Shown one piece after another: positions 1 to 64,000 of a stretch of 64,000 nucleotides of DNA (position 1 is the stretch's first letter; each line of letters starts with the position of its first letter). The notes below the pieces were generated by a model, which ran no database searches, was not told the DNA's origin, and saw nothing but the letters and a program-made list of their open reading frames with translations. Both the position numbers and the translations under genes were made by a program. This stretch comes from Diadema setosum (lineage: Eukaryota > Echinodermata > Echinoidea > Diadematoida > Diadematidae), in the NCBI RefSeq assembly GCF_964275005.1, contig NC_092694.1, positions 31,018,359 to 31,082,358 of the forward strand, written 5' to 3'.

Positions 1-564
1 TCCTAGTAATAGTAGAGTTGTACTGAGTGCAATACAATGTACACTTGCACTATTATGGAAACATTCAAAGTGCAAAACAATTATATTCATATTCAGATGG
101 ACAGAAAAATCCATCTGTAAGGAGAAGTTTTTATCGGTTTCTGACTTCTAAGACTCTCCTCAGGGAATTCCATGAGGCCAGACTTTATGTACAGTAGTCT
201 CGACGGAACATGTTCCCAATGATACTTGTAAGATACTACATTGGTAGACGATATTCAACTCGGACCACAGTGATATTTTCAAAGAAATGTGATATTTTTA
301 AAGATCCAGTCACGGGTCAACAACCAATTGCTGCCAAAGATCAGTCGGCCTGATGAAGCTTCCAGGAGCGGACATGAAACGCCACCACTCCAAAATACAA
401 GTAAAGTCTCGTAGTCGACTAGATTACAGATATATACCGGTACTGTAGTTCATGTGTTTATATAGTTTTCTAGTTACACATGTATTCATTTCAATGTTCA
501 CCCATGAATGATATGGCAATAAATCAAAATAAAAGTACAATATAAATCAAAATAACAGCACAAT
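1..564. other. Non-coding, no gene seen
   Basis: AT-rich sequence with stops in all frames. It may be the intron of the Src-family gene whose first coding exon lies to the right on the minus strand. The stretch near 345-410 resembles the short spacers often found beside non-LTR retrotransposon remnants, but no family can be named from it. Confidence 0.4.
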
Positions 565-1092
565 CAAAGCATTTAATAGTGAGACCCCACCTTGAATATG
601 GCAATTGTGCTTGGAGCCCACAACTCAAGCGTGACATACAATTTAAGTACCATAGAAAAAGTTCAAAGAAGAGCAAAAAATAATACCCCCCCCCCCTACA
701 TAATCTGCCATATATGCTGAAAGATTAACACTAGAGAAATTGAAACTTCCTACTCTTGCCTACAGAAGACTCAGAGGTGACAATACTGACATGATCCAAG
801 TCTTCAAAATCATGAATGGCTTCACTGACACCAACTGTTCCAAGCTTTTCAAAGCAAAAGATGAGAAAGTTTATTTTCGGGGCCACAAATTCAAGATCCA
901 GGATTAACATGCACGTCTGAACATCAGGAAAAAAAAAAACTTCACTCACAGGGTAGTAACTCACTGGAACATGCTACCAATGTCAGCTGTGGCCTGTGGA
1001 AGCAACTAGGGCCTACAGTCAAAAGATTCAAGTCAGAAATAGACGTTTTCCTGTCAAAGAAATACAACAAGTTCACATACTCCGCAGAGTAA
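565..1092 (+). mobile_element. 3' end of a CR1/jockey-like LINE (degraded)
   Basis: The conceptual translation carries the C-terminal hallmarks of a non-LTR reverse transcriptase ORF. First comes VRPHLEYGNCAWSP near 570-615, then KLKLPTLAYRRLRGDN near 738-785 and IQVFKIMNGF just after. It ends in a serine- and lysine-rich tail with a stop at 1090-1092. At least two frame changes and a poly-C tract near 685 break the frame, so this is a dead, 5'-truncated copy. The family call (CR1/jockey clade) rests on these C-terminal motifs alone. It lies in sense opposite to the Src-family exon, probably within that gene's first intron. Confidence 0.75.
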
Positions 1093-1648
1093 TCATCTTA
1101 ACTAGTAGCAGTCATTAATGCAATAAAAGACGAGGCATTTAAGTTTGACATACAGTGGAAAATTGCTGAAAGTGGGAGGGCATTACAAGACTACTAGGGC
1201 CTACTGTCTTTCCAGAAGCCCGACAAGACAGGTGAATACAGGTGAATACAGGTGGTAGTTCACATTCAAATGTCCACTTGTTTCACAAATGTTTGGTGAT
1301 TCTGGGTGTTCTCGGGTCAGCAAACAGTCATCTTGATGATTTTTATGTAGACTTACATTTACCATATTTCATAAACATCCCCGGCCCTTTTTATTGATTA
1401 GATACCCTATAAATTATTACAAGTTTTATACAACCAACTGGGCGCATGGGGCCATGGGCAATGCAAAATTAATCAAAGAGATACACTGTACATCCATCAT
1501 ATTACTGCGCATGCAACTTGCAGGACGTAGATCTAGAATGTCCTGTGCAGTGTGCCGTGTGTCTGTGAGTTTATGACATGAATTGGTTGACAGTATGGAA
1601 CCTAATGGTAGTGGTAGATATACCAGGTAGGATCAGGACAATACTTAC
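1093..1648. other. Intron-like stretch
   Basis: No exon was recognised. A 9-bp direct repeat (AGGTGAATAC-like, about 1231-1255) is the only structure seen. The right edge is the splice donor of the Src-family exon on the minus strand (GTAAGTAT at 1648-1641). Confidence 0.4.
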
Positions 1649-2073
1649 GGTTCCGATTCTAAAGATTGCACTTTGGCCACGTAGTTGCACGGAATATAAC
1701 CTTCTCTGCCGGTCAGACGCGAACGAGCTAGCCACCAGTCTCCCGAATCGTTTTGAACTTCTAGCTCCTCTCCCTTTTTAAACCCTAAATCGTCTTGTGT
1801 TCTCGCTTCATAGTCAAATAGGGCAACATATCTCTTAAAATTTGTCGGTTCATTTCGGCTCGAGCCAGAAGAAGGAACAATAGCAGATGCACCGCCGACG
1901 TACGGCTGGTGCGACGAGTGTGTGGGACCAACCACAATATGCGACCCCGGAGCCACGGCCGGGGTAGTGACTTGCATTCCGACATCGTTCGCTCCAGTAC
2001 CAGCCACGGTCGACGATGGAGTGTAGTGTTTTTCGCTCTTTGCGAGTCCTAATCCGCGGAGACAATTTCCCAT
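1649..2073 (-). CDS. Src-family tyrosine kinase, first coding exon (N-terminus + SH3)
   Basis: Encodes the N-terminal 141 residues of a Src-family non-receptor tyrosine kinase, a membrane-anchored signalling enzyme. It opens MGNC: Gly2 fits N-myristoylation and Cys4 is a possible palmitoylation site. Residues 5-80 are a low-complexity unique region rich in Ser, Thr, Gly and Val. Residues 82-134 form a complete SH3 domain with ALFDY (84-88), the WW pair at 113-114 and GYIPCNYV (125-132). The usual family form is GYIPSNYV, so Cys129 is a small oddity. The start has a good context (A at -3, G at +4). The exon ends in phase 2 at a consensus donor, GTAAGTAT, just after the SH3-SH2 linker SLESEP, where Src genes normally have an intron. 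SH2 and kinase exons must lie beyond the left edge. Which Src paralogue this is cannot be settled from the SH3 alone. Confidence 0.93.
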
Positions 2074-3039
2074 CTTGGTGTTTGCTCTATTCCAAAATTC
2101 AAAATCCAGAAATCATGGAAACTTCACCAATAAATCACGTCGATGTATCCATTTGTCCAGTTATCATGATCACCCGATTACTAACAGCATCACAATTCAT
2201 CATTGAATGGTTTCGGCAAGCGACAACGTTGACTTACGTACAAGCAAATACGTACATTCAAAGGCATGCACAATGGGTGTTCCCTCTCACTAAAAATACA
2301 GTACGCTATTGGTAATTGGCCTAAGCACACAGTCTTTCCATGCATACGCCAAAATAAATAAGTCATTCCATTAGCCGTTATTGAAGGGGATGTTTATCTC
2401 AACAGACCCTAAGATATTAAAATTATATCTTTTATTCAATATAGACATCAATTTATGAGAAAATTTAGGTAACACAGCTGACGTGTAAGTAAAACACAAT
2501 AGGCGGAGGGATATAGTTGTGTACAGTTATGTTATATGGCAACTTATAAACAATGAATAGAGCAGTTGCAGAGAAACTTTTTACCGACTCGTCGTGCAAG
2601 ATGCAGACAATGGGCAAAATATTTTGAAAATGTTTTTGTAAAGTTATGATGTGAATTTTGCGCAATACAGGGGAACCCCCAAACCCCCTGCGTCTATAAA
2701 GCCCCTCTCCCAGTCACTTACACAGATCGCATCATTGATTATCACGATTCGTCGTTTGACTCCAGTCACCCGGCATTAGGACCTTGACACAGGAAACAAG
2801 TGGTCAGAAATTTTGAGTGTTTCTGACATGTGTAGAGGCCTAGGCCTACCCTAATAATAATAATGATAAAAAATAATAATAATAATAATAATAAAACAAA
2901 TTTTTCTTTGTGTGTGTACATATTCAGAAAGATTATGTGAAACTACTTCCTCTTTAGTTATCTGGATCAAGATAAATCTTAGGCTTTGAGTATTATTAGG
3001 TGCGGTTTATCTACCTCGCGAAGGCTCAATCTATCCATG
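2074..3039. other. Upstream region of the Src-like exon; possible + strand core promoter
   Basis: No coding exon was seen. A TATA-like box (CTATAAAG near 2693) sits about 25-30 bases before an Inr-like TCACTTAC on the plus strand, but no gene follows that could use it. A (TAA)n microsatellite occupies about 2850-2895. The 5'UTR of the Src-like gene probably starts somewhere here on the minus strand. Confidence 0.3.
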
Positions 3040-3929
3040 GGCGTAAATCCCGGGGGGGATGGGGGGGATATATCCCCCCCTGAAATGGAGGAGGGGGGGG
3101 ATGGCCTGTACAATCATCCCCCCCTGAATTTTGAGGGGGAAAAATGGAGGAAGCAGAAATGTGATTGTATCAATTTTGGCATATTGCATGACGTTTGTAC
3201 GCCGGCCTTCAGACAGGTAACAGAGCTGAATAGTATTCTATCTTGTAGGAAAATGTATAATTTTCTCAAGCGCTCGCTCGCTTCGCTCGCTCGCGAAGAA
3301 AGTAACATCGACATACACTGTAAGGTATGGCTCAGGCGTTGACAACGTCAAATAGTATAGGTCTACATGTAAACATGCTATGACGCGAGTAACTGGGGAC
3401 CATCTGCTAAATATATACGAAAACATACAAACAAACAATAACAACAACTTTATCGCCATAATTGAATCCCCTCCATTTCCTGAATCATTCCTGAGAAACG
3501 ACAGTGACTGATGACTCAGTCAGGATACATCTATGGGCATACCAAGGGAAGATCAGGGACGTCGAATCTATGGGGGGCAAAGGGGCATTTGCCCCGCCCC
3601 AAAGGAAGTGTTTAGACAGACAAATCATTTATCCACAAGCAATTCCCGAGATGAGGACAAATCTCGAACTTTCTTAATGGAAAATTGTCCAAATATCGCC
3701 AGAACTATGCACCAGATCGTTGTATTGCAATCATGAACATGCAAAAGGTCCACTAATACACCTATACAGGATAAGGGATAAACTTTGTACACTTTTGACA
3801 TAGACGTATATTCCCTAAATTATCAAAGAGTGTGCAGCAGATCTTTCACTTAACAAAAGCAACCTAATATGTATAGAGGCGTCGATGGGGGGGGGGGGAT
3901 GGTTCTCAAATAAAAGTGGGACAAACAAA

Positions 3930-6735
3930 AGCGAAAAATATAGCTACAAACGGCAGTTTTTGGAGTGTAATGTTAAAATTTTAAAGCTCGCTCGCTCCGC
4001 TCGCTCGCATTTAACCGCTATGCCATTCTCCTGATGTTGCTGCCAGTGATTGACAGCAGGTGGACCCGGTGCGCCCCCCCCCCTTAATTTCCAAAGCGAA
4101 AAAATACAGCCACAAACGGCAGTCTTTGGACTGTAAAATGTCAAAATTTTCAAGCTCGCTCGCTCCTCTCGCTCGCATTTAACCGCTATGCCATTCTCCT
4201 GATGTTGATGCCAGTAATTGCCGACAGCTGCACTCGGTGTGCCCCCTAAATTTCCAAAGCGAAAAAGTATAGCTACAAACGGCAGTTTTTAGACTGTAAA
4301 ATGTCAAAATTTTCAAGCTCGCTCGCATTTAATCGCTATGCCATTCTCCTGATGTTGCTGCCAGTGACTGTGAGCAGGTGCGCCCCCCTTAATTTCCAAA
4401 GCGAAAAATATAGCTACAAACGGCAGTTTGGGGACTGTAAAATGTCAAATTTTTGAAGCTCGCTCGCTTCGCTCGCTCGCATTTAATTATTATTCCATTC
4501 TCCTGATGTTGCTGCCAGTAACTGCCAGCAGTTTTCGCCCGGTGCGCCCCCTTAATTTCCAAAGCGAAAAATATAGCTACAAACGGCAGTTTTTGGACTG
4601 TCAAATGTCAAAATTTTGAAGCTCGCTCGCTTCGCTCGCTCGCATTTAATCATTATATGCCATTCTCCTGAAGTTGCTGCCAGTAATTGCCAGCAGTTTT
4701 CGCCCGGTGCGCCCCCCCCCCCTTAATTTCCCAAGCGAAAAAATACTAGTACAGCCACAAAGGACATGTGGGACTGTAAAATATCAAAATTTTCAAGCTC
4801 ACTCGCTTCGCTCGCTCGCATTTAATCGTTATGCCATTCTGATGTTGCTGCCCGATTGCTGGCAGTTGTGCCCGGTGTGCCCCCATAATTTCCAAAGCGA
4901 AAAAATACAGCCACAAACGGCAGTCTTTGGACTGTAAAATGTCAAAATTTTCAAGCTCGCTCGCCCCGCTCGCTCGCATTTAACTGCTATGCCATTCTCC
5001 TGATGTTGCTGCCAGTAATTGCCAGCAGTTGCGCCTGATGCGCCCCCCCCCTTAATTTCCAAAGCGAAAAAGTATAGCTACAAACGGCAGTTTTTAGACT
5101 GTACAATGTTAAAATTTTCATGCTCGCTCGCTCGCATTTTATCGCTATGCCATTCTCCTGATGTTGCTGCCAGTAACTGCCAGCAGTTTTCGCCCGGTGC
5201 GCCCCCTTTATTTCCAAAGCGAAAAATATAGCTACAAACGGCAGTTTTTGGACTGTCAAATGTCAAAATTTTGAAGCTCGCTCGCATTTAATCATTATGC
5301 CATTCTCCTGATGTTGCTGCCAGTAACTGCCAGCAGTTTTCGCCCGGTGCGCCCCCTTAATTTCCAAAGCGAAAAATATAGCTACAAACGGCAGTTTTTG
5401 GACTGTCAAATGTCAAAATTTTGAAGCTCGCTCGCTTCGCTCGCTCGCATTTAATCATTATATGCCATTCTCCTGAAGTTGCTGCCAGTAATTGCCAGCA
5501 GTTTTCGCCCGGTGCGCCCCCCCCCCTTAATTTCCCAAGCGAAAAAATACTAGTACAGCCACAAAGGACATGTGGGACTGTAAAATATCAAAATTTTCAA
5601 GCTCACTCGCTTCGCTCGCTCGCATTTAATCGTTATGCCATTCTGATGTTGCTGCCCGATTGCTGGCAGTTGCGCCCGGTGTGCCCCCATAATTTCCAAA
5701 GCGAAAAAATACAGCCACAAACGGCAGTCTTTGGACTGTAAAATGTCAAAATTTTCAAGCTCGCTCGCCCCGCTCGCTCGCATTTAACTGCTATGCCATT
5801 CTCCTGATGTTGCTGCCAGTAATTGCCAGCAGTTGCGCCTGATGCGCCCCCCCCCCCTTAATTTCCAAAGCGAAAAAGTATAGCTACAAACGGCAGTTTT
5901 TAGACTGTAAAATGTTAAAATTTTCATGCTCGCTCGCTCGCATTTTATCGCTATGCCATTCTCCTGATGTTGCTGCCAGTAACTGCCAGCAGTTTTCGCC
6001 CGGTGCGCCCCCTTTATTTCCAAAGCGAAAAATATAGCTACAAACGGCAGTTTTTGGACTGTCAAATGTCAAAATTTTGAAGCTCGCTCGCATTTAATCA
6101 TTATGCCATTCTCCTGATGTTGCTGCCAGTAATTGCCAGCAGTTTTCGCCCGGTGCGCCCCCCCCCCCCCCTTAATTTCCCAAGCGAAAAAATACTAGTA
6201 CAGCCACAAAGGACATGTGGGACTGTAAAATATCAAAATTTTCAAGCTCACTCGCTTCGCTCGCTCGCATTTAATCGTTATGCCATTCTGATGTTGCTGC
6301 CCGATTGCTGGCAGTTGCGCCCGGTGTGCCCCCATAATTTCCAAAGCGAAAAATACAGCCACAAACGGCAGTCTTTGGACTGTAAAATGTCAAAATTTTC
6401 AAGCTCGCTCACCCCGCTCGCTCGCATTTAACTGCTATGCCATTCTCCTGATGTTGCTGCCAGTAATTGCCAGCAGTTGCGCCTGATGCGGCACCCCTTA
6501 ATTTCCAAAGCGAAAAAGTATAGCTACAAACGGCAGTTTTTAGACTGTAAAATGTTAAAATTTTCATGCTCGCTCGCTCCGCTGGCTCGCATTTTATCGC
6601 TATGCCATTCTCCTGATGTTGCTGCCAGTGATTGACAGCAGTTGCACCTGGTGTGCCCCCCTTAATTTCCAAAGCGAAGAATATAGCTACAAACGGCAGT
6701 TTTTGGACTGAAAAATGTCAAAATTTTCAACGCAG
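3930..6735. repeat. Satellite-like array, about 18 units of 142-175 bp
   Basis: Units begin GCTACAAACGGCAGT, or the variant GCCACAAA. Starts lie near 3943, 4109, 4271, 4413, 4576, 4753, 4910, 5080, 5232, 5381, 5558, 5712, 5883, 6036, 6203, 6358, 6522 and 6684. Each carries a CTCGCTCGC motif, in many units as an inverted repeat (GCTCGCTCGC-TTC-GCTCGC). A block of five units is repeated with an 804-805 bp period (4576 to 5381, 4746 to 5550). It recurs again after 645 bp with one unit missing (6195). Short open frames across the array are by-products of the repeat and show no gene-like features. Confidence 0.9.
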
Positions 6736-7299
6736 AAAGATTTCACCGTAGGAGGGGGAAACCCCCCTACCATACCCTCCCCCTTGCTTGATTCGTTCCC
6801 TCACATAACCGCTCCTCCTAAGATCAAATCCTGTTTACGCCGATGATAGGCCCCATTATTTAGTAGGCCTTCACAGTGATGTCGCACAGCAAGAACTGAA
6901 ATACCACGATTTTGTCATTCAATAATATATTGTGAATATTTCATTTTCTTATCGTTTTTTTTAAGAAAAGAAAACAAAATTTTCACCACAAGTGAGCACC
7001 AGATCGCTGAATTTCAGGTCTGAAAATGCAAAATCTTCCTCGTGTGGGAGAGGGATACCCCCCCCCCCTCCCCCCCCCCCCCCATACACACCCTTCCCCC
7101 GTTCGGTCGTTCCGCTCCCTCTCACAGATATTTCCCAAAAAAAAAAAATGTTTTCATACTTTTAAGGTCTGATTTTCCGCCGAAAGTCGTCTGACAAGCA
7201 AAAAAAAAAAAAAGCAACAAGAACAAAAAGTCTTTATGTTGTTGCTGCCACTTTTCTCCCACTTTATATTTCATGCAAAAGAGTGGGGCATCCGATCCC

Positions 7300-7376
7300 T
7301 GTAAAGTGTGTGTGTGTGTGGGGGGGGGGGGGCACAAAGCTTCTCCCCCCCCCCCCCCCCCAAAAAAAAAAAAAAA
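7300..7376. repeat. (GT)n followed by poly-G, poly-C and poly-A runs
   Basis: A chain of simple tracts near the right end of the composite element: GT repeats, then about 15 G, about 17 C and about 14 A. Such chains are assembly- and replication-prone. Confidence 0.9.
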
Positions 7377-7519
7377 GGCTGCGCCGGTCCGGTTATGGGC
7401 TTGTAATCGTGGTGATAGTGACCATCCCCCCCACTCCTCAGTATGGATTTACGCCGTTGAATCTATCACAACTATGAGGTTTTTGGTTGTTTAGTATACA
7501 GCACATAATTGTGATTAAC

Positions 7520-8700
7520 ATGCAAAGTAAATTCAATGTTCCTTTTTGTTTGATTGGGGATTTCAATGCTCCCGCAGGTTTACTTGTTGATTATTTAGAT
7601 AATGATGATTTTTAATCTGAACCTGTTGGTTTGAATGTTTGTGATGTTTCAAGTCGGTTACTTATCTATGTCTTGTAACATGCCCATGGAACTTAGAATA
7701 CGGATGTTAAGGTAAAAATTATGGTCATATGAAGGCGTAAAATGTTATTGATTTGTGTAAAAGTTTAGGTCTTGTTATTGTCAAAGGACGGTTATAACGG
7801 TACAGTGGCAATTTCACGTGTTTTTAACAAAAATGGAGGCAAATAGCGCAATTGATTAGGCCTTCGCAATTGTTTCCCATAAAACTTCCAAAATTTTCAT
7901 GTTGACTTGTTTGATAAGTGTTTATTAGGTATACACTGCCCTATTGCAATGATTCTGCAATCAAAGTCTTTGCAAGATTAAAAATAGGGCCTACACGATG
8001 TGGAAGTACGGACGTGTGATACCCCCCAGTCTTGATCAGTCGTGATTTATCTCAATCCAGGTACTTGTCTTTCCAGCGGCTACGCGAACTTATATCAGGA
8101 ATTACGGAAGGTGCCACTGAAAATGCAAGCCAGGAAGAAGTAGATCATAACTATATACGTGTCTGAAATTTGCAAGTCTTTGTTACAGGCATGCATCACG
8201 AGATATTGGTGTGTGTAAGTGGAGACAGTCAATGAAGTTTAAGTGTTATGAAAAACAGCATAATGGAAATTCTCTGTCACAATTATGGTTTGATGCTGAG
8301 TCTGACGCCGCCCGTAAAGCGTATCTTAATTGAAAGAACAGGCTATGCAGGAAAATTAAGCTATAGCCTATGCAGAAGATCAGATTTTGATGTTTTGCAA
8401 AGTGAATTGCTTTTGGCAAGTAGAAAAAATACAAAAACAAATATTAAGGTTGGCCCTATAAAAGGAAAAAGTATGGTAAAGATATTGATGCTTCTTTACG
8501 GTCCTTAAATATTATGAAAGGCAGCAAAGCATATTGGGATATATTTTAGGGTATTAATGATCTGGGTATATGAAGATATAAAGCTAATCGAAGCTTTCCA
8601 TAAGAAATTCGTTAGAACTTTATTTGAGTAGGTTCATGTACCCCAGACTGTATGATTTATGGAGAGACGGGTCGAGGATTGATTTTAAAACATGCATGTG
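7520..8700 (+). mobile_element. Degraded LINE (endonuclease and RT fragments)
   Basis: Translation near 7549-7570 gives LIGDFNA, the core of the APE-type endonuclease of non-LTR retrotransposons. It is followed at about 7745-7960 by pieces resembling that domain's C-terminal half (VIDLCKSLGL, GNFTC, FDKCLLGIHCPI). Near 8286-8327, WFDAESDAARKAYL matches the linker that normally precedes the reverse transcriptase. IEAFHKKFVRTLF near 8586-8622 recalls the far C-terminal part of the polymerase ORF. The polymerase core is missing, so the copy has a large internal deletion and many frame breaks. Clade is uncertain (CR1-like). Confidence 0.6.
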
Positions 8701-9035
8701 AAGTGCAGAGTCACCAATTTTTGGTTTAAAATGTTGAGAGGTAAAATATATTTATTCTTCCTTTTTTTTTCTCAAGGTTTTTTTTTTGTACATTGATAAT
8801 CCATCATTCAAGAAAACATTTGGACTATATGAACTCGTTAAAAACTCAGAATAATTTTTTCCAACTCAGATTTGAGGGTGTGATGAACAATATTTCAAAT
8901 GGTATCCTGTACACTTCTATGGAAGAAAACTGCTACACACAAGTTAGTTTGTGTAGCAGTGGTGTAAAAATGCACAGCAAATTGCAGTGCGATACCAGGA
9001 AAATTATTCCCTGAAACTAAAACTGAATCATGGTG

Positions 9036-9041
9036 TTTGTT

Positions 9042-9090
<49 letters not shown>
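9036..9090. repeat. (GT)n microsatellite
   Basis: About 22 GT units followed by a G run. Purely simple sequence. Confidence 0.97.
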
Positions 9091-9096
<6 letters not shown>

Positions 9097-9325
9097 GGGG
9101 AGGGGTTTCGTGCTTGTTTGTTTGTTGTTGTTTTTTTTTTTTGTCAGTAATGGGGAGAAACCGTGTTTGCACAAATTGTAGAATATTTAAAAGCAACCAT
9201 ACACATTGTATGTATTTTTAAAACTACTTAATCACCCTAAAAATAATCTGATGTTTTTGGCTTACGTAAGTTTCGGTGTAAAGATTGCATAAATTACATG
9301 TATCTGTGAATAATGGTCGATTTAA

Positions 9326-9876
9326 AGGACATTTTCACCTTCGGTGGAGAGAATGTAGCAATATTAGTAGAACTCATCATTGAAAGTTTGAGGAAAATCG
9401 GACAATCCGTTCAAAAGTTATGAATTTTTGAAGTTTTTGTGCAGTCACCGCTGGATGAGAAGACTACTGCAGTGTATGATGTCACATGCGTACAACAATA
9501 TAAGGAAAATATAAAGAGAATTTCACAAAATTTCATCTTTTGAAAAAAAGTACACATTCCCTGGACTCGTTACTGACACATGTTATGGGTAATATTATTC
9601 CCATTGTCTTTAGAAAGAGGCAAGTCAAGTGCTCTTTTATTATGCGAAAAAAGTGAAAATATGTTGATTTTTCTTTACATTTTCTTTACACTGTTGTACT
9701 CATATGACATCACGAGCCTTAGTAGTCTCCTCATCCTGCGGTTCCAACACAAAAATGTTAAAAATTCATAACTTTTGCATCGATTGTCCAATTTTCCTCA
9801 AACTTTCAGTGATGTGTTCTACTAATATTGCGGCATTCTCTCAATCCTTATGTCTATATGAAGGTGAAGTTGTCCT
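9326..9876. mobile_element. TTAA-flanked fold-back MITE, 551 bp
   Basis: Both ends abut TTAA (9322-9325 and 9877-9880). The element opens AGGACATTTTCACCTTC and closes with the near-perfect inverse GAAGGTGAAGTTGTCCT. The inverted arms run on for some 170 bp and include a conserved phrase reading AAAGTTATGAATTTTT on one side and AAAAATTCATAACTTTTG on the other. TTAA targeting is known for the piggyBac and Kolobok superfamilies; which one applies cannot be told without a transposase. Related copies lie at 16465-17270, 21770-22195, 24300-24615 and 42186-42751. Confidence 0.8.
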
Positions 9877-9880
9877 TTAA

Positions 9881-10750
9881 TAAGAACACATCACATTATG
9901 ATATGAAGTGTGTGCACTCTGCCTGTCTTCTCACATACGTGATGAGTTTCATCATATTTTTGTTTGCCCTTATTTTCCAAAGGAGAAAATGCAAGGAAAA
10001 ATAAAACAGAATTAAATTAATACGTGAGTCCCCGCGCGGTTGAATCAGAACAGGTAGGCCTACATACGACAAAAGATAGTATACGGAGAGAAATACCAAG
10101 TAAAGACAATATAACAAAATTACTATATTTGACCGACTAGAGTAGTTTGTGATTCCAGCCAGCTTTCATCTCATAAAATCACCATTTGAGACCTGTAAAG
10201 ACAAACTAATTTATATCAGTATGATCACATTTTTTCGAGAAATAAAATGAATTCGTCTCGTGTGTATAATTTAGACACAGATCTACTAATGGTTACATTT
10301 TTTGATATGTAACTCAAAAGTATTATCGCTATCACTTTCACACAGGACACCATAATGCATCTGTGCTATATCCTCCATAATCGGAAGGCTTAATCCATGA
10401 TCTGTGATTCATAATTCGCAGTTATTGCTCCTAAATTATTTTCCCGTTACCGTATAGAGCTGGAACAGTCCGAGGGTCGGGCGCGAGATAGGTAAACAGA
10501 GCGGGTTTAACCCGCTCTGTGGGTAAGGAGTTAACGCCACTTACGATAAAAACATTACAGTCTAAACCGTCTACAATAGTTATTAAAGTCATTGATCTCA
10601 GCCGTTAAGTGTACTCACGGGTAGAAAGTTTTTGACTTTACAGTAGTGCAACAATATTGAATTCTTTTCTTTGAAATGGCGTCCTTTGCCCTACTAACAT
10701 CTTTTCGAAGAAAGCCTTCTTGTTTTATTTTGGCAGCCCCCCCCCCCCCC

Positions 10751-10782
<32 letters not shown>

Positions 10783-10795
10783 GACTCTGTTATAC
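9881..10795. other. No gene seen; short palindrome at 10497-10519
   Basis: AT-rich single-copy-looking DNA. CAGAGCGGGTT-T-AACCCGCTCTG forms a perfect hairpin with 11-bp arms. A poly-C/poly-A tract lies at about 10738-10779. Confidence 0.5.
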
Positions 10796-10799
10796 AAGC

Positions 10800-11200
10800 A
10801 GTGACAAGTATGATCTTAGAGTTCTTTCTTCTCGTTTCTTTACATTGTGGGTAAATATATTTCCTTGTTCATGAATTCTAAACCCGACAATGAATGTATT
10901 AAATGTTGGGTACAATTTATTTGTCATTTCATACGTTCCAACAAGTATATCAGTTGCCAAAGGGTCAAGCTTATAGCAAATAATTGGCGATCGTTCTGTA
11001 TGGTAATTCATAACCCCGGGTTCATAACTAAGTATTGTAATCATGTCACAGATGTATGTGTAATGAAAATAATGTTGAAATTGTAGAAACTAGCTATAAT
11101 GAGTATCATATTTGTACATATCATGTGTGATTATATTGATAAAAAAAGAACTGTAAATGAAGCCATCCAGAGAATAAATAAATCAAATCTAATCAAGTGC
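10800..11200 (+). mobile_element. Possible LINE 3' tail
   Basis: The stretch ends near 11172-11195 in AATAAATAAATCAAATC, a tail form that recurs at 38010-38035 and near 49435. Such A-rich pentamer tails are typical of non-LTR element 3' ends. No protein motif was recognised upstream, so this is tentative. Confidence 0.3.
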
Positions 11201-13431
11201 ATGAAGAATACATTACTGTTTTCTCTGTGAAGAATGCAGAAAATAATGTATATGAATTAGATAAATTAAGTTTAGATAAAGTTAAAAACTAATTGAGATA
11301 AGGAGATAAAAGAGACAGCCATGAATATTTTGGACAAACTTGAGAATCAATTGATTTAACATTTATGAAGTGAAAGTTTCAGCAAGAAGTAGAGATATAC
11401 CTAATGACAGACAAGCTATATGAAACATTACGACACATGCTCATTTATTGTAAGATCTATTCATTATCTGTAATAGCATGATCAAATCAAACAGTGCCAT
11501 TTTTTCATGTTATTCTATTAATTTCCATTCACTCAATATTCACTCTATAAAGGGACAGTAATCTAAACTGAGTACTTCTCTATGAAGTAACAAGTTATTC
11601 GCATAATTAGCACACAATCTATTATTAAACACACACACACATGTACCTGTGAAAGCACATGCACACCTACACAATTCACATGCACACAAACACTCCCAAT
11701 AAGTATGTACATGTAAATAGGTAAATACCCTACTACCACTAACCTTAAATCCCCAAATACCTGCCTCAAAATGTCTGTCATTTAATGAACTGATGATACA
11801 AGTATATCAAAACATGCATCGTTATTTGGGCCATTGTCTCGTTGTTTTTTTTACTAAAATTCTCAGTGTTCCTGGGATGTTCAATTCATTTTGATACCAT
11901 TTTTGTCAAGACTCCTGAAGAAGGTGTGGGACGCCGGAAATTTGAGTCAAATAAACATATAATTTATTAGCCAAAAATGCATAACCATTTTTTTTTTTTC
12001 AATTTCTTTGTGAAATAGTAACATATGAATGTTTATATTGATATATACATTAGTGCTTTCATGGAAGATCTTCAGATTATGAATATGAAGATCTTTCATG
12101 CAATACTTCTCTCTCCCTATCTCTTCAATCATACACTCTTTCTTGCTTTTGTGTGTGTGTGTGTGTGTGTGACAGGACACATAATTATTGTTTGAGTGAT
12201 CACCTGCTTAGTGTGATGCAAATGCGAGGACACAATTCTTATACATTATTACATGTATGACACTTGTCAAAAGTGTCCTTTGGTTTATCTCCAGTAAGAT
12301 GACACAGCCAGGGGAAATTTTGCAAAATAACAGTTCTAGAAGTCTCTTTCATTTCTTGCCTTTAATAAATGCCACTGTCAAATGATGCGGCTTCCAGAAT
12401 ATATACAAATTCTTTCATAGTCTCTGAAGCATATCAATGGCAGCTAATATGCAGAGATTACACAACTATGAGTGAATTCACAGTAAAGCATGGAAGTGCA
12501 TGCCATCTCTTTATACAAATCAAGAGACCATTTGACAAGCTTTACAGAACAAACAAAATAATAAGAAATATGTACATTCGAAAAATTATAATGTGCATAT
12601 TCCTTTTTTCCAGAGTAAACATCCCATGTAATATTGCACACTCTAGCACATCTTAGAAATAATTATTAATTTACCAACAAGCTCAGAATAAAATATCATA
12701 CTTCAAAGTTCAAATGATACTATGTCAGATGAGTCTGTACCACACATATTTGTAGTATAACATCATCAGCTTATGTGTTAGCTTTTTATCACTGTTCTGC
12801 GCATATGTGTGTGTGTGTGTGTGTATGTGTGTGAGCGTACGTGTGAGGGTGGGGCACAGTTCTGAATTTTTGCTCACAAACACAAAGTTCAAGTTCAAGT
12901 AATGCTTGTACTTGTCTCATACATCAGGTTCATTATGCCCTTTCAGACATTCTTTCTCCAAGTGTAATACAAGCTATGTTAATATAATACATATTTCTGT
13001 CAAACATGTGAACTCATAAATAAAAAAATAGAAGATGAAATAAGTTCATGTGTATGAGGTTAGATTACTGCTTGTCAGCTTCAGTGAGACACTGCTTTGC
13101 TCTGTGAAAGCAAGCAAGGTTTGTTGCAAAGGTATTTATGAACATCATTCATGTTACAGACAGTGCCACATCTGTAGAAGCACACATAGAAGTTGCTAAA
13201 ATTGATTGCAATCCCAACACTAGGTGTTCCGGGACAAGCAGTTTGCTACAAAAATATTCTTGCATACAAGATATCTGCAAAGTATATTCTCTTGTTCATC
13301 AACCATTAATAGAATCATACAGTAATAAGCCCCTCCCAAAGTACCACGCTTACATAAAGCAAACACATAGCTGTTTGTACATCTTTGAACTGGACCACAA
13401 ATTGCTGGACGTCCGGTGTAGAGTGACCAAT
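11201..13431. other. AT-rich non-coding; contains 3'UTR side of C8orf74-like gene
   Basis: No exon was recognised. Microsatellites lie near 11628-11640 (CA)n, 12151-12172 (GT)n and 12805-12832 (GT)n. The transcript of the C8orf74-like gene must end here on the minus strand, but its poly(A) site could not be chosen among several weak candidates. Confidence 0.4.
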
Positions 13432-13707
13432 CTAATCCCCTTTGGCCGACTTCTTGGACTTCTTTGACCGGGCAGAGTATGCCCCCTTGGCATCGGACCC
13501 CACTTTGCCGCTGGCCCGGCTCTTGGCGGACATCCTCGGGGGTGACTTGGTCCTAGGAGGGGGGCCCAGGTGCTCCGGGCGGGGCAGGGCGGTCTTCTCC
13601 AGGTAGAAGGCCAGGTCCTCATGGCGTTCCTCCACCCTGGTCTGAAGGAGTTTCTCTGTCTGGTTGGCGTGGTTATGGCTGGCATCCTCAATCAGCTTGG
13701 AAATTTG
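13432..13707 (-). CDS. C8orf74: C8orf74-like exon 5 (terminal)
   Basis: Begins after the acceptor CCCTCTGCAG and ends at a TAG (13434-13432). It encodes a short helical stretch (QISKLIEDASHNHANQTEK) and a Pro/Lys/Ser-rich basic tail. The opening aligns with human LICQAVHTQMELLQELL. GC content is much higher than the flanks, as expected for an exon. Confidence 0.85.
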   Translation of the reverse strand, partial: QISKLIEDASHNHANQTEKLLQTRVEERHEDLAFYLEKTALPRPEHLGPPPRTKSPPRMSAKSRASGKVGSDAKGAYSARSKKSKKSAKGD

Positions 13708-16700
13708 CTGCAGAGGGATGTCACACGGGCATTTACAAAGTTATTGCAACTGGCATAGCGAGGTGGCCTTCTAAGGTTACGTTGAGTGGAGCATTTGACA
13801 CTGTATGCTTTCTTTATTTTTGCATCTTCTGATGAATTACATGAAATATAAACCAGGAAAGCACACGGAGAGCACAGACCTCCGCCAAGCAGGTCATTTC
13901 CACCCAAACACACATCCTGAAAATCACCCCATTTCCCAAGATAAAGAAGCCTATTATATAAGTCATCAGCTTCCACCTGCATGGTGCGTCGCCTGAGCAG
14001 AGCATGAGCTTTAGTGCGCGTATGCAAAGCTCAAATACGCGCAGCTTGAACTCCCAAGTTCATTGACCCTATCTGCCAAAAGAAAAAAGAAAATCTTCAA
14101 AAATTCATTAAGATACCAGGATCACTACCAAAATTTGATCTGTTCTTCATGTCATCATCAACTTTTCCTGCAAGTTCCATCCAAATCCATTCACAACTTT
14201 TTGAGATATTGAGATACAGACGAGCAAATAAACAAACAAAACAACGGCGATGAAAACATAATCTCCTACCTTGGCAGAAGTAATAAGTTTGCAATGTAAT
14301 GTATTAATGTAAAGTTTAACCAAGACAAATTTACATGTATTGTTATGCAAAATGGTCAAATGAGTCACACCTACAGAATGACGGAGAGCTGGATCAATTG
14401 TTATCATGGACTGATTTTTATTGCACGTTCATGACATTCTTCATACTGCGTTCAATAATATGAAATTGATGACAAATCATGACATGTTCCTATGAAAACC
14501 AAACTGCAATGAGACAGCATACTATATACTATTGTTATATAATCATATGATCGCATCACCCCTGTCATCAACAATCTACACTGGCTGTTAATCCCACAAC
14601 AAATTACGTTCAAGATCCTTAAAACACCTGCAACATCATCCATAACCATTCACCCTTATATCTAACTGACCTGATCTAATCAAAACCCAGACCGGCTGCA
14701 CGCATTGACATCGGATCATCATCTACAACTCAGCTCAAACTTGGTCCTCGCACCCACAACCGTTATGGTGACCGCGCTTTCTCCGTTTGTGCCCCCCTTC
14801 TTTGGAACAACCTCCCTACTCATATTCAGTCCTCCAGGCACCTCCACTGACATTTTCAAAAAGAAACTTAAAGCCCATTTATTTCTAGGACAGAACTGAT
14901 GATTATGTATAGTTGATTGTTCGTATTTGAAGCAAATTTATATGTTTATTTTATTTGTTTGTTTTGATAATTTTAAAGCACTTCAAAACACTGCATTAAG
15001 CGTTATATGAATATTTCATGTCATTGTTATTATTATTATTATTATTACTATCATAATTATTCTTTTGATGATGATGATGATTATTATTATTATCATTATT
15101 ATCATTATTATATTTATCATTATTATTATTGTTATCATTATTATTACCTCCCTGCTGAGAAGCAGTGCCTGCTCCTTGAGCTCACTGAAGGGTGAGTTAC
15201 CCCCCTCCATCTCCTTGAGGATGCCTTCTTCCTGAGACTTGAGGGTCTCCTTTCTACTCATCTCCTCCCCTTCAATCTCCTCCAGGCGGCGCTCGTACTC
15301 CCAGGTGTTGAACGACTTCCCCTCCTACAGATGTCAAAAATTGTTACGACAGAAACAAGCATGGATATTTATAAATAATCAACAGTGGCAGTGGAAGAAA
15401 AATAAAAATGTTCAGGCTAAATATTGGTTTGGAGTATTAAAGACAGAAGGTACCAACCCAACAAGCCCTCTCCTCCCTGCCTCATCCCCCCCCCCCCAAA
15501 AAAAAAAACAACAACAACAACAACAACAACAAACAAACAAACAAGCAAACAAACAACAAAACAAAACAAAAAAACAATTATTCAAAGAAACAAACAGAAT
15601 ATTTCTAAAATGTCATATCCAAACATCATGAGCAAGGAGTTAATTCTGGGGCCCATTTCATAAAACTTGTTATCAGTGACAACTGCCACACTTCTATGAC
15701 AAATTTGCTCTCAGCCAATCAGATGCAAGGATTTCAGTAGCTTGTCACATGTATGACAACTTGTCACTGATGACAAGTTTTATGAAATGGGCCCCTGGTC
15801 TAGATTCAGACAGCACAAATGGGTCTTTATAGCAATGAAGTTACTGGTAATGTTCGGATCTATTCTGAAAGTTTTTTGTTTGTTTTTTTTTGTTTTTTTC
15901 ATCTGGTCTTGCTCCACATTTATGCAGAATTGCAAGTGAGAATGTATCTTGACAGTCCAAAGTGGACTTTTGCCTTATCACATTTTCGACACGTGAGTAA
16001 CCATTATTCAATTTACATGTTATTTACACTATATATGCATGATCTGCACACATCCCTACATGATCACTGATTTGATAGTGGTATTCCTAAAGAAACATAC
16101 ATGCAGCAATAGCTAAAACTTGTCACGGGCTCTCATGTTGCATAATCACTGCAAGCACGAAACTCACATCTAATGGGAAGGGCACTGGCAGTTGCATCAC
16201 AACAAGATGCTGGCGTACAGTCAGGGACTCCCTCTCCGTGGTAAAGACAACCTGGTACAAATGGTAGTGGGCTAAATATGTCTCAAATAAGTGGCTGGTG
16301 AAGAGTCTAAGGTTGCTCTCACTCATCTGCCCATCTGAGAGAAACTTCTGGGAGAGTTCACGGTAAATCCTAACCGCGGATGACAGTGGCTGCCCTGCAT
16401 AGCAAGGAGAGAAATTGAGACACGAAAAAACGAACATTTAACTTTAAAATAAAACAATTATATGTAAATTCAGAGGGGAATGAAACCCAAATATATGCAG
16501 TAATATTATTAGAATACATCAGTAAACGTTTTAGGAAATCAGATAATCTGCTCAGAAGTTATGAATCTTCAAAGTTTTGGTGCCACCATCACTGGATGAG
16601 AAGACTACTACAGATCATGATGCCACATGATGGAAAACAATATGCAGAAAAATTATAAAGAAAATTTTAAACAAAATTTCACTTTTTATGAAACGTGTGC

Positions 16701-19700
16701 AATCCCTCTGCTTATTACTATGCTAAACATGTACATGTAATACTGTAAATGTTGATATTTTTCGTGTGATTAATTTCTTGCAGTGAGCAGCTCAAAAACA
16801 TATTCGTGGGTTGCTGAATTCGCGCTGCCCAATTTTCAACCCATTTACAATGTGCAGAGAAAATTGTGAAGATATTTTTGCGGGTTTTAGAAAATTACGC
16901 TAGCCAGAAGTAGTGAGATTAGCAAAAATTAATGTACCGCGGAATTTCTGCATTTAAAGTATAATGTAATATGTTGAGGGTCAATATTATTCCCTGCGCT
17001 TTCCAAGAGAGGCAAGTCAGGTGCTCTTTCGTGGTTCTAGAAAAGTGAAAACATGTTGATTTTTCTTTGGAGTTTCTTCATATTGTTTTCCATTGTGTGA
17101 TGTCATGTGCTACAGTAGTCTTCTCATCCAGCGATGGCCGCACCAAAATTGTTAAATTTCACAATTTTTGAATGGATTGCCCAAATTTTCTCAAACTTTC
17201 ACCGGCATGTTCTAATAACATTGCTGCATTCACTCAATCCGCATATGTACATTTGAGTTTTATTCACCTGTAAATCATGATGATAATGCTACTATTGAAA
17301 GATGAGTAAAATTGCTGATTGGAACATTTTGCCAGGTTTAACTTACCAACTGTTCCTTGATGGAACTCCGCAGCCATCCTCAGCACACTGCAAACCTGGG
17401 GCCAGGGAAACCCCTTTTGCACCCCATACATCAGACTCTCATAGAGGAAGTCTAGCAAGATGGATTCCCTCATCTGGGCGTCTTCATCAAAGCCAATCAT
17501 CTCCCAGCCCAGGAGCTCTCCCAGCTTGGACCGTCCATCAGCTCTCTGCAACAGTCAACGCACCATACCACCATTGGATACAGAGGATAGCCTGGGAAGA
17601 TCTAGAACTCTAGATGACCTTCAACAAAGTGTGAATCCCTACGGAACAAAGTTGCATAGCAACTAGACATCACACTTTGTACACATTTTCTATTCTTAAG
17701 AAAAAAATAGGGTCTAATGAATAAAAAAAAAAAAAAAAATCACATTTGTTGTGTATATTCCACTTAAGCTGGATAAACATGTATTTTTGTTGTTGTTGTT
17801 GTGAAATAAAAACTGATATATGAGAATAGATTTCCAATGAACTAAAATTGTTTCTGATAGTGCAGAATATGATACAACTCTAGTGTCTACAAACATAATA
17901 GAATAATAACTTGATACTTGATGAAGTATAAGAGCCTAATCCCTTTTGCAGCTCACACGGGAAGCTACTGAACCTACTTCTGGGAGGATAGGTGAAGTGA
18001 ACCCTAAACTAGAAATCATTGTAACTGGGTCTCGATCTAGTTCTAGTAGTGCTTCTCCTAGAAACCCTTGTTATACAAGAACAGGATCTACTTGTAATTA
18101 GATATCAAGCTTGATGGCCAACTTATTATAAACATTGTAGACAATGTTAATACAAAATAAAAGAACTCGAATCTACAAAGTTATATCTAGATTAGTACAA
18201 TATATTGTCTGTTGAGAATGATAATTGGGCGTTAAGTTGCCACTAAACCCATAGTGTTCAAGACCACTTAACGCCCTTCTCATTCTCAAGAGACATGCAG
18301 AACGAGAGTCTGGTTTCTAGACCTATCGTGTCTAGATTCTAGACCTAGATTGCATTGTGTAGATCTACGCCTAGATGATGTTGTTAGATCCATCTCTAAT
18401 ATCTTCTAGACTGTAAGCTGTTGTTACAGATCTTGATGGTCTACTCTTCTGGAACTTATTTAATCAGTTTAAAAAAAATAATTGTGCATCTACTGTACTG
18501 GTCTAAAAATCCTAGACCTCTAGATCTAGAAAACCCATCATTGCTGTATAACTCTTAAGAAGGCTACAAGTACAACATTCAACAATTTGTGATAGTATTT
18601 AGAATTAGCAAGACTTAGCTAAAGCTAGATCTAAACATATAGATCTAGTCTCAGTAGTATGGTTGGGTGTCCAACACATCAACACCCTATTGTTTTTTTA
18701 ATCGATAGAAACTTAAGATATCTCACAATTTGCCCGAAATTTTACCCACATGTCAAGAAAATTCTCTGAATTCACAAGCGCGCATTAAAAATGTGATTTG
18801 CAGTACACACTCCAAGATAACTGCTTTGAACACATGGGATTTGACGCATTCGGTTTCAACATAGTTTTGAAACCAACACCCCACCCTCCATTGACAGTAG
18901 ATGTGAAATACACGTAATGCTTTTCCAATACATGTGCATTTTATAATCGACAGTATCATTGTTTTGCTTAAAATTGATCTTGTTTATAATCATCTGGCTT
19001 TTCAGTAATATTTGGACATCTTTACATCCCCAAAGGAAATGCAAAATCACTGCGCGTAGTCTCGTCCTGTAGTGTATGCGCATTGCAGCAATTGCCCGGG
19101 TGTCGGTTTCAATGTAAATAGTAAATTTACAGTACAGTGTTGATGTGTTGGACACCTAGACCCTATGACTACAGGTCTAGAGTAGTATACTTGGGTCACC
19201 CGCACCTCGCCATAGTTAATGTTTATGCATATTTGAATCAGATTTCATCACTGAAATTCTATGAAATCCCATATACAGGAAAAATGCTGAAGATTCCAGT
19301 GGAATCACAAGTTCACCGATCATTACCGGAAATTTGCAGCTATTGTCCTCAAACGCCAATGATGCGGAATAGTTGCGCACTAAGGAAGGGGCCCGGAACC
19401 AACTCCCACCCGCGCTCCCATAGACAAAGCACGTAAAAGATGCGTGCGGGTGACCGTGTTGACACTTTAGCACGTTAATTACTGATATAAATTTCAAACT
19501 TTCGCGAAAAACTGCTCGTTTTTCACCACAGTTTGCTTGTTTATGGTAACCCTACTAGAAACTTAGTCTAGTACTATCAAGTTTTTAAAGGGATACTGAA
19601 CACAGTTTTGGGCATAAATTTTGATTCAGTGCGCTTGTAACAAAATTAAACAGGGTGGCGGTATTCGGGCCCCTGGCGAGGTGCGGGTACCTCACGTAGT

Positions 19701-20441
19701 AGACCCTTCTACTAGTTTCTATATTAGATCTAATAGAACGTTCTAGACCCTACACTAATGACTAATGCCATGAGACACCTAACACTACCTACAGTTAGGT
19801 GGTTCTAGAAAGGTTTCTAGACTTGTTCTAGATCTAGACGGTTAGGCCTAGACCTCCTTCATAGTTAGACCTAATGTTAGATCTAATGCGGAGTAACAGT
19901 TTAAACTTACTAGTAGCTGACTTATTACTTAAAATTCATATCTAACTTCGAACGAGAAGTGAATACATTCCCAATGTCCACTGTCCGCAGACGACAAAAA
20001 TCCAAATCAAAAAAGTGGTTGAATGAAAGTGCATGAATGATAAAATGGAAAAAAAAGAGCGGAATTTGCACGGCAAGTAACGTTATATAGGCAAAAGACT
20101 AGGTTTAGGTGCGAAATAGGTTTCTACAATAATACCGTCGTCTCATATTTATAAATAGGGGCTTCTAAACGAAATTCAGTGCGTTTCGACCAAACCAACA
20201 TTATATTGCACATGTGGGACTAACACCGAAAGGAAGTGGTTTGGTCTTGCACTAGAATCAGTCTGCTACTCTATTGAGCTTGGTCAAAGAAGGAACATGT
20301 TTAGTAATAAGCTCCCAATATTTCCGTCATATCAATGCCACAATGTATCAAATATATCCCCCCTGTTCCGCTCACCTGTAAATTTGCTACAGTCTTTGCG
20401 TTTTCAACACTGATGCCCGAAGCCATCCTGCCCATAGCCAT
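13432..20441 (-). CDS. C8orf74: C8orf74 homologue, complete five-exon coding gene
   Basis: Five exons on the minus strand join without a frame break: 20441-20376, 17545-17347, 16394-16168, 15324-15148 and 13707-13432. They give 945 coding bases, or 314 residues; the human protein is about 294. Recognition rests on remembered similarity along the length. Exon 2 has LLGWEMIGFDED then ESILLDFLYESLMYGVQKGF against human LLNWEEFDEQ and SILLDTLYESIIFAVGKGF. Exon 3 has AHYHLYQVVF against RHYKLYQYVL. The tail ends in a Lys/Ser-rich SKKSKKSAKGD, as the human tail is KKAKARK-rich. The molecular function is not established; the human gene is reported mainly from testis. All donors are GT and all acceptors AG, with phases 0, 1, 0, 0. 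About 26 residues of the human protein between exons 4 and 5 have no counterpart, so a small exon may have been missed. Intron 1 holds two MITEs, and a third lies just upstream. Confidence 0.88.
13860..14290 (+). mobile_element. Pearl/HINE-like element in intron 4 of the C8orf74-like gene
   Basis: Opens near GACCTCCGCCAAG and closes near CCTACCTTGGCAGAAG, imperfect inverted ends. Just before the right end is an A/C-rich tetranucleotide tract (CAAATAAACAAACAAAACAAC, about 14223-14243). The layout of capped ends plus a tetranucleotide tract near the 3' end is that of Helentron-associated (HINE/Pearl) elements. No coding capacity. Confidence 0.5.
14540..15015 (+). mobile_element. 3' fragment of an L2/CR1-like LINE
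   Basis: The translation gives LHWLLIPQQITFKILK near 14577-14625, NRYGDRAFSVCAP near 14758-14796 and the NNLP block after it. These are the standard C-terminal signatures of L2/CR1-type reverse transcriptase ORFs. It then ends ILGQN before a tail that runs into an (ATT)n microsatellite, the expected LINE 3' end. One or two frame changes are present, so this is a dead 5'-truncated copy. Confidence 0.75.
15020..15147. repeat. (ATT)n/(ATG)n microsatellite abutting a splice donor
   Basis: An AT-rich trinucleotide tract forms the tail of the LINE fragment. On the minus strand its edge reads GTAATAATAATG directly after exon 4 of the C8orf74-like gene, so the donor lies inside the tract. Confidence 0.9.
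15148..15324 (-). CDS. C8orf74: C8orf74-like exon 4
   Basis: 177 bases, exactly 59 codons, phase 0 at both ends. The acceptor is TTGACATCTGTAG and the donor GTAATAAT. It encodes a charged, probably coiled-coil segment (TWEYERRLEEIEGEEMSRKE and on), matching the position of human DLWIHEQQVATLTEAEAQKR. Confidence 0.85.
15485..15575. repeat. Poly-C, poly-A, (AAC)n and (CAAA)n tract
   Basis: Simple-sequence chain within intron 3 of the C8orf74-like gene. Confidence 0.95.
15649..15796. mobile_element. Short fold-back MITE, about 148 bp
   Basis: Left arm GGGGCCCATTTCATAAAACT and right arm AGTTTTATGAAATGGGCCCC are perfect inverse matches. Further pairing continues inward (TTGTTATCAGTGACAA against TTGTCACTGATGACAA). 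Related hairpin elements sit at 47033-47198 and 51426-51586. Confidence 0.9.
16168..16394 (-). CDS. C8orf74: C8orf74-like exon 3
   Basis: 227 bases after the acceptor TTGCTATGCAG, ending at the donor GTGAGTTT. It enters with two bases of a split Gly codon (G from exon 2) and leaves in phase 0 after PFPLD. Most conserved part: FETYLAHYHLYQVVFTTERE. Confidence 0.9.
16440..17270. mobile_element. Diverged TTAA-class fold-back MITE
   Basis: Both arms of the 9326-9876 family are recognisable: AGAAGTTATGAATCTTCAAAG near 16554 and the reversed ACAATTTTTGAATGG near 17158, then CATTCACTCAATCC near 17228. The ends have decayed, so exact limits and the duplicated TTAA are unclear. It fills the intron between exons 3 and 2 of the C8orf74-like gene. 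Confidence 0.6.
17347..17545 (-). CDS. C8orf74: C8orf74-like exon 2
   Basis: 199 bases, acceptor GACTGTTGCAG, donor GTAAGTTA, phase 0 in and phase 1 out. It is the most conserved exon, carrying LLGWEMIGFDED, ESILLDFLYESLMYGVQKGF and the GFPW motif also seen in the human protein. Confidence 0.92.
17546..18665. other. Intron 1 segment rich in TCTAGA/CTAGATC; small inverted repeat
   Basis: No exon seen. The word TCTAGA occurs about six times between roughly 18318 and 18530, far above chance. An inverted repeat pairs 18211-18238 with 18264-18290 (GTTGAGAATG...GGGCGTTAAGT against ACTTAACGCCC...CATTCTCAAG), a possible remnant hairpin element. Confidence 0.5.
18666..19156. mobile_element. MITE with 20-bp perfect inverted ends, 491 bp
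   Basis: Left end GGTGTCCAACACATCAACAC, right end its exact reverse complement. Similarity with a second copy at 63326-63600 starts about 12 bases further out (AGTATGGTTGGGTGT), so the true ends may lie near 18655 and 19168. No coding capacity. It lies in intron 1 of the C8orf74-like gene. Confidence 0.85.
19193..19693. mobile_element. MITE with ends GGTCACCCGCACCTCGCC, about 500 bp
   Basis: Left GGTCACCCGCACCTCGCC and right GGCGAGGTGCGGGTACC are near-perfect inverse matches. A 180-bp piece of the same family lies at 58728-58905 in the opposite sense. It shares the block on GTGGTGAAAA...GAACAGTTTTTGCG and the phrase GGGGCCCGAATACCGTCACC. Non-coding; superfamily not assignable. Confidence 0.75.
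19720..20375. other. Intron 1 proximal part, no exon seen
   Basis: A second CTAGA-rich patch lies at about 19720-19890. The rest is AT-rich sequence up to the donor of exon 1 (GTGAGCGG). Confidence 0.4.
20376..20441 (-). CDS. C8orf74: C8orf74-like exon 1 (start)
   Basis: 22 codons reading MAMGRMASGIS then VENAKTVANLQ, donor GTGAGCGG, phase 0. The first ATG (20441) follows an in-frame TAG five codons upstream and has G at -3 and G at +4, so it is preferred over the two nearby ATGs at codons 3 and 6. The junction VANLQ-RADGRSKLGELL aligns with human VFQLQRPQGRERLRRLL. Confidence 0.85.
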
Positions 20442-20562
20442 CTCGTACAGGTAGTTCTAGATGAACTGTTGCTACGCAACTACTTACGACGCGACGTATA
20501 CTAACGTACGTACGTCGTAGATCTCATTGCGTCCTCAATCGGTAGAAAGCTCCCTAAAAAGG

Positions 20563-21358
20563 TTAAGGCCCGGTCCCACTGCACTTACGGATGCAAAGAG
20601 GATGTAAAGCGTACAAAAAATCTTGCCATCCATTGGAAAACGCTACGAATCCGCTGTGTACCCATCGCATACGTGTTTCATCCGCTCTATCCATCGAGCA
20701 TCCGTCCACTGTGATTTCATCCGCGCAAAAAGTTTTAAGCTGCTTAAAACTTTTAGAACGGATGAACTTTCCGCTGTGTACGATGTAAATCCGCGACATA
20801 CGAGCAACAAACGTTGTATGTCCGTGCGGCATCCCTTAAACGTCCGCTGCATCCTCTCTGCATCCTCTGGGCATCCTCGCAACTCACATCCGCTGCAGCT
20901 TAAAACGGAAAGAGGGAGGAAAGATATGGTACGTGGAACGTCTTTACATCGTTAATAGCACGTTAATAGAAAGGATGTAAGCGTATGCATCTCGTATATA
21001 AAGCATTTCGAAAGCATCCCCTCTACATCCGCTCTGCATCCGCTCTGCATCCACTCTGCATCCGCTTTTTCTGCTATGCGTCCGTTTCGCAATTATCTCC
21101 GGTAACCCCTTCGGAGCTGTCATCCCCTTCCATCCGCTTTCATCGGCTAGGCTTCCGATGAACATTCGTTTAGGTAACATCCCCGCTACATACTTCCCAC
21201 GTCCGTTCTATTTCCGTTCTGTTACCGCCAATTTTCGCCAATTTTGTCAATTTCTGGAGCGGATGTAAGCGGATGAAGCCATCCCCGAAATTTTGCTCGT
21301 CCGCTGTGTCCTTTCTGCATACGCTTTGTGTCCGTCGGCCAGTGGGACCGGGCCTTTA
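20563..21358. mobile_element. MITE with ends AAGGCCCGGTCCCACTG, about 796 bp
   Basis: Left AAGGCCCGGTCCCACTG and right CAGTGGGACCGGGCCTTT are inverse matches. The interior is unusually rich in GCATCC and CATCCG words (for example 21010-21065), which looks like slipped short repeats. It sits about 120 bases upstream of the start codon of the C8orf74-like gene, so it must overlap or border its promoter. Non-coding. Confidence 0.85.
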
Positions 21359-21769
21359 CAGTGCATGCAGCTAGTGGTACGTACATTCAGCTGCTGTGCT
21401 ATATGGTCGTTGAGGAGCCGGGAAATGTGCGAACGCCGGGAAAAGTGCAATAGTTCAATTTTGCAGGGAAATGTGCAAATCATTACCTCACCGATATTAT
21501 GTATAAAGATGGTTTATAAAACTCTTTATCAAAACTGCGCATGAACCTTCACCATTTGCATTTTCTGGATAAAATCCTTGACAGATTTTCACCAAACTTG
21601 GAAGGTAGCACCACTATGGTGATAAGATCTCACTTTGTAACTATGGTTGAAAAAAAAAAATATATTTTCTATAAAAAAAAAAAAATATTATAGATAGGGC
21701 TAGGTTGGTGCTATAAAGACATTGATGACTGTAGTTTGAAATTTCAAATTGAGATGATATCAGTTGCCC

Positions 21770-22195
21770 TTCAGAACGATACCTTCTAAGACGAATGGAA
21801 ATCTGTCAAGGTGTTTTTCAAACAGTCAAAATGAATTCCACAATAATTCATTTGTCATGAAAATTACACATTTTATCAACTTGATACATGCTCTCCGAAA
21901 GCGGTTAGTCATGTGCTCTTTAATTATGCTTGAAGTGATTTTTTTTTTTTTTTTTTTTTGGGGGGGGGGGGTTCCCTTTATACTTTCTTTAGGCCTATGT
22001 TGAAAAACATGACGTCATATCCTTTAGTAGTCTCATCATACAGTGGTTCCAACACAAAAACTTTAAAAATTCATAATTTTTGCATTGATTGTCTGATTTT
22101 CCTCAATCTTTCACTGATGTGTACTACTAAGGTTGCTGCTATCACTCAATCCCCACTTCTCTTTGGGTTACGGTTTCCTTTAAAATTAAAATAAC
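21770..22195. mobile_element. Partial TTAA-class fold-back MITE
   Basis: The right arm is clear (AAAAATTCATAATTTTTGCAT near 22068, then CACTCAATCC, ending TTTCCTTTAA at 22183). The left arm is eroded or missing. A poly-T/poly-G run lies inside (about 21939-21970). Confidence 0.6.
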
Positions 22196-23070
22196 TTTAC
22201 TATAGTAGACCCCTCTGATTTATCGATCATCCAAAGTGTAGTTTTCGTTACGTGTAATAAGTATTATTATTTCGTTATTGTTTATCATATAGCCTATCTA
22301 TCTAATTCTGATATTATAGGTCCCTATTTACAGACTGGTGTTAGTGAAATGATTGTGTGTATGTGTGTGTGCGTACGTGTGTTTGTTTAACTCTGTGTGT
22401 GTATACATGACATGCAAATACATGCATATAACATTTGTCATATTTCACTGGGATAACGATGATAAGCCTGGTGAAGATGAGAATTGGGTTTTTAACTTTT
22501 TGCGAGATACCAAGAAAACACTTATATAGTACAGAGCATACCATTTTAAGAGCAATTCAAAGTTTATTTGATAAAAATCGGGTTTGGAATGACTGAAACA
22601 TCCAAAAACAATGTAAAACAAAGCGATCGTAGTAAAGTGTGGGTCCCACACTTTATTATAACCCACACTTTATTAGAATCACTCTTTTTGGATATTTCAG
22701 CCATGTCAAAACCAATTTTCATCAAATAAACGTTGAATTCCTCATAGAATAATCATTACATGCTCTTTCATAACACTTATTTCGTAAGACGTTTATCATT
22801 ATCTCATCAAAAAAAAAAAAAAAAAATGTTAGAAACCTGAAATTAGGTCTCAACCAAAACTGTACGATCCCTTTAATGATTGAGTATAATTTGATCCGAA
22901 TGTTATTTATAATCTTGTATTTAGACTATATAGCATTCTTCGACTTCTGGTCAGGTTGTAATATATACTTTACACGAGAGGTAGCATATTTTTATTTCAT
23001 GACTATTGGAATGCATCTTCTCTCATCAAATGCATTTCTGTATAATTGCTTTTCAGACATTGTCAGTTAA
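22196..23070. other. No gene seen
   Basis: AT-rich DNA with a short palindrome at about 22634-22676 (repeated CACACTTTATTA words in both orientations) and a poly-A run at 22808-22826. Confidence 0.4.
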
Positions 23071-24103
23071 GCAAGTTATCTTAGCACTTTTGCTTACAGT
23101 AGGCAGATTATCTTAGCCCTTTGCTTACGCTAAGAAAAAAATCCTAGCCGTAATCCAAACCCGATTTTTGATTGGCTTACGAAAGGTACGGATAAGCAAA
23201 AGCGCTTACTTTCTGTGACGTCACGACATATTGCGCAGCTCCCGACGTAGACAAATGTTTATCTTTTGTGCGAGGAAGTGTCTATGGAGATTTGCGTGTT
23301 AAAAGGACAATATATACTCTTTTTAACACACGAAAATATATAGAATCATCACTGAATGACCCTTGATCCATCCACCGCACATTATGGCCATGGAGGGCAA
23401 GAAAAAAAAAAGCTGCAATTTCTCAGACAGAGAAAGGGTAATAATAATAGACGAATATGAAAATGAAGAGTAGCGCATACCTTGTCAAGGGGCTCTATTG
23501 GGTGGTCTCGATTTGTCGTTGTGAATTAGATTCTCAATCCTTTGAATACCGTTTCTCGAAAAACGGTATCTCTGTATCAGCTCTACGTTGTTATAAATCT
23601 GAAGCGGGTGAACGCGGGCGTTTGCGACGATTCGTCTACGATCCCTCACGTGATCGTGAATGCGGAGAAAAGCCGCCATTACAGACTCTCGATTATGCCT
23701 TATTCATAGCATCAATCGTGAACCACAATATGTGGGGCCTAACGTGAGAATGAACACTCTTTTTTTTTTTATAAGTCTTACTGCTAGAAGAAAGATAAGC
23801 AAAGTAAAAAGGTGGCTTATATTTAAGCAAGAATACTTACCTTGAGATGTTTATGGAATACCAAAGCGTGTTTAAGACAAATTTGCGGGGGGATACGCAG
23901 CTTAAGCGAATTTGCTCATTGTAAGAAAAAAGGCTCAGCAAAATTGCTCACAATCGGCAAAATTTCTTAGCAGAAATGCTTATTGGGAGATTTTGCTTAA
24001 ATTCTCTTGTAAGCAAATTTGCATACTCTTTCAGCAAGTTTGCTTGAATATAAGCAAATATGCTTAGATTTCTAGCTTAGATGCGTATTATGGAATACCG
24101 GCC
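23071..24103 (-). mobile_element. Degraded PIF/Harbinger element with transposase fragment
   Basis: A minus-strand frame at 23679-23485 starts MAAFLRIHDHVRDRRR and carries ELIQRYRFSRNGIQRIENL. This is the N-terminal signature of HARBI1-type nucleases (ELI-RYRF preceding the catalytic domain). The remaining transposase, including any DDE residues, is absent. Both flanks are rich in GCTTA and TTAGC words, and the right edge reads TATTATGGAATACCGGCCC, a phrase often seen at ends of such elements. A deleted, inactive copy. Confidence 0.65.
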
Positions 24104-24299
24104 CAGAGCGCGTGCAATGAAACATTTTGGTCAAACAGAATTGCACTGCTGAGACAGCCAGAACATGCAATTGAACCTTTCACTAAATGTCACGTGATGG
24201 GGCAATCGACCAATCGGATAGCTACATTCTAAATAGGTGTTGTATAATGATGATTATAATATGATCAGGGGTGACGAAACGTATTGTCTTCTTTATATA

Positions 24300-24640
24300 T
24301 TCTTAATGAAAAGTGCACACTGCCTGATTTTTTACTGACACAATGTAGCAGAGGTAATAACATTTCCCTGCCTTCTAGAGATTATACATCCCAATGCAAC
24401 TGATGCAATTTCATAACGAAAATGCTAGGTGTAATTACTCTTTTATTATTTACCATTCTGTGTGTAACACTACGAATTGTAGCCCTCTCATCTGGCGATG
24501 ACAAAACATGAATCTTTAAAATTCATAGCTTTTGAACGAAAGGTTTGATTTCTCTCAAACTTCACCGATGTGCTCTAATATTTCTGCATTCACTAAATAT
24601 CTGTACATATTGTTTAACAATTTTTATATTAGATGGGTAA
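24300..24640. mobile_element. Diverged right half of a TTAA-class MITE
   Basis: Shares AAAATTCATAGCTTTTGAACG, TCTCAAACTT and the CATTCACT-like block with the 9326-9876 family. The ends are not recoverable. Confidence 0.45.
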
Positions 24641-24711
24641 GTCAAAATATGATAATACCGGTAAGTGATTGGCTAAACATAGTCACGTGATGGAGGCACA
24701 TTGGTTATGTT

Positions 24712-24757
24712 CGCCCATGGGCAGAACATTTTTGTAATGTTCTGCCATGGGAAAACA
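24712..24757. repeat. Hairpin, about 15-bp arms
   Basis: CCATGGGCAGAACATT and AATGTTCTGCCATGG face each other around a short loop; one base is extra on the left side. Confidence 0.8.
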
Positions 24758-24905
24758 TTTTCACGTAAGAAATGACAAACGATTCCAAACGATTGAACGA
24801 TCATATTTTTTCACGCAATCGATAGGATAAATTTGCCTATTCCATACAATGTTAAAAAGCAGATTTGACTAACCCATACTATAACAAATGATGACTTTTG
24901 TTTTC

Positions 24906-25048
24906 GGGAACATGTACCAAACGTTCCACCCAGGGTTTGAAATGCTATTGTCGGGAGGCTATAAGTCCCGCGACTTCGTCTTGGGACTTATAACCTCCCT
25001 CAATATAGCATTTCAAACCCTTCGAGTGGAACATTCGGTATGTTCCCT
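24906..25048. repeat. Long hairpin, about 65-bp arms
   Basis: The left arm (GGAACATGTACCAAACGTT... through GGGAGGCTATAAGTCCC) pairs with the right arm (GGGACTTATAACCTCCC... through AACATTCGGTATGTTCC) around a short loop near 24976. A handful of mismatches are spread along the arms. It could be a MITE or a transcribed hairpin. Confidence 0.8.
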
Positions 25049-26003
25049 CCCCCGCCAGTCATCATCTATACAATGTGATGTTTGAATTACTGTGCTTAAA
25101 AGCACCCACTGACCACAGCCTTTTCCTCACGCCACCAATCTTTCTCACCAGCACTCCATTAACGCCAGCAAACACTCTTCGATGATCATCATCATTACAA
25201 AAGCGTTCAAATTATTCTTATAGATATCATATAAGTTAAAAAAAAATACAACGGGACCCTCCGCAATGATAACTTTGAAAATAGTGGATCGATCCAAATA
25301 CAATAGCAGGGTATGAAACTATTGTTTAACTCATTGCCCACATCTTACAAAAAAAAAAAAAAAATCCTATTTCATTCAGTGGTCAAAGAGAAATGAGAAG
25401 TTTTGTAGAGGAGTCCCCTTCCTCCAAGTTCTGTCCATTGTGTACATTTATAAATGAGCATCTATAAGCGCTAAACTTCGAAGAATCAGACCCACGACAT
25501 GCTGGACAATAGTCCACGTTTCTCTGTGACCACTTAACCAAATTAGATAGGGTTTTCTGTAAAATAGAGCTAAGATTTTATATTTTAAGACCCTGAAGAA
25601 GCATTTTTTTTTTTTTTTTTTTGGGGGGGGGACTTACTGTATAATGTAAGCACGCATTCTATCGAAGGAACCGACAAGGATTCACAAGCTTTGCTTTTAG
25701 TTGATTCCCTCATAGTGAACACTCTTATTTGTCACGGACTGAGCATGGTTCTGTCATACATTGGAATGTACGCGTTTAACATGTGTTATTTACTTGCTTT
25801 GTTTCTATGTTTCGAATGGTATTTTGATGATTAAAATGTGTTCTTGTGTGTGTGACATCTGAGGGGGGAAATAAATGCAATTCAGTACAATGGATTTTCA
25901 GAAGAAAAAAAAAACAGATATCGGATTTCATCACGAGCTTTGTTTTCATACAACTATGCTTGTGTTTAGATCTTAGAGGTAAATTCTTCAGACAACCACA
26001 AAC
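25049..26003. other. No gene seen
   Basis: AT-rich, with poly-A at 25349-25364 and a poly-T/poly-G run at 25604-25631. No exon-like frame. Confidence 0.4.
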
Positions 26004-26007
26004 TTAA

Positions 26008-27728
26008 AGGCATAATTTACCTTTTGCAGATGAAACAAAAACCCAGCATTAGTGCTTCGAAATAGTTCTAAAATGTGAGTTAGGGCTAGAAACAGCCAAC
26101 GTAAAAATATGAATCCATATAATCGATGTGAAGTGTTGTTAAATACACAAAATGTGAACAATAGTTATAATAAAAATGTTTCCAGGCTAAACCATCTACA
26201 GTTACGGTTTATTGAGAACTAGAAATGTCGCTACGGCGACTGATGCCTCCGCCATAATGCATGATTCTCCCAATAGGTGTATAGTACAATGTCTTGACAA
26301 TGTGTGATGACAGTTTCACATAACTGGCAAAATATCGAAATAACAGGTTTGTCAGAAATATCTTGAATGTTCACTTTCCACGAACTGGGTTTGCTATAAT
26401 TGTCTATTAAAGAGTGCAGGTACACATATTTGGGGAATTGAAAATTTTTACTTGACTTCTGACCGACCTTATTATAAGTTTATGCATTGAGTTTAATTTT
26501 CAAGGTATGAAAAAAGAGTGTAATTACAGTACAAAATATTTTTTTTTTCATTTAAACCTGACCTTTGACCCTTAACCTTTGACCTTTGACCTTCTGGCTA
26601 GACATTTCCAAGGAATCTCCATCAAGTAATACATGTACATATATCAAACACTTTTAAAACTAATAATGCAATCATTGCATATACTAGTATACATGTATGA
26701 GGAAAATACAGCAGTAACATTTTGAGGAGTTGACCTTGACCTTTGAACCCCTGACTATTGACCCATGACCCCTAAATTCCCTAGATAATCCCTGCCAGTC
26801 AGTACATGCATATGTACCATATTCCATGAAGATACATTGAACCATTTGGGAGAAAAGTGATATTGAAACATTTTCACCTAACCTTTGACCTTTTGACCTC
26901 TGACCTTATGACATGAAACTCTCTCTGGAGAATCCTTACGCAGTAGTACATGTCTACACTAAGTTTCAAGAAAATAACTGCTAGCATTGCATAGATATGG
27001 GGGAAATAGCAACATTTTTAGCATTTGACCTTGACCTTTTGACCTTTGACCTCTTGTCAATGTCACTAGAATCTACTCAACTAATTGTCCCATCATACAT
27101 CATCCCTGGACCAAGTTTGGTGAAAGCTGCTTTATCCAGTTTTGAGTTATCACATAAACAGATAAATTTTAGGATTTGACCTTGATCTTTGACCTTTGAC
27201 CTCTGTCCGATTTCACTGAAAAACTATTCAAGTAATTGTCCCATCATACATCATCCTCCAACAAAGTTTGGTGAAATTTGCTCCATACAGTCTTGAGTTA
27301 TCGCGTAAACGGATACAATTTCATGATTTGACCTTGACCTTTGACCTTTGACCTTTAGCCGATTTCACCCAAAATCTTATCAAATCGTTGCCCCATCATA
27401 CTTCATACTTGGACCAAGTTTGGTAAAATTCCAGTAAATATTACTCAAGTTATCGCGTAAACGAAAGCGGACGGACGTACGTACGGACGTACGTACGGAC
27501 GTACGTACGGACGTACGTACGGACGGACGGACAACCCGAAAACATAATGCCTCCGGCACCACTTCGTGGCGGAGGCATAAAAACACTGATATCTTCTTAC
27601 ATTTTAGGCTTTATTGCGAAAAATTTGTATGGTAGGATGTTTTGTGATACAACAGACCTACAAATAAGCATCAAATGTGATATCTTGAACATTTTTGAAC
27701 TCACTGCTCCCAAAGGTAAACTGGACCT
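26008..27728. mobile_element. TTAA-flanked element split by a Pearl/HINE-like element
   Basis: The outer ends AGGCATAATTTACCTTT and AAAGGTAAACTGGACCT are imperfect inverses, each bordered by TTAA (26004-26007 and 27729-27732). Removing the nested element at 26220-27579 leaves about 360 bp, a normal MITE size. Confidence 0.65.
26220..27579 (+). mobile_element. Pearl/HINE-like element, family 1 (TGACCTTTGACC core)
   Basis: Opens AGAAATGTCGCTACGGCGAC, then TGCCTCCGCC, and closes with GGCGGAGGCA, giving capped inverted ends. The core repeats TTGACCTTTGACC-type blocks about every 130-170 bp. It is followed near 27465-27533 by an ACGG/ACGT tetranucleotide tract. Tandem core units, then a tetranucleotide tract, then a hairpin-like 3' cap is the layout described for Pearl and related Helentron-associated elements. 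A second, shorter copy lies at 38054-38847. Non-coding. Confidence 0.75.
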
Positions 27729-27732
27729 TTAA

Positions 27733-28034
27733 AAGTGATTGGTCCGCATGCCTTCAAAGTATATCGTCCAATATCACGATCTCATCAACTTGCCTAGAAG
27801 ACATCATCAACACACAAGGACTGACGAATTCACATCATAATGATTAAAATTCAACTGAAGAATTTATTAACGACAACGGCGACATCCCGTCACAGCAAAA
27901 CTTTCTCCATGGCACTCTTGACCCCGAGTTTTCCATAAAGTTGTTCTTTGTGTTCTCACTTCATTTTCAAGGACTTTCACAATGTCTTGAAGTCAAACAT
28001 AAAATTCCCCCTTTTTTCAACTGAACCTATGGTT
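27733..28034. other. No feature recognised
   Basis: Ordinary AT-rich sequence between a mobile element and a candidate exon. Confidence 0.3.
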
Positions 28035-28090
28035 TACCCTCTGAACGGTATCGAGGACCCACTTTACTATGTTCACGAAGAGTTGTGCGT
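28035..28090 (-). CDS. Candidate small exon, unknown gene
   Basis: After the acceptor CATGCTTGCAG the frame NAQLFVNIVKWVLDTVQR is open to a donor-like GTAAAC. The incoming phase fits the outgoing phase of the candidate exon at 29576-29477 (AA + T gives Asn). The amphipathic, protein-like composition supports it, but the exon is short, the donor is imperfect and I do not recognise the protein. Confidence 0.3.
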
Positions 28091-28349
28091 TACTGCAAGC
28101 ATGGACCTACAACGATAGGTCCATGCTGCATGTTAAGAGGATTTTATTTACCAATTCTAGGTGGCATATGAGTTTTAGGTGATCTCCTCCCGGTATTTTG
28201 ACTGTTATTATCGTAAATGAAATTACTCTGGTACGAATTAACCTGCAATTACTACCATTCGTTAACATAATACTGGCCGTAGACGTTGAATAAATCTGGG
28301 CAGTGAAGTGCGCAGCCATTAATGTAGCCACGCAGAGACTGCGAAGTAG

Positions 28350-28517
28350 AGAGGCTTCCCCCACGTTATTGCGTCAACCATTGGCGTCAACACTGGAATC
28401 CACAAAGTAATCGTGAACTTTGATCCGACCATGGAGGTGCTAGAGAAGGAGAGGCAACTAAAGCTCTCCTTTGAAGTCATGCGCGGCACCGCCGAGAAGT
28501 TATGCGTTCAACTACAG
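28350..28517 (+). CDS. Candidate exon, unknown gene
   Basis: A plus-strand frame without stops reads VNFDPTMEVLEKERQLK, then a helical stretch ending EKLCVQLQ before a donor-like GTGTTA. VNFDP followed by a charged helix faintly recalls the N-terminal tail of dynein heavy chains, but this is not enough to name it. The start is unknown; TAG at 28347 limits the frame on the left. Confidence 0.25.
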
Positions 28518-28559
28518 GTGTTACCCATGTGCTTTGACAAAAGAGAGCATCAATAATCG

Positions 28560-29476
28560 GGACTAGCGCTCTCACATCTAGAAATATTTGCTCCTACTGC
28601 AATTCGCTCTCTCTTTCAATGTGATGGCAACAATGAATTAATGTACCTTGAATTGGAGCAGAGAATCAAAATGCAGTGTAAAACTCACAATTTTAACAGC
28701 AAATAGTTTAAAAACACGCTGGAAGACGCTTTAACGGAGTACTTTATTTGAAAGATCAAAACATCCCCTTATTAACAGATAGAAAATTAACATGCGGAAA
28801 TGTGTGCATTATAGAAAAAATAGGTTTTTATGAGGGCCTAATTTTCATTTCCTTTCGATTTGCGAATTACGAAGAAACTAGAAATACATGTTAATAATAT
28901 TGAATTCTTTCCTAAACTATTCTAAATCAATTCGAGTATTTGATTTAAAATTTTGCGGTGAAATAAAGCTTGTAATTCAACGAAAGGTGAAATGCGTTCT
29001 TCGTCTCCGAACTTCGTCTTGCAACTAGAGCGGTGTCGAGCATGACTTCAAAGCGTAATGGAATGCTAGACATCCCATTGTAACGCCTTGAACCCAAACA
29101 TGTGTTTGCATGAATTACGAAGAGTTGCCACTCCATCTCTGTAACACCTCCCTGGTTGTCACTCGCTCTCTGTGGTGTGGGACCCTCCCACCAGGTTTGG
29201 GGAGAATCTCATGGTCCGTTTTGTTTTCTCATGTAGATTTTCCCTCAAGTCTCAAAATCGTTCCTGATTGCAGAGTCTTGAAAAGACACTAAAAAGATCG
29301 AAATGAACAATAAACTTCGCTTGTCTCGTAGAATTGCGTGTCCATACAGTTGAAGAAAAAAAAAATGTTACTTTCAGCAAATGTTTGTTTACGTGTCGGT
29401 CATCAGTGCCTTGTCCATGCGCCGACATCATTCTGTTGGTCGGATTTACACAGGGTAGTTTTTGTGGAGGACGTAC
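28560..29476. other. No feature recognised
   Basis: AT-rich sequence with no convincing exon or repeat end. Confidence 0.3.
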
Positions 29477-29576
29477 TTGAAGAAGAGATCGACCTCGAAC
29501 GGGTCACACGGATTCAGCATGATCGTCAGGTCGTTCATCGGCAGCTGCAGAAACGCAAGTTGAGCCGCACCGTAGC
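29477..29576 (-). CDS. Candidate exon homologous at its start to the His-rich exon
   Basis: Acceptor ACTCCTCCTACAG, then 100 bases reading YGAAQLAFLQLPMNDL and DPFEVDLFF to a good donor (GTACGT). If that donor is ignored the frame stops 9 codons later (TAA). The last 15 intron bases and first 22 exon bases match those at 34770 with only a few changes, so the two exons share an origin by local duplication. An alternative frame (ATVRLNL...) is closed after 13 codons. The protein is not recognised. Confidence 0.45.
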
Positions 29577-30979
29577 CTGTAGGAGGAGTAGGTTTCAAGA
29601 TTCAAGATTCAAGATTCAAACTTATTTTCACTTCAATCAAATAAACAAAGAAAATTATAATACAATGCATATGCACAAGATATTTGTAATAATTGCAGAA
29701 TGTGACTTAACAAAGTACATATGAAAATGAGTAGCAGATGAAAAAAAAAACCCACAATAATATCTTTATCAATATATACATAAAGCGTATAATACAAGTT
29801 AACTAAGGATAGGGAGGGAAATAGAGGGTCCCACTAAGAAGCAAAGCTTGTACGAAAAGGGACCCTCAGAAAATACACAAGACAGCAATATAAAACAAAA
29901 TAAAACTATCCAATGTCCCCTGACATGAAATCAAGATAATTGGGAAGGGGAAAAAGAAAGAAAAAAGAAAAAAAGGGGAAAAAAAGAACTACAGCACGTG
30001 CCATCGTGGACGCAAGCAAACAGGATTCCATGATGTAAAAGCAGTGATAAAATACCTTGATTGAATACACTGCATTTTTTTTTTTTTTTTAATACGTACA
30101 TACCCGTGAAAATGCAAGAGGAGAGAATAGACACATCGGTATATACGGAACGACAATAGGACATGTAAGGAGGACTTGTGTTAAAAAAAAAAAAAAAAAA
30201 ATCATAATTGTTTGATGTTTAACCCAATCCCACCGGGCTTTTTGAGGGATTTGAAAGCACCAAGAGGGGTGGGGGCCTTTTTGCACCCCCCCCTTCAGAT
30301 CTCGGACATGGATAGCGCGATCCTCGCGAAAATTTGCACGAAGGCAGAGGCCAATGTAATCTATAAGACTGTATAATTAGAGATTTCAAATTTTAATTTA
30401 TGTATTTTATATTAATCAATTTATGCTAATTTATGCAAAAATCATATTTTGCCTATAAATAAAAAATAAAGCTCTAAGACTTCTAATTTTTAGTGAACAT
30501 ATTCTTTTCAATATCCTCAACAATAATATTGAAGCAAAAATTCGGCTTCATAATTATTTCTCATGTATTTTATTTTATGTTGAATTTCTTATGTATTTCT
30601 TTGTTTTTTACTTTTTGTTTTTGTAGTTCCATCAAAAATGGTCGCAGAAACTTTTTAAAGTATAATCAGGCTAAAATAAATCATCAGCCATTGAAAGTGA
30701 AAATATTTATTTTGTATAAATTAATTGCAAAAACAGAATTTACATTGGATTTGTACACAAGATCATGTTTTTGAGCAATTTTGGGGTTGAGAATTTTGGG
30801 TCGAGTTGTAAAATGTCACGGCTAAAGCATCACGCATTGCATAACACTCACGCAAAAGGTGGGGGGGGGGGAGGGCCGGTGGGAATAGGGTTAAGGAAAT
30901 CATGACTTGACTGAGATGGTAAAACGAACCTACCTCAATATACTTACAATATAAGAAAGAAAAGGATGACGGTGGTGGG
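29577..30979. other. Low-complexity and AT-rich spacer
   Basis: Contains TTCAAGA repeats (29596-29622), purine-rich A/G runs (29941-29985), poly-T at 30075-30090, poly-A at 30182-30200 and a poly-G run near 30862. No exon recognised. Confidence 0.4.
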
Positions 30980-33900
30980 TCAGTGCTGGTGGTGATGATC
31001 GTCATGCTCATCGTTGTGCTGACCGTGGTGGTAATCGTGGTGATGATCGTCGTGCTGACCGTGGTGGTGATCGTCGTGCTGATCGTGGTGGTGAGCGTGG
31101 CGCTCATCGTCATGCTGATTATTGTGGGGGTGATCATGGTGATGATCGTCGTGATGATCATCGTGCTGACCCTCATACTGTTTGTTGTGCTGATGGTGGT
31201 GATAATCATCATGATGGTCATCGTGCTGATCGTCATGCTGGTCGTGGTGGTAATCGTGATGATCGTGGTGGTGATCGTCGTACTGATTGTGATGATGATC
31301 ATGGTGCTCTTTGTCGTGCTGATTGTCGTGCTGATTGTGGTGATCTTGGTGATGATCGTGGTGATGATTGTGGTGGCGATCGTGGTGCTGATCGTCGTGC
31401 TGATCGTCGTGGTGATCCTCGTGCTGATGGTGGTGATCGCCGTGATAATCGTCGTGATGATCGAGGTACTGATCGTCGTGCTGATCGTAGTGCTCATCCT
31501 CGTGCTGATCGTAGTGATGATCATCGTGCTGATCGTCGTATTGATCGTCATGGTGATCATGATCGTGGTGATGATCGTCGTGCTGATCGCCGTGATGATC
31601 GTCGTGGTGCTCGTCATGATGATCGCGGTGATGATCGTCGTGCTGATGGCGGTGATGATCATCACGGTGATCGCGGTGATGATCGTGGTGATGATCCTCA
31701 CGCTGATCGTCATGATCATGGTCATGATCTTGGTGATGATCCTGGTGGTGATCGTCATGCTGATCATGGTGGTGAGCGTGGTGCTCATCGTCATGCTGAT
31801 TATTGTGGGGGTGATCATGGTGATGATCGTCGTGACGATCATCGTGCTGACCTTCATACTGTTCGTTGTGCTGATGGTGAAAATCATCATGACGGTCGTC
31901 GTGCTGATCGTCATGCTGGTCGTGGTGGTAATCGTGGTGATAGTCATCGTGATGATCGAGGTGCTGATCGCCATGTTGATCGTAGTGCTCATCCTCGTGC
32001 TGATCACCGTGCTGATCGTAGTGCTCATCCTCGTGCTGATCGTAGTGCTGATCGTCGTACTGATCGTCATGGTGATCATGATCGTGGCGATGATCGTCGT
32101 AGTGACTGTCATGATGATCGTGGTGATGATCGTCGTGCTGATCGTGGTGATCGCGGTGATCGCGGTGATGATCGTGGTGATGATCCTCGTGCTGATCGTC
32201 GTGATCATGGTGATGATCTTGGTGATGATCGTGGTGGTTAGCGTGGCGCTCATCGTCATGCTGATTATTGTGGGGGTGATCATGGTGATGATCGTCGTGA
32301 CGATCATCGTGCTGACCTTCATACTGTTCGTTGTGCTGATGGTGGTAGAAATCATCATGATGGTCATCGTGCTGATCGTCATGCTGGTCGTGGTGATCGT
32401 CGTGCTGATTGTGATGATGATCATGGTGCTCTTTGTCTTGCTGATTGTGGTGGTGATCTTGGTGATGATCGTTGTGATGATCGTGGTGATGATCATCGTG
32501 ATGATCTTGATGCTCATCCTCGTACTGATCGTGGTGATGACTGTGGTGACTGTGCTGATCGTCGTGATGATCGTAGTGATGATCCTCGTGCTGATTGTCG
32601 TAGTGATCATGGTGATAATCGTGGTGATTGCGGTGATGATCGTCGTGCTGATCGTCGTGATGATCGTGGTGATGATCATCGTGCTGATTGCGGTGATCGC
32701 GGTGATGACTGTGGTGATGATCCTCGTGGTGATGATCATTGTGATGATCGTCGTGATGATCATGGTGATGATCGTGATGATCGTCGTGATGATCATGGTG
32801 ATGATCGTGATGATCTTGATGCTCATCCTCGTGCTGATCATGGTGAGGACTGTGCTGACTGTGCTGATCGTCGTGATGATGGTAGTGATGATCCTCGTGC
32901 TGATCGTCGTAGTGATCATGGTGATGATCGTGGTGATGATCGTCGTGCTGATCGCGGTGATGATCGTTGTGATCATCGTGCTGATCGTCGTGATGATCGC
33001 GGTGATCGCGGTGATGATCGTGGTGATGATCCTCGTGGTGATCGTCATGGTGATCGTCGTGATGATCGTCGTGATGATCATCGTGATGATCTTGATGCTC
33101 ATCCTCTTGCTGATCGTGGTGAGGACTGTGCTGACTGTGCTGATCGTCGTGATGATCGTAGTGATGATCCTCGTGCTGATCGTCGTAGTGATCATGGTGA
33201 TGATCATGGTGATGATCGTGATGCTCATCGTCGTGATCGTGGTGATGATCGCCATGATGATCTTGATGCTCATCATCATGCTGATCATGGTGATGACTGT
33301 GCTGATCGTGATGATCCTCGTGGTGATGATCATTGTGATGATCGTCGTGATGATCATGGTGATGATCATCGTGATGATCTTGATGCTCATCCTCTTGCTG
33401 ATCGTGGTGAGGACTGTGCTGACTGTGCTGATCGTCGTGATGATCGTAGTGATGATCCTCGTGCTGATCGTCGTAGTGATCATGGTGATGATCATGGTGA
33501 TGATCGTGATGCTCATCGTCGTGATCGTGGTGATGATCGCCATGATGATCTTGATGCTCATCATCATGCTGATCATGGTGATGACTGTGCTGATCGTGAT
33601 GATCCTCGTGGTGATGATCATTGTGATGATCGTCGTGATGATCATGGTGATGATCATCGTGATGATCTTGATGCTCATCCTCGTGCTGATCATGGTGAGG
33701 ACTGTGCTGACTGTGCTGATCGTCGTGATGATCGTCGTGCTGATCGCGGTGATGATCGTTGTGATCATCGTGCTGATCGTCGTGATGATCGCGGTGATGA
33801 TCGTGGTGATGATCCTCGTGGTGATCGTCATGGTGATCGTCGTGATGATCATGGTGATGATCATCGTGATGATCTTGATGCTCATCCTCTTGCTGATTGT

Positions 33901-34770
33901 GGTGAGGACTGTGCTGACTGTGCTGATCGTCGTGATGATCGTAGTGATGATCCTCGTGCTGATCGTCGTAGTGATCATGGTGATGATCGTGGTGATGATC
34001 ATGGTGATGATCGTGATGCTCATCGTCGTGATCGTGGTGATGATCGCCATGATGATCTTGATGCTCATCATCATGCTGATCATGGTGATGACTGTGCTGA
34101 TCGTGCTGATGAACTTGGTGCTCATCGTTGCGCTCATTGTCATGTTGATTGTGGTCATGATCATGGTGATGATCGTGGTGGTGATCGTGGTGGTGATTGT
34201 GGCGCTGATCATCATGCTGATCTTCATTCTGTTTGTCATGCTGATGGTGATGATCATCGTGCTGATCATCATGGTGGTGATCGTGGTGATGATCGTGGTG
34301 ATGATCATGGTGGTGATCGTCGTGCTGATCGTTGTGCTGATCGTGATGATGATCATGGTGCTCTTTGTTATGCTGATTGTGGTGGTGATCTTGGTGATGA
34401 TCGTGGTGATGATTGTGATGGTGATCGTGATGCTGATCGCCATGATGATCGTTGTGATGATCGTCGTGATGATAGTGCTGATCATGGTGATGATCTAGGT
34501 GGTTATCTTCATGCTGATTGTCGTCCTGATGGTGGTGATGATCGTCATGATGATCGTCGTGCTGATCGTTGTGCTGATGGTGGTGATGATCGTCGTGCTG
34601 ATGGTGGTGACTATCGTCGTGACGATCGTCGTGCTGATCACCGTGATGATCGTGCTGATCTTGGTGATGATCGTCTTGCTGATTGTGGTGGTGATCGTTG
34701 TGCTGATCATGGTCCTGATGGTGGTGGTGATGGTGGTGGTGATGATGGGCAGGTTGAGCCTCACCATAGC
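30980..34770 (-). CDS. Candidate giant His/Asp/Gln-rich exon, about 1262 codons
   Basis: After the acceptor CTACTCCTACTTCAG, a minus-strand frame opens (N)GC-YGEAQPA, then ten His, then an unbroken run built from four-residue units such as DHHH, DQHD and DDHH to a TGA at 30982-30980. Codon by codon I saw no stop in about 1262 codons. DNA units are 12-mers (GATCGTSGTGMT) with 9-mer variants. Longer repeats measure 288, 288, 276, 207, 681 and 465 bp, all multiples of three, so the frame never shifts. Such a product would be very acidic and imidazole-rich, as in metal-binding His-rich proteins. Caution: the same DNA is also open for over 1100 codons in two other frames, because the unit lacks stop words. 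An untranslated satellite is therefore possible. No upstream exon was found. Confidence 0.4.
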
Positions 34771-35070
34771 CTGAAGTAGGAGTAGGTTTAAGAAAGAGGA
34801 TGATGGTGGTGGTGTCAGTGCTTATGGTGATGATGGTGGTGCTGATGGTGATGATGGTGGTGCTGATGGTGGCGTTTGGGCGATGGTGGTGGTGTTGATG
34901 ATGGTAGTGGTGGCAGTGGTGATGGTGATGGTGGTGATGATGGTGGTGGTTATGATGGTGGTGGTAGCAGTTGTGATGGATGATGGTGCATCTTGGTGGT
35001 GATGGTGATGTTGATGGTGGTAGTGGTGTTGATCATGATCCTGATAATGATCGTGGTGATGACGACACAA
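34771..35070. repeat. (TGG)/(TGATGG)-rich tract
   Basis: A degenerate TGGTGATGG tract continues the composition of the His-rich exon beyond its acceptor. On the minus strand 35058-34985 could encode a short His-rich stretch (CRHHHDHYQDHDQHHYHHQ), but the frame then changes character. It may be a decayed older copy of the same expansion. Confidence 0.7.
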
Positions 35071-35218
35071 GCATTGTTAATGGTTTAATCACCATTGGGA
35101 TAACCTCTTCTTGGGTACCATAATCAATATGTCCTTCCAAAAAGCCCTATCAGGATCATTATCCCAAACACTGCCATTTTAATTCTAAACCTTTAGGGTA
35201 AAATGAAATGAAATGAAA

Positions 35219-36829
35219 CAAGGAAAAGTAGAAATTACGCGGTGCGTAATATATGTCCCCGCCGGAAGTAGCATTCTGTAGCAAAATGTGCAATATAGGT
35301 AAAAAATCAAGGTCAAAGGTCAAAGAAGTCAAAGGTCAAAATTCTGTGTAAAAGTTTTGAAGCCCTCACCTAGTGCCATCACATAAAGCAAACGGAATCA
35401 AAATCGGGTTAGAAATGGCGAAGGAGTAGCATTTTATAGCCAATGTACAATACAGGTCAAAAATCAAGGTCAAAGGTCAAAGAAGGCAAAGGTCAAAATT
35501 CTGTGTAAAGTTTTGAAGCCCTCACCTAGTGCCATCACATAAAGCAAACGGAATCAAAATCGGGTTAGAAACGGCGAAGGAGTAGCATTTTGTAGCCAAT
35601 GTACAATACAGGTCAAAAATCAAGGTCAAAGGTCAAAGAAGGCAAAGGTCAAAATTCTGTGTAGAAGTTTTGAAGCCCTCACCTAGTGCCATCACATAAA
35701 GAAACGGAATCGAAATCGGGTTAGAAATGGCGAAGGAGTAGCATTTTGTAGCAAATTGTACAATATAGGTCAAAAATCAAGGTCAAAGGTCAAAGAAGGC
35801 AAAGGTCAAAATTCTGTGTAGGAGTTTTGAAGCCCTCACCTAGTGCCATCACATAAAGCAAACGGAATCGAAATCGGGTTAGAAATGGCGAAGGAGTAGC
35901 ATGTTGTAGCAAAATGTACAATATAGGTCAAAAATCAAGGTCAAAGGTCAAAGAAGGCAAAGGTCAAAATTCTGTGTAGAAGTTTTGAAGCCCTCAACTA
36001 GTGCCATCACATAAAGCAAACTGAATCGAAATCGGGTTAGAAATGGCGAAGGAGTAGCATTTTGTAGCAAATTGTACAATATAGGTCAAAAATCAAGGTC
36101 AAAGGTCAAAGAAGGCAAAGGTCAAAATTCTGTGTAGGAGTTTTGAAGCCCTCACCTAGTGCCATCACATAAAGCAAACGGAATCGAAATCGGGTTAGAA
36201 ATGGCGAAGGAGTAGCATGTTGTAGCAAAATGTACAATATAGGTCAAAAATCAAGGTCAAAGGTCAAAGAAGGCAAAGGTCAAAATTCTGTGTAGAAGTT
36301 TTGAAGCCCTCAACTAGTGCCATCACATAAAGCAAACTGAATCGAAATCGGGTTAGAAATGGCGAAGGAGTAGCATTTTGTAGCAAAATGTACAATATAG
36401 GTCAAAAATCAAGGTCAAAGGTCAAAGAAGTCAAAGGTCAAAATTCTGTGTAGAAGTTTTGAAGCCCTCACCTAGTGCCATCATATAAAGCAAACGGAAT
36501 CAAAATCGGGTTAGAAATGGCGAAGGAGTAGCATTTTGTAGCAAAATGTACAATATAGGTCAAAGGTCAAGGTCAAAGGTCACGACTGAAATTCTGTGTA
36601 GAAGTTTTAAAGCTCCCATGTAGTGCTATCATATAAAGCAAACAGAATCAAAATTGGCTCATAAATGACAGAGAAGTAGCAAATTGAAAATTTTGATCAC
36701 ACACGGACGCACACACGGACGCACGGACGGACACACGGACGGACGCACGGACGGACGGACGGACACACGGACACACACACGTACGGAGCCCGTTTCATAG
36801 TCCCCTGCTCGAACTCGTTCGGCGGGGAC
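35219..36829 (+). mobile_element. Pearl/HINE-like element, family 2 (AAGGTCAAAGGTCA core), copy a
   Basis: Opens GTAGAAATTACGCGGTGCG with GTCCCCGCCGG and closes GTTCGGCGGGGAC. Between them are nine units of about 156 bp starting at the AGGAGTAGCATTTTG phrase, each with TCAAGGTCAAAGGTCAAAG. The tail near 36697-36785 is an ACGG/ACAC tetranucleotide tract. Units around 35740-36360 form a two-unit dimer (about 315 bp) present twice in succession, which records a recent duplication. Non-coding. Confidence 0.8.
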
Positions 36830-36915
36830 AATAAATTGAAATGAATTGAAATTCAATCAAATGAAATGATATAAAAAATGAAATGAAATATCAAATGAAA
36901 TGAAATGAAATTAAT
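36830..36915. repeat. (AAATG)n tract
   Basis: Imperfect AAATGAAATG pentamers directly after the element; a similar tract precedes it (35195-35220), so it may mark the insertion site. Confidence 0.85.
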
Positions 36916-38053
36916 TTAGGGGAAATAAAGCGTCTTACAAAGGCGGCTCACACTGGACTCGCGCGCACACAGAGATCGGATGGGAGCGAGCTACACTCTT
37001 GCAGTGCGCTGGTCGCGAACTCACTGTGTGCGAATCCTTGCTCTGTGTGTGTGTGTGATGAAATTATAGCGAGCTGCCTTTGCAAGAGGCTAGGGTAAAT
37101 AAGGATTTGGGTAACGGCAAATTTTTAAGAAATCTTACAAAATGTTGTTCTTTGAGCACTTGACTTGAAATTTGGTCCATGTGACCCCTATAGTACATAG
37201 ACGTGTAAACTTATTCTTTCATCATTGTTGAACAATGTGTTGCCATGGTTACAGCATTTTTTTTTTCCGGGTACGCAAGCACTGGGTAGGTTATAGCCTT
37301 TAGCCAATGCTGTCTGGGCTTATATCCCCTGCGTGTCTAAATCGAGACTAATTGTGATACAGTAACGAACACGGTCGGAGGGGCCGCAGACCCCAGCGAT
37401 CACTGCTGTCACGCACACTGCGTTAGTCTATTTTCAAACACTGCTGAGAGGCAAACAGCGCGCGAGGCCTTGTCCAAAGGCTAGGTAGGTAACGAACTTG
37501 TGATATCTTAATGCAATCACAGTCCTTTCCACCATTCAATTTCACAATGTTGCCCTGGCAAGGTGATAATTGTAATGCAGGTATGTGGTTTTGTATGTGT
37601 GTGTGTGTGTGTTTATAATAGCTTGTAGTTTCCGTTGAAATAAGTCGAAGCTAATCAACGCAACACATGAACACTATGTTATCAGCGGTGTACTTTACTA
37701 CACTGTTGTGCTATTCATTAATTTTTTTATATCATCGTCAAAATAATGATATCTATAATAACAGTTCAGTTAAAAAAAATGCAGGAGACCATCTTAAGCG
37801 ATGGTGGACTCCTGCACTCAATTATCTCTTTCATTTACTGAAAAATACTGTATCATACTATTCTAATTTATGTTTTTGTGTATGTATACTGCTCAATGCA
37901 ATCACTTAGGACCTATGTGTATCTACTCGTGTACTGTTATCGATTTATTTCACTGCACTTGCTATCCTCTGTCTTTGAACTTTTGGCATTCGTATTCAAT
38001 TTGTATCCGATTGAATGCAGAAATAAATCAAATCAAATAAAAATAGAAATAAA
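36916..38053. other. No gene seen; possible LINE tail at the right end
   Basis: The stretch 36945-37050 is CpG-richer than its surroundings. Near 38005-38037 the phrase GAATGCAGAAATAAATCAAAT resembles LINE 3' tails elsewhere in the window. Confidence 0.35.
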
Positions 38054-38847
38054 ACTAGAAATGTCACTATGGCGACTGGTATGCCTCCGCCATAATGCAT
38101 GGTTCTCCGAATAGGCCTATAGCACAATGTCTTGACAATGTGTGATGACAGTTTCACATAACTGGCAAAATATTGAAAATGACAGGTTTGTCACAAATGC
38201 ATTGAATGTTCACTTTCCTTGAACTAGGTTTATTTGGATGAATGGCTATACTGTCTAATAAGAGTGCAGGTATTTAGGGATTTGTACCCAACTTTTGACC
38301 CTTAATATACGTTTAAAGAAGAAGTGAAATTTAGCACTTTCTCTTGACCTTTGACCTTTTGGCCTTTGACCTATTGACAAGAAACTTCCAAGAGAATCTG
38401 TATTGGGTAATACATGCATACACTAAGTTTCAAGGAAAAATTCTACAGACATTGCATAGATGAGAGGGAAATAATGACAATTTGATGAGTTGACCTCGAC
38501 CTTTGACCCCCTGACCTTTGGCCCATGACATATAAATACCCTAAATGATCACTGTCAGTCAGTACATGCATATATATTAAGTTCCATGAAGATGTATCTT
38601 GAAATATTTGTGAGATATGGAGAAAAAAGTTAAATTTTAACATTTTCACTTGACCTTTGACCCTTGACCTTTGACCCCGTGACCCTAAAATCCAAACAAA
38701 GTATTACCCCCCCCCCCGATATACCCTCATACCAAGTTTGATGTAAAACCACCACACGGTTCTTGAGATATCAACAAAAACAAAACGGGACGGACGGACG
38801 GACGACCGGAAAACAATGCCTCCGGCCACTTCGTTGGCGGAGGCATA
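38054..38847 (+). mobile_element. Pearl/HINE-like element, family 1, second copy
   Basis: Same opening (CTAGAAATGTCACTATGGCG, ATGCCTCCGCC) and closing (TTGGCGGAGGCATAA) as 26220-27579, with fewer core units and a GGAC tract near 38789-38803. About 85 percent alike over the first 180 bases by eye. Confidence 0.75.
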
Positions 38848-39746
38848 AAAAAAAAAAAAAGTCAGTGTAGTAAAGTCTTGTGTGTCAACGCAGCAGTCCC
38901 TCAAAAAACTAGAACTATCACTCAATGTGATTAATACTCCACCTAACACTGAGGAAGTTAACTCAACCAGCAATTACTTTGTATGGTGTTTATCCAAAAA
39001 AAAAAAAATAGAAACCATGGCAATTCAACATCGAATATTAAAATGTATATTGTTCACTGATAGTCACATGTGCCATAATCAAGTCAAGTGCTCAAAGCCT
39101 AAGTAAGATAAGTAAATTGGCAATTTCTATGATTTTCATTAAAAAAAAAGTTACCATGGCAACATGTTTGACAGAACAAAAGATTAAGTTTGCACAACTA
39201 CATATCACAGCTGTCACCTATGCAAAATTTCAAGTCAAATACTCAAAAGCTGAGTTAGCTGAATTCACATTATCTCATAATTTTCATTCAAAATATGCTG
39301 TTACCATGGCAGCACATTTTTCAACAATGACGAAAGATAGATTTTGTACATCTAAGTTATACAGTGATCACATGTGCCAAATTTAAAGTCAAATGCTCAA
39401 AAACTAAAAGAGTTAGATTAACCACATATTTTTAATTCAAAATATACTGTTACCATGGTAACACATTGTTCAACATTGACGAAAAATGAAGTTTGCACAA
39501 CTTCGTACTATAATGGTCACATGTGCCAAATTTGAAGTCAAATGCTCAAAGACTGAGGAAGTTAATGGAATCCGCAGTATTTTTGTAGGATTTTCAATCA
39601 AAATATGCTGTTACCATGGCAATGCATCATTCAACAATGATGAACTAGAACTATCACCCATTGTGATTAATACACCCCATCCACAACTGAGGGAACTAGC
39701 TCAACCATGATTAACTTTTTTACTTTTTAGTGAAAAAAAACAAAAA

Positions 39747-40686
39747 ACAAGGAAAAGTAGAAATTACGCGGTGCGCAATTATGCCGGAAGTAGCATTTTG
39801 TAACAAAATGTGCAATATAGGTAAAAAATCAAGGTCAAAGGTCAAAGAAGTCAAAGGTCAAAATTCTGTGTAGAAGTTTTGAAGCCCTCACCTAGTGCCA
39901 TCACTTAAAGCAAATGGAATCGAAATTGGGTTAGAAATGGCGAAGGAGTAGCATTTTGTAGCCAATGTACAATATCGGTCAAAAATCAAGGTCAAAGGTC
40001 AAAGAAGACAAAGGTCAAAATTCTGTGTAGAAGTTTTGAAGCCCTCACCTAGTGCTATCACATAAAGCAAACGGAATCGAAATCGGGTTAGAAATGGCGA
40101 AGGAGTAGCATTTTGTAGCAAAATGCACAATATAGGTCAAAAATCAAGGTAAAAGGTCAAAGAAGTCAAAGGTCAAAATTCTGTGTAGAAGTTTTGAAGC
40201 CCTCAACTAGTGCCATCATATAAAGCAAACGGAATCGAAATCGGGTTAGAAATGGCGAAGGAGTAGCATTTTGTAGCAAAATGTACAATATAGGTCAAAA
40301 ATCAAGGTCAAAGGGCAAAGAAGTCAAAGGTCAAAATTCTGTGTAGAAGTTTTGAAGCCTTCACCTAGTGCCATCACATAAAGCAAACGGAATCGAAATC
40401 GGGTTAGAAATGGCGAAGGAGTAGCATTTTGTAGCAAAATGTACAATATAGGTCAAAGGTCAAGGTCAAAGGTCACAACTGAAATTCTGTGTAGAAGTTT
40501 TAAAGCTCCCATGTAGTGCTATCATATAAAGCAAACAGAATCAAAATTGGCTCATGACAGAGAAGTAGCAAATTGAACATTTTGATCACACACGGACGCA
40601 CGCACGGACGGACGGACGGACGCACGGACACACACACGTACGGAGCCCGTTTCATAGTCCCCTGCTCGAACTCGTTCGGCGGGGAC
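39747..40686 (+). mobile_element. Pearl/HINE-like element, family 2, copy b (nested)
   Basis: Same ends as copy a (AGGAAAAGTAGAAATTACGCGG; GTTCGGCGGGGAC) with five to six core units. Two of the units have lost the intact AAGGTCAAAGGTCA word. Inserted in the family 3 array. Confidence 0.8.
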
Positions 40687-41479
40687 AAAAATGTTACCAT
40701 GGCAATGCACTGTTCAACAGTGAATAAAAGTATTGCTCACTGTTAGTCACATGTCCCACATCTCAAGTCAAGTGCTAAAAAAATTGAGTGAGCAAGATAA
40801 ATAAATTGAAGATTTCTATAGTTTTCATTAAAAATTGTGTAACCACGGCAACACAACGTTGGATATTACGAAAAATGAAGTTTGAATAAGTGTATATCAT
40901 AGCCGTCACATGTGCCAAATTTCAAGTCAAATGCTGAAAGGTCGACGGGATTAGTTGAATCCACAATAGTGTATCATTTTCATTCAAAATATACTAATAC
41001 CATGGCAACACATTTTCCACACTGACAAAAGATAATTTTTGCAGATCTAGGTAATGTAGAGGTAACATGTGCCAAATTTGAAGCCAAAATTCTCTAAAAC
41101 GGAGAGAGTTAGGAGAATCGAAATGTTTGTATGATTTTCATTCAAAATACAGTTTTCATGGCAATACATTGTTCAACAATAGCCATGTCTACACCTATCC
41201 AAAAACTTGTAGTTATACTAACTACGAGCGCAAAAATTCCTTCCCCTAACCACGACAAAACTTCGATGCCGTTCACACATACATGCAGTTGGCAAAACCT
41301 CGAGGTAAAGCTAACTGCGATAGAAAATAAAGGGCGCCTAGTTCGCACATAGGGTTGCGCGCTATTGTGGAAAAAAAATGAGCGTCGTGGTTAACAAAAC
41401 TCCGTTCACATCTGTCATAGTTTAAGCGCGCTGTGGGGGGCCTTTCCAAAACCACGACGAAACCACGACAACACCCTAA

Positions 41480-42045
41480 AGGGCTTTTTACACTTGTGTT
41501 TCTTAACCCCGGACTTTCTCTGACCCAGGACTATCGTTAGTCCCGTACCAATTTTTTCAGCTTTTTACACTCGCCAATTAGTCCCGTACTATCTCTTGTC
41601 CGGGGCTAAGGAGAAAACTGACCTTTTTACACTCGTCTTTCTTAGCCCCGGACTTTCCAAACCACATGAATATTCATAATTACGCTGTGTACTGTACACG
41701 TACACGCACGCACCGGCAGCACTTGATTACCTCGTTTCTGATTGGTCAGTGAGGGTCGCACTTCGTCTCCGTCGCTTAGCCCAGGATTATTTTTTCGTTC
41801 TGTTTACACTCACTTGCTTGGCACCGCAATTGCGGTGCTAGCACCGCAATTGCGGTGCTAACCCCTGCTATTTTGCAGGGCCAGATAGTACCGTACTATC
41901 GGTGGGGCTAGCCCACTTTGGCAAAAACGAGTGTAAACAGAAAGTGGGCTAAGGATAGTCCCGTACTATCGGTGGGGCTAAGGCCCCCCCTTAGCCCCAC
42001 CGATAGTCCGGGGCTAAGCAAAAATTTACAAGTGTAAAAAGCCCT
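41480..42045. mobile_element. MITE with TAA target duplication (Harbinger-like)
   Basis: Ends AGGGCTTTTTACACTTGT and ACAAGTGTAAAAAGCCCT are exact inverses. TAA flanks both sides (41477-41479, 42046-42048), and the empty site at 48588-48606 has it once. A TWA duplication is known for PIF/Harbinger, so that superfamily is the best guess. Confidence 0.85.
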
Positions 42046-42185
42046 TAAGAAATCTTATGGCGTTGTGGTGTCTTCACCTTTAAAGGTTTTGTCGTGGTTT
42101 TCAAAACTACATGCGTCTACATCTACGCTAACTTGGAGTTTAGTGCCTCGTAGTTTACAAAACCTCGAGGTTTTGAAAACCTTAA

Positions 42186-42751
42186 AGGGAAGGTAAACCC
42201 AAAGAACAATGTGGATTGAGTGAAAGCAGCAACATTAGTAGAACACATCAGTGAAAGTTTGAGGAAAATCTGACAATCGATGCAAAAGTTATGAATTTTT
42301 ACAGTTTTGGTGTTGGAACCGCTGGATGAGGAGACTACTAGAGGATAATTATGACGTATGAGTGGACAACAATACAAAGAAAATATAAAGGAAATTCAAC
42401 AAAAATTCACTTTTCTAGAATTATGAAAAAACAATGGACCAACCGCTTTCAGAAAACAGGGGGAATAATTGCAACCCTTAACATATATCAATATCAAGTT
42501 GATGGAATTTGTAATTTTCATGAAAAATGAATTTTTGCAGAATTTTCTTTATATTTTCTTGGTATTGTTGTCCACTCATCTGTACGACATAACCTCTAGT
42601 AGTCTCCTCATCCAGCGGTTCCAACATCAAAACTTTAAAAATTCATAACTTTTGCATCGATTGTCCGATTTTCTTCAAACTTTCACTGATGTGTTCTACT
42701 GATGTTGCTGCTTTCACTCAATCCACATTGTTCTTGGGGTTTATCTTCCCT
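42186..42751. mobile_element. TTAA-flanked fold-back MITE, 566 bp
   Basis: Ends AGGGAAGGTAAACCC and GGGTTTATCTTCCCT with TTAA on both sides (42182-42185, 42752-42755). The paralogous empty site near 48730-48736 reads CCTCAAGG, one TCAA in place of two TTAA. The arms contain the AAGTTATGAATTTTTA phrase of the 9326 family. Confidence 0.88.
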
Positions 42752-44520
42752 TTAAGGTAAAGGGATCTAGGTGTGAACCTCACTATTAATGAAATATGAA
42801 GTTTACGTATCTCTGTACTATAGTGGTTGCATGTGCCAAATTTCAAGCAAAATTCTCAAAGACTGAAGGAGTTCCCTGATTCCACAATATTTGTGTATCA
42901 TGTTTTTCATTCAAAATATGCTGTTACCATGGAAACGTATTGATCGACAATAACAAAATGTTAAGTTTGCACATCTACGTACCATAGTGGCCAGGTGTGC
43001 GAAATTCCAAGTTAAATGCTCAAAGAGTTAGCTAAATTCACAATATCTTTATATGCTTTTTGGTGAAAAAAAAAATGTTGTTACCATGGCAACGCATTGT
43101 TCAACACTAATGAAAATTAAGTTTGTACCTCTATATGCTATAATGGTTACATCTTTCCAGCTAAATGCTCAAAGACTGAGGGAGTTACATGAATCCACAA
43201 TATTTTTGTATGTTTTTTTAGTGAAAAGATGTTACATGGCACCACATTGTTCACCACTGATGAAAGATTAAAGTTTGCACAAACTACAGTGGTCACATGT
43301 GCAAAATTTCAAGCCAAATGCTCAAAGACTGAGGAGGTTAGCTGGATCCACAATATTTTGGTATGAATTTCATTCAAAATATGCCATTACCATGGCAACA
43401 CATTGATCAGCAATGACGAAAGATTACGAATGCACATCTACGTACTACAGTGGTCACATGTGCCAAATTTCAAGCTAAATGATCAAAGACTGAGGGAGTT
43501 ACCCAAATTCATAATATTTTTGTATGTTTTTCATTCCAAATGTTACCATGGCAACACAATGATCACCACTGACGAAAGATTATGTTTACACATCTACGTA
43601 CAACGTGGTCATGTGTGCCAAATTTCAAGATAAATACTGACAAACCAAAGGGAGTTAGCTGTATCCACAATATTTTTGTATGCTTTTTGGTGAAAAAGCT
43701 GTTGCCACGGCAACGCATTGTTCAACCTGACGAAAGATTAAGTTTGTACATCTATACTCTACAGTGGTCACGTGTGCCAAATTTCAAGTCAAATGCTCTA
43801 TGACTGAGGGAGTTAACTGAATCCACAATATTTTCGTATGATTTTCATTCAAACTATGCTGTTACCAGGGCAAAGCATTGACCAACAATGACGAAAGATT
43901 AAGTATGCACATTTACGTACCATAGTGGTCACATGTGCCAATTTTCAAGCCAAATGCTTAAAAACTGAAGGAGTTAGGTTAATCCACACATTTTTGTATG
44001 ATTGGTATAAAAAAAAAAAAAAAAAAACCTGCTGTTGCCGTGGCAACAGATTTACTAACGCACACATCAAAGGTGTTTGGCACAACTACAAATTGCATTG
44101 ATCGCATATCCCAAATTCAAACTGAATTGCTACAAAACTGAGAAAGTAGTTCGATCCACAACATTTTGTAACATTTTATGAAAATCTGCCGTTGCCATGG
44201 CAACGCATTATAAAATACTCATGCAAAAAGGTGTCTTGCACATCTGCCTGTGATAGCGGTCACACATGCCAAATTTGAAGTTAACTGCTCAAAAAATGAG
44301 AAAGTAGTTCGCTCCACAAGTTTTTTCTGAAAACATGCTGTTGCCATGGCAACGCATTACGTAATACTAACGAAAAAGGTGTTTTGGACATCTACCTTTG
44401 ATAGTGGTCACACATGCCAAATTTGGGGTCAATTGTTCAAAAAATGAGAGGAGTTCGATCCACAAGATTTTGCACCGACCGCCCGACCGACCGACCGAAG
44501 GTACCGCAAGACCAGAGATT

Positions 44521-44835
44521 GGTCATGTGTGATTTTGAGAAGATTTTGATATCAAAACTGCATTAATATGCACACAGGAAAGGTAGCATAGTTTTATGTT
44601 GTTTGTTCATTGTATATCATCACGGCATTCGATTGATACGAGACAAGAAGATGATGATAATGATGATGATAGCGGTGATGATGATGGTGAAAGTATAACA
44701 ATGAAAACAATGCTAGAAAATACAAGTCCTACACATTCTAGTTTGACATAGCTCGTTGGGATGTTCGTTATGATAATAAAGGCAGTTCGTATTGCACACT
44801 ATCTCTTACTAAGGACATGAACATTGTGCACGGAA
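44521..44835. other. Non-coding, short (GATGAT)n tract
   Basis: A GATGATGATGATAG-like tract lies at 44650-44690. It probably includes the 3'UTR of the LRR gene, which ends at 44836 on the minus strand. Confidence 0.35.
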
Positions 44836-45296
44836 TCAGCATTCTGTTCCAAGATTCCTGAACGAAAACTTACTGCCCTGCTCCGCGATGGGTCCATTCC
44901 TTTCAGAGTTTACCGGCTCTTCGTCGACGCTTTGGCCTCTACCAAGGTGTCTCAACGTATGATGCGTATGACGATGTCGAGACTTGGCCCTTACCCTCTG
45001 TTGCCATTTCGGTTGCCATTTCGGCTTAGAATTGGCTCCCTTCGCTATCTCCGGTTTCTTCTTTTTCTTGTCCTCGTAGTACCTGCCCTCCTTTTTCTTG
45101 TCCTCGGGGTAACTGTCAGGTTTTTTCTTTCCATTTCTATAAAAACCACGTTCTTTTGCAGTCTTTTTACGTGGCCGTGACTCTTCTCTTCCTTGATAAT
45201 TCCCAAACTCTGTATTCGAGAAGTCTGGAAGCGTGTATTCCCCTTTTCTTGCTGCTCGGGAAAAAGACAGGGGAGGAAAAAGTACAACGCCAGTAT
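44836..45296 (-). CDS. LRR gene, terminal exon: lysine-rich tail
   Basis: Acceptor ATCAGTATATCAAACAG, split Asp codon (G+AT), then 152 residues to a TGA at 44838-44836. After a hydrophobic stretch (TGVVLFPPLSF) comes a basic region. It has two similar motifs, DSYPEDKKKEG and RYYEDKKKKKP, then WQPKWQQRVRAKSRHRHTHH. The net charge is strongly positive, suggesting binding to polyanions such as glycosaminoglycans (inference). A lone Cys is the last residue. Confidence 0.55.
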
Positions 45297-48200
45297 CTGT
45301 TTGATATACTGATAATATATCCAACCTGGTATTACACAACCTGTATAATTTCTAGATATCAATATCTACATTGTATAACATACAGTTGTATCTACACCCC
45401 TAACTAATTTAATCCTGTTAAAATTCAGTACTTGGTCAACATTAAGCGTCATGTGACCTCCCCCCCCCCCCAAAAAAAAAAGAGCTCTATTTGACGTTGA
45501 AAACAAAACGCCGATGGAGAAACCTGTACTCTACCGTGATGATATGCATGGTATAGACACTACGGAGCTTTGATTGTCGCAACGCAGACATTCAGACTGG
45601 AAAAAAAACAAAATGTTTTTGTGCATGCGCAAAATGGTTGATCAAAATCGATCTCGCGACGTTTGAGTTTTCACTACTCGTTCTGGGCCATTTTTGCATT
45701 CACTCAATTTACGACGCAGAGAGCTACTAGATGCACTGACCATACGGGTCGCCGTTTTACTTTTTTATTAGTTGCGTCTTCGCGTAATCTAAAGCTACTT
45801 TGCAACACGACGCAAAGTGAATCGTCGTTTAAACGATGAAACGTCCCCGTCGCAAATCCGAAGCTTCCTACTACAGTGTATGAATGTCGTCGTAGAAAAT
45901 ATCGTGCAATTGCAACACAGACTTTTCATGGCTAGGGCGTGTAAAATGCTCTCGCTGTCGGTTTCTTAGACTAAAAGTATCTAGGCCTACATTGTAAATC
46001 ATAAATAAAAAGTGTTAAACATAGAATGAATTTTATAAGTGGAAACATTTGCAATTTTGTAAAGATTCGTCAGAAGGATATACATACATTGTATACGATT
46101 ATTGGCAAAGGATTAATTGTACTGCTGTATGCACTGTTTCGAGCGATTTATGAAATGAGAAGTTCCAAGATGGTAGAAAATTATGTTATCCCTGCCACCG
46201 TGGAATCCATAGTTCCACCTACGGCTCTCAGTGCACGTTGTTTGTTTCTTTCTTTCTTTTGTTCTTTGTTTTGGGGGATTTACGTATAAGTGATATCAGT
46301 GCATTTGATCAATTTAGGAAAGACGAGGTAGCTTATCTTCATTTTACAATGTTTTTTTTTTTCTCCTAGAGCCTAGTAACCTTCTTATCATTTCATCTCA
46401 ATTTACAGTGAAATCTCCAGTGAAATAATGCAAAATTCCTTCCTCCAGCAAGTATACATAAAAAGAAATCTCCCCGCATGAAAAGGTTGATATTGTACGT
46501 TTCTGATGCTCTGCCTTACCGCACTCTTCTTGGAAGTCTGTGAAAGAAAAAATCCTGCTCGAAAAATAATCGTCGTCGCAGCCCTTTACGGGGAGAATCA
46601 CGGACTTTTCCGAGATAAAGATTTGCCTTTCCGCAAGAATGTCGGGAATTGTGCAATCACAGGGGATGGAGTTTCCGCGTATTTCTCTGCAGAAGAGTTA
46701 GGCGGGAATCAAAGAGGGAATTTTCAAACGTCTTTGTTGTTGTTGTTTCACATACAATCTGGGAAAATAGAGCTACAGAGAACTCCCGCTATAACGAATA
46801 AGCTTCTAACGAAATTCCCGTTATAACGAAACAAAAATGCAGGTCCAAAAAATGTCGAATTCTATCTTCATACACTTTATTTCTTCGGTTATAACGAAAT
46901 TTCGATACAGCGAAAGAAAACTGATGGTCCCACGGATCAATCCTGGGAGGGGGGGGGGGGGCATTTCATGAAGCATTTTGTCAGATATTTCGTCTGACAA
47001 AATGTTAAGCTACTGAAATCCTTACATCTGGGGGGCATTTCATGAAGGAACTTGTCGGATAAAATGTCCGACAAGTCAATTATATCCGACAAGTTCAGAG
47101 AAATCAGCCAATCAGACTAAAGAATTTCTCAAAACTTGTCGGATATAATTGACTTGTCAGATATTTTATCCGACAAGTTCCTTCATGAAATGCCCCCCTG
47201 ATTGGCTGAGAGCAAATTTGTCCGACAAGTTGTCGGACAAAATGCTTCATGAAATGCACCAGGACTTCGTTATAACGGAATGCTATAGTATAAAAGAAGA
47301 AGTCCTCCCCAAAATAATCTACATGTCACTCAATGTGTTAAATACCCCAACCTTAAAATGAGGGAGTTAGCTCAACCAGGACTTATTTTGTATGCTTTTT
47401 ATGTTACCATGGCAATGCATTGTTTAACATTGAATAAATGTATTCTCCTCACTGTTAAGTTTCGTTTCGGCAAAGAGTGGCAAAGAGTGTTAGTCACATG
47501 TGCCATATCTCAAGTTAAGTTCTCAAAAACTGAGTAAGATAAATATATGGGCAATTTCTATGATTTTCATTAAAAAAATGCTCTTCCTATGGCAACACAA
47601 TGTTTGACATAAAGAAAAAATAAAGTTTGCTATATATATAAGCTATATATCATAGCCCTGACATGTACCAACTATCAAGCCAAATGCTCAAAGCTGAGGG
47701 AGTTAGATGATTTTACAATATCATTGTGTGATTTTCATTCAATATAAGCTATTATCATGGCAACACATATTTCAACAATGCTTAAAGATTGTAAATTTTG
47801 CACATTTAGGTAATATAGCGGTAACATGTGCCAAATTTGAAGCCAAATGCTCAATAACTAAGAGCAGTGTAGCTGAATCCAATTTTTGTATTATTTTATT
47901 CAAAATAGTGCTGTTACCATGGCAACACATTGTTGTACAATTACGAAAGATCTATGAAGTTTGCATGTCTACCATAGCCGTCACATGTGCCAAATTTCAA
48001 GCCAAATGCTCAAGTTTGAGAGAGTTAGCTGAATCCAGTTCTTTTTTTTTAAGATTTATCATTCAAAACATGCTGTTACCATGGCAACGCATTGTTCAAC
48101 AAAGACGAAAGACTAACTTTTCACATTAACAGTGTACCATAGCGGTCATATGTGCCAAATTTCAAACTAAATGCTTAAAGACTGAGGAGTTAGCCTTATC

Positions 48201-51200
48201 CACATTATTTTTGTATGCTTTTTAGTGAAAAAAAAAAGTTACCATGGCAGCGAATTGTTCAACATCGACAGAAGATGTGTTCTGCACGTCTACATACTGT
48301 AGTGGTCACATGTGCCAAGAGTCAAATACCAAATAACTCAGGGAGTTAGGACGATCCACATATTTTTGTGTGATTTGTATACATATATATATATATATAT
48401 AAAGGACTGTTGCAATGGCAACAGATTTATTCACAAATACACAAAAAAGACGTCTTGCACGCCTACACTAACGCACTCTATCCTGTGCATCATTTAAAAA
48501 CTGAGCGTCGTGGTTAATAAAACTCCGTTCACATCTGTCAGATTTTAAGCGCGCTGCCACAGCGCGCTTAAACTACGCGCTTAAACCACAACACCCTAAG
48601 AAATCTTGTGGTGTTGTCGTGGTGTCTTCGCCTTAAGGTTTTGTCGTGGTTTTCTAAACTACATGCATCTACATCTACGCTAACTTGGAGTTTAGTGCCT
48701 CGTAGTTTACAAAACCTCGAGGTTTAGAAAACCTCAAGGTAAAGGGGCCTAGGTGTGAACCTCACTAATAGCGTAGAGTAAAGTGGGCGCGGGCGGGGCC
48801 TAATGGTGGAGTCCTAAAATGGCAGCGTCAACTAAAGCACTTCCGGTGGCTTCGAGCACTGCGCGTAACGTCAATTCCAATATAGAGTTCAGTGGATACC
48901 GCTAATCATGCTAATGTAGGCCACTGCCATTGTTACTATCATTTTCGTCTTCATAATCGTCATCGTTGTGTCTGTACTCACATAGTTTTCAACGCCGGCA
49001 GATCATTGAGCGCTTCCTCCAAGCCAAATGGCGTCAATCGATCCCTGGTTTTGCTGATAAATCTGACGACATATAGATATACAGCGGCCGTTAGGTACAT
49101 CGACTTACGAGTCTTTATTCATTCAATCATTCCTTCCTTCCTTCCTTCATTCATTCGTGTTAACTCATACATTGACACTAAATTTTCCTACATAAACATA
49201 CGAATACATTTTTTTTTTCTGAAAAAGAGTGCATAAATCAAAATTTCAATGAGCCATAGTGGAAATTTACACATTTGCAAAACATTGTTTTTTGAGTTTA
49301 TTATTACTAGTTAATGTACCCGTGGAGTGCCAGAAATCCTCTATGGGTCTACGGAGGTCAAATAACTGTTTTGCGCTACTCCTTGGTCCGATCTTGGCCA
49401 AACTTGCTTATCTTGTTATTTATATTCGGTTTTTGAATAAAATTGAATTTAATTTGATTGGATTGAACTATTAAATAAAAATCACCTATGATGACCCATG
49501 ATGATGAACTTGCTTGAAGCATTCCCAGGTGTACGCCTACTTATTCAGTAGGCGTACACCTGGGAATCCCCATATAAGTAGGCCTACATAGCACCCTCTA
49601 TCGGGTGTCTGATTATATTTCTGGGGGAATCCCCATATAAGTAGGCCTACATAGCACCCTCTATCGGGTGCCTGATTGCAGCTGACGAAGATTAGAAGTT
49701 ATTTGACCTTTGACCCCAGTGACCTTGACCTTTTCAAAAATGAACCCCTCAAGGGCAATTTTGCGGTCAACCTGCATCCACCCACTAAGTTTGATGGAGA
49801 TCGGACCAAGGACCTGGGAGGAGTAGAGGAACAAACAGACAAACAGACAAACAGACAAAGGTTGCTCAAATTATAGTATGATGTAAATGCTGGAAATAGG
49901 AGGGGGTACCAAAAAGGGAATGATTGCACGGTGCATTCAGACTTGATAATCCAAATTACATACTATTGATCTACTTATAGGCTTGAGAGTTACTATTATG
50001 CATAAAATGCAGAACAAAAACTCAATTACACCAGCTAACTAAAGATAGAAACTTAATTACCCCAAAGTAAGCACCCTGGACTACTAAGCCAACAACAAGT
50101 CGCTGTCATGCAAAAAAAAAAAAAAAAAAAAAAACACGAAAAAACCGAAAAAAAAAATGAAGAGAGAGTTTGAGTTTGTTCATTATTTAGCCGCTTAAAA
50201 ACAAACAAACAAACAAAAAAAAACTTGCAGCAATACGGGTGACATTCAGATATATTGGCCCGAATTCACAAAGGTGCTACAAATGAAGCCATGATGGATA
50301 CCATGGACAAAAAAATCATGGAGCATCGAGTGTCACATGGAATATTTCGTTACAAAATTATTCAATTCGTCAATGAAATGGTTATTTTGTAACAAAATAA
50401 TAACAATTTGTAACTAAATGAACATTTCGTCCACGAAATGATCAATTTTATCACGAAATATTCCGTGTGACGCTTGGCGTTCCATGGTTTTTGTCCATGG
50501 TTTAAACCATGGTTTCATTCACCTTCGTGAATTCGGGCCATTTTGAACATAGCAACTTGAAGAAAGGCCAATAATACAACAGCCTTGACAATTTAACTTT
50601 GAATCACGAGAAGTCTTATTTGATTGATACACATCTTTTTTTTTTCTTTTTCTTTTTTTTTTTAGCAATCAGAGCATTATCTGCTTTTGACCTTAATTGA
50701 CCCAATTTGACTCCGACGAAAATTGATATTTCGACGAGAGTTATCAAAGCTGAATTCGTCAAGTAACGTATACTAGCGAGTAGACAAACAAAACTCAATG
50801 TCAAACCTTTGTCTATGGTCTCGGAGATAAACGCCTTTCCTCAACATTTCAGTGTGCACACTATCGATCTCCACAGACGCTATCAAACATGTGCCTTCTT
50901 CACTGATTTTCACTGTTTCTTTTTTTTTTTCTTCTTCTTCTTCATGGCAAAAGACACACTGGGCTGCAGATACTCACAATTTCTCGACGCCCCTTAGACC
51001 AAGAAAAAGGTTGTTCGGTATTTTGTCTTTCCATCTTCGGGCAGCTCCAGGACGGATTCTGCAAGACAAGGACATGGCGACAACAACAAATTATGATAAT
51101 TGCCACGATTACAGAACATTTAGAGGGCACCAGGCATTGATATGAACACAACAATACACTTTTAAAATCAGGTATGGCTCTTAAGGTAACTTGCAATAAC

Positions 51201-54200
51201 AACGAATATCTGGGTTTAGTCTGAATTCTATTGAAATTGCAATACGCAACTAAAGCACACATGACCTACTGTGAAGCTCCACTTTGTAAAGCACTAAAAG
51301 AAAGTCAAGCTAGTCTAATACCACTTTTGGACCCACTCAGAGTACCTCAGTATTTTGTGATCTGCTATTCAAGACTCTGTAGACTACGAGTATAATAGCA
51401 CGGGCTCGAATAAATCGTGACATCCCGGGTCCGAGTTCATAACAGATGTTGGTATAACCAACTCTTGCTAGAATAGCAACTTCTCGTAGCAACAGCCAAT
51501 CAGGAAGCTGGATTCGCGTCATTACCGTAAAATTACCATTCCAGCAAGAGTTGCTACCATAGCAACTATTTATGAAATGAGACCCTGATTTGTTTCCTTT
51601 GGCGGCAGAAGTGGGAAAGTCACACAATTTGTCATCGCCCAGAAAACCCTTCATAAGATCGAAGAAGACATTCACATAAGCTGTTTTAGGCAAGTTACTG
51701 CATGGAACACAGTGTAAGTTAACTGATCATTTCTACTCAAACTAGAACTATCACTCAATGTTATTAATACCCCCACCTAACACTGAGGGAGTTAATTACT
51801 ATTGTAACCAGCAATGCTTTTTACTGAAAAAAAAATAGAAACCATGGCAATGTATTGTTCAACAATGAATAAATGCATGTATATTTTATTTTGCTCACTA
51901 ATATTCACATACAATGTGCCATACATTGTATCTCAAGTCAAGTGCTCAAAACCTGGAGGAGTAAGATAAGTAAATAGGTAATTTCTAAGATTTTCATTAA
52001 AAGAATGTTGCTACCATGGCGACACAATGTTTGACCTTAACAAAAAATGAAGTTTGCACAATAATATATCACAGCCGTCACATGTGCTAAATGTCAAGTC
52101 AAATGCTCAAAAGGTGAGAGAGTTAGCTGAATTCATATTATCGCATAATTTTCATTCAAAATATGCTGTTACTATGGTAACACATTTTTCAACAACGACG
52201 AAAACTCACGAAAGATAGATTTTGCACATCTAGGTATACATTACAGTGGTCACATGTGCCAAATTTGAAGCCAAATGCTCAGACTGAGGGAGCTAACTGA
52301 ATCCACATTAATTTTGAATGATTTTTCAACCAACATATGCTGTTACCATAGCAACGCATCATTCAATCAAGTTGTCAACAATGACGAAAGATTAAGTTTG
52401 CACATCTCTGTACCGTACTGGCCACATGTGCCAAAATTCAAGTTAAATGCTAAAAGACTGAGGCAGTAAGCTGAATCCACAATATTTTTGTATGCTCTTT
52501 AGTGAAAAATGCTGTTACCATGGCAACACATTGTTTAACAATGACAAATGATCAAGTTTGCACATCTACGTACTATAGCGGTCACATGTAACAAGTTTCA
52601 AGCCAAGTGCTCAAAAACTGAGGGAGCTAACTGAATCCACAGTATTTTTGTACGATTTTCATTCATGATATGCTGTTACCACGGCAACGCATTGTTCAAC
52701 AATGACGAAAGATTAGGCTTGCTCATCTCGGTACCATAGCCGTCACATGTGCCCACTTTCAAGCCATATGCTCTAAGACTGAGGGAGTTAACTGAATCCA
52801 CAATATTTTGTATTCTCTTAAGTGAAAAAAATGCTGTTACACTGTATCATGGCAGCATATTGTTCGACATGTATCGACAAATTAAAGATGTGTTCTGTAC
52901 ATCTACCTACTGTAAAGGTCACATGTGCCAAAATTCAAGTCAAATACTCAAAAACTCAGGGAGTTAGGTCAATCCACATTTTTTTCTATGATTGGCAAAA
53001 AAAAAAACCAACTCCTGTTGCCATGACAACATATTTACTTATAAACAAAAAGGTGTCTTGCACAAATACACATTACATAAGAGTATCCCAAATTATAACT
53101 AAATTGCTATAAAACTGAGAGTAGTTCGATCCACATTTTGTAAGATTTCTTAAAGATTTGCCGTTGCCATGGCATCGCATTAAGCGATACTACCACAACA
53201 AATATATATATATAATTATATATATATATATATATATATGATATTGCATATCTACCTTTGATAGCAGTCACAAACGCCAAATTTGGGGTCAATTGCTCAA
53301 AAAAAAAAAAAAAATGAGAGAGAAGTTCGATCCACAACATTTCTTAAGATTTCTTAAAGGGAATGGTCCCGGTGGTTTAGTCGAATGCTTACGCGGGCGC
53401 ACGGGGCAAGTTCCCCTAGGGACCTACGCTATCCACTCCTCTTATTTAGCGCTTACGCTTTGACCCATTTCCCCGAGTCCGAAGAAGTCCGATCCACTGT
53501 AGTTAGTGGTGTGATCACAGTTCGGCTCATGATTTGCCAGAGGGGGATGACAGCTTTAGCAAACTTCTTTTGTGATGTCATACTTAAAGCACATATTATG
53601 CACACACCCCGACATTACTACAGACCAAAGAGATACCACAAGAGGGCGTAGTCCAGTGGGGAGGCAGCCGCGCGAAGGAGCTGCAATTTCGCATTGTGGG
53701 AGCACGGATCCTGTACAGTACAGTCAGACCGCAACGCTGCCGTTAATGAGCTCAAATGAAAAATTTTGTATTGTGACCTACGACACAGCTGAAACCATCA
53801 GCCGTTCAGCGGGGGATATCAAGACACGTGTGGACGGTCGATCGTAAAAAAAGATACAATCTCTCCCTCTCTCCCCGCGAAGAGGGGGATCGTCTGAACG
53901 CCTGGTATAGGTATAATCTCTTTGCTACAGACTTCGTGATACGCAGAGAAGACAAGGAAGGCAACATCACCTAGCAACACCTATGCACTTTACTCTTGAT
54001 GACAGCTCAACTTCGGCAATCTTCATATGAATGGTTACGGTGACCGGCAGTATCATCAATACAGCCAGTCCGCAGCATGTATGCTAATGAGCCGATCCGG
54101 CAAGATTTATTCAGCACTCTCGTTGACGATCTTTGCGTTCGAAAGGTGTCTCGTCGTGCGAGATTTTGCGAGACTTTGATAGGGCTATGGTTTTCACAGT

Positions 54201-55833
54201 GTAGCGACTTATACATACATTCGTCATGGCTACAAGTCACGGTATATTGTTCTCCAGACTTTGATCTTTACTTTGATACTAAATTTGCGTATAACATCGG
54301 ATCTTATCATGACTATATAATCAGTTGAATTTGCGTAAATTTTACCTGCTTTTCACGGAAGATTTTGTCGTCTAAAGTTCTTTTTTGGTTCCTGACCGGA
54401 TTAAGAAACTGTTGTTTCTGATTTTGGCTTTTTCGTAGAGAGGAAACTGAGATGCTCATCATATATTGGAGTCAAGGAGACGCAAGCATGATTTATACTA
54501 GGTTTTCCGTTTTGAAATGTCTGTAAAATTCGCTCCTAAGCCGGAAGTATGCTCCACACAAAGTGTACAGTGGCGCGAAAGAGCTCTCTCATTGGACAGT
54601 GCTTGCATTCAGCGCTTGAACTACACGCGTGCCAAGAAACCGCAAGTGGCATGAAACCGTTATGTACTGAGCAGCGTAATGACGTAATGCAAGCGCTGAA
54701 TGCAAGCGCTGTCCAATGAGAGAGCTTACTCTTGACATTGCACGGTTTCAAGCTGATCAGCACCGACATCGATGTATATTTTACTGGTTCCTGACCGGAT
54801 TAAGCAACAAATTGTCAAGATATTTAAATGGATACAAAGATTAGGAGATGGACTACCAAATAAAGCATTTTCATTGAGACGCAAGGTGAATTTGGTATTT
54901 TTTTGACGTCTTGAACGTGTACTGCACGAATTACTTTTTTCATCATTTTTCAAGCTCAAATTACACTATGATATTTTTCATTTACAATAATTTGAGTAAC
55001 ATGTGGCGATAGTTTACATATTTTCCTTGAATTTGATACCAAATTTGTGAACATAAGGTGTATTTTTGTTGCCGAAAGCCCAAGGACAAAATCCCCTTCC
55101 GCAGCTCATTACGTATGCAAGCCTAGAGCGGTCTTGCATACGAGTTGAATAAATACGAGCGAATTATCGGGTGCTGCGGACTGACTGAATAGCGTCCCCG
55201 CAACCACCTATGCGCCTTTAAAAATTTGCCGTTGCCATGCCAACGCATTATGCAATACTAACGAAAAAGGTGTCATGCACATCTTCCTTTGATAGCGGTC
55301 ACACATTATTGGGACTAATTGCTCAAAAAAGGAGTGAGTAGTTCAATCCACAAGTTTTTATGAAAATATGCCGTTACCATGGCAACGTATTGTACAATAC
55401 TAACACAAAAGGTGTCTTGCATATACACCTGTGATCGTGGTCTCAATGCCAAATTTAGGGTCAATTGCTCAAAAACTGGAGTTCAATCCACAAGATTTTG
55501 CAACGGACCGACCGACCGGCCACCCGATCTCAGAGTGATTGCTCTATACCCCTATACACAATAGTGTGGATGGGGGTATAACAAGGGTAGTAAAATCAGG
55601 GAAGTCTCTTATTGAGCTTGTTGTATCTATATCAACTGTGGCTTCTTTTAAGAGTAGACTGAGAGCCATTCCCATAGGAAAAGAGAGCTAATCGATCATG
55701 TATTCAAATTAAGTATGTAAAGCATCCAAGCATACGACCTAATCTGAATAATACTTACACCACCTGCTTCAAGGTATCCTTCAGTGCATCAAAATACGGT
55801 TCAATGTCCTTGAACATAAGCCGATGAGTTTCC
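44836..55833 (-). CDS. Secreted-type leucine-rich-repeat protein, 3' part of gene (five exons)
   Basis: Candidate exons 55833-55759, 51058-50978, 49062-48982, 46686-46520 and 45296-44836 join in frame with no stop until 44836. They give about 287 residues. The first three are 75, 81 and 81 bp, all entering and leaving in the same phase, and read as LRR halves: DIEPYFDALKDTLKQV, KIPNNLFLGLRGVEKL and LEEALNDLPALKTIEI. The fourth has the cap pattern C-x-C-x24-C-x18-C, like an LRRCT domain. The last is a Lys/Arg-rich tail. Equal-phase small LRR exons are usual in this superfamily. Upstream exons and a signal peptide were not found; they should lie right of 55833, perhaps beyond the window. Introns carry HINE and TTAA elements. 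The identity within the superfamily is unknown. Confidence 0.5.
45297..46519. other. Intron, nothing recognised
   Basis: Poly-C/poly-A at about 45461-45481. No repeat family or exon identified. Confidence 0.35.
46520..46686 (-). CDS. LRR gene, C-terminal cap exon
   Basis: Acceptor CCTAACTCTTCTGCAG and donor GTAAGGCA, 167 bases. It reads EIRGNSIPCDCTIPDIL, then SVILPVKGCDDDYFSSRIF, then FTDFQEEC. The GNSIPCDC start, after the LRR-like LPALKTI of the previous exon, is the usual entry to an LRRCT cap (GNPxxCDC). The four-cysteine spacing fits. Confidence 0.6.
46775..47290. mobile_element. Tigger/pogo-like MITE with a nested hairpin MITE
   Basis: Outer ends carry AGAACTCCCGCTATAACGAA and TTCGTTATAACGGAATGCT, the TATAACGAA theme typical of mariner/Tigger-type ends. 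Nested inside is a hairpin element at 47033-47198 (GGGGGCATTTCATGAAGGAA and its inverse). A second half-copy of the hairpin flanks it on both sides. Non-coding. Confidence 0.65.
47300..48480 (+). mobile_element. Family 3 HINE-like array, second location
   Basis: Opens near ATGTCACTCAATGTG, with about seven units and a GTTACCATGGCAAC-like word in most (near 47403, 47925, 48076, 48237). It ends in a short (TA)n and a piece shared with 62205-62370. Confidence 0.7.
48495..48770. mobile_element. Second copy of the 41180-42790 element, without nested inserts
   Basis: Reads continuously through ACAACACCCTAAGAAATC and GAAAACCTCAAGGTAAAGG, where the first copy is interrupted. Its right end GGCCTAGGTGTGAACC matches; the left part is truncated. 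Confidence 0.8.
48982..49062 (-). CDS. LRR gene, 81-bp repeat exon
   Basis: Acceptor ATATGTCGTCAG, donor GTGAGTAC, one base in and two bases out. It reads FISKTRDRLTPFGLEEALND then LPALKT. The other two frames are closed early. Confidence 0.5.
49521..49567. repeat. Perfect 21-bp-arm hairpin
   Basis: ATTCCCAGGTGTACGCCTAC and its exact inverse flank a five-base loop (TATTC). It is directly followed by two copies of a block starting GGGAATCCCCATATAAG (about 49562-49615 and 49624-49677). Confidence 0.9.
49680..49910 (+). mobile_element. HINE-like fragment with (ACAGACAA)n tract
   Basis: Carries TTTGACCCCAGTGACCTTGACC near 49709 and, about 100 bases on, a CAGA/CAAA tetranucleotide tract (49834-49858). 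This is the same order of parts as the other HINE-like elements, in short form. Confidence 0.5.
49911..50257. other. No gene seen; poly-A tract
   Basis: Poly-A with few interruptions at about 50109-50157 and (CAAA)n near 50203-50222. Confidence 0.5.
50258..50539. mobile_element. MITE with ends GGCCCGAATTCACAAAGGTG, 282 bp
   Basis: Left GGCCCGAATTCACAAAGGTG and right CACCTTCGTGAATTCGGGCC differ by one base. Inside, GAAATATTCCGTGTGAC and GTGTCACATGGAATATTTC also pair, so the whole element folds back. Non-coding. Confidence 0.9.
50978..51058 (-). CDS. LRR gene, 81-bp repeat exon
   Basis: Strong acceptor CATGTCCTTGTCTTGCAG and donor GTGAGTAT, one base in, two bases out. It reads IRPGAARRWKDK then IPNNLFLGLRGVEKL, the second half a textbook LRR consensus (IP-x2-LF-x-GL-x2-V-x2-L). 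Confidence 0.6.
51426..51586. mobile_element. Hairpin MITE, about 160 bp
   Basis: Left GGGTCCGAGTTCATAAC..., right ...TTATGAAATGAGACCC. The inner arms pair over AACTCTTGCTAGAATAG and its inverse. Same broad family as 15649-15796. Confidence 0.7.
51745..55560 (+). mobile_element. Family 3 HINE-like array, third location, interrupted
   Basis: Opens ACTAGAACTATCACTCAATG. X-box-bearing units follow to 53353, resume at 55222, and end in ACCGACCGACCGG near 55505-55520. The break is a TTAA-flanked insertion (53358-55217). (TA)n lies near 53202-53240. Confidence 0.7.
53358..55217. mobile_element. TTAA-flanked 1.86-kb insertion, unclassified
   Basis: TTAA at 53354-53357 and 55218-55221. Across the break the array reads AAGATTTCTTAA...AAATTTGCCGTTGCC. 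An uninterrupted neighbour unit at 53143-53165 reads AGATTTCTTAAAGATTTGCC, so the empty site can be inferred. Ends AGGGAATGGTCCCGGTGG and (inverted) AGGCGCATAGGTGG are only partly alike. Inside, an inverted pair (54577-54610 against 54689-54725) is flanked by two copies of GGTTCCTGACCGGATTAAG (54393, 54785). No transposase recognised. Confidence 0.65.
55759..55833 (-). CDS. LRR gene, 75-bp repeat exon
   Basis: Acceptor TTTTTTTGCAG and consensus donor GTAAGTAT. Only one frame is open: ETHRLMFKDIEPYFDALKDT then LKQV. One base in, two out, as in the two 81-bp exons, and the joint with 51058 makes Val (GT+A). Confidence 0.5.
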
Positions 55834-55856
55834 CTGCAAAAAAACATGATAGGAGA

Positions 55857-56066
55857 AAGAGAGTGAGAGAGAGAGAGAGAGGGAGGTCCAGCGGTATGGT
55901 GAAATATTGGTTGAACTGTCACCATGGTTTTAACCGGGTTTAAAGTGAAAGACATGTTTATACTAGCACCAGTTTTGTATTTGTTTGTAATAAAATAATA
56001 ATGATGATGATAATAATAATAATAATGATAATAATAATAATGATAATAATAACAACGACAATAATG
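55857..56066. repeat. (GA)n and (ATA/ATG)n microsatellites
   Basis: A GA tract at 55857-55885 and an imperfect ATAATAATG tract at 55987-56066, both intronic. Confidence 0.9.
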
Positions 56067-56079
56067 ATGATACATGTAG

Positions 56080-57325
56080 TATAGACCGATTCAAGCGACT
56101 GTTCATGGAAGTGCGCCCTCTTAATGGCGACGCCATAACTGGGGGCCAAACAGGCCGGGTCGGCAAGCGCCGTGCGTGCGTGGCAAGGGTGCCAGCGGCA
56201 GCCAGTGCTTTTACCACCCGGCGCCAGCCGGCCAGCTAGCTATCTCTGGCGCTGGCAGCGATCGACGCATCTGGATTTGTGACAACTAGAGTCTATATAC
56301 TTTTTTTTTTTTTTTTTTTGCTAGCAAATTAAAGATAAATGAAATGAAACGACTTATACCGACAATGAGCGAATGGGTACATGACATACGGCTGTAGCCA
56401 AAACTTGAATTTCAAGGTAAATATCGATACGATCCGTGAGTGTTTGTAGACTCTTCTTTGGCGATGACTTGGGTACTCGCTTGTAAGCCCCGTATATTCA
56501 CATTTGTGTAAGACTTGCAAGAGAATAAAAACCACGGGGGAGAATTATTGCTAGGCGCAGGCAGACGTCTTTAATAAGCCTGCGCTGTTGACAAGTTAAC
56601 TGATGTAATTAAATACAAATAATGAATAAGAATCTTGAACTAGATATGGCGCAATAAATTGCAAGCTATATCAGTTAACTTAACCTTTTTAGCGGGGCAG
56701 GCTTTTGCCTTTACTCGGGAGTGTCGGGCCAGCAGGGTAGAATCTGTCTAACGTTAGATCTTGTCTAGAAATCTAGGCATGAGTCCTAACTAGCTGATCT
56801 AGACCTGTTGACTTCTAGAACCCTACATCCTATATCATTTTCGGTTGTCGAAAACTTCAGGCAAGCCTAACTGAGTAAACCAAACGGAATATAAATCTAG
56901 GCGTTTCTAGGCCGCATATGCCTAAACTTAAGTTACGACTACGTCGCCTGATGTCTACAACCGAAACTTCTACTGTTTTAGGTCTTAAGTAACCTTGCAT
57001 AACATCACGCTATAGAAACGCCTAATATAATAATCTACAAAAGTTATTTTCAAATCATACTTTCTTAGTATGATTATGAAACAGATGTTTGCCACCATCC
57101 AAGGTTTAATATCACTTTATCAAAAGTCAAATTCAGAGTTCCAGGCCAAAATTGAATAGGCCTATGGTCAATTCAGTGCTGAACATTGAAGAAGTGAAAA
57201 CAATATAAGAATTTAACGCATCTTGAAACATTTATTTAGTTGTAGTGTGGGCTGTAAAATGTTTGTCATAATAATAAAGTCTAGCCAGGAAGTGGATTCT
57301 AACTTTGGCAAGTAGGACACCAAGG

Positions 57326-57359
<34 letters not shown>

Positions 57360-57984
57360 GGTGAATTATCAAATTCTTTGATCTAAACTTGTCTTCTAAG
57401 ATGAACAACATATTTTACGAACATGCAGTGATAACCTAATTAAATAGAGAATCTTGTAGACATAGTTTGTTTCGAAATCTGTGCAATTTTATACAGTTGT
57501 ATTTCACTTAATTGTCTTTAATTTTGCCTTAATTTATCATGATGCGTCAGCGGTGTCTGAATTTCACATACTGCCGTGCAGCTTCCGTTTCCGGGTTTTT
57601 GTTTTTTTTTTCTGTTATTTGTGCACCCAACAACTGCACAATGTGTTTTCCTGATCCTTCCTTTGAAGCTTTCAAAGTACATCAATATGTCTGAATCACT
57701 CAATTTGTCCAAAAGAAAGGCATTAAAAGCCGCTGAATGACTTTTCCACACAGTGAGTAAACAATCACAATATTAGCGCTGCGCCAGCGGTCGCCGGCCG
57801 CGGCGCAGCGGCCGCGCCCGGCTAACTATGCGCGATGGGTACGCTAGGCTGCTGCTGAGCTGCAAGTGCAACTCGCTGGGTAGCTAGCTCGCTGGAAGCC
57901 CCCGTTGGCACCCAGTTATGGCGACCGTTATAGCGCCGCTAGCGGCGGTAGGTGAATAGGTCATCGAAATTGAATCGGTCTATA
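56080..57984 (-). mobile_element. Degraded DNA transposon with THAP-domain fragment, 1.9 kb
   Basis: Ends TATAGACCGATTCAA and TTGAATCGGTCTATA are exact inverses, and a second inverted pair lies inside (GCCATAACTGGG near 56130, CCCAGTTATGGC near 57912). A minus-strand frame at 57751-57518 contains KTHCAVVGCTNNRKKKQ, the start of a THAP zinc-binding domain, but loses the later Cys/His residues. THAP domains are known in P-element and Kolobok transposases. The superfamily here is undecided. Confidence 0.6.
57320..57358. repeat. Poly-A tract
   Basis: About 38 A with no other base, inside the THAP element. Confidence 0.95.
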
Positions 57985-58727
57985 TAATTGTGAATACTCA
58001 GTCAGACCGCAACGCTGCTGTTAATGAGCTCAAATCAAAAATTTATCGTACGCGCAGATTTTTGCGCATGTCCTTCTCAGCACCCGAGATTTTGCGAGAT
58101 AATTCAGAGACAAAGTGCATGGTCTACGAGATTCACTTATTGACGACATGAAGATCTACTATCCGCGACTAATTGACATGGTTTGTGAATATTTGAAATA
58201 AATCACACCTTTTAATGCTTACATTATATAAAATGAGCTTATGATACCATTATTCATATCTCTGCAATATATATCGATATTTTCCAAACGACCCTGAGAC
58301 AAATTAGAACAAGGCTTTCTAGTTATTGCCAACCCGACCCGTTCATAGGTTGAATCACCACATGAGTGATAGTCAACGTTTTAGATATACTTGTTATAAT
58401 AGCACAGTAAGAACTGAATTGGTCCCTCGCTTAGAAAACAATAAAAATTGAAAGTCTCGTTGAGTAAAAATCATAGTGTGGCAATTTGAGATACATGAAT
58501 GATCATGCGCTCCCAGGGTATCATTAGATAAATTACTCAGCGATGTATACAGTGGATTAATAAGGAACAATTATTCTAATACCAAATAGAGAGCCCCAAA
58601 GAACTCATGTGCGCAAACTTAGTGCTAGATCTTTTATTATACAAACTAGCTGCCTCGGCGCGCGCTGCGCGCGCGCCTCGGCAGCTAGGCTCGGCGCTAC
58701 GCGCCTCGGCGTCCCTTGTCAAGTATA
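57985..58727. other. No gene seen; CG-rich near-palindrome at 58649-58690
   Basis: The block GCTGCCTCGGCGCGCGC and its near inverse form a very GC-rich hairpin in AT-rich surroundings. The phrase CAGTCAGACCGCAACGCTGC (58000) is shared with 53723 inside the 1.86-kb insertion, so it belongs to a repeat. Confidence 0.5.
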
Positions 58728-58905
58728 GCGAGGTGCCCGCACCTCGTCAGGGGCCCGAATACCGTCACCCTGCTTAAAATTGTTTCAAGCACACTAAACA
58801 AAAATTTATGACCGGGAATGTGTTCAGTACGCTGGAAACTTGGCAGGGCCACCACAACCAAGCAAATTGTGGTGAAAACCGAACAGTTTTTGCGAAAATC
58901 TGAAA
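58728..58905. mobile_element. Fragment of the 19193-19693 MITE family
   Basis: Reads GAGGTGCCCGCACCTCGTCAG, then GGGGCCCGAATACCGTCACC, then a conserved block to GAACAGTTTTTGCG; opposite sense to the first copy. Confidence 0.7.
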
Positions 58906-60816
58906 CATCCAGCGTGGGGTGCATTATTTTTGACCAAAAGAGGGCGTCCTACGACCTCAGACTTAGCCAAGGCCAGGAGCTGTAGAATAATTTTAGCCAA
59001 TCACAGAGATCCTTCATGGACTCAGAAAAATTATTACAAGCAAAGAAATGTATTCTAGAATGTCTCTTATTGGCCAAAACACCTACCAGGGGTTCGAGCC
59101 TGCTGAGAAAGTAATCAATAATATTATTCATGTTTACAGCGCGCATGTGTCTTTGTTGTCCCAGCAACTGCAGTGATTTCTTACGCGCGGTATCGTGATA
59201 TCGATCGATCTCCTCAGAGAGTGCGTGGATATCTGATTACAAACCTAGCTGTGTGTGTCGAATTCCATCTACGTTAGTGAGTGTTGCGTAACTTCTCTAG
59301 GTTTCCCGTCCATTTCTCCCTCTTTTTTCTCTTTTGCTTTCTTATTATTCTATATCTTTTATTCTCAGAGTACAATCGTACTTCTGAGAGTGTTTTGTTC
59401 ATTATTTTAAGTGATTATCTCGTTTGCAACAATTTAGAGGTGAGTTTTTGTTCGAGTGAGTTTTTTGATTGAACACGATGTAGATTATCTACGTGTGTGC
59501 GAGAACGTCGTTCTTTGTACGGTACCCACTCGTTTGTTTTCGAGTTAGCATTCTTACCGTAAAGTGTTTTCATCGTTCGTCTTCCAGGCATCGGGTTTTC
59601 ACCCTAGTTTTCCTCATCGTAGTTTTTTACCTCGATTTTTTTTTTTCCGGTGCAAGATGTTCTGTGTATTTTTTTCTACGGTAAAATACCACTGTCGATA
59701 GTCTTCGTGTATTCATTACTTGTTTTCCACCTCCGTTTCATTTTTGTGTATAACTAATGTCTAGCTAGGTCTCGTTTGCTGATGTGTTTTGTGAGAGTGA
59801 AGAGTATGTGATGATGATGGGAGTGATATTCAGGGATTTGCTGTGGTTGAGAACTTGAGATGATAGTGATGATGAAGTTAATGTCCATGATTCTGGTGAT
59901 GTTGATGTACGAACCCTTATGATGCAATTTATTTCGTGTGACCATGAGCATGACGTTGATGGCGAGTACGACATGACACGAGTAGCCGAGGCCGATGACG
60001 AGAGTGACACTGAAACGGTGCTGATGCTCGCTTGTGCACAGACAGGAATGGTCTAGAGACTTGCATTTTATCATTTTTTTTTTTCATTTTGCTTGTGCAC
60101 TCGGGTTTAGTGCTACCAAAATTTGTGTCTCTAAAGAAACTCAACCAAAAGCTTGACAATAAGTTTGCATTAGGTCTATTCTTTAGTGAATATTAGATCT
60201 AAATGGCGATGCTAATTTATTTAGTTTTCATTTAGAACTTGATGAAATCTCGTTTTCTTTGCTAATTTTTCAACTAATAAATTATTTAGAATTGTACTTA
60301 TAATCTGATGTACTGCGTTCACCATTGTGTTAAATCAATAAAAAAGAGCCTGCTGAGCAGGTATTTCATTCTGTCCTCTTCATTTCCTCCCTATCCTTTT
60401 TGTTTCCTTGCTGTCACTTTCTTCTTTGACCCTGGATGGAAAAAAAAAATCCCATCTTGCCATGTAAAGACAGAACACATACCATCATGAAATATTATGA
60501 CATTAAACTAATAAAAGAAATATGTAAGTGATAAAAATTCTTATTTGTGAAAATAAATGATAAATCAAAGGTGATTTCTTGTGAAGCAGTTCTTTCAAAC
60601 GTCCAACAGCTTCGATAATGAAGCAAGTGAAATCTGAAAATTATCGTGGCAACAAGTGATATCGATAGGGAATTCTGACTAAAACTGTCACACCATTTGA
60701 TGTTTGAATTTGTCTATTTTTTATTGGCTAGGGTTATAAAACTATAAACACCACCGATAAAATCACAATCGCTCTCAATTACAATCTAACAGGAGCAGTA
60801 GGGTAGGTACGACTCT
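58906..60816. other. Mostly non-coding; short acidic frame at 59859-60056
   Basis: A plus-strand frame of 65 codons (DDSDDEVNVHDSGDVDVR then an acidic run, stop at 60056) looks protein-like in composition. It has no start and no splice signals I trust. Acidic N-termini occur in some transposases, but there is no diagnostic residue. Nothing else recognised. Confidence 0.3.
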
Positions 60817-60928
60817 AGGCGTTTTCACATCAGCCCGATGTTTCGAAATAGCGCGCTATTTTCTGACTTGGGGAATAAAAAAAAATATCTCGAGCTTGGA
60901 TTTTTATCGGGCTGATGTGAAAACGCCT
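60817..60928. mobile_element. Tiny MITE, 112 bp
   Basis: AGGCGTTTTCACATCAGCCC and GGGCTGATGTGAAAACGCCT are perfect inverses, and pairing continues for two to three more bases. Confidence 0.9.
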
Positions 60929-62204
60929 TCTGTAAACAGTTGATTACTTATGCATCGTATCCATGGGCAACTGCGGGGAACTGCAAGAAGGCGCATGGAA
61001 TTTAGACTTGAGTTAAGAATTTTTGTTTATTATTACTTTTTTTTATTCAAAAGTCTTTTTCTCTCGGACTGAAAAAAACCCTCCAAATATTTCATATTAC
61101 GCTTCTAAAATATATAACGGATATATCAAGTATTTTAATCGTGATTTTATGAAGAATTAGAATTATTCTGAAAATATAAATACAAGACGGGCTGAACAAT
61201 GAAGTCTAATTTCGCCCCAAAAATTTGCAGCACCCGCGTAGCTGGTGCATTCCTAGCGTTCTTGTCGCACTCGATGCATGCAGCAGTCACATTGCACATG
61301 TTACAGTACACGTTGTATGAGTACCTAGTTCAGCTATCTCATTCCTGATCTCGAGCGAGGAAAACCTTGAAAATCCTCTCAAAACTAAGCCAAACATGAT
61401 TTTGGAACATACATTACAGTGTCAAGACCTTTTCAGTGGACATTGATTTCGCTATTTGTCTGTGTTAGCTCTTGAATGTACGACTTCTTACGTCCGATTT
61501 GTTTGTACCATGCCACGTGCTGCGTGTTTTTTTTTTTTTTTTTTTTTTTCAGCCCATGCTTCCCCTAAGCCATCGCGATCGAAGTTTGAGCGATAGCGAT
61601 AACACGTGCGGAGCAGACATGCGGATTCTGGCACAGGGTAAATGAGTAGTTGAACGTATCACGATTATAAAACAAATCTTTTTCTATGTCTCTGCAAAAA
61701 TGAATTAGGCTATCTAAGCATAGATAGATTATGATACATTATAGAATAGATTAGCCATAGCAAGAACTTGCTTACATGAGAGTTAGTTGATAACGTTGCA
61801 AAATAAAAACCCCGTCATTGAATGGAATGTCCCAGCGCTATCTCGGGGGCTCGAGGACACTATGGACACGTCGATTTGCAAGTGGGTAAGATGTTATTAC
61901 AGATAGGTTAAAGTGAAGATGATTTATGAATAAAGTACACAGAAACATAATATTTTTTCATTATACCTTCGCAGTTTATTACTTCTTTTCATAAAATTGA
62001 CATAAACTAGTGCTGTATTGAGTCAACTAAGTGCACATTCGCACGAGTGTACACTCATCATCCCTCCTGCCTAGTGGGAACGACACAGGCAGTTTTTCAA
62101 TGCAATGACCTATGAATGCCCTTCGCGTTCCGCCTGAGTGCACCGAGCAAGTGCGAGCAGCAGCAGCAGCAGCAGCAGTAGTTCGAGACTTTTATATATA
62201 TAGA
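60929..62204. other. No gene seen; poly-T and (CAG)n tracts
   Basis: Poly-T at 61528-61549 and an eight-unit CAG tract at about 62156-62179. No exon recognised. Confidence 0.4.
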
Positions 62205-62370
62205 TGATGCACAGGATAGAGTGCGTTAGTGTAGGCGTAGCGCACTCGAGGGTATTTACAATTGTGAAACATGCACGAGGCGAAGCCGAGTGCATGTTGC
62301 ACTACATTGTAAATACCCGAGAGTGAGTTGCGTCTCCACTAACGCCACGAAATAATCCTGTGCATCATTT
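62205..62370. mobile_element. MITE with ends GATGATGCACAGGAT, about 165 bp
   Basis: Left ATGATGCACAGGATAGAGTG and right ATCCTGTGCATCAT pair. TAGTGTAGGCG and CGCC-ACTAA pair inward, and GGGTATTTACAATTGTG with CATTGTAAATACCC. A fragment of the same element lies at 48459-48494. Confidence 0.8.
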
Positions 62371-63325
62371 GTTTTATAAAATGGGTCGAAAACTAACAGC
62401 ATTTTCACGTACCTTTGTGGGTCAATAGTCCAGTCAGCTACATGTAGCACTCGCTCTAGAGAGTCGAGTCAAGCACGTCGCACTCGGAAATCCGGCACAT
62501 GTAAGTATACTGTACCGTTAGTGCACCAGTTTTCAACAGGACCCAGATTTCGACACCCAGCAGATAATTCTCATAAAATTTTATACTCAATACAAATGTC
62601 TGACTTCAGCAATCAACCAAGTTATCAGTCACATTTCTAGTCTTATATAAACACCGTTTGTCACTTGTCATCATAATCCGACGGTAGAATATTTAGGAGA
62701 AAAGCAACACAGTGTCGGCAGAAATGTTAATGTCAGCCATTTTTAGGGGTTCAAAACAATATGACGCATTTTGTATACATCGTCGTAAAATTAAATTCAC
62801 CCGTGCCGGTTATCTTGCTTTAGTATCAGTTTGTTTGCCAAATCTTGATGTTTGATTTCATAATCGTCTTTAGTAATTTCATGGCTGAATTCGTGATAAA
62901 TGAGCAAACTTGTAGAAAGAGTTGGCTTTGAGAATGTGGCACCAGATTTCGACATTCCCATATCAAGACACGTTATAGAGGAAACAACAAGTTCTTGCGC
63001 CGGTATGATTGCTAGTTTGCGTCCACAATGCAGTGTACGCGTACTGTACGCGCCATGTGATTTCTGTGTGATGCGCGCTGTGATTGTGTTGAAAAATGAT
63101 GCTGGGTGTCGAAATCTGATGCCAGCGAAGGCGTGACGGAAATCGCTTAAAAATTGAACGCGAGTGCATTCAAATGGGAATTCGTTTAAGGCATATTATT
63201 ATTGGCCTTTGTAGCTCAACTTCATATCGAAATTCCGAGGTAAAACGGTGCAGTATTGATGGTAAACAAGGAAATGTGCTAAGGTGTCGAAAACCGGTGC
63301 CCTTACTGCAATGTATATAAAGAGT
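62371..63325. other. No feature recognised
   Basis: A minus-strand donor-like GTACGTG near 62413 follows a short frame (VADWTIDPQ), but the phase does not fit the LRR exons and no clean acceptor precedes it. Confidence 0.3.
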
Positions 63326-63600
63326 ATGGTTGGGTGTTCATAATATCGGACACCTAACGTTTTTCTATCAATAGAACGTGAAAAATCTCACAATTTGCCT
63401 GAAATTTTACTCACGTGAGGAGAAAATACTCCGGATTCACAAGCGCGCACTGAAAATGCGATCTGAGGTACGCGCTCTAGATGGCGGCTTCGAACGCGTG
63501 GGGTGTCATTTTTTCCGCACTCAGTTGCCGGGCTCATATCGACCGACCACCCCGCCCTCTATTGACAATACATATAAAGCGTACTTAAACGCGTTTTTTC
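63326..63600. mobile_element. Second copy of the 18666-19156 MITE (5' part)
   Basis: Shares GGTTGGGTGT, ATCTCACAATTTGCC, GATTCACAAGCGCGCA and CACCCCGCCCTC-like blocks in the same order. The right end is diverged. Confidence 0.75.
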
Positions 63601-64000
63601 GACAAGCTGCTGTTTTTTTCTAGTCGTAATTTTTTCCCCCAATAATATTTGAATATATTTTGAATCCTTCGATATTACTTTTGAAGGACTGTTTGATGAA
63701 TTTGACTTGATTTTCATTAGGAAACTTCATCGTAATTGAAATAAATTAGATGAGTCGGTTTGTTTTTTCACATTCATTTCTCGTTTCTGCATCAACTCGT
63801 ACGGTCGTAGCGGGCGACAAAATGTTTATGTCATGTGTATGTGTAACGTGTGTGCACGATCGTACAAGCGGCGGTGACAATTTTGCGGTCAAAATCGTCA
63901 AATTTATTACGGAAGGATACTCTCCATCTAACAACGAGTCAGCAAAGGTAGGCCTAGTTATATGTAGTTACACGATAAACCTTATTCGATTTTGCTAAAT
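63601..64000. other. No feature recognised
   Basis: AT-rich sequence to the window edge with no convincing exon. Confidence 0.3.

Follow-up and report, generated by a model that had tools for sequence, protein, structure and literature searches.

Introduction

In the AFGP genes of Antarctic notothenioids, an array has expanded at an intron-exon junction in a register of multiples of three (3n), and the locus described here resembles them in this respect. It lies in a stretch of 64,000 nucleotides of the Diadema setosum genome (contig C10, 31018359-31082358; hereafter the window, to which coordinates refer unless a contig or locus is named) and holds a tandem array whose open frame encodes mostly aspartate, histidine, and glutamine (the D/H/Q array). 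Unlike this array, which is known here from DNA alone, the AFGPs are expressed and functional. The unit of the D/H/Q array is 12 bp and gives D/H/Q, and its parent last exon is still present. The exonic VNTRs of mammals, such as those of mucins and filaggrin, share with it an open frame and 3n repeat lengths, but they are located in known exons, whereas the D/H/Q array is a candidate exon and its homologous short arrays look intronic. Intronic minisatellites are similar to it in being direct tandem arrays at an intron-type position with block duplications, and a short array occupies the site of the D/H/Q array in all three copies of the locus. The D/H/Q array differs from these paralogue arrays in being approximately ten times as long (3763 versus 266-393 bp) and without phase breaks.

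An extract of a 2025 review (PMC12776774) describes the absence of frameshifts in exonic VNTR expansions as striking and formal tests of repeat frame keeping against a neutral expectation as lacking. Scoring phase breaks relative to independent substitutions and using homologous arrays as the control is a simple frame-keeping test of the kind found lacking in that extract. Histidine-rich sequences are also described in sea urchins: according to an excerpt of PMC2806250, the His-rich tail of sea urchin FGFRL1 binds zinc, and an excerpt of PMC5491942 states that SpTransformer proteins contain a His-rich region. Both are His-rich like the D/H/Q product (the urchin FGFRL1 motif has 6 His among its last 12 residues), but the genes are unrelated. 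A literature search on histidine-rich and sea urchin proteins, which was not array-specific, listed no paper on the D/H/Q array.

Results and Discussion

Structure and reading frame of the D/H/Q array

The array was defined as follows.

30983..34747, minus strand: D/H/Q array of 12-/24-bp units, mostly GAT CAT/CAG CAC CAC/GAC on the minus strand

The first-pass annotation had proposed a giant His/Asp-rich exon, open for about 1262 codons from a splice acceptor at 34770 to a TGA and born from repeat expansion. We found 1262 stop-free codons on the minus strand from 34768 to 30983, closed by a TGA at 30980-30982, and the composition of the conceptual product agreed with the D, H, and Q that had been predicted (H 44.5%, D 28.4%, Q 10.1%); K and R made up 0.4% and 2.0%. 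From stop to stop, the open reading frame spans 30980-35032 (1350 aa), so that the frame runs upstream past the proposed acceptor at 34770 into the neighbouring intron-type array. TRF on 30989-34746 reported 319.9 copies at period 12 and 160 copies at period 24, which are direct tandem units as in an intronic minisatellite, and block duplications within the array reached 407 bp; units and block duplications together supported the earlier view of an origin by repeat expansion. All internal repeat lengths found were multiples of three, as had been claimed: the spacing was a multiple of 3 in 6060 of 6060 pairs of identical 15-mers and in 53 of 53 near-identical block pairs, including those at 207, 276, 288, 465, and 681 bp. 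An open frame with 3n lengths is in turn what an exonised coding repeat would have.

On the plus strand, T occupied every third base at 1180 of 1254 sites (94%), and this phase was unbroken over 3763 bp, beyond chance expectation. Where T is present, no stop is possible in frames NTN and NNT of the plus strand or in frame ANN of the minus strand, and the T phase therefore almost bars stops from these three frames, each of which had a single stop in 30980-34770; the remaining two frames had 446 and 127. In the D/H/Q frame (NAN), TAA or TAG is possible and none is present. With a single stop in each of three other frames, the open frame is weak evidence of coding, and as four of six frames are nearly stop-free it was ruled out as proof of coding.

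The genome (912,680,840 bp in 102 contigs) contained seven occurrences of a 22-mer of the array unit, all of them inside the D/H/Q array. Pfam gave no family for the D/H/Q product, and no homologue was found among 7971 scored protein candidates; a genome search with the same query listed two weak repeat matches, L031 and L032, and missed the query's own locus, which makes the homologue negative uninformative. The L032 match was a repeat of the DRHSDRHSDR type. At L031 (1136-2174), an array of 24-bp units with 97% matches and no indel had five frames open for 273-406 codons, another long open frame generated by a repeat. Judged by its composition, the predicted D/H/Q product might bind metal (Zn, Ni, or Cu).

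The host gene and its tandem copies

A composite of three minus-strand exons matched an "uncharacterized protein" of Diadema setosum, P0001, with 100% identity across 81% of the composite, and this was the only match at E<=0.001 among 86 candidates. On the minus strand, P0001 extends from 55817 to 44836, and the features of the gene were as follows.

48981..55817, minus strand: span of further P0001 matches (55817-55758, 51057-50968, 49061-48981)
46520..46686, minus strand: upstream exon of phase 2 to 1 that belongs to P0001 and has a CDC motif
44874..45251, minus strand: K/R-rich exon, phase 1 at both ends, donor GGGCA/GTAAGT in three of three copies
29446..29576, minus strand: conserved last exon, phase 1, encoding YGAAQLAFLQLPMNDLTIMLNPCDPFEVDLFFKYVLHKNYPV and a stop, with a good acceptor; three genome copies found

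The CDC motif had suggested an LRR-type C-terminal domain for exon 46686-46520, which was rejected with no Pfam match and one chance-level PDB match.

The D/H/Q array sits between the donor at 44874 and the last exon at 29576-29446, 10 kb past the end of P0001. The phase-1 last exon fits the phase-1 donor, and both sites are present in three of three copies, which is consistent with an intron running from 44874 to 29576. This last intron is unproven, because P0001 ends at 44836 and its end is kept in all copies: the protein contains neither the last exon nor the D/H/Q candidate exon, and reads through the GTAAGT donor after 44874 to a TGA at 44836-44838. Three of three gene copies keep both the donor and the read-through end, SKFSFR(N/D)LGTEC followed by a stop. 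In the NCBI protein, the end (window 44839-45251; also L034 and L035) reads SKFSFRNLGTEC and a stop, by read-through of the GTAAGT donor. By a crude rule, no signal-peptide first exon with a phase-1 donor was found upstream of 34770.

The last exon had three matches in the genome, all inside 121 kb on C10, and the K/R-rich exon also had three, each with the same donor. A tandem cluster of three copies of the uncharacterised gene covers C10:31047807-31192862. Between the window and L015, the last exon differed at 2 of 131 bases, with flanking segments aligning at about 82-89%, and between the window and the third copy it differed at 8 of 131. Across the cluster, the K/R-rich exon falls to 53-54% identity and the last exon keeps 90-95%.

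The last-exon junction is present twice

The two ends of the D/H/Q array and the sequence between it and the last exon were compared with the paralogues.

34797..35062, minus strand: short TGG/TGA array lying upstream of the acceptor duplicate, with 3 breaks of phase over 266 bp
34771..34796, minus strand: duplicated pyrimidine tract and AG acceptor
34748..34770, minus strand: 23-bp copy of the last-exon start, in phase 1 and sharing the frame of the array; it departs from the true exon of the window at 4 of 23 bases
30980..30982, minus strand: TGA closing the D/H/Q frame, within sequence resembling an intron end (AGCACTGAC.CCACCACC)
30950..30979, minus strand: second pyrimidine tract CCCACCACCGTCATCCTTTTCTTTCTTATA, like the intron end of the paralogues
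29594..30949, minus strand: stretch of about 1.36 kb absent at this site from both paralogues (L015, L030), ending in TTGAATCTTGAATCTTGAA

In L015 and L030, TGG/TGA arrays of 390 and 393 bp lead directly into the last exon's pyrimidine tract and acceptor, and a short TGG/TGA array (CAC/CAT on the minus strand) adjoins a last-exon acceptor in all three copies found. The flank of the D/H/Q array matched the intron-exon junction of a paralogue at 88% over 50 bp, and the other end of the array matched the paralogue intron end at 86% over 42 bp. The junction thus appears twice in the window's copy, which makes the acceptor at 34770 a duplicate of the true acceptor and places the TGA in a former intron. 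The earlier call of an acceptor at 34770 was right in that the site (TTTCTTAAACCTACTCCTACTTCAG/GC) is acceptor-like, ranking 98th among the 3361 AG sites of the minus strand in a crude score based on generic frequencies, and in that the frame enters the repeat from it; it has to be revised in that the site duplicates the conserved last-exon acceptor at 29577/29576. The first 23 bases of the last exon also differ at four positions between the third copy and the window. Because the working exon of the third copy differs equally, the drift of the 23-bp copy (4/23) is weak evidence of decay. In a paralogue, the short array is also open and in frame with its last exon, for 186 codons in all, and an open frame here consequently needs no coding role.

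The insert at 29594-30949, which carries a TTGAATC-repeat tail and lies between the array and the true acceptor, is suspected to be a mobile element. No second copy was found within the 144 kb searched.

Phase breaks, indels, and substitutions

Breaks of phase in 30983-34745 were counted with a three-state phase model at three switch penalties. The D/H/Q array gave 0 breaks at each penalty with 74 T-site changes, whereas the three homologous short arrays gave 3, 5, and 5 breaks with 6, 15, and 9 changes, amounting to 13 breaks in 1049 bp with 30 changes against 0 in 3763 bp. The changes in the D/H/Q array are partly copies of each other, and the independent ones numbered 17-40 by clustering and 15-46 by block linking. 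Compared to the three homologous arrays, the Fisher p was 0.012 for 15 independent changes, 0.0071 for 17, 0.00095 for 26, 6.9e-05 for 40, and 2.6e-05 for 46; compared to two homologous arrays alone, it ran from 0.016 to 0.00051 for 17 to 40 changes. Further control arrays were taken from TRF in 264 kb (periods divisible by 3 and no longer than 30, array length 60 bp or more), dropping those that overlapped a longer array, had a one-letter consensus, or had a best-phase conservation under 0.75, and the L030 array was added by hand to the ten obtained. Against all 11 (18 breaks, 39 changes), p was 0.0075 to 5.7e-06, and a rate model gave a probability of 0 breaks of 0.045 to 2.5e-06. Four of the ten TRF controls had no break, with 0-3 changes each. 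As in an exonised repeat, the frame was therefore kept better than in noncoding repeats, although these controls are few and short.

The same contrast was seen in indels. The 11 block pairs of the D/H/Q array contained 99 substitutions and 0 non-3n indels, while in paralogous flanking DNA 51 non-3n indels accompanied 435 substitutions, and 36 of these indels lay outside homopolymers (p 4.9e-05; 8.2e-04 without homopolymer sites). Small noncoding arrays without non-3n indels also exist: 15023-15146 (18 substitutions), 39276-39554 (22), and L031 (16). A gapped alignment to the 12-bp unit, in which 82 of 96 gap runs were non-3n, was set aside because a 3-bp shift can there split into one- and two-base gaps; the phase model finds no break. 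Gap-splitting of this kind may also have raised the non-3n counts of other arrays, and the p-values were for that reason based on the phase model and on pairwise paralogue alignments.

The absence of stops in the D/H/Q frame was compared with a context-matched expectation of 5.0, 2.6, or 1.0 (p 0.005, 0.064, and 0.33) depending on the linking threshold. Synonymous changes made up 26 of 99 in the 11 block pairs, with p 0.17 against an expectation of 0.204 and p 0.015 against 1/6, the latter being an approximation for the measured transition/transversion ratio. Changes at codon positions 1/2/3 numbered 36/14/49 against 38/27/34 expected from the rates of flanking DNA (p 0.0017). The synonymous and codon-position counts are confounded, because positions 1 and 3 carry the array's founder variation and because the shuffling of older unit variants appears as substitution. 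With 73 of 99 changes nonsynonymous, residues were hardly conserved. The stop-codon and codon-position tests lean weakly toward frame keeping. Poly(A)-like hexamers in the 600 nt after the TGA numbered 3, versus 2.4 in shuffles, in favour of a noncoding tract, and three 150-nt pieces (two minus, one plus) gave fold z-scores of -1.7, -1.9, and -2.0 against dinucleotide shuffles.

Competing readings of the array

Taken together, the D/H/Q array is probably a noncoding, intron-type tandem array that expanded after a duplication of the junction. Comparison of the copies shows the starting point, a short TGG/TGA array beside the last-exon acceptor in all three. Homology at both ends suggests that a segment consisting of array, pyrimidine tract, acceptor, and first 23 bp of the exon was then duplicated in tandem, and the block structure suggests that the array between the two acceptors grew to 3.8 kb by slippage and unequal exchange in register, during which its unit would have become GATCATCACCAC-like; the 1.36-kb insert now parts it from the true acceptor. 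The open frame would follow from the spread, in register, of a unit with 3-bp periodicity in which TAA and TAG seldom arise, with no protein required. This is the best reading, in that it accounts for the anatomy, for the homologous arrays, and for why the NCBI protein lacks the array, and it leaves the frame unexplained: 0 breaks with 15-46 independent changes, against 13 with 30 in the homologous arrays, count against it, as does the lack of any TAA or TAG where 1.0-5.0 were expected by context. The giant exon of the first-pass annotation keeps the part that concerns the frame, which is held better than in noncoding controls. Its status as an exon is put in question by the short, phase-broken arrays at the same site in the other two copies, by a TGA in intron-homologous sequence, and by an NCBI protein that ends 10 kb earlier.

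Selection on the frame offers a less likely but serious alternative, in which the acceptor at 34770, joined to the phase-1 donor at 44874, would form an alternative last exon by an antifreeze-glycoprotein-like birth and add a disordered D/H/Q tail of about 1262 residues, predicted and probably metal-binding. The phases match, the 44874 to 34770 junction is in frame, and no stop precedes 30980. The absence of phase breaks (0 in 3763 bp versus 13 in 1049 bp, p 0.012 to 2.6e-05) and of non-3n indels (0 per 99 substitutions versus 51 per 435 in the flank) speaks for it, although small noncoding arrays are also free of such indels. The zero stops in the D/H/Q frame point the same way, but the p for stop avoidance is 0.005, 0.064, or 0.33 by linking threshold, and the synonymous excess (26/99 versus 1/6, p 0.015) is gone at an expectation of 0.204 (p 0.17). 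That excess and the codon-position bias (36/14/49, p 0.0017) are moreover confounded by the shuffling of unit variants, and 73 of 99 changes alter the residue. The stop codon lies within a former intron, and the NCBI protein ends at 44836 with a read-through end kept in three of three copies. We consider it unlikely that a frame-selected His/Asp/Gln tail of 1262 residues is becoming the alternative last exon of a tandemly duplicated gene whose sister copies represent the noncoding starting point. Least probable of all, the phase would be kept for a reason at the level of DNA or RNA, such as a phased GATC-rich binding array or a recombination regime in which conversion removes frameshifting units. 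The three 150-nt pieces fold somewhat better than shuffles, but the z-scores are weak; the unit 22-mer, found seven times genome-wide, is confined to this array; and the homogeneous 24-bp array at L031 lacks indels, but over only 16 substitutions, 6 of them distinct. Conversion, moreover, should clear substitutions as readily as indels.

If the array is translated, it would amount to coding sequence that consists almost entirely of a tandem repeat at an intron-exon junction, with its before-state preserved in two sister copies on the same chromosome, and thus a second natural experiment of the AFGP type. If it is not, the array serves as a caution that a frame open for 1262 codons, with repeat lengths that are all 3n, can arise without coding.

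Other features of the window

Rfam gave no family at its gathering score and no tRNA was found, and Pfam gave no match at E<=0.01 for minus-strand translations of 34799-64000 and 20999-30980 with stops written as X. An exon on the minus strand at 1645-2112 encodes an SH3 domain (Pfam SH3_1, 4.8e-16) whose sequence is close to those of Src and Fyn; a Src-family kinase gene probably has its first coding exon here. Arrays with units of about 150-158 bp were located at 3928-6730, 35267-36582, 39789-40475, and 42815-44000, and both 158-bp arrays have their unit in common.
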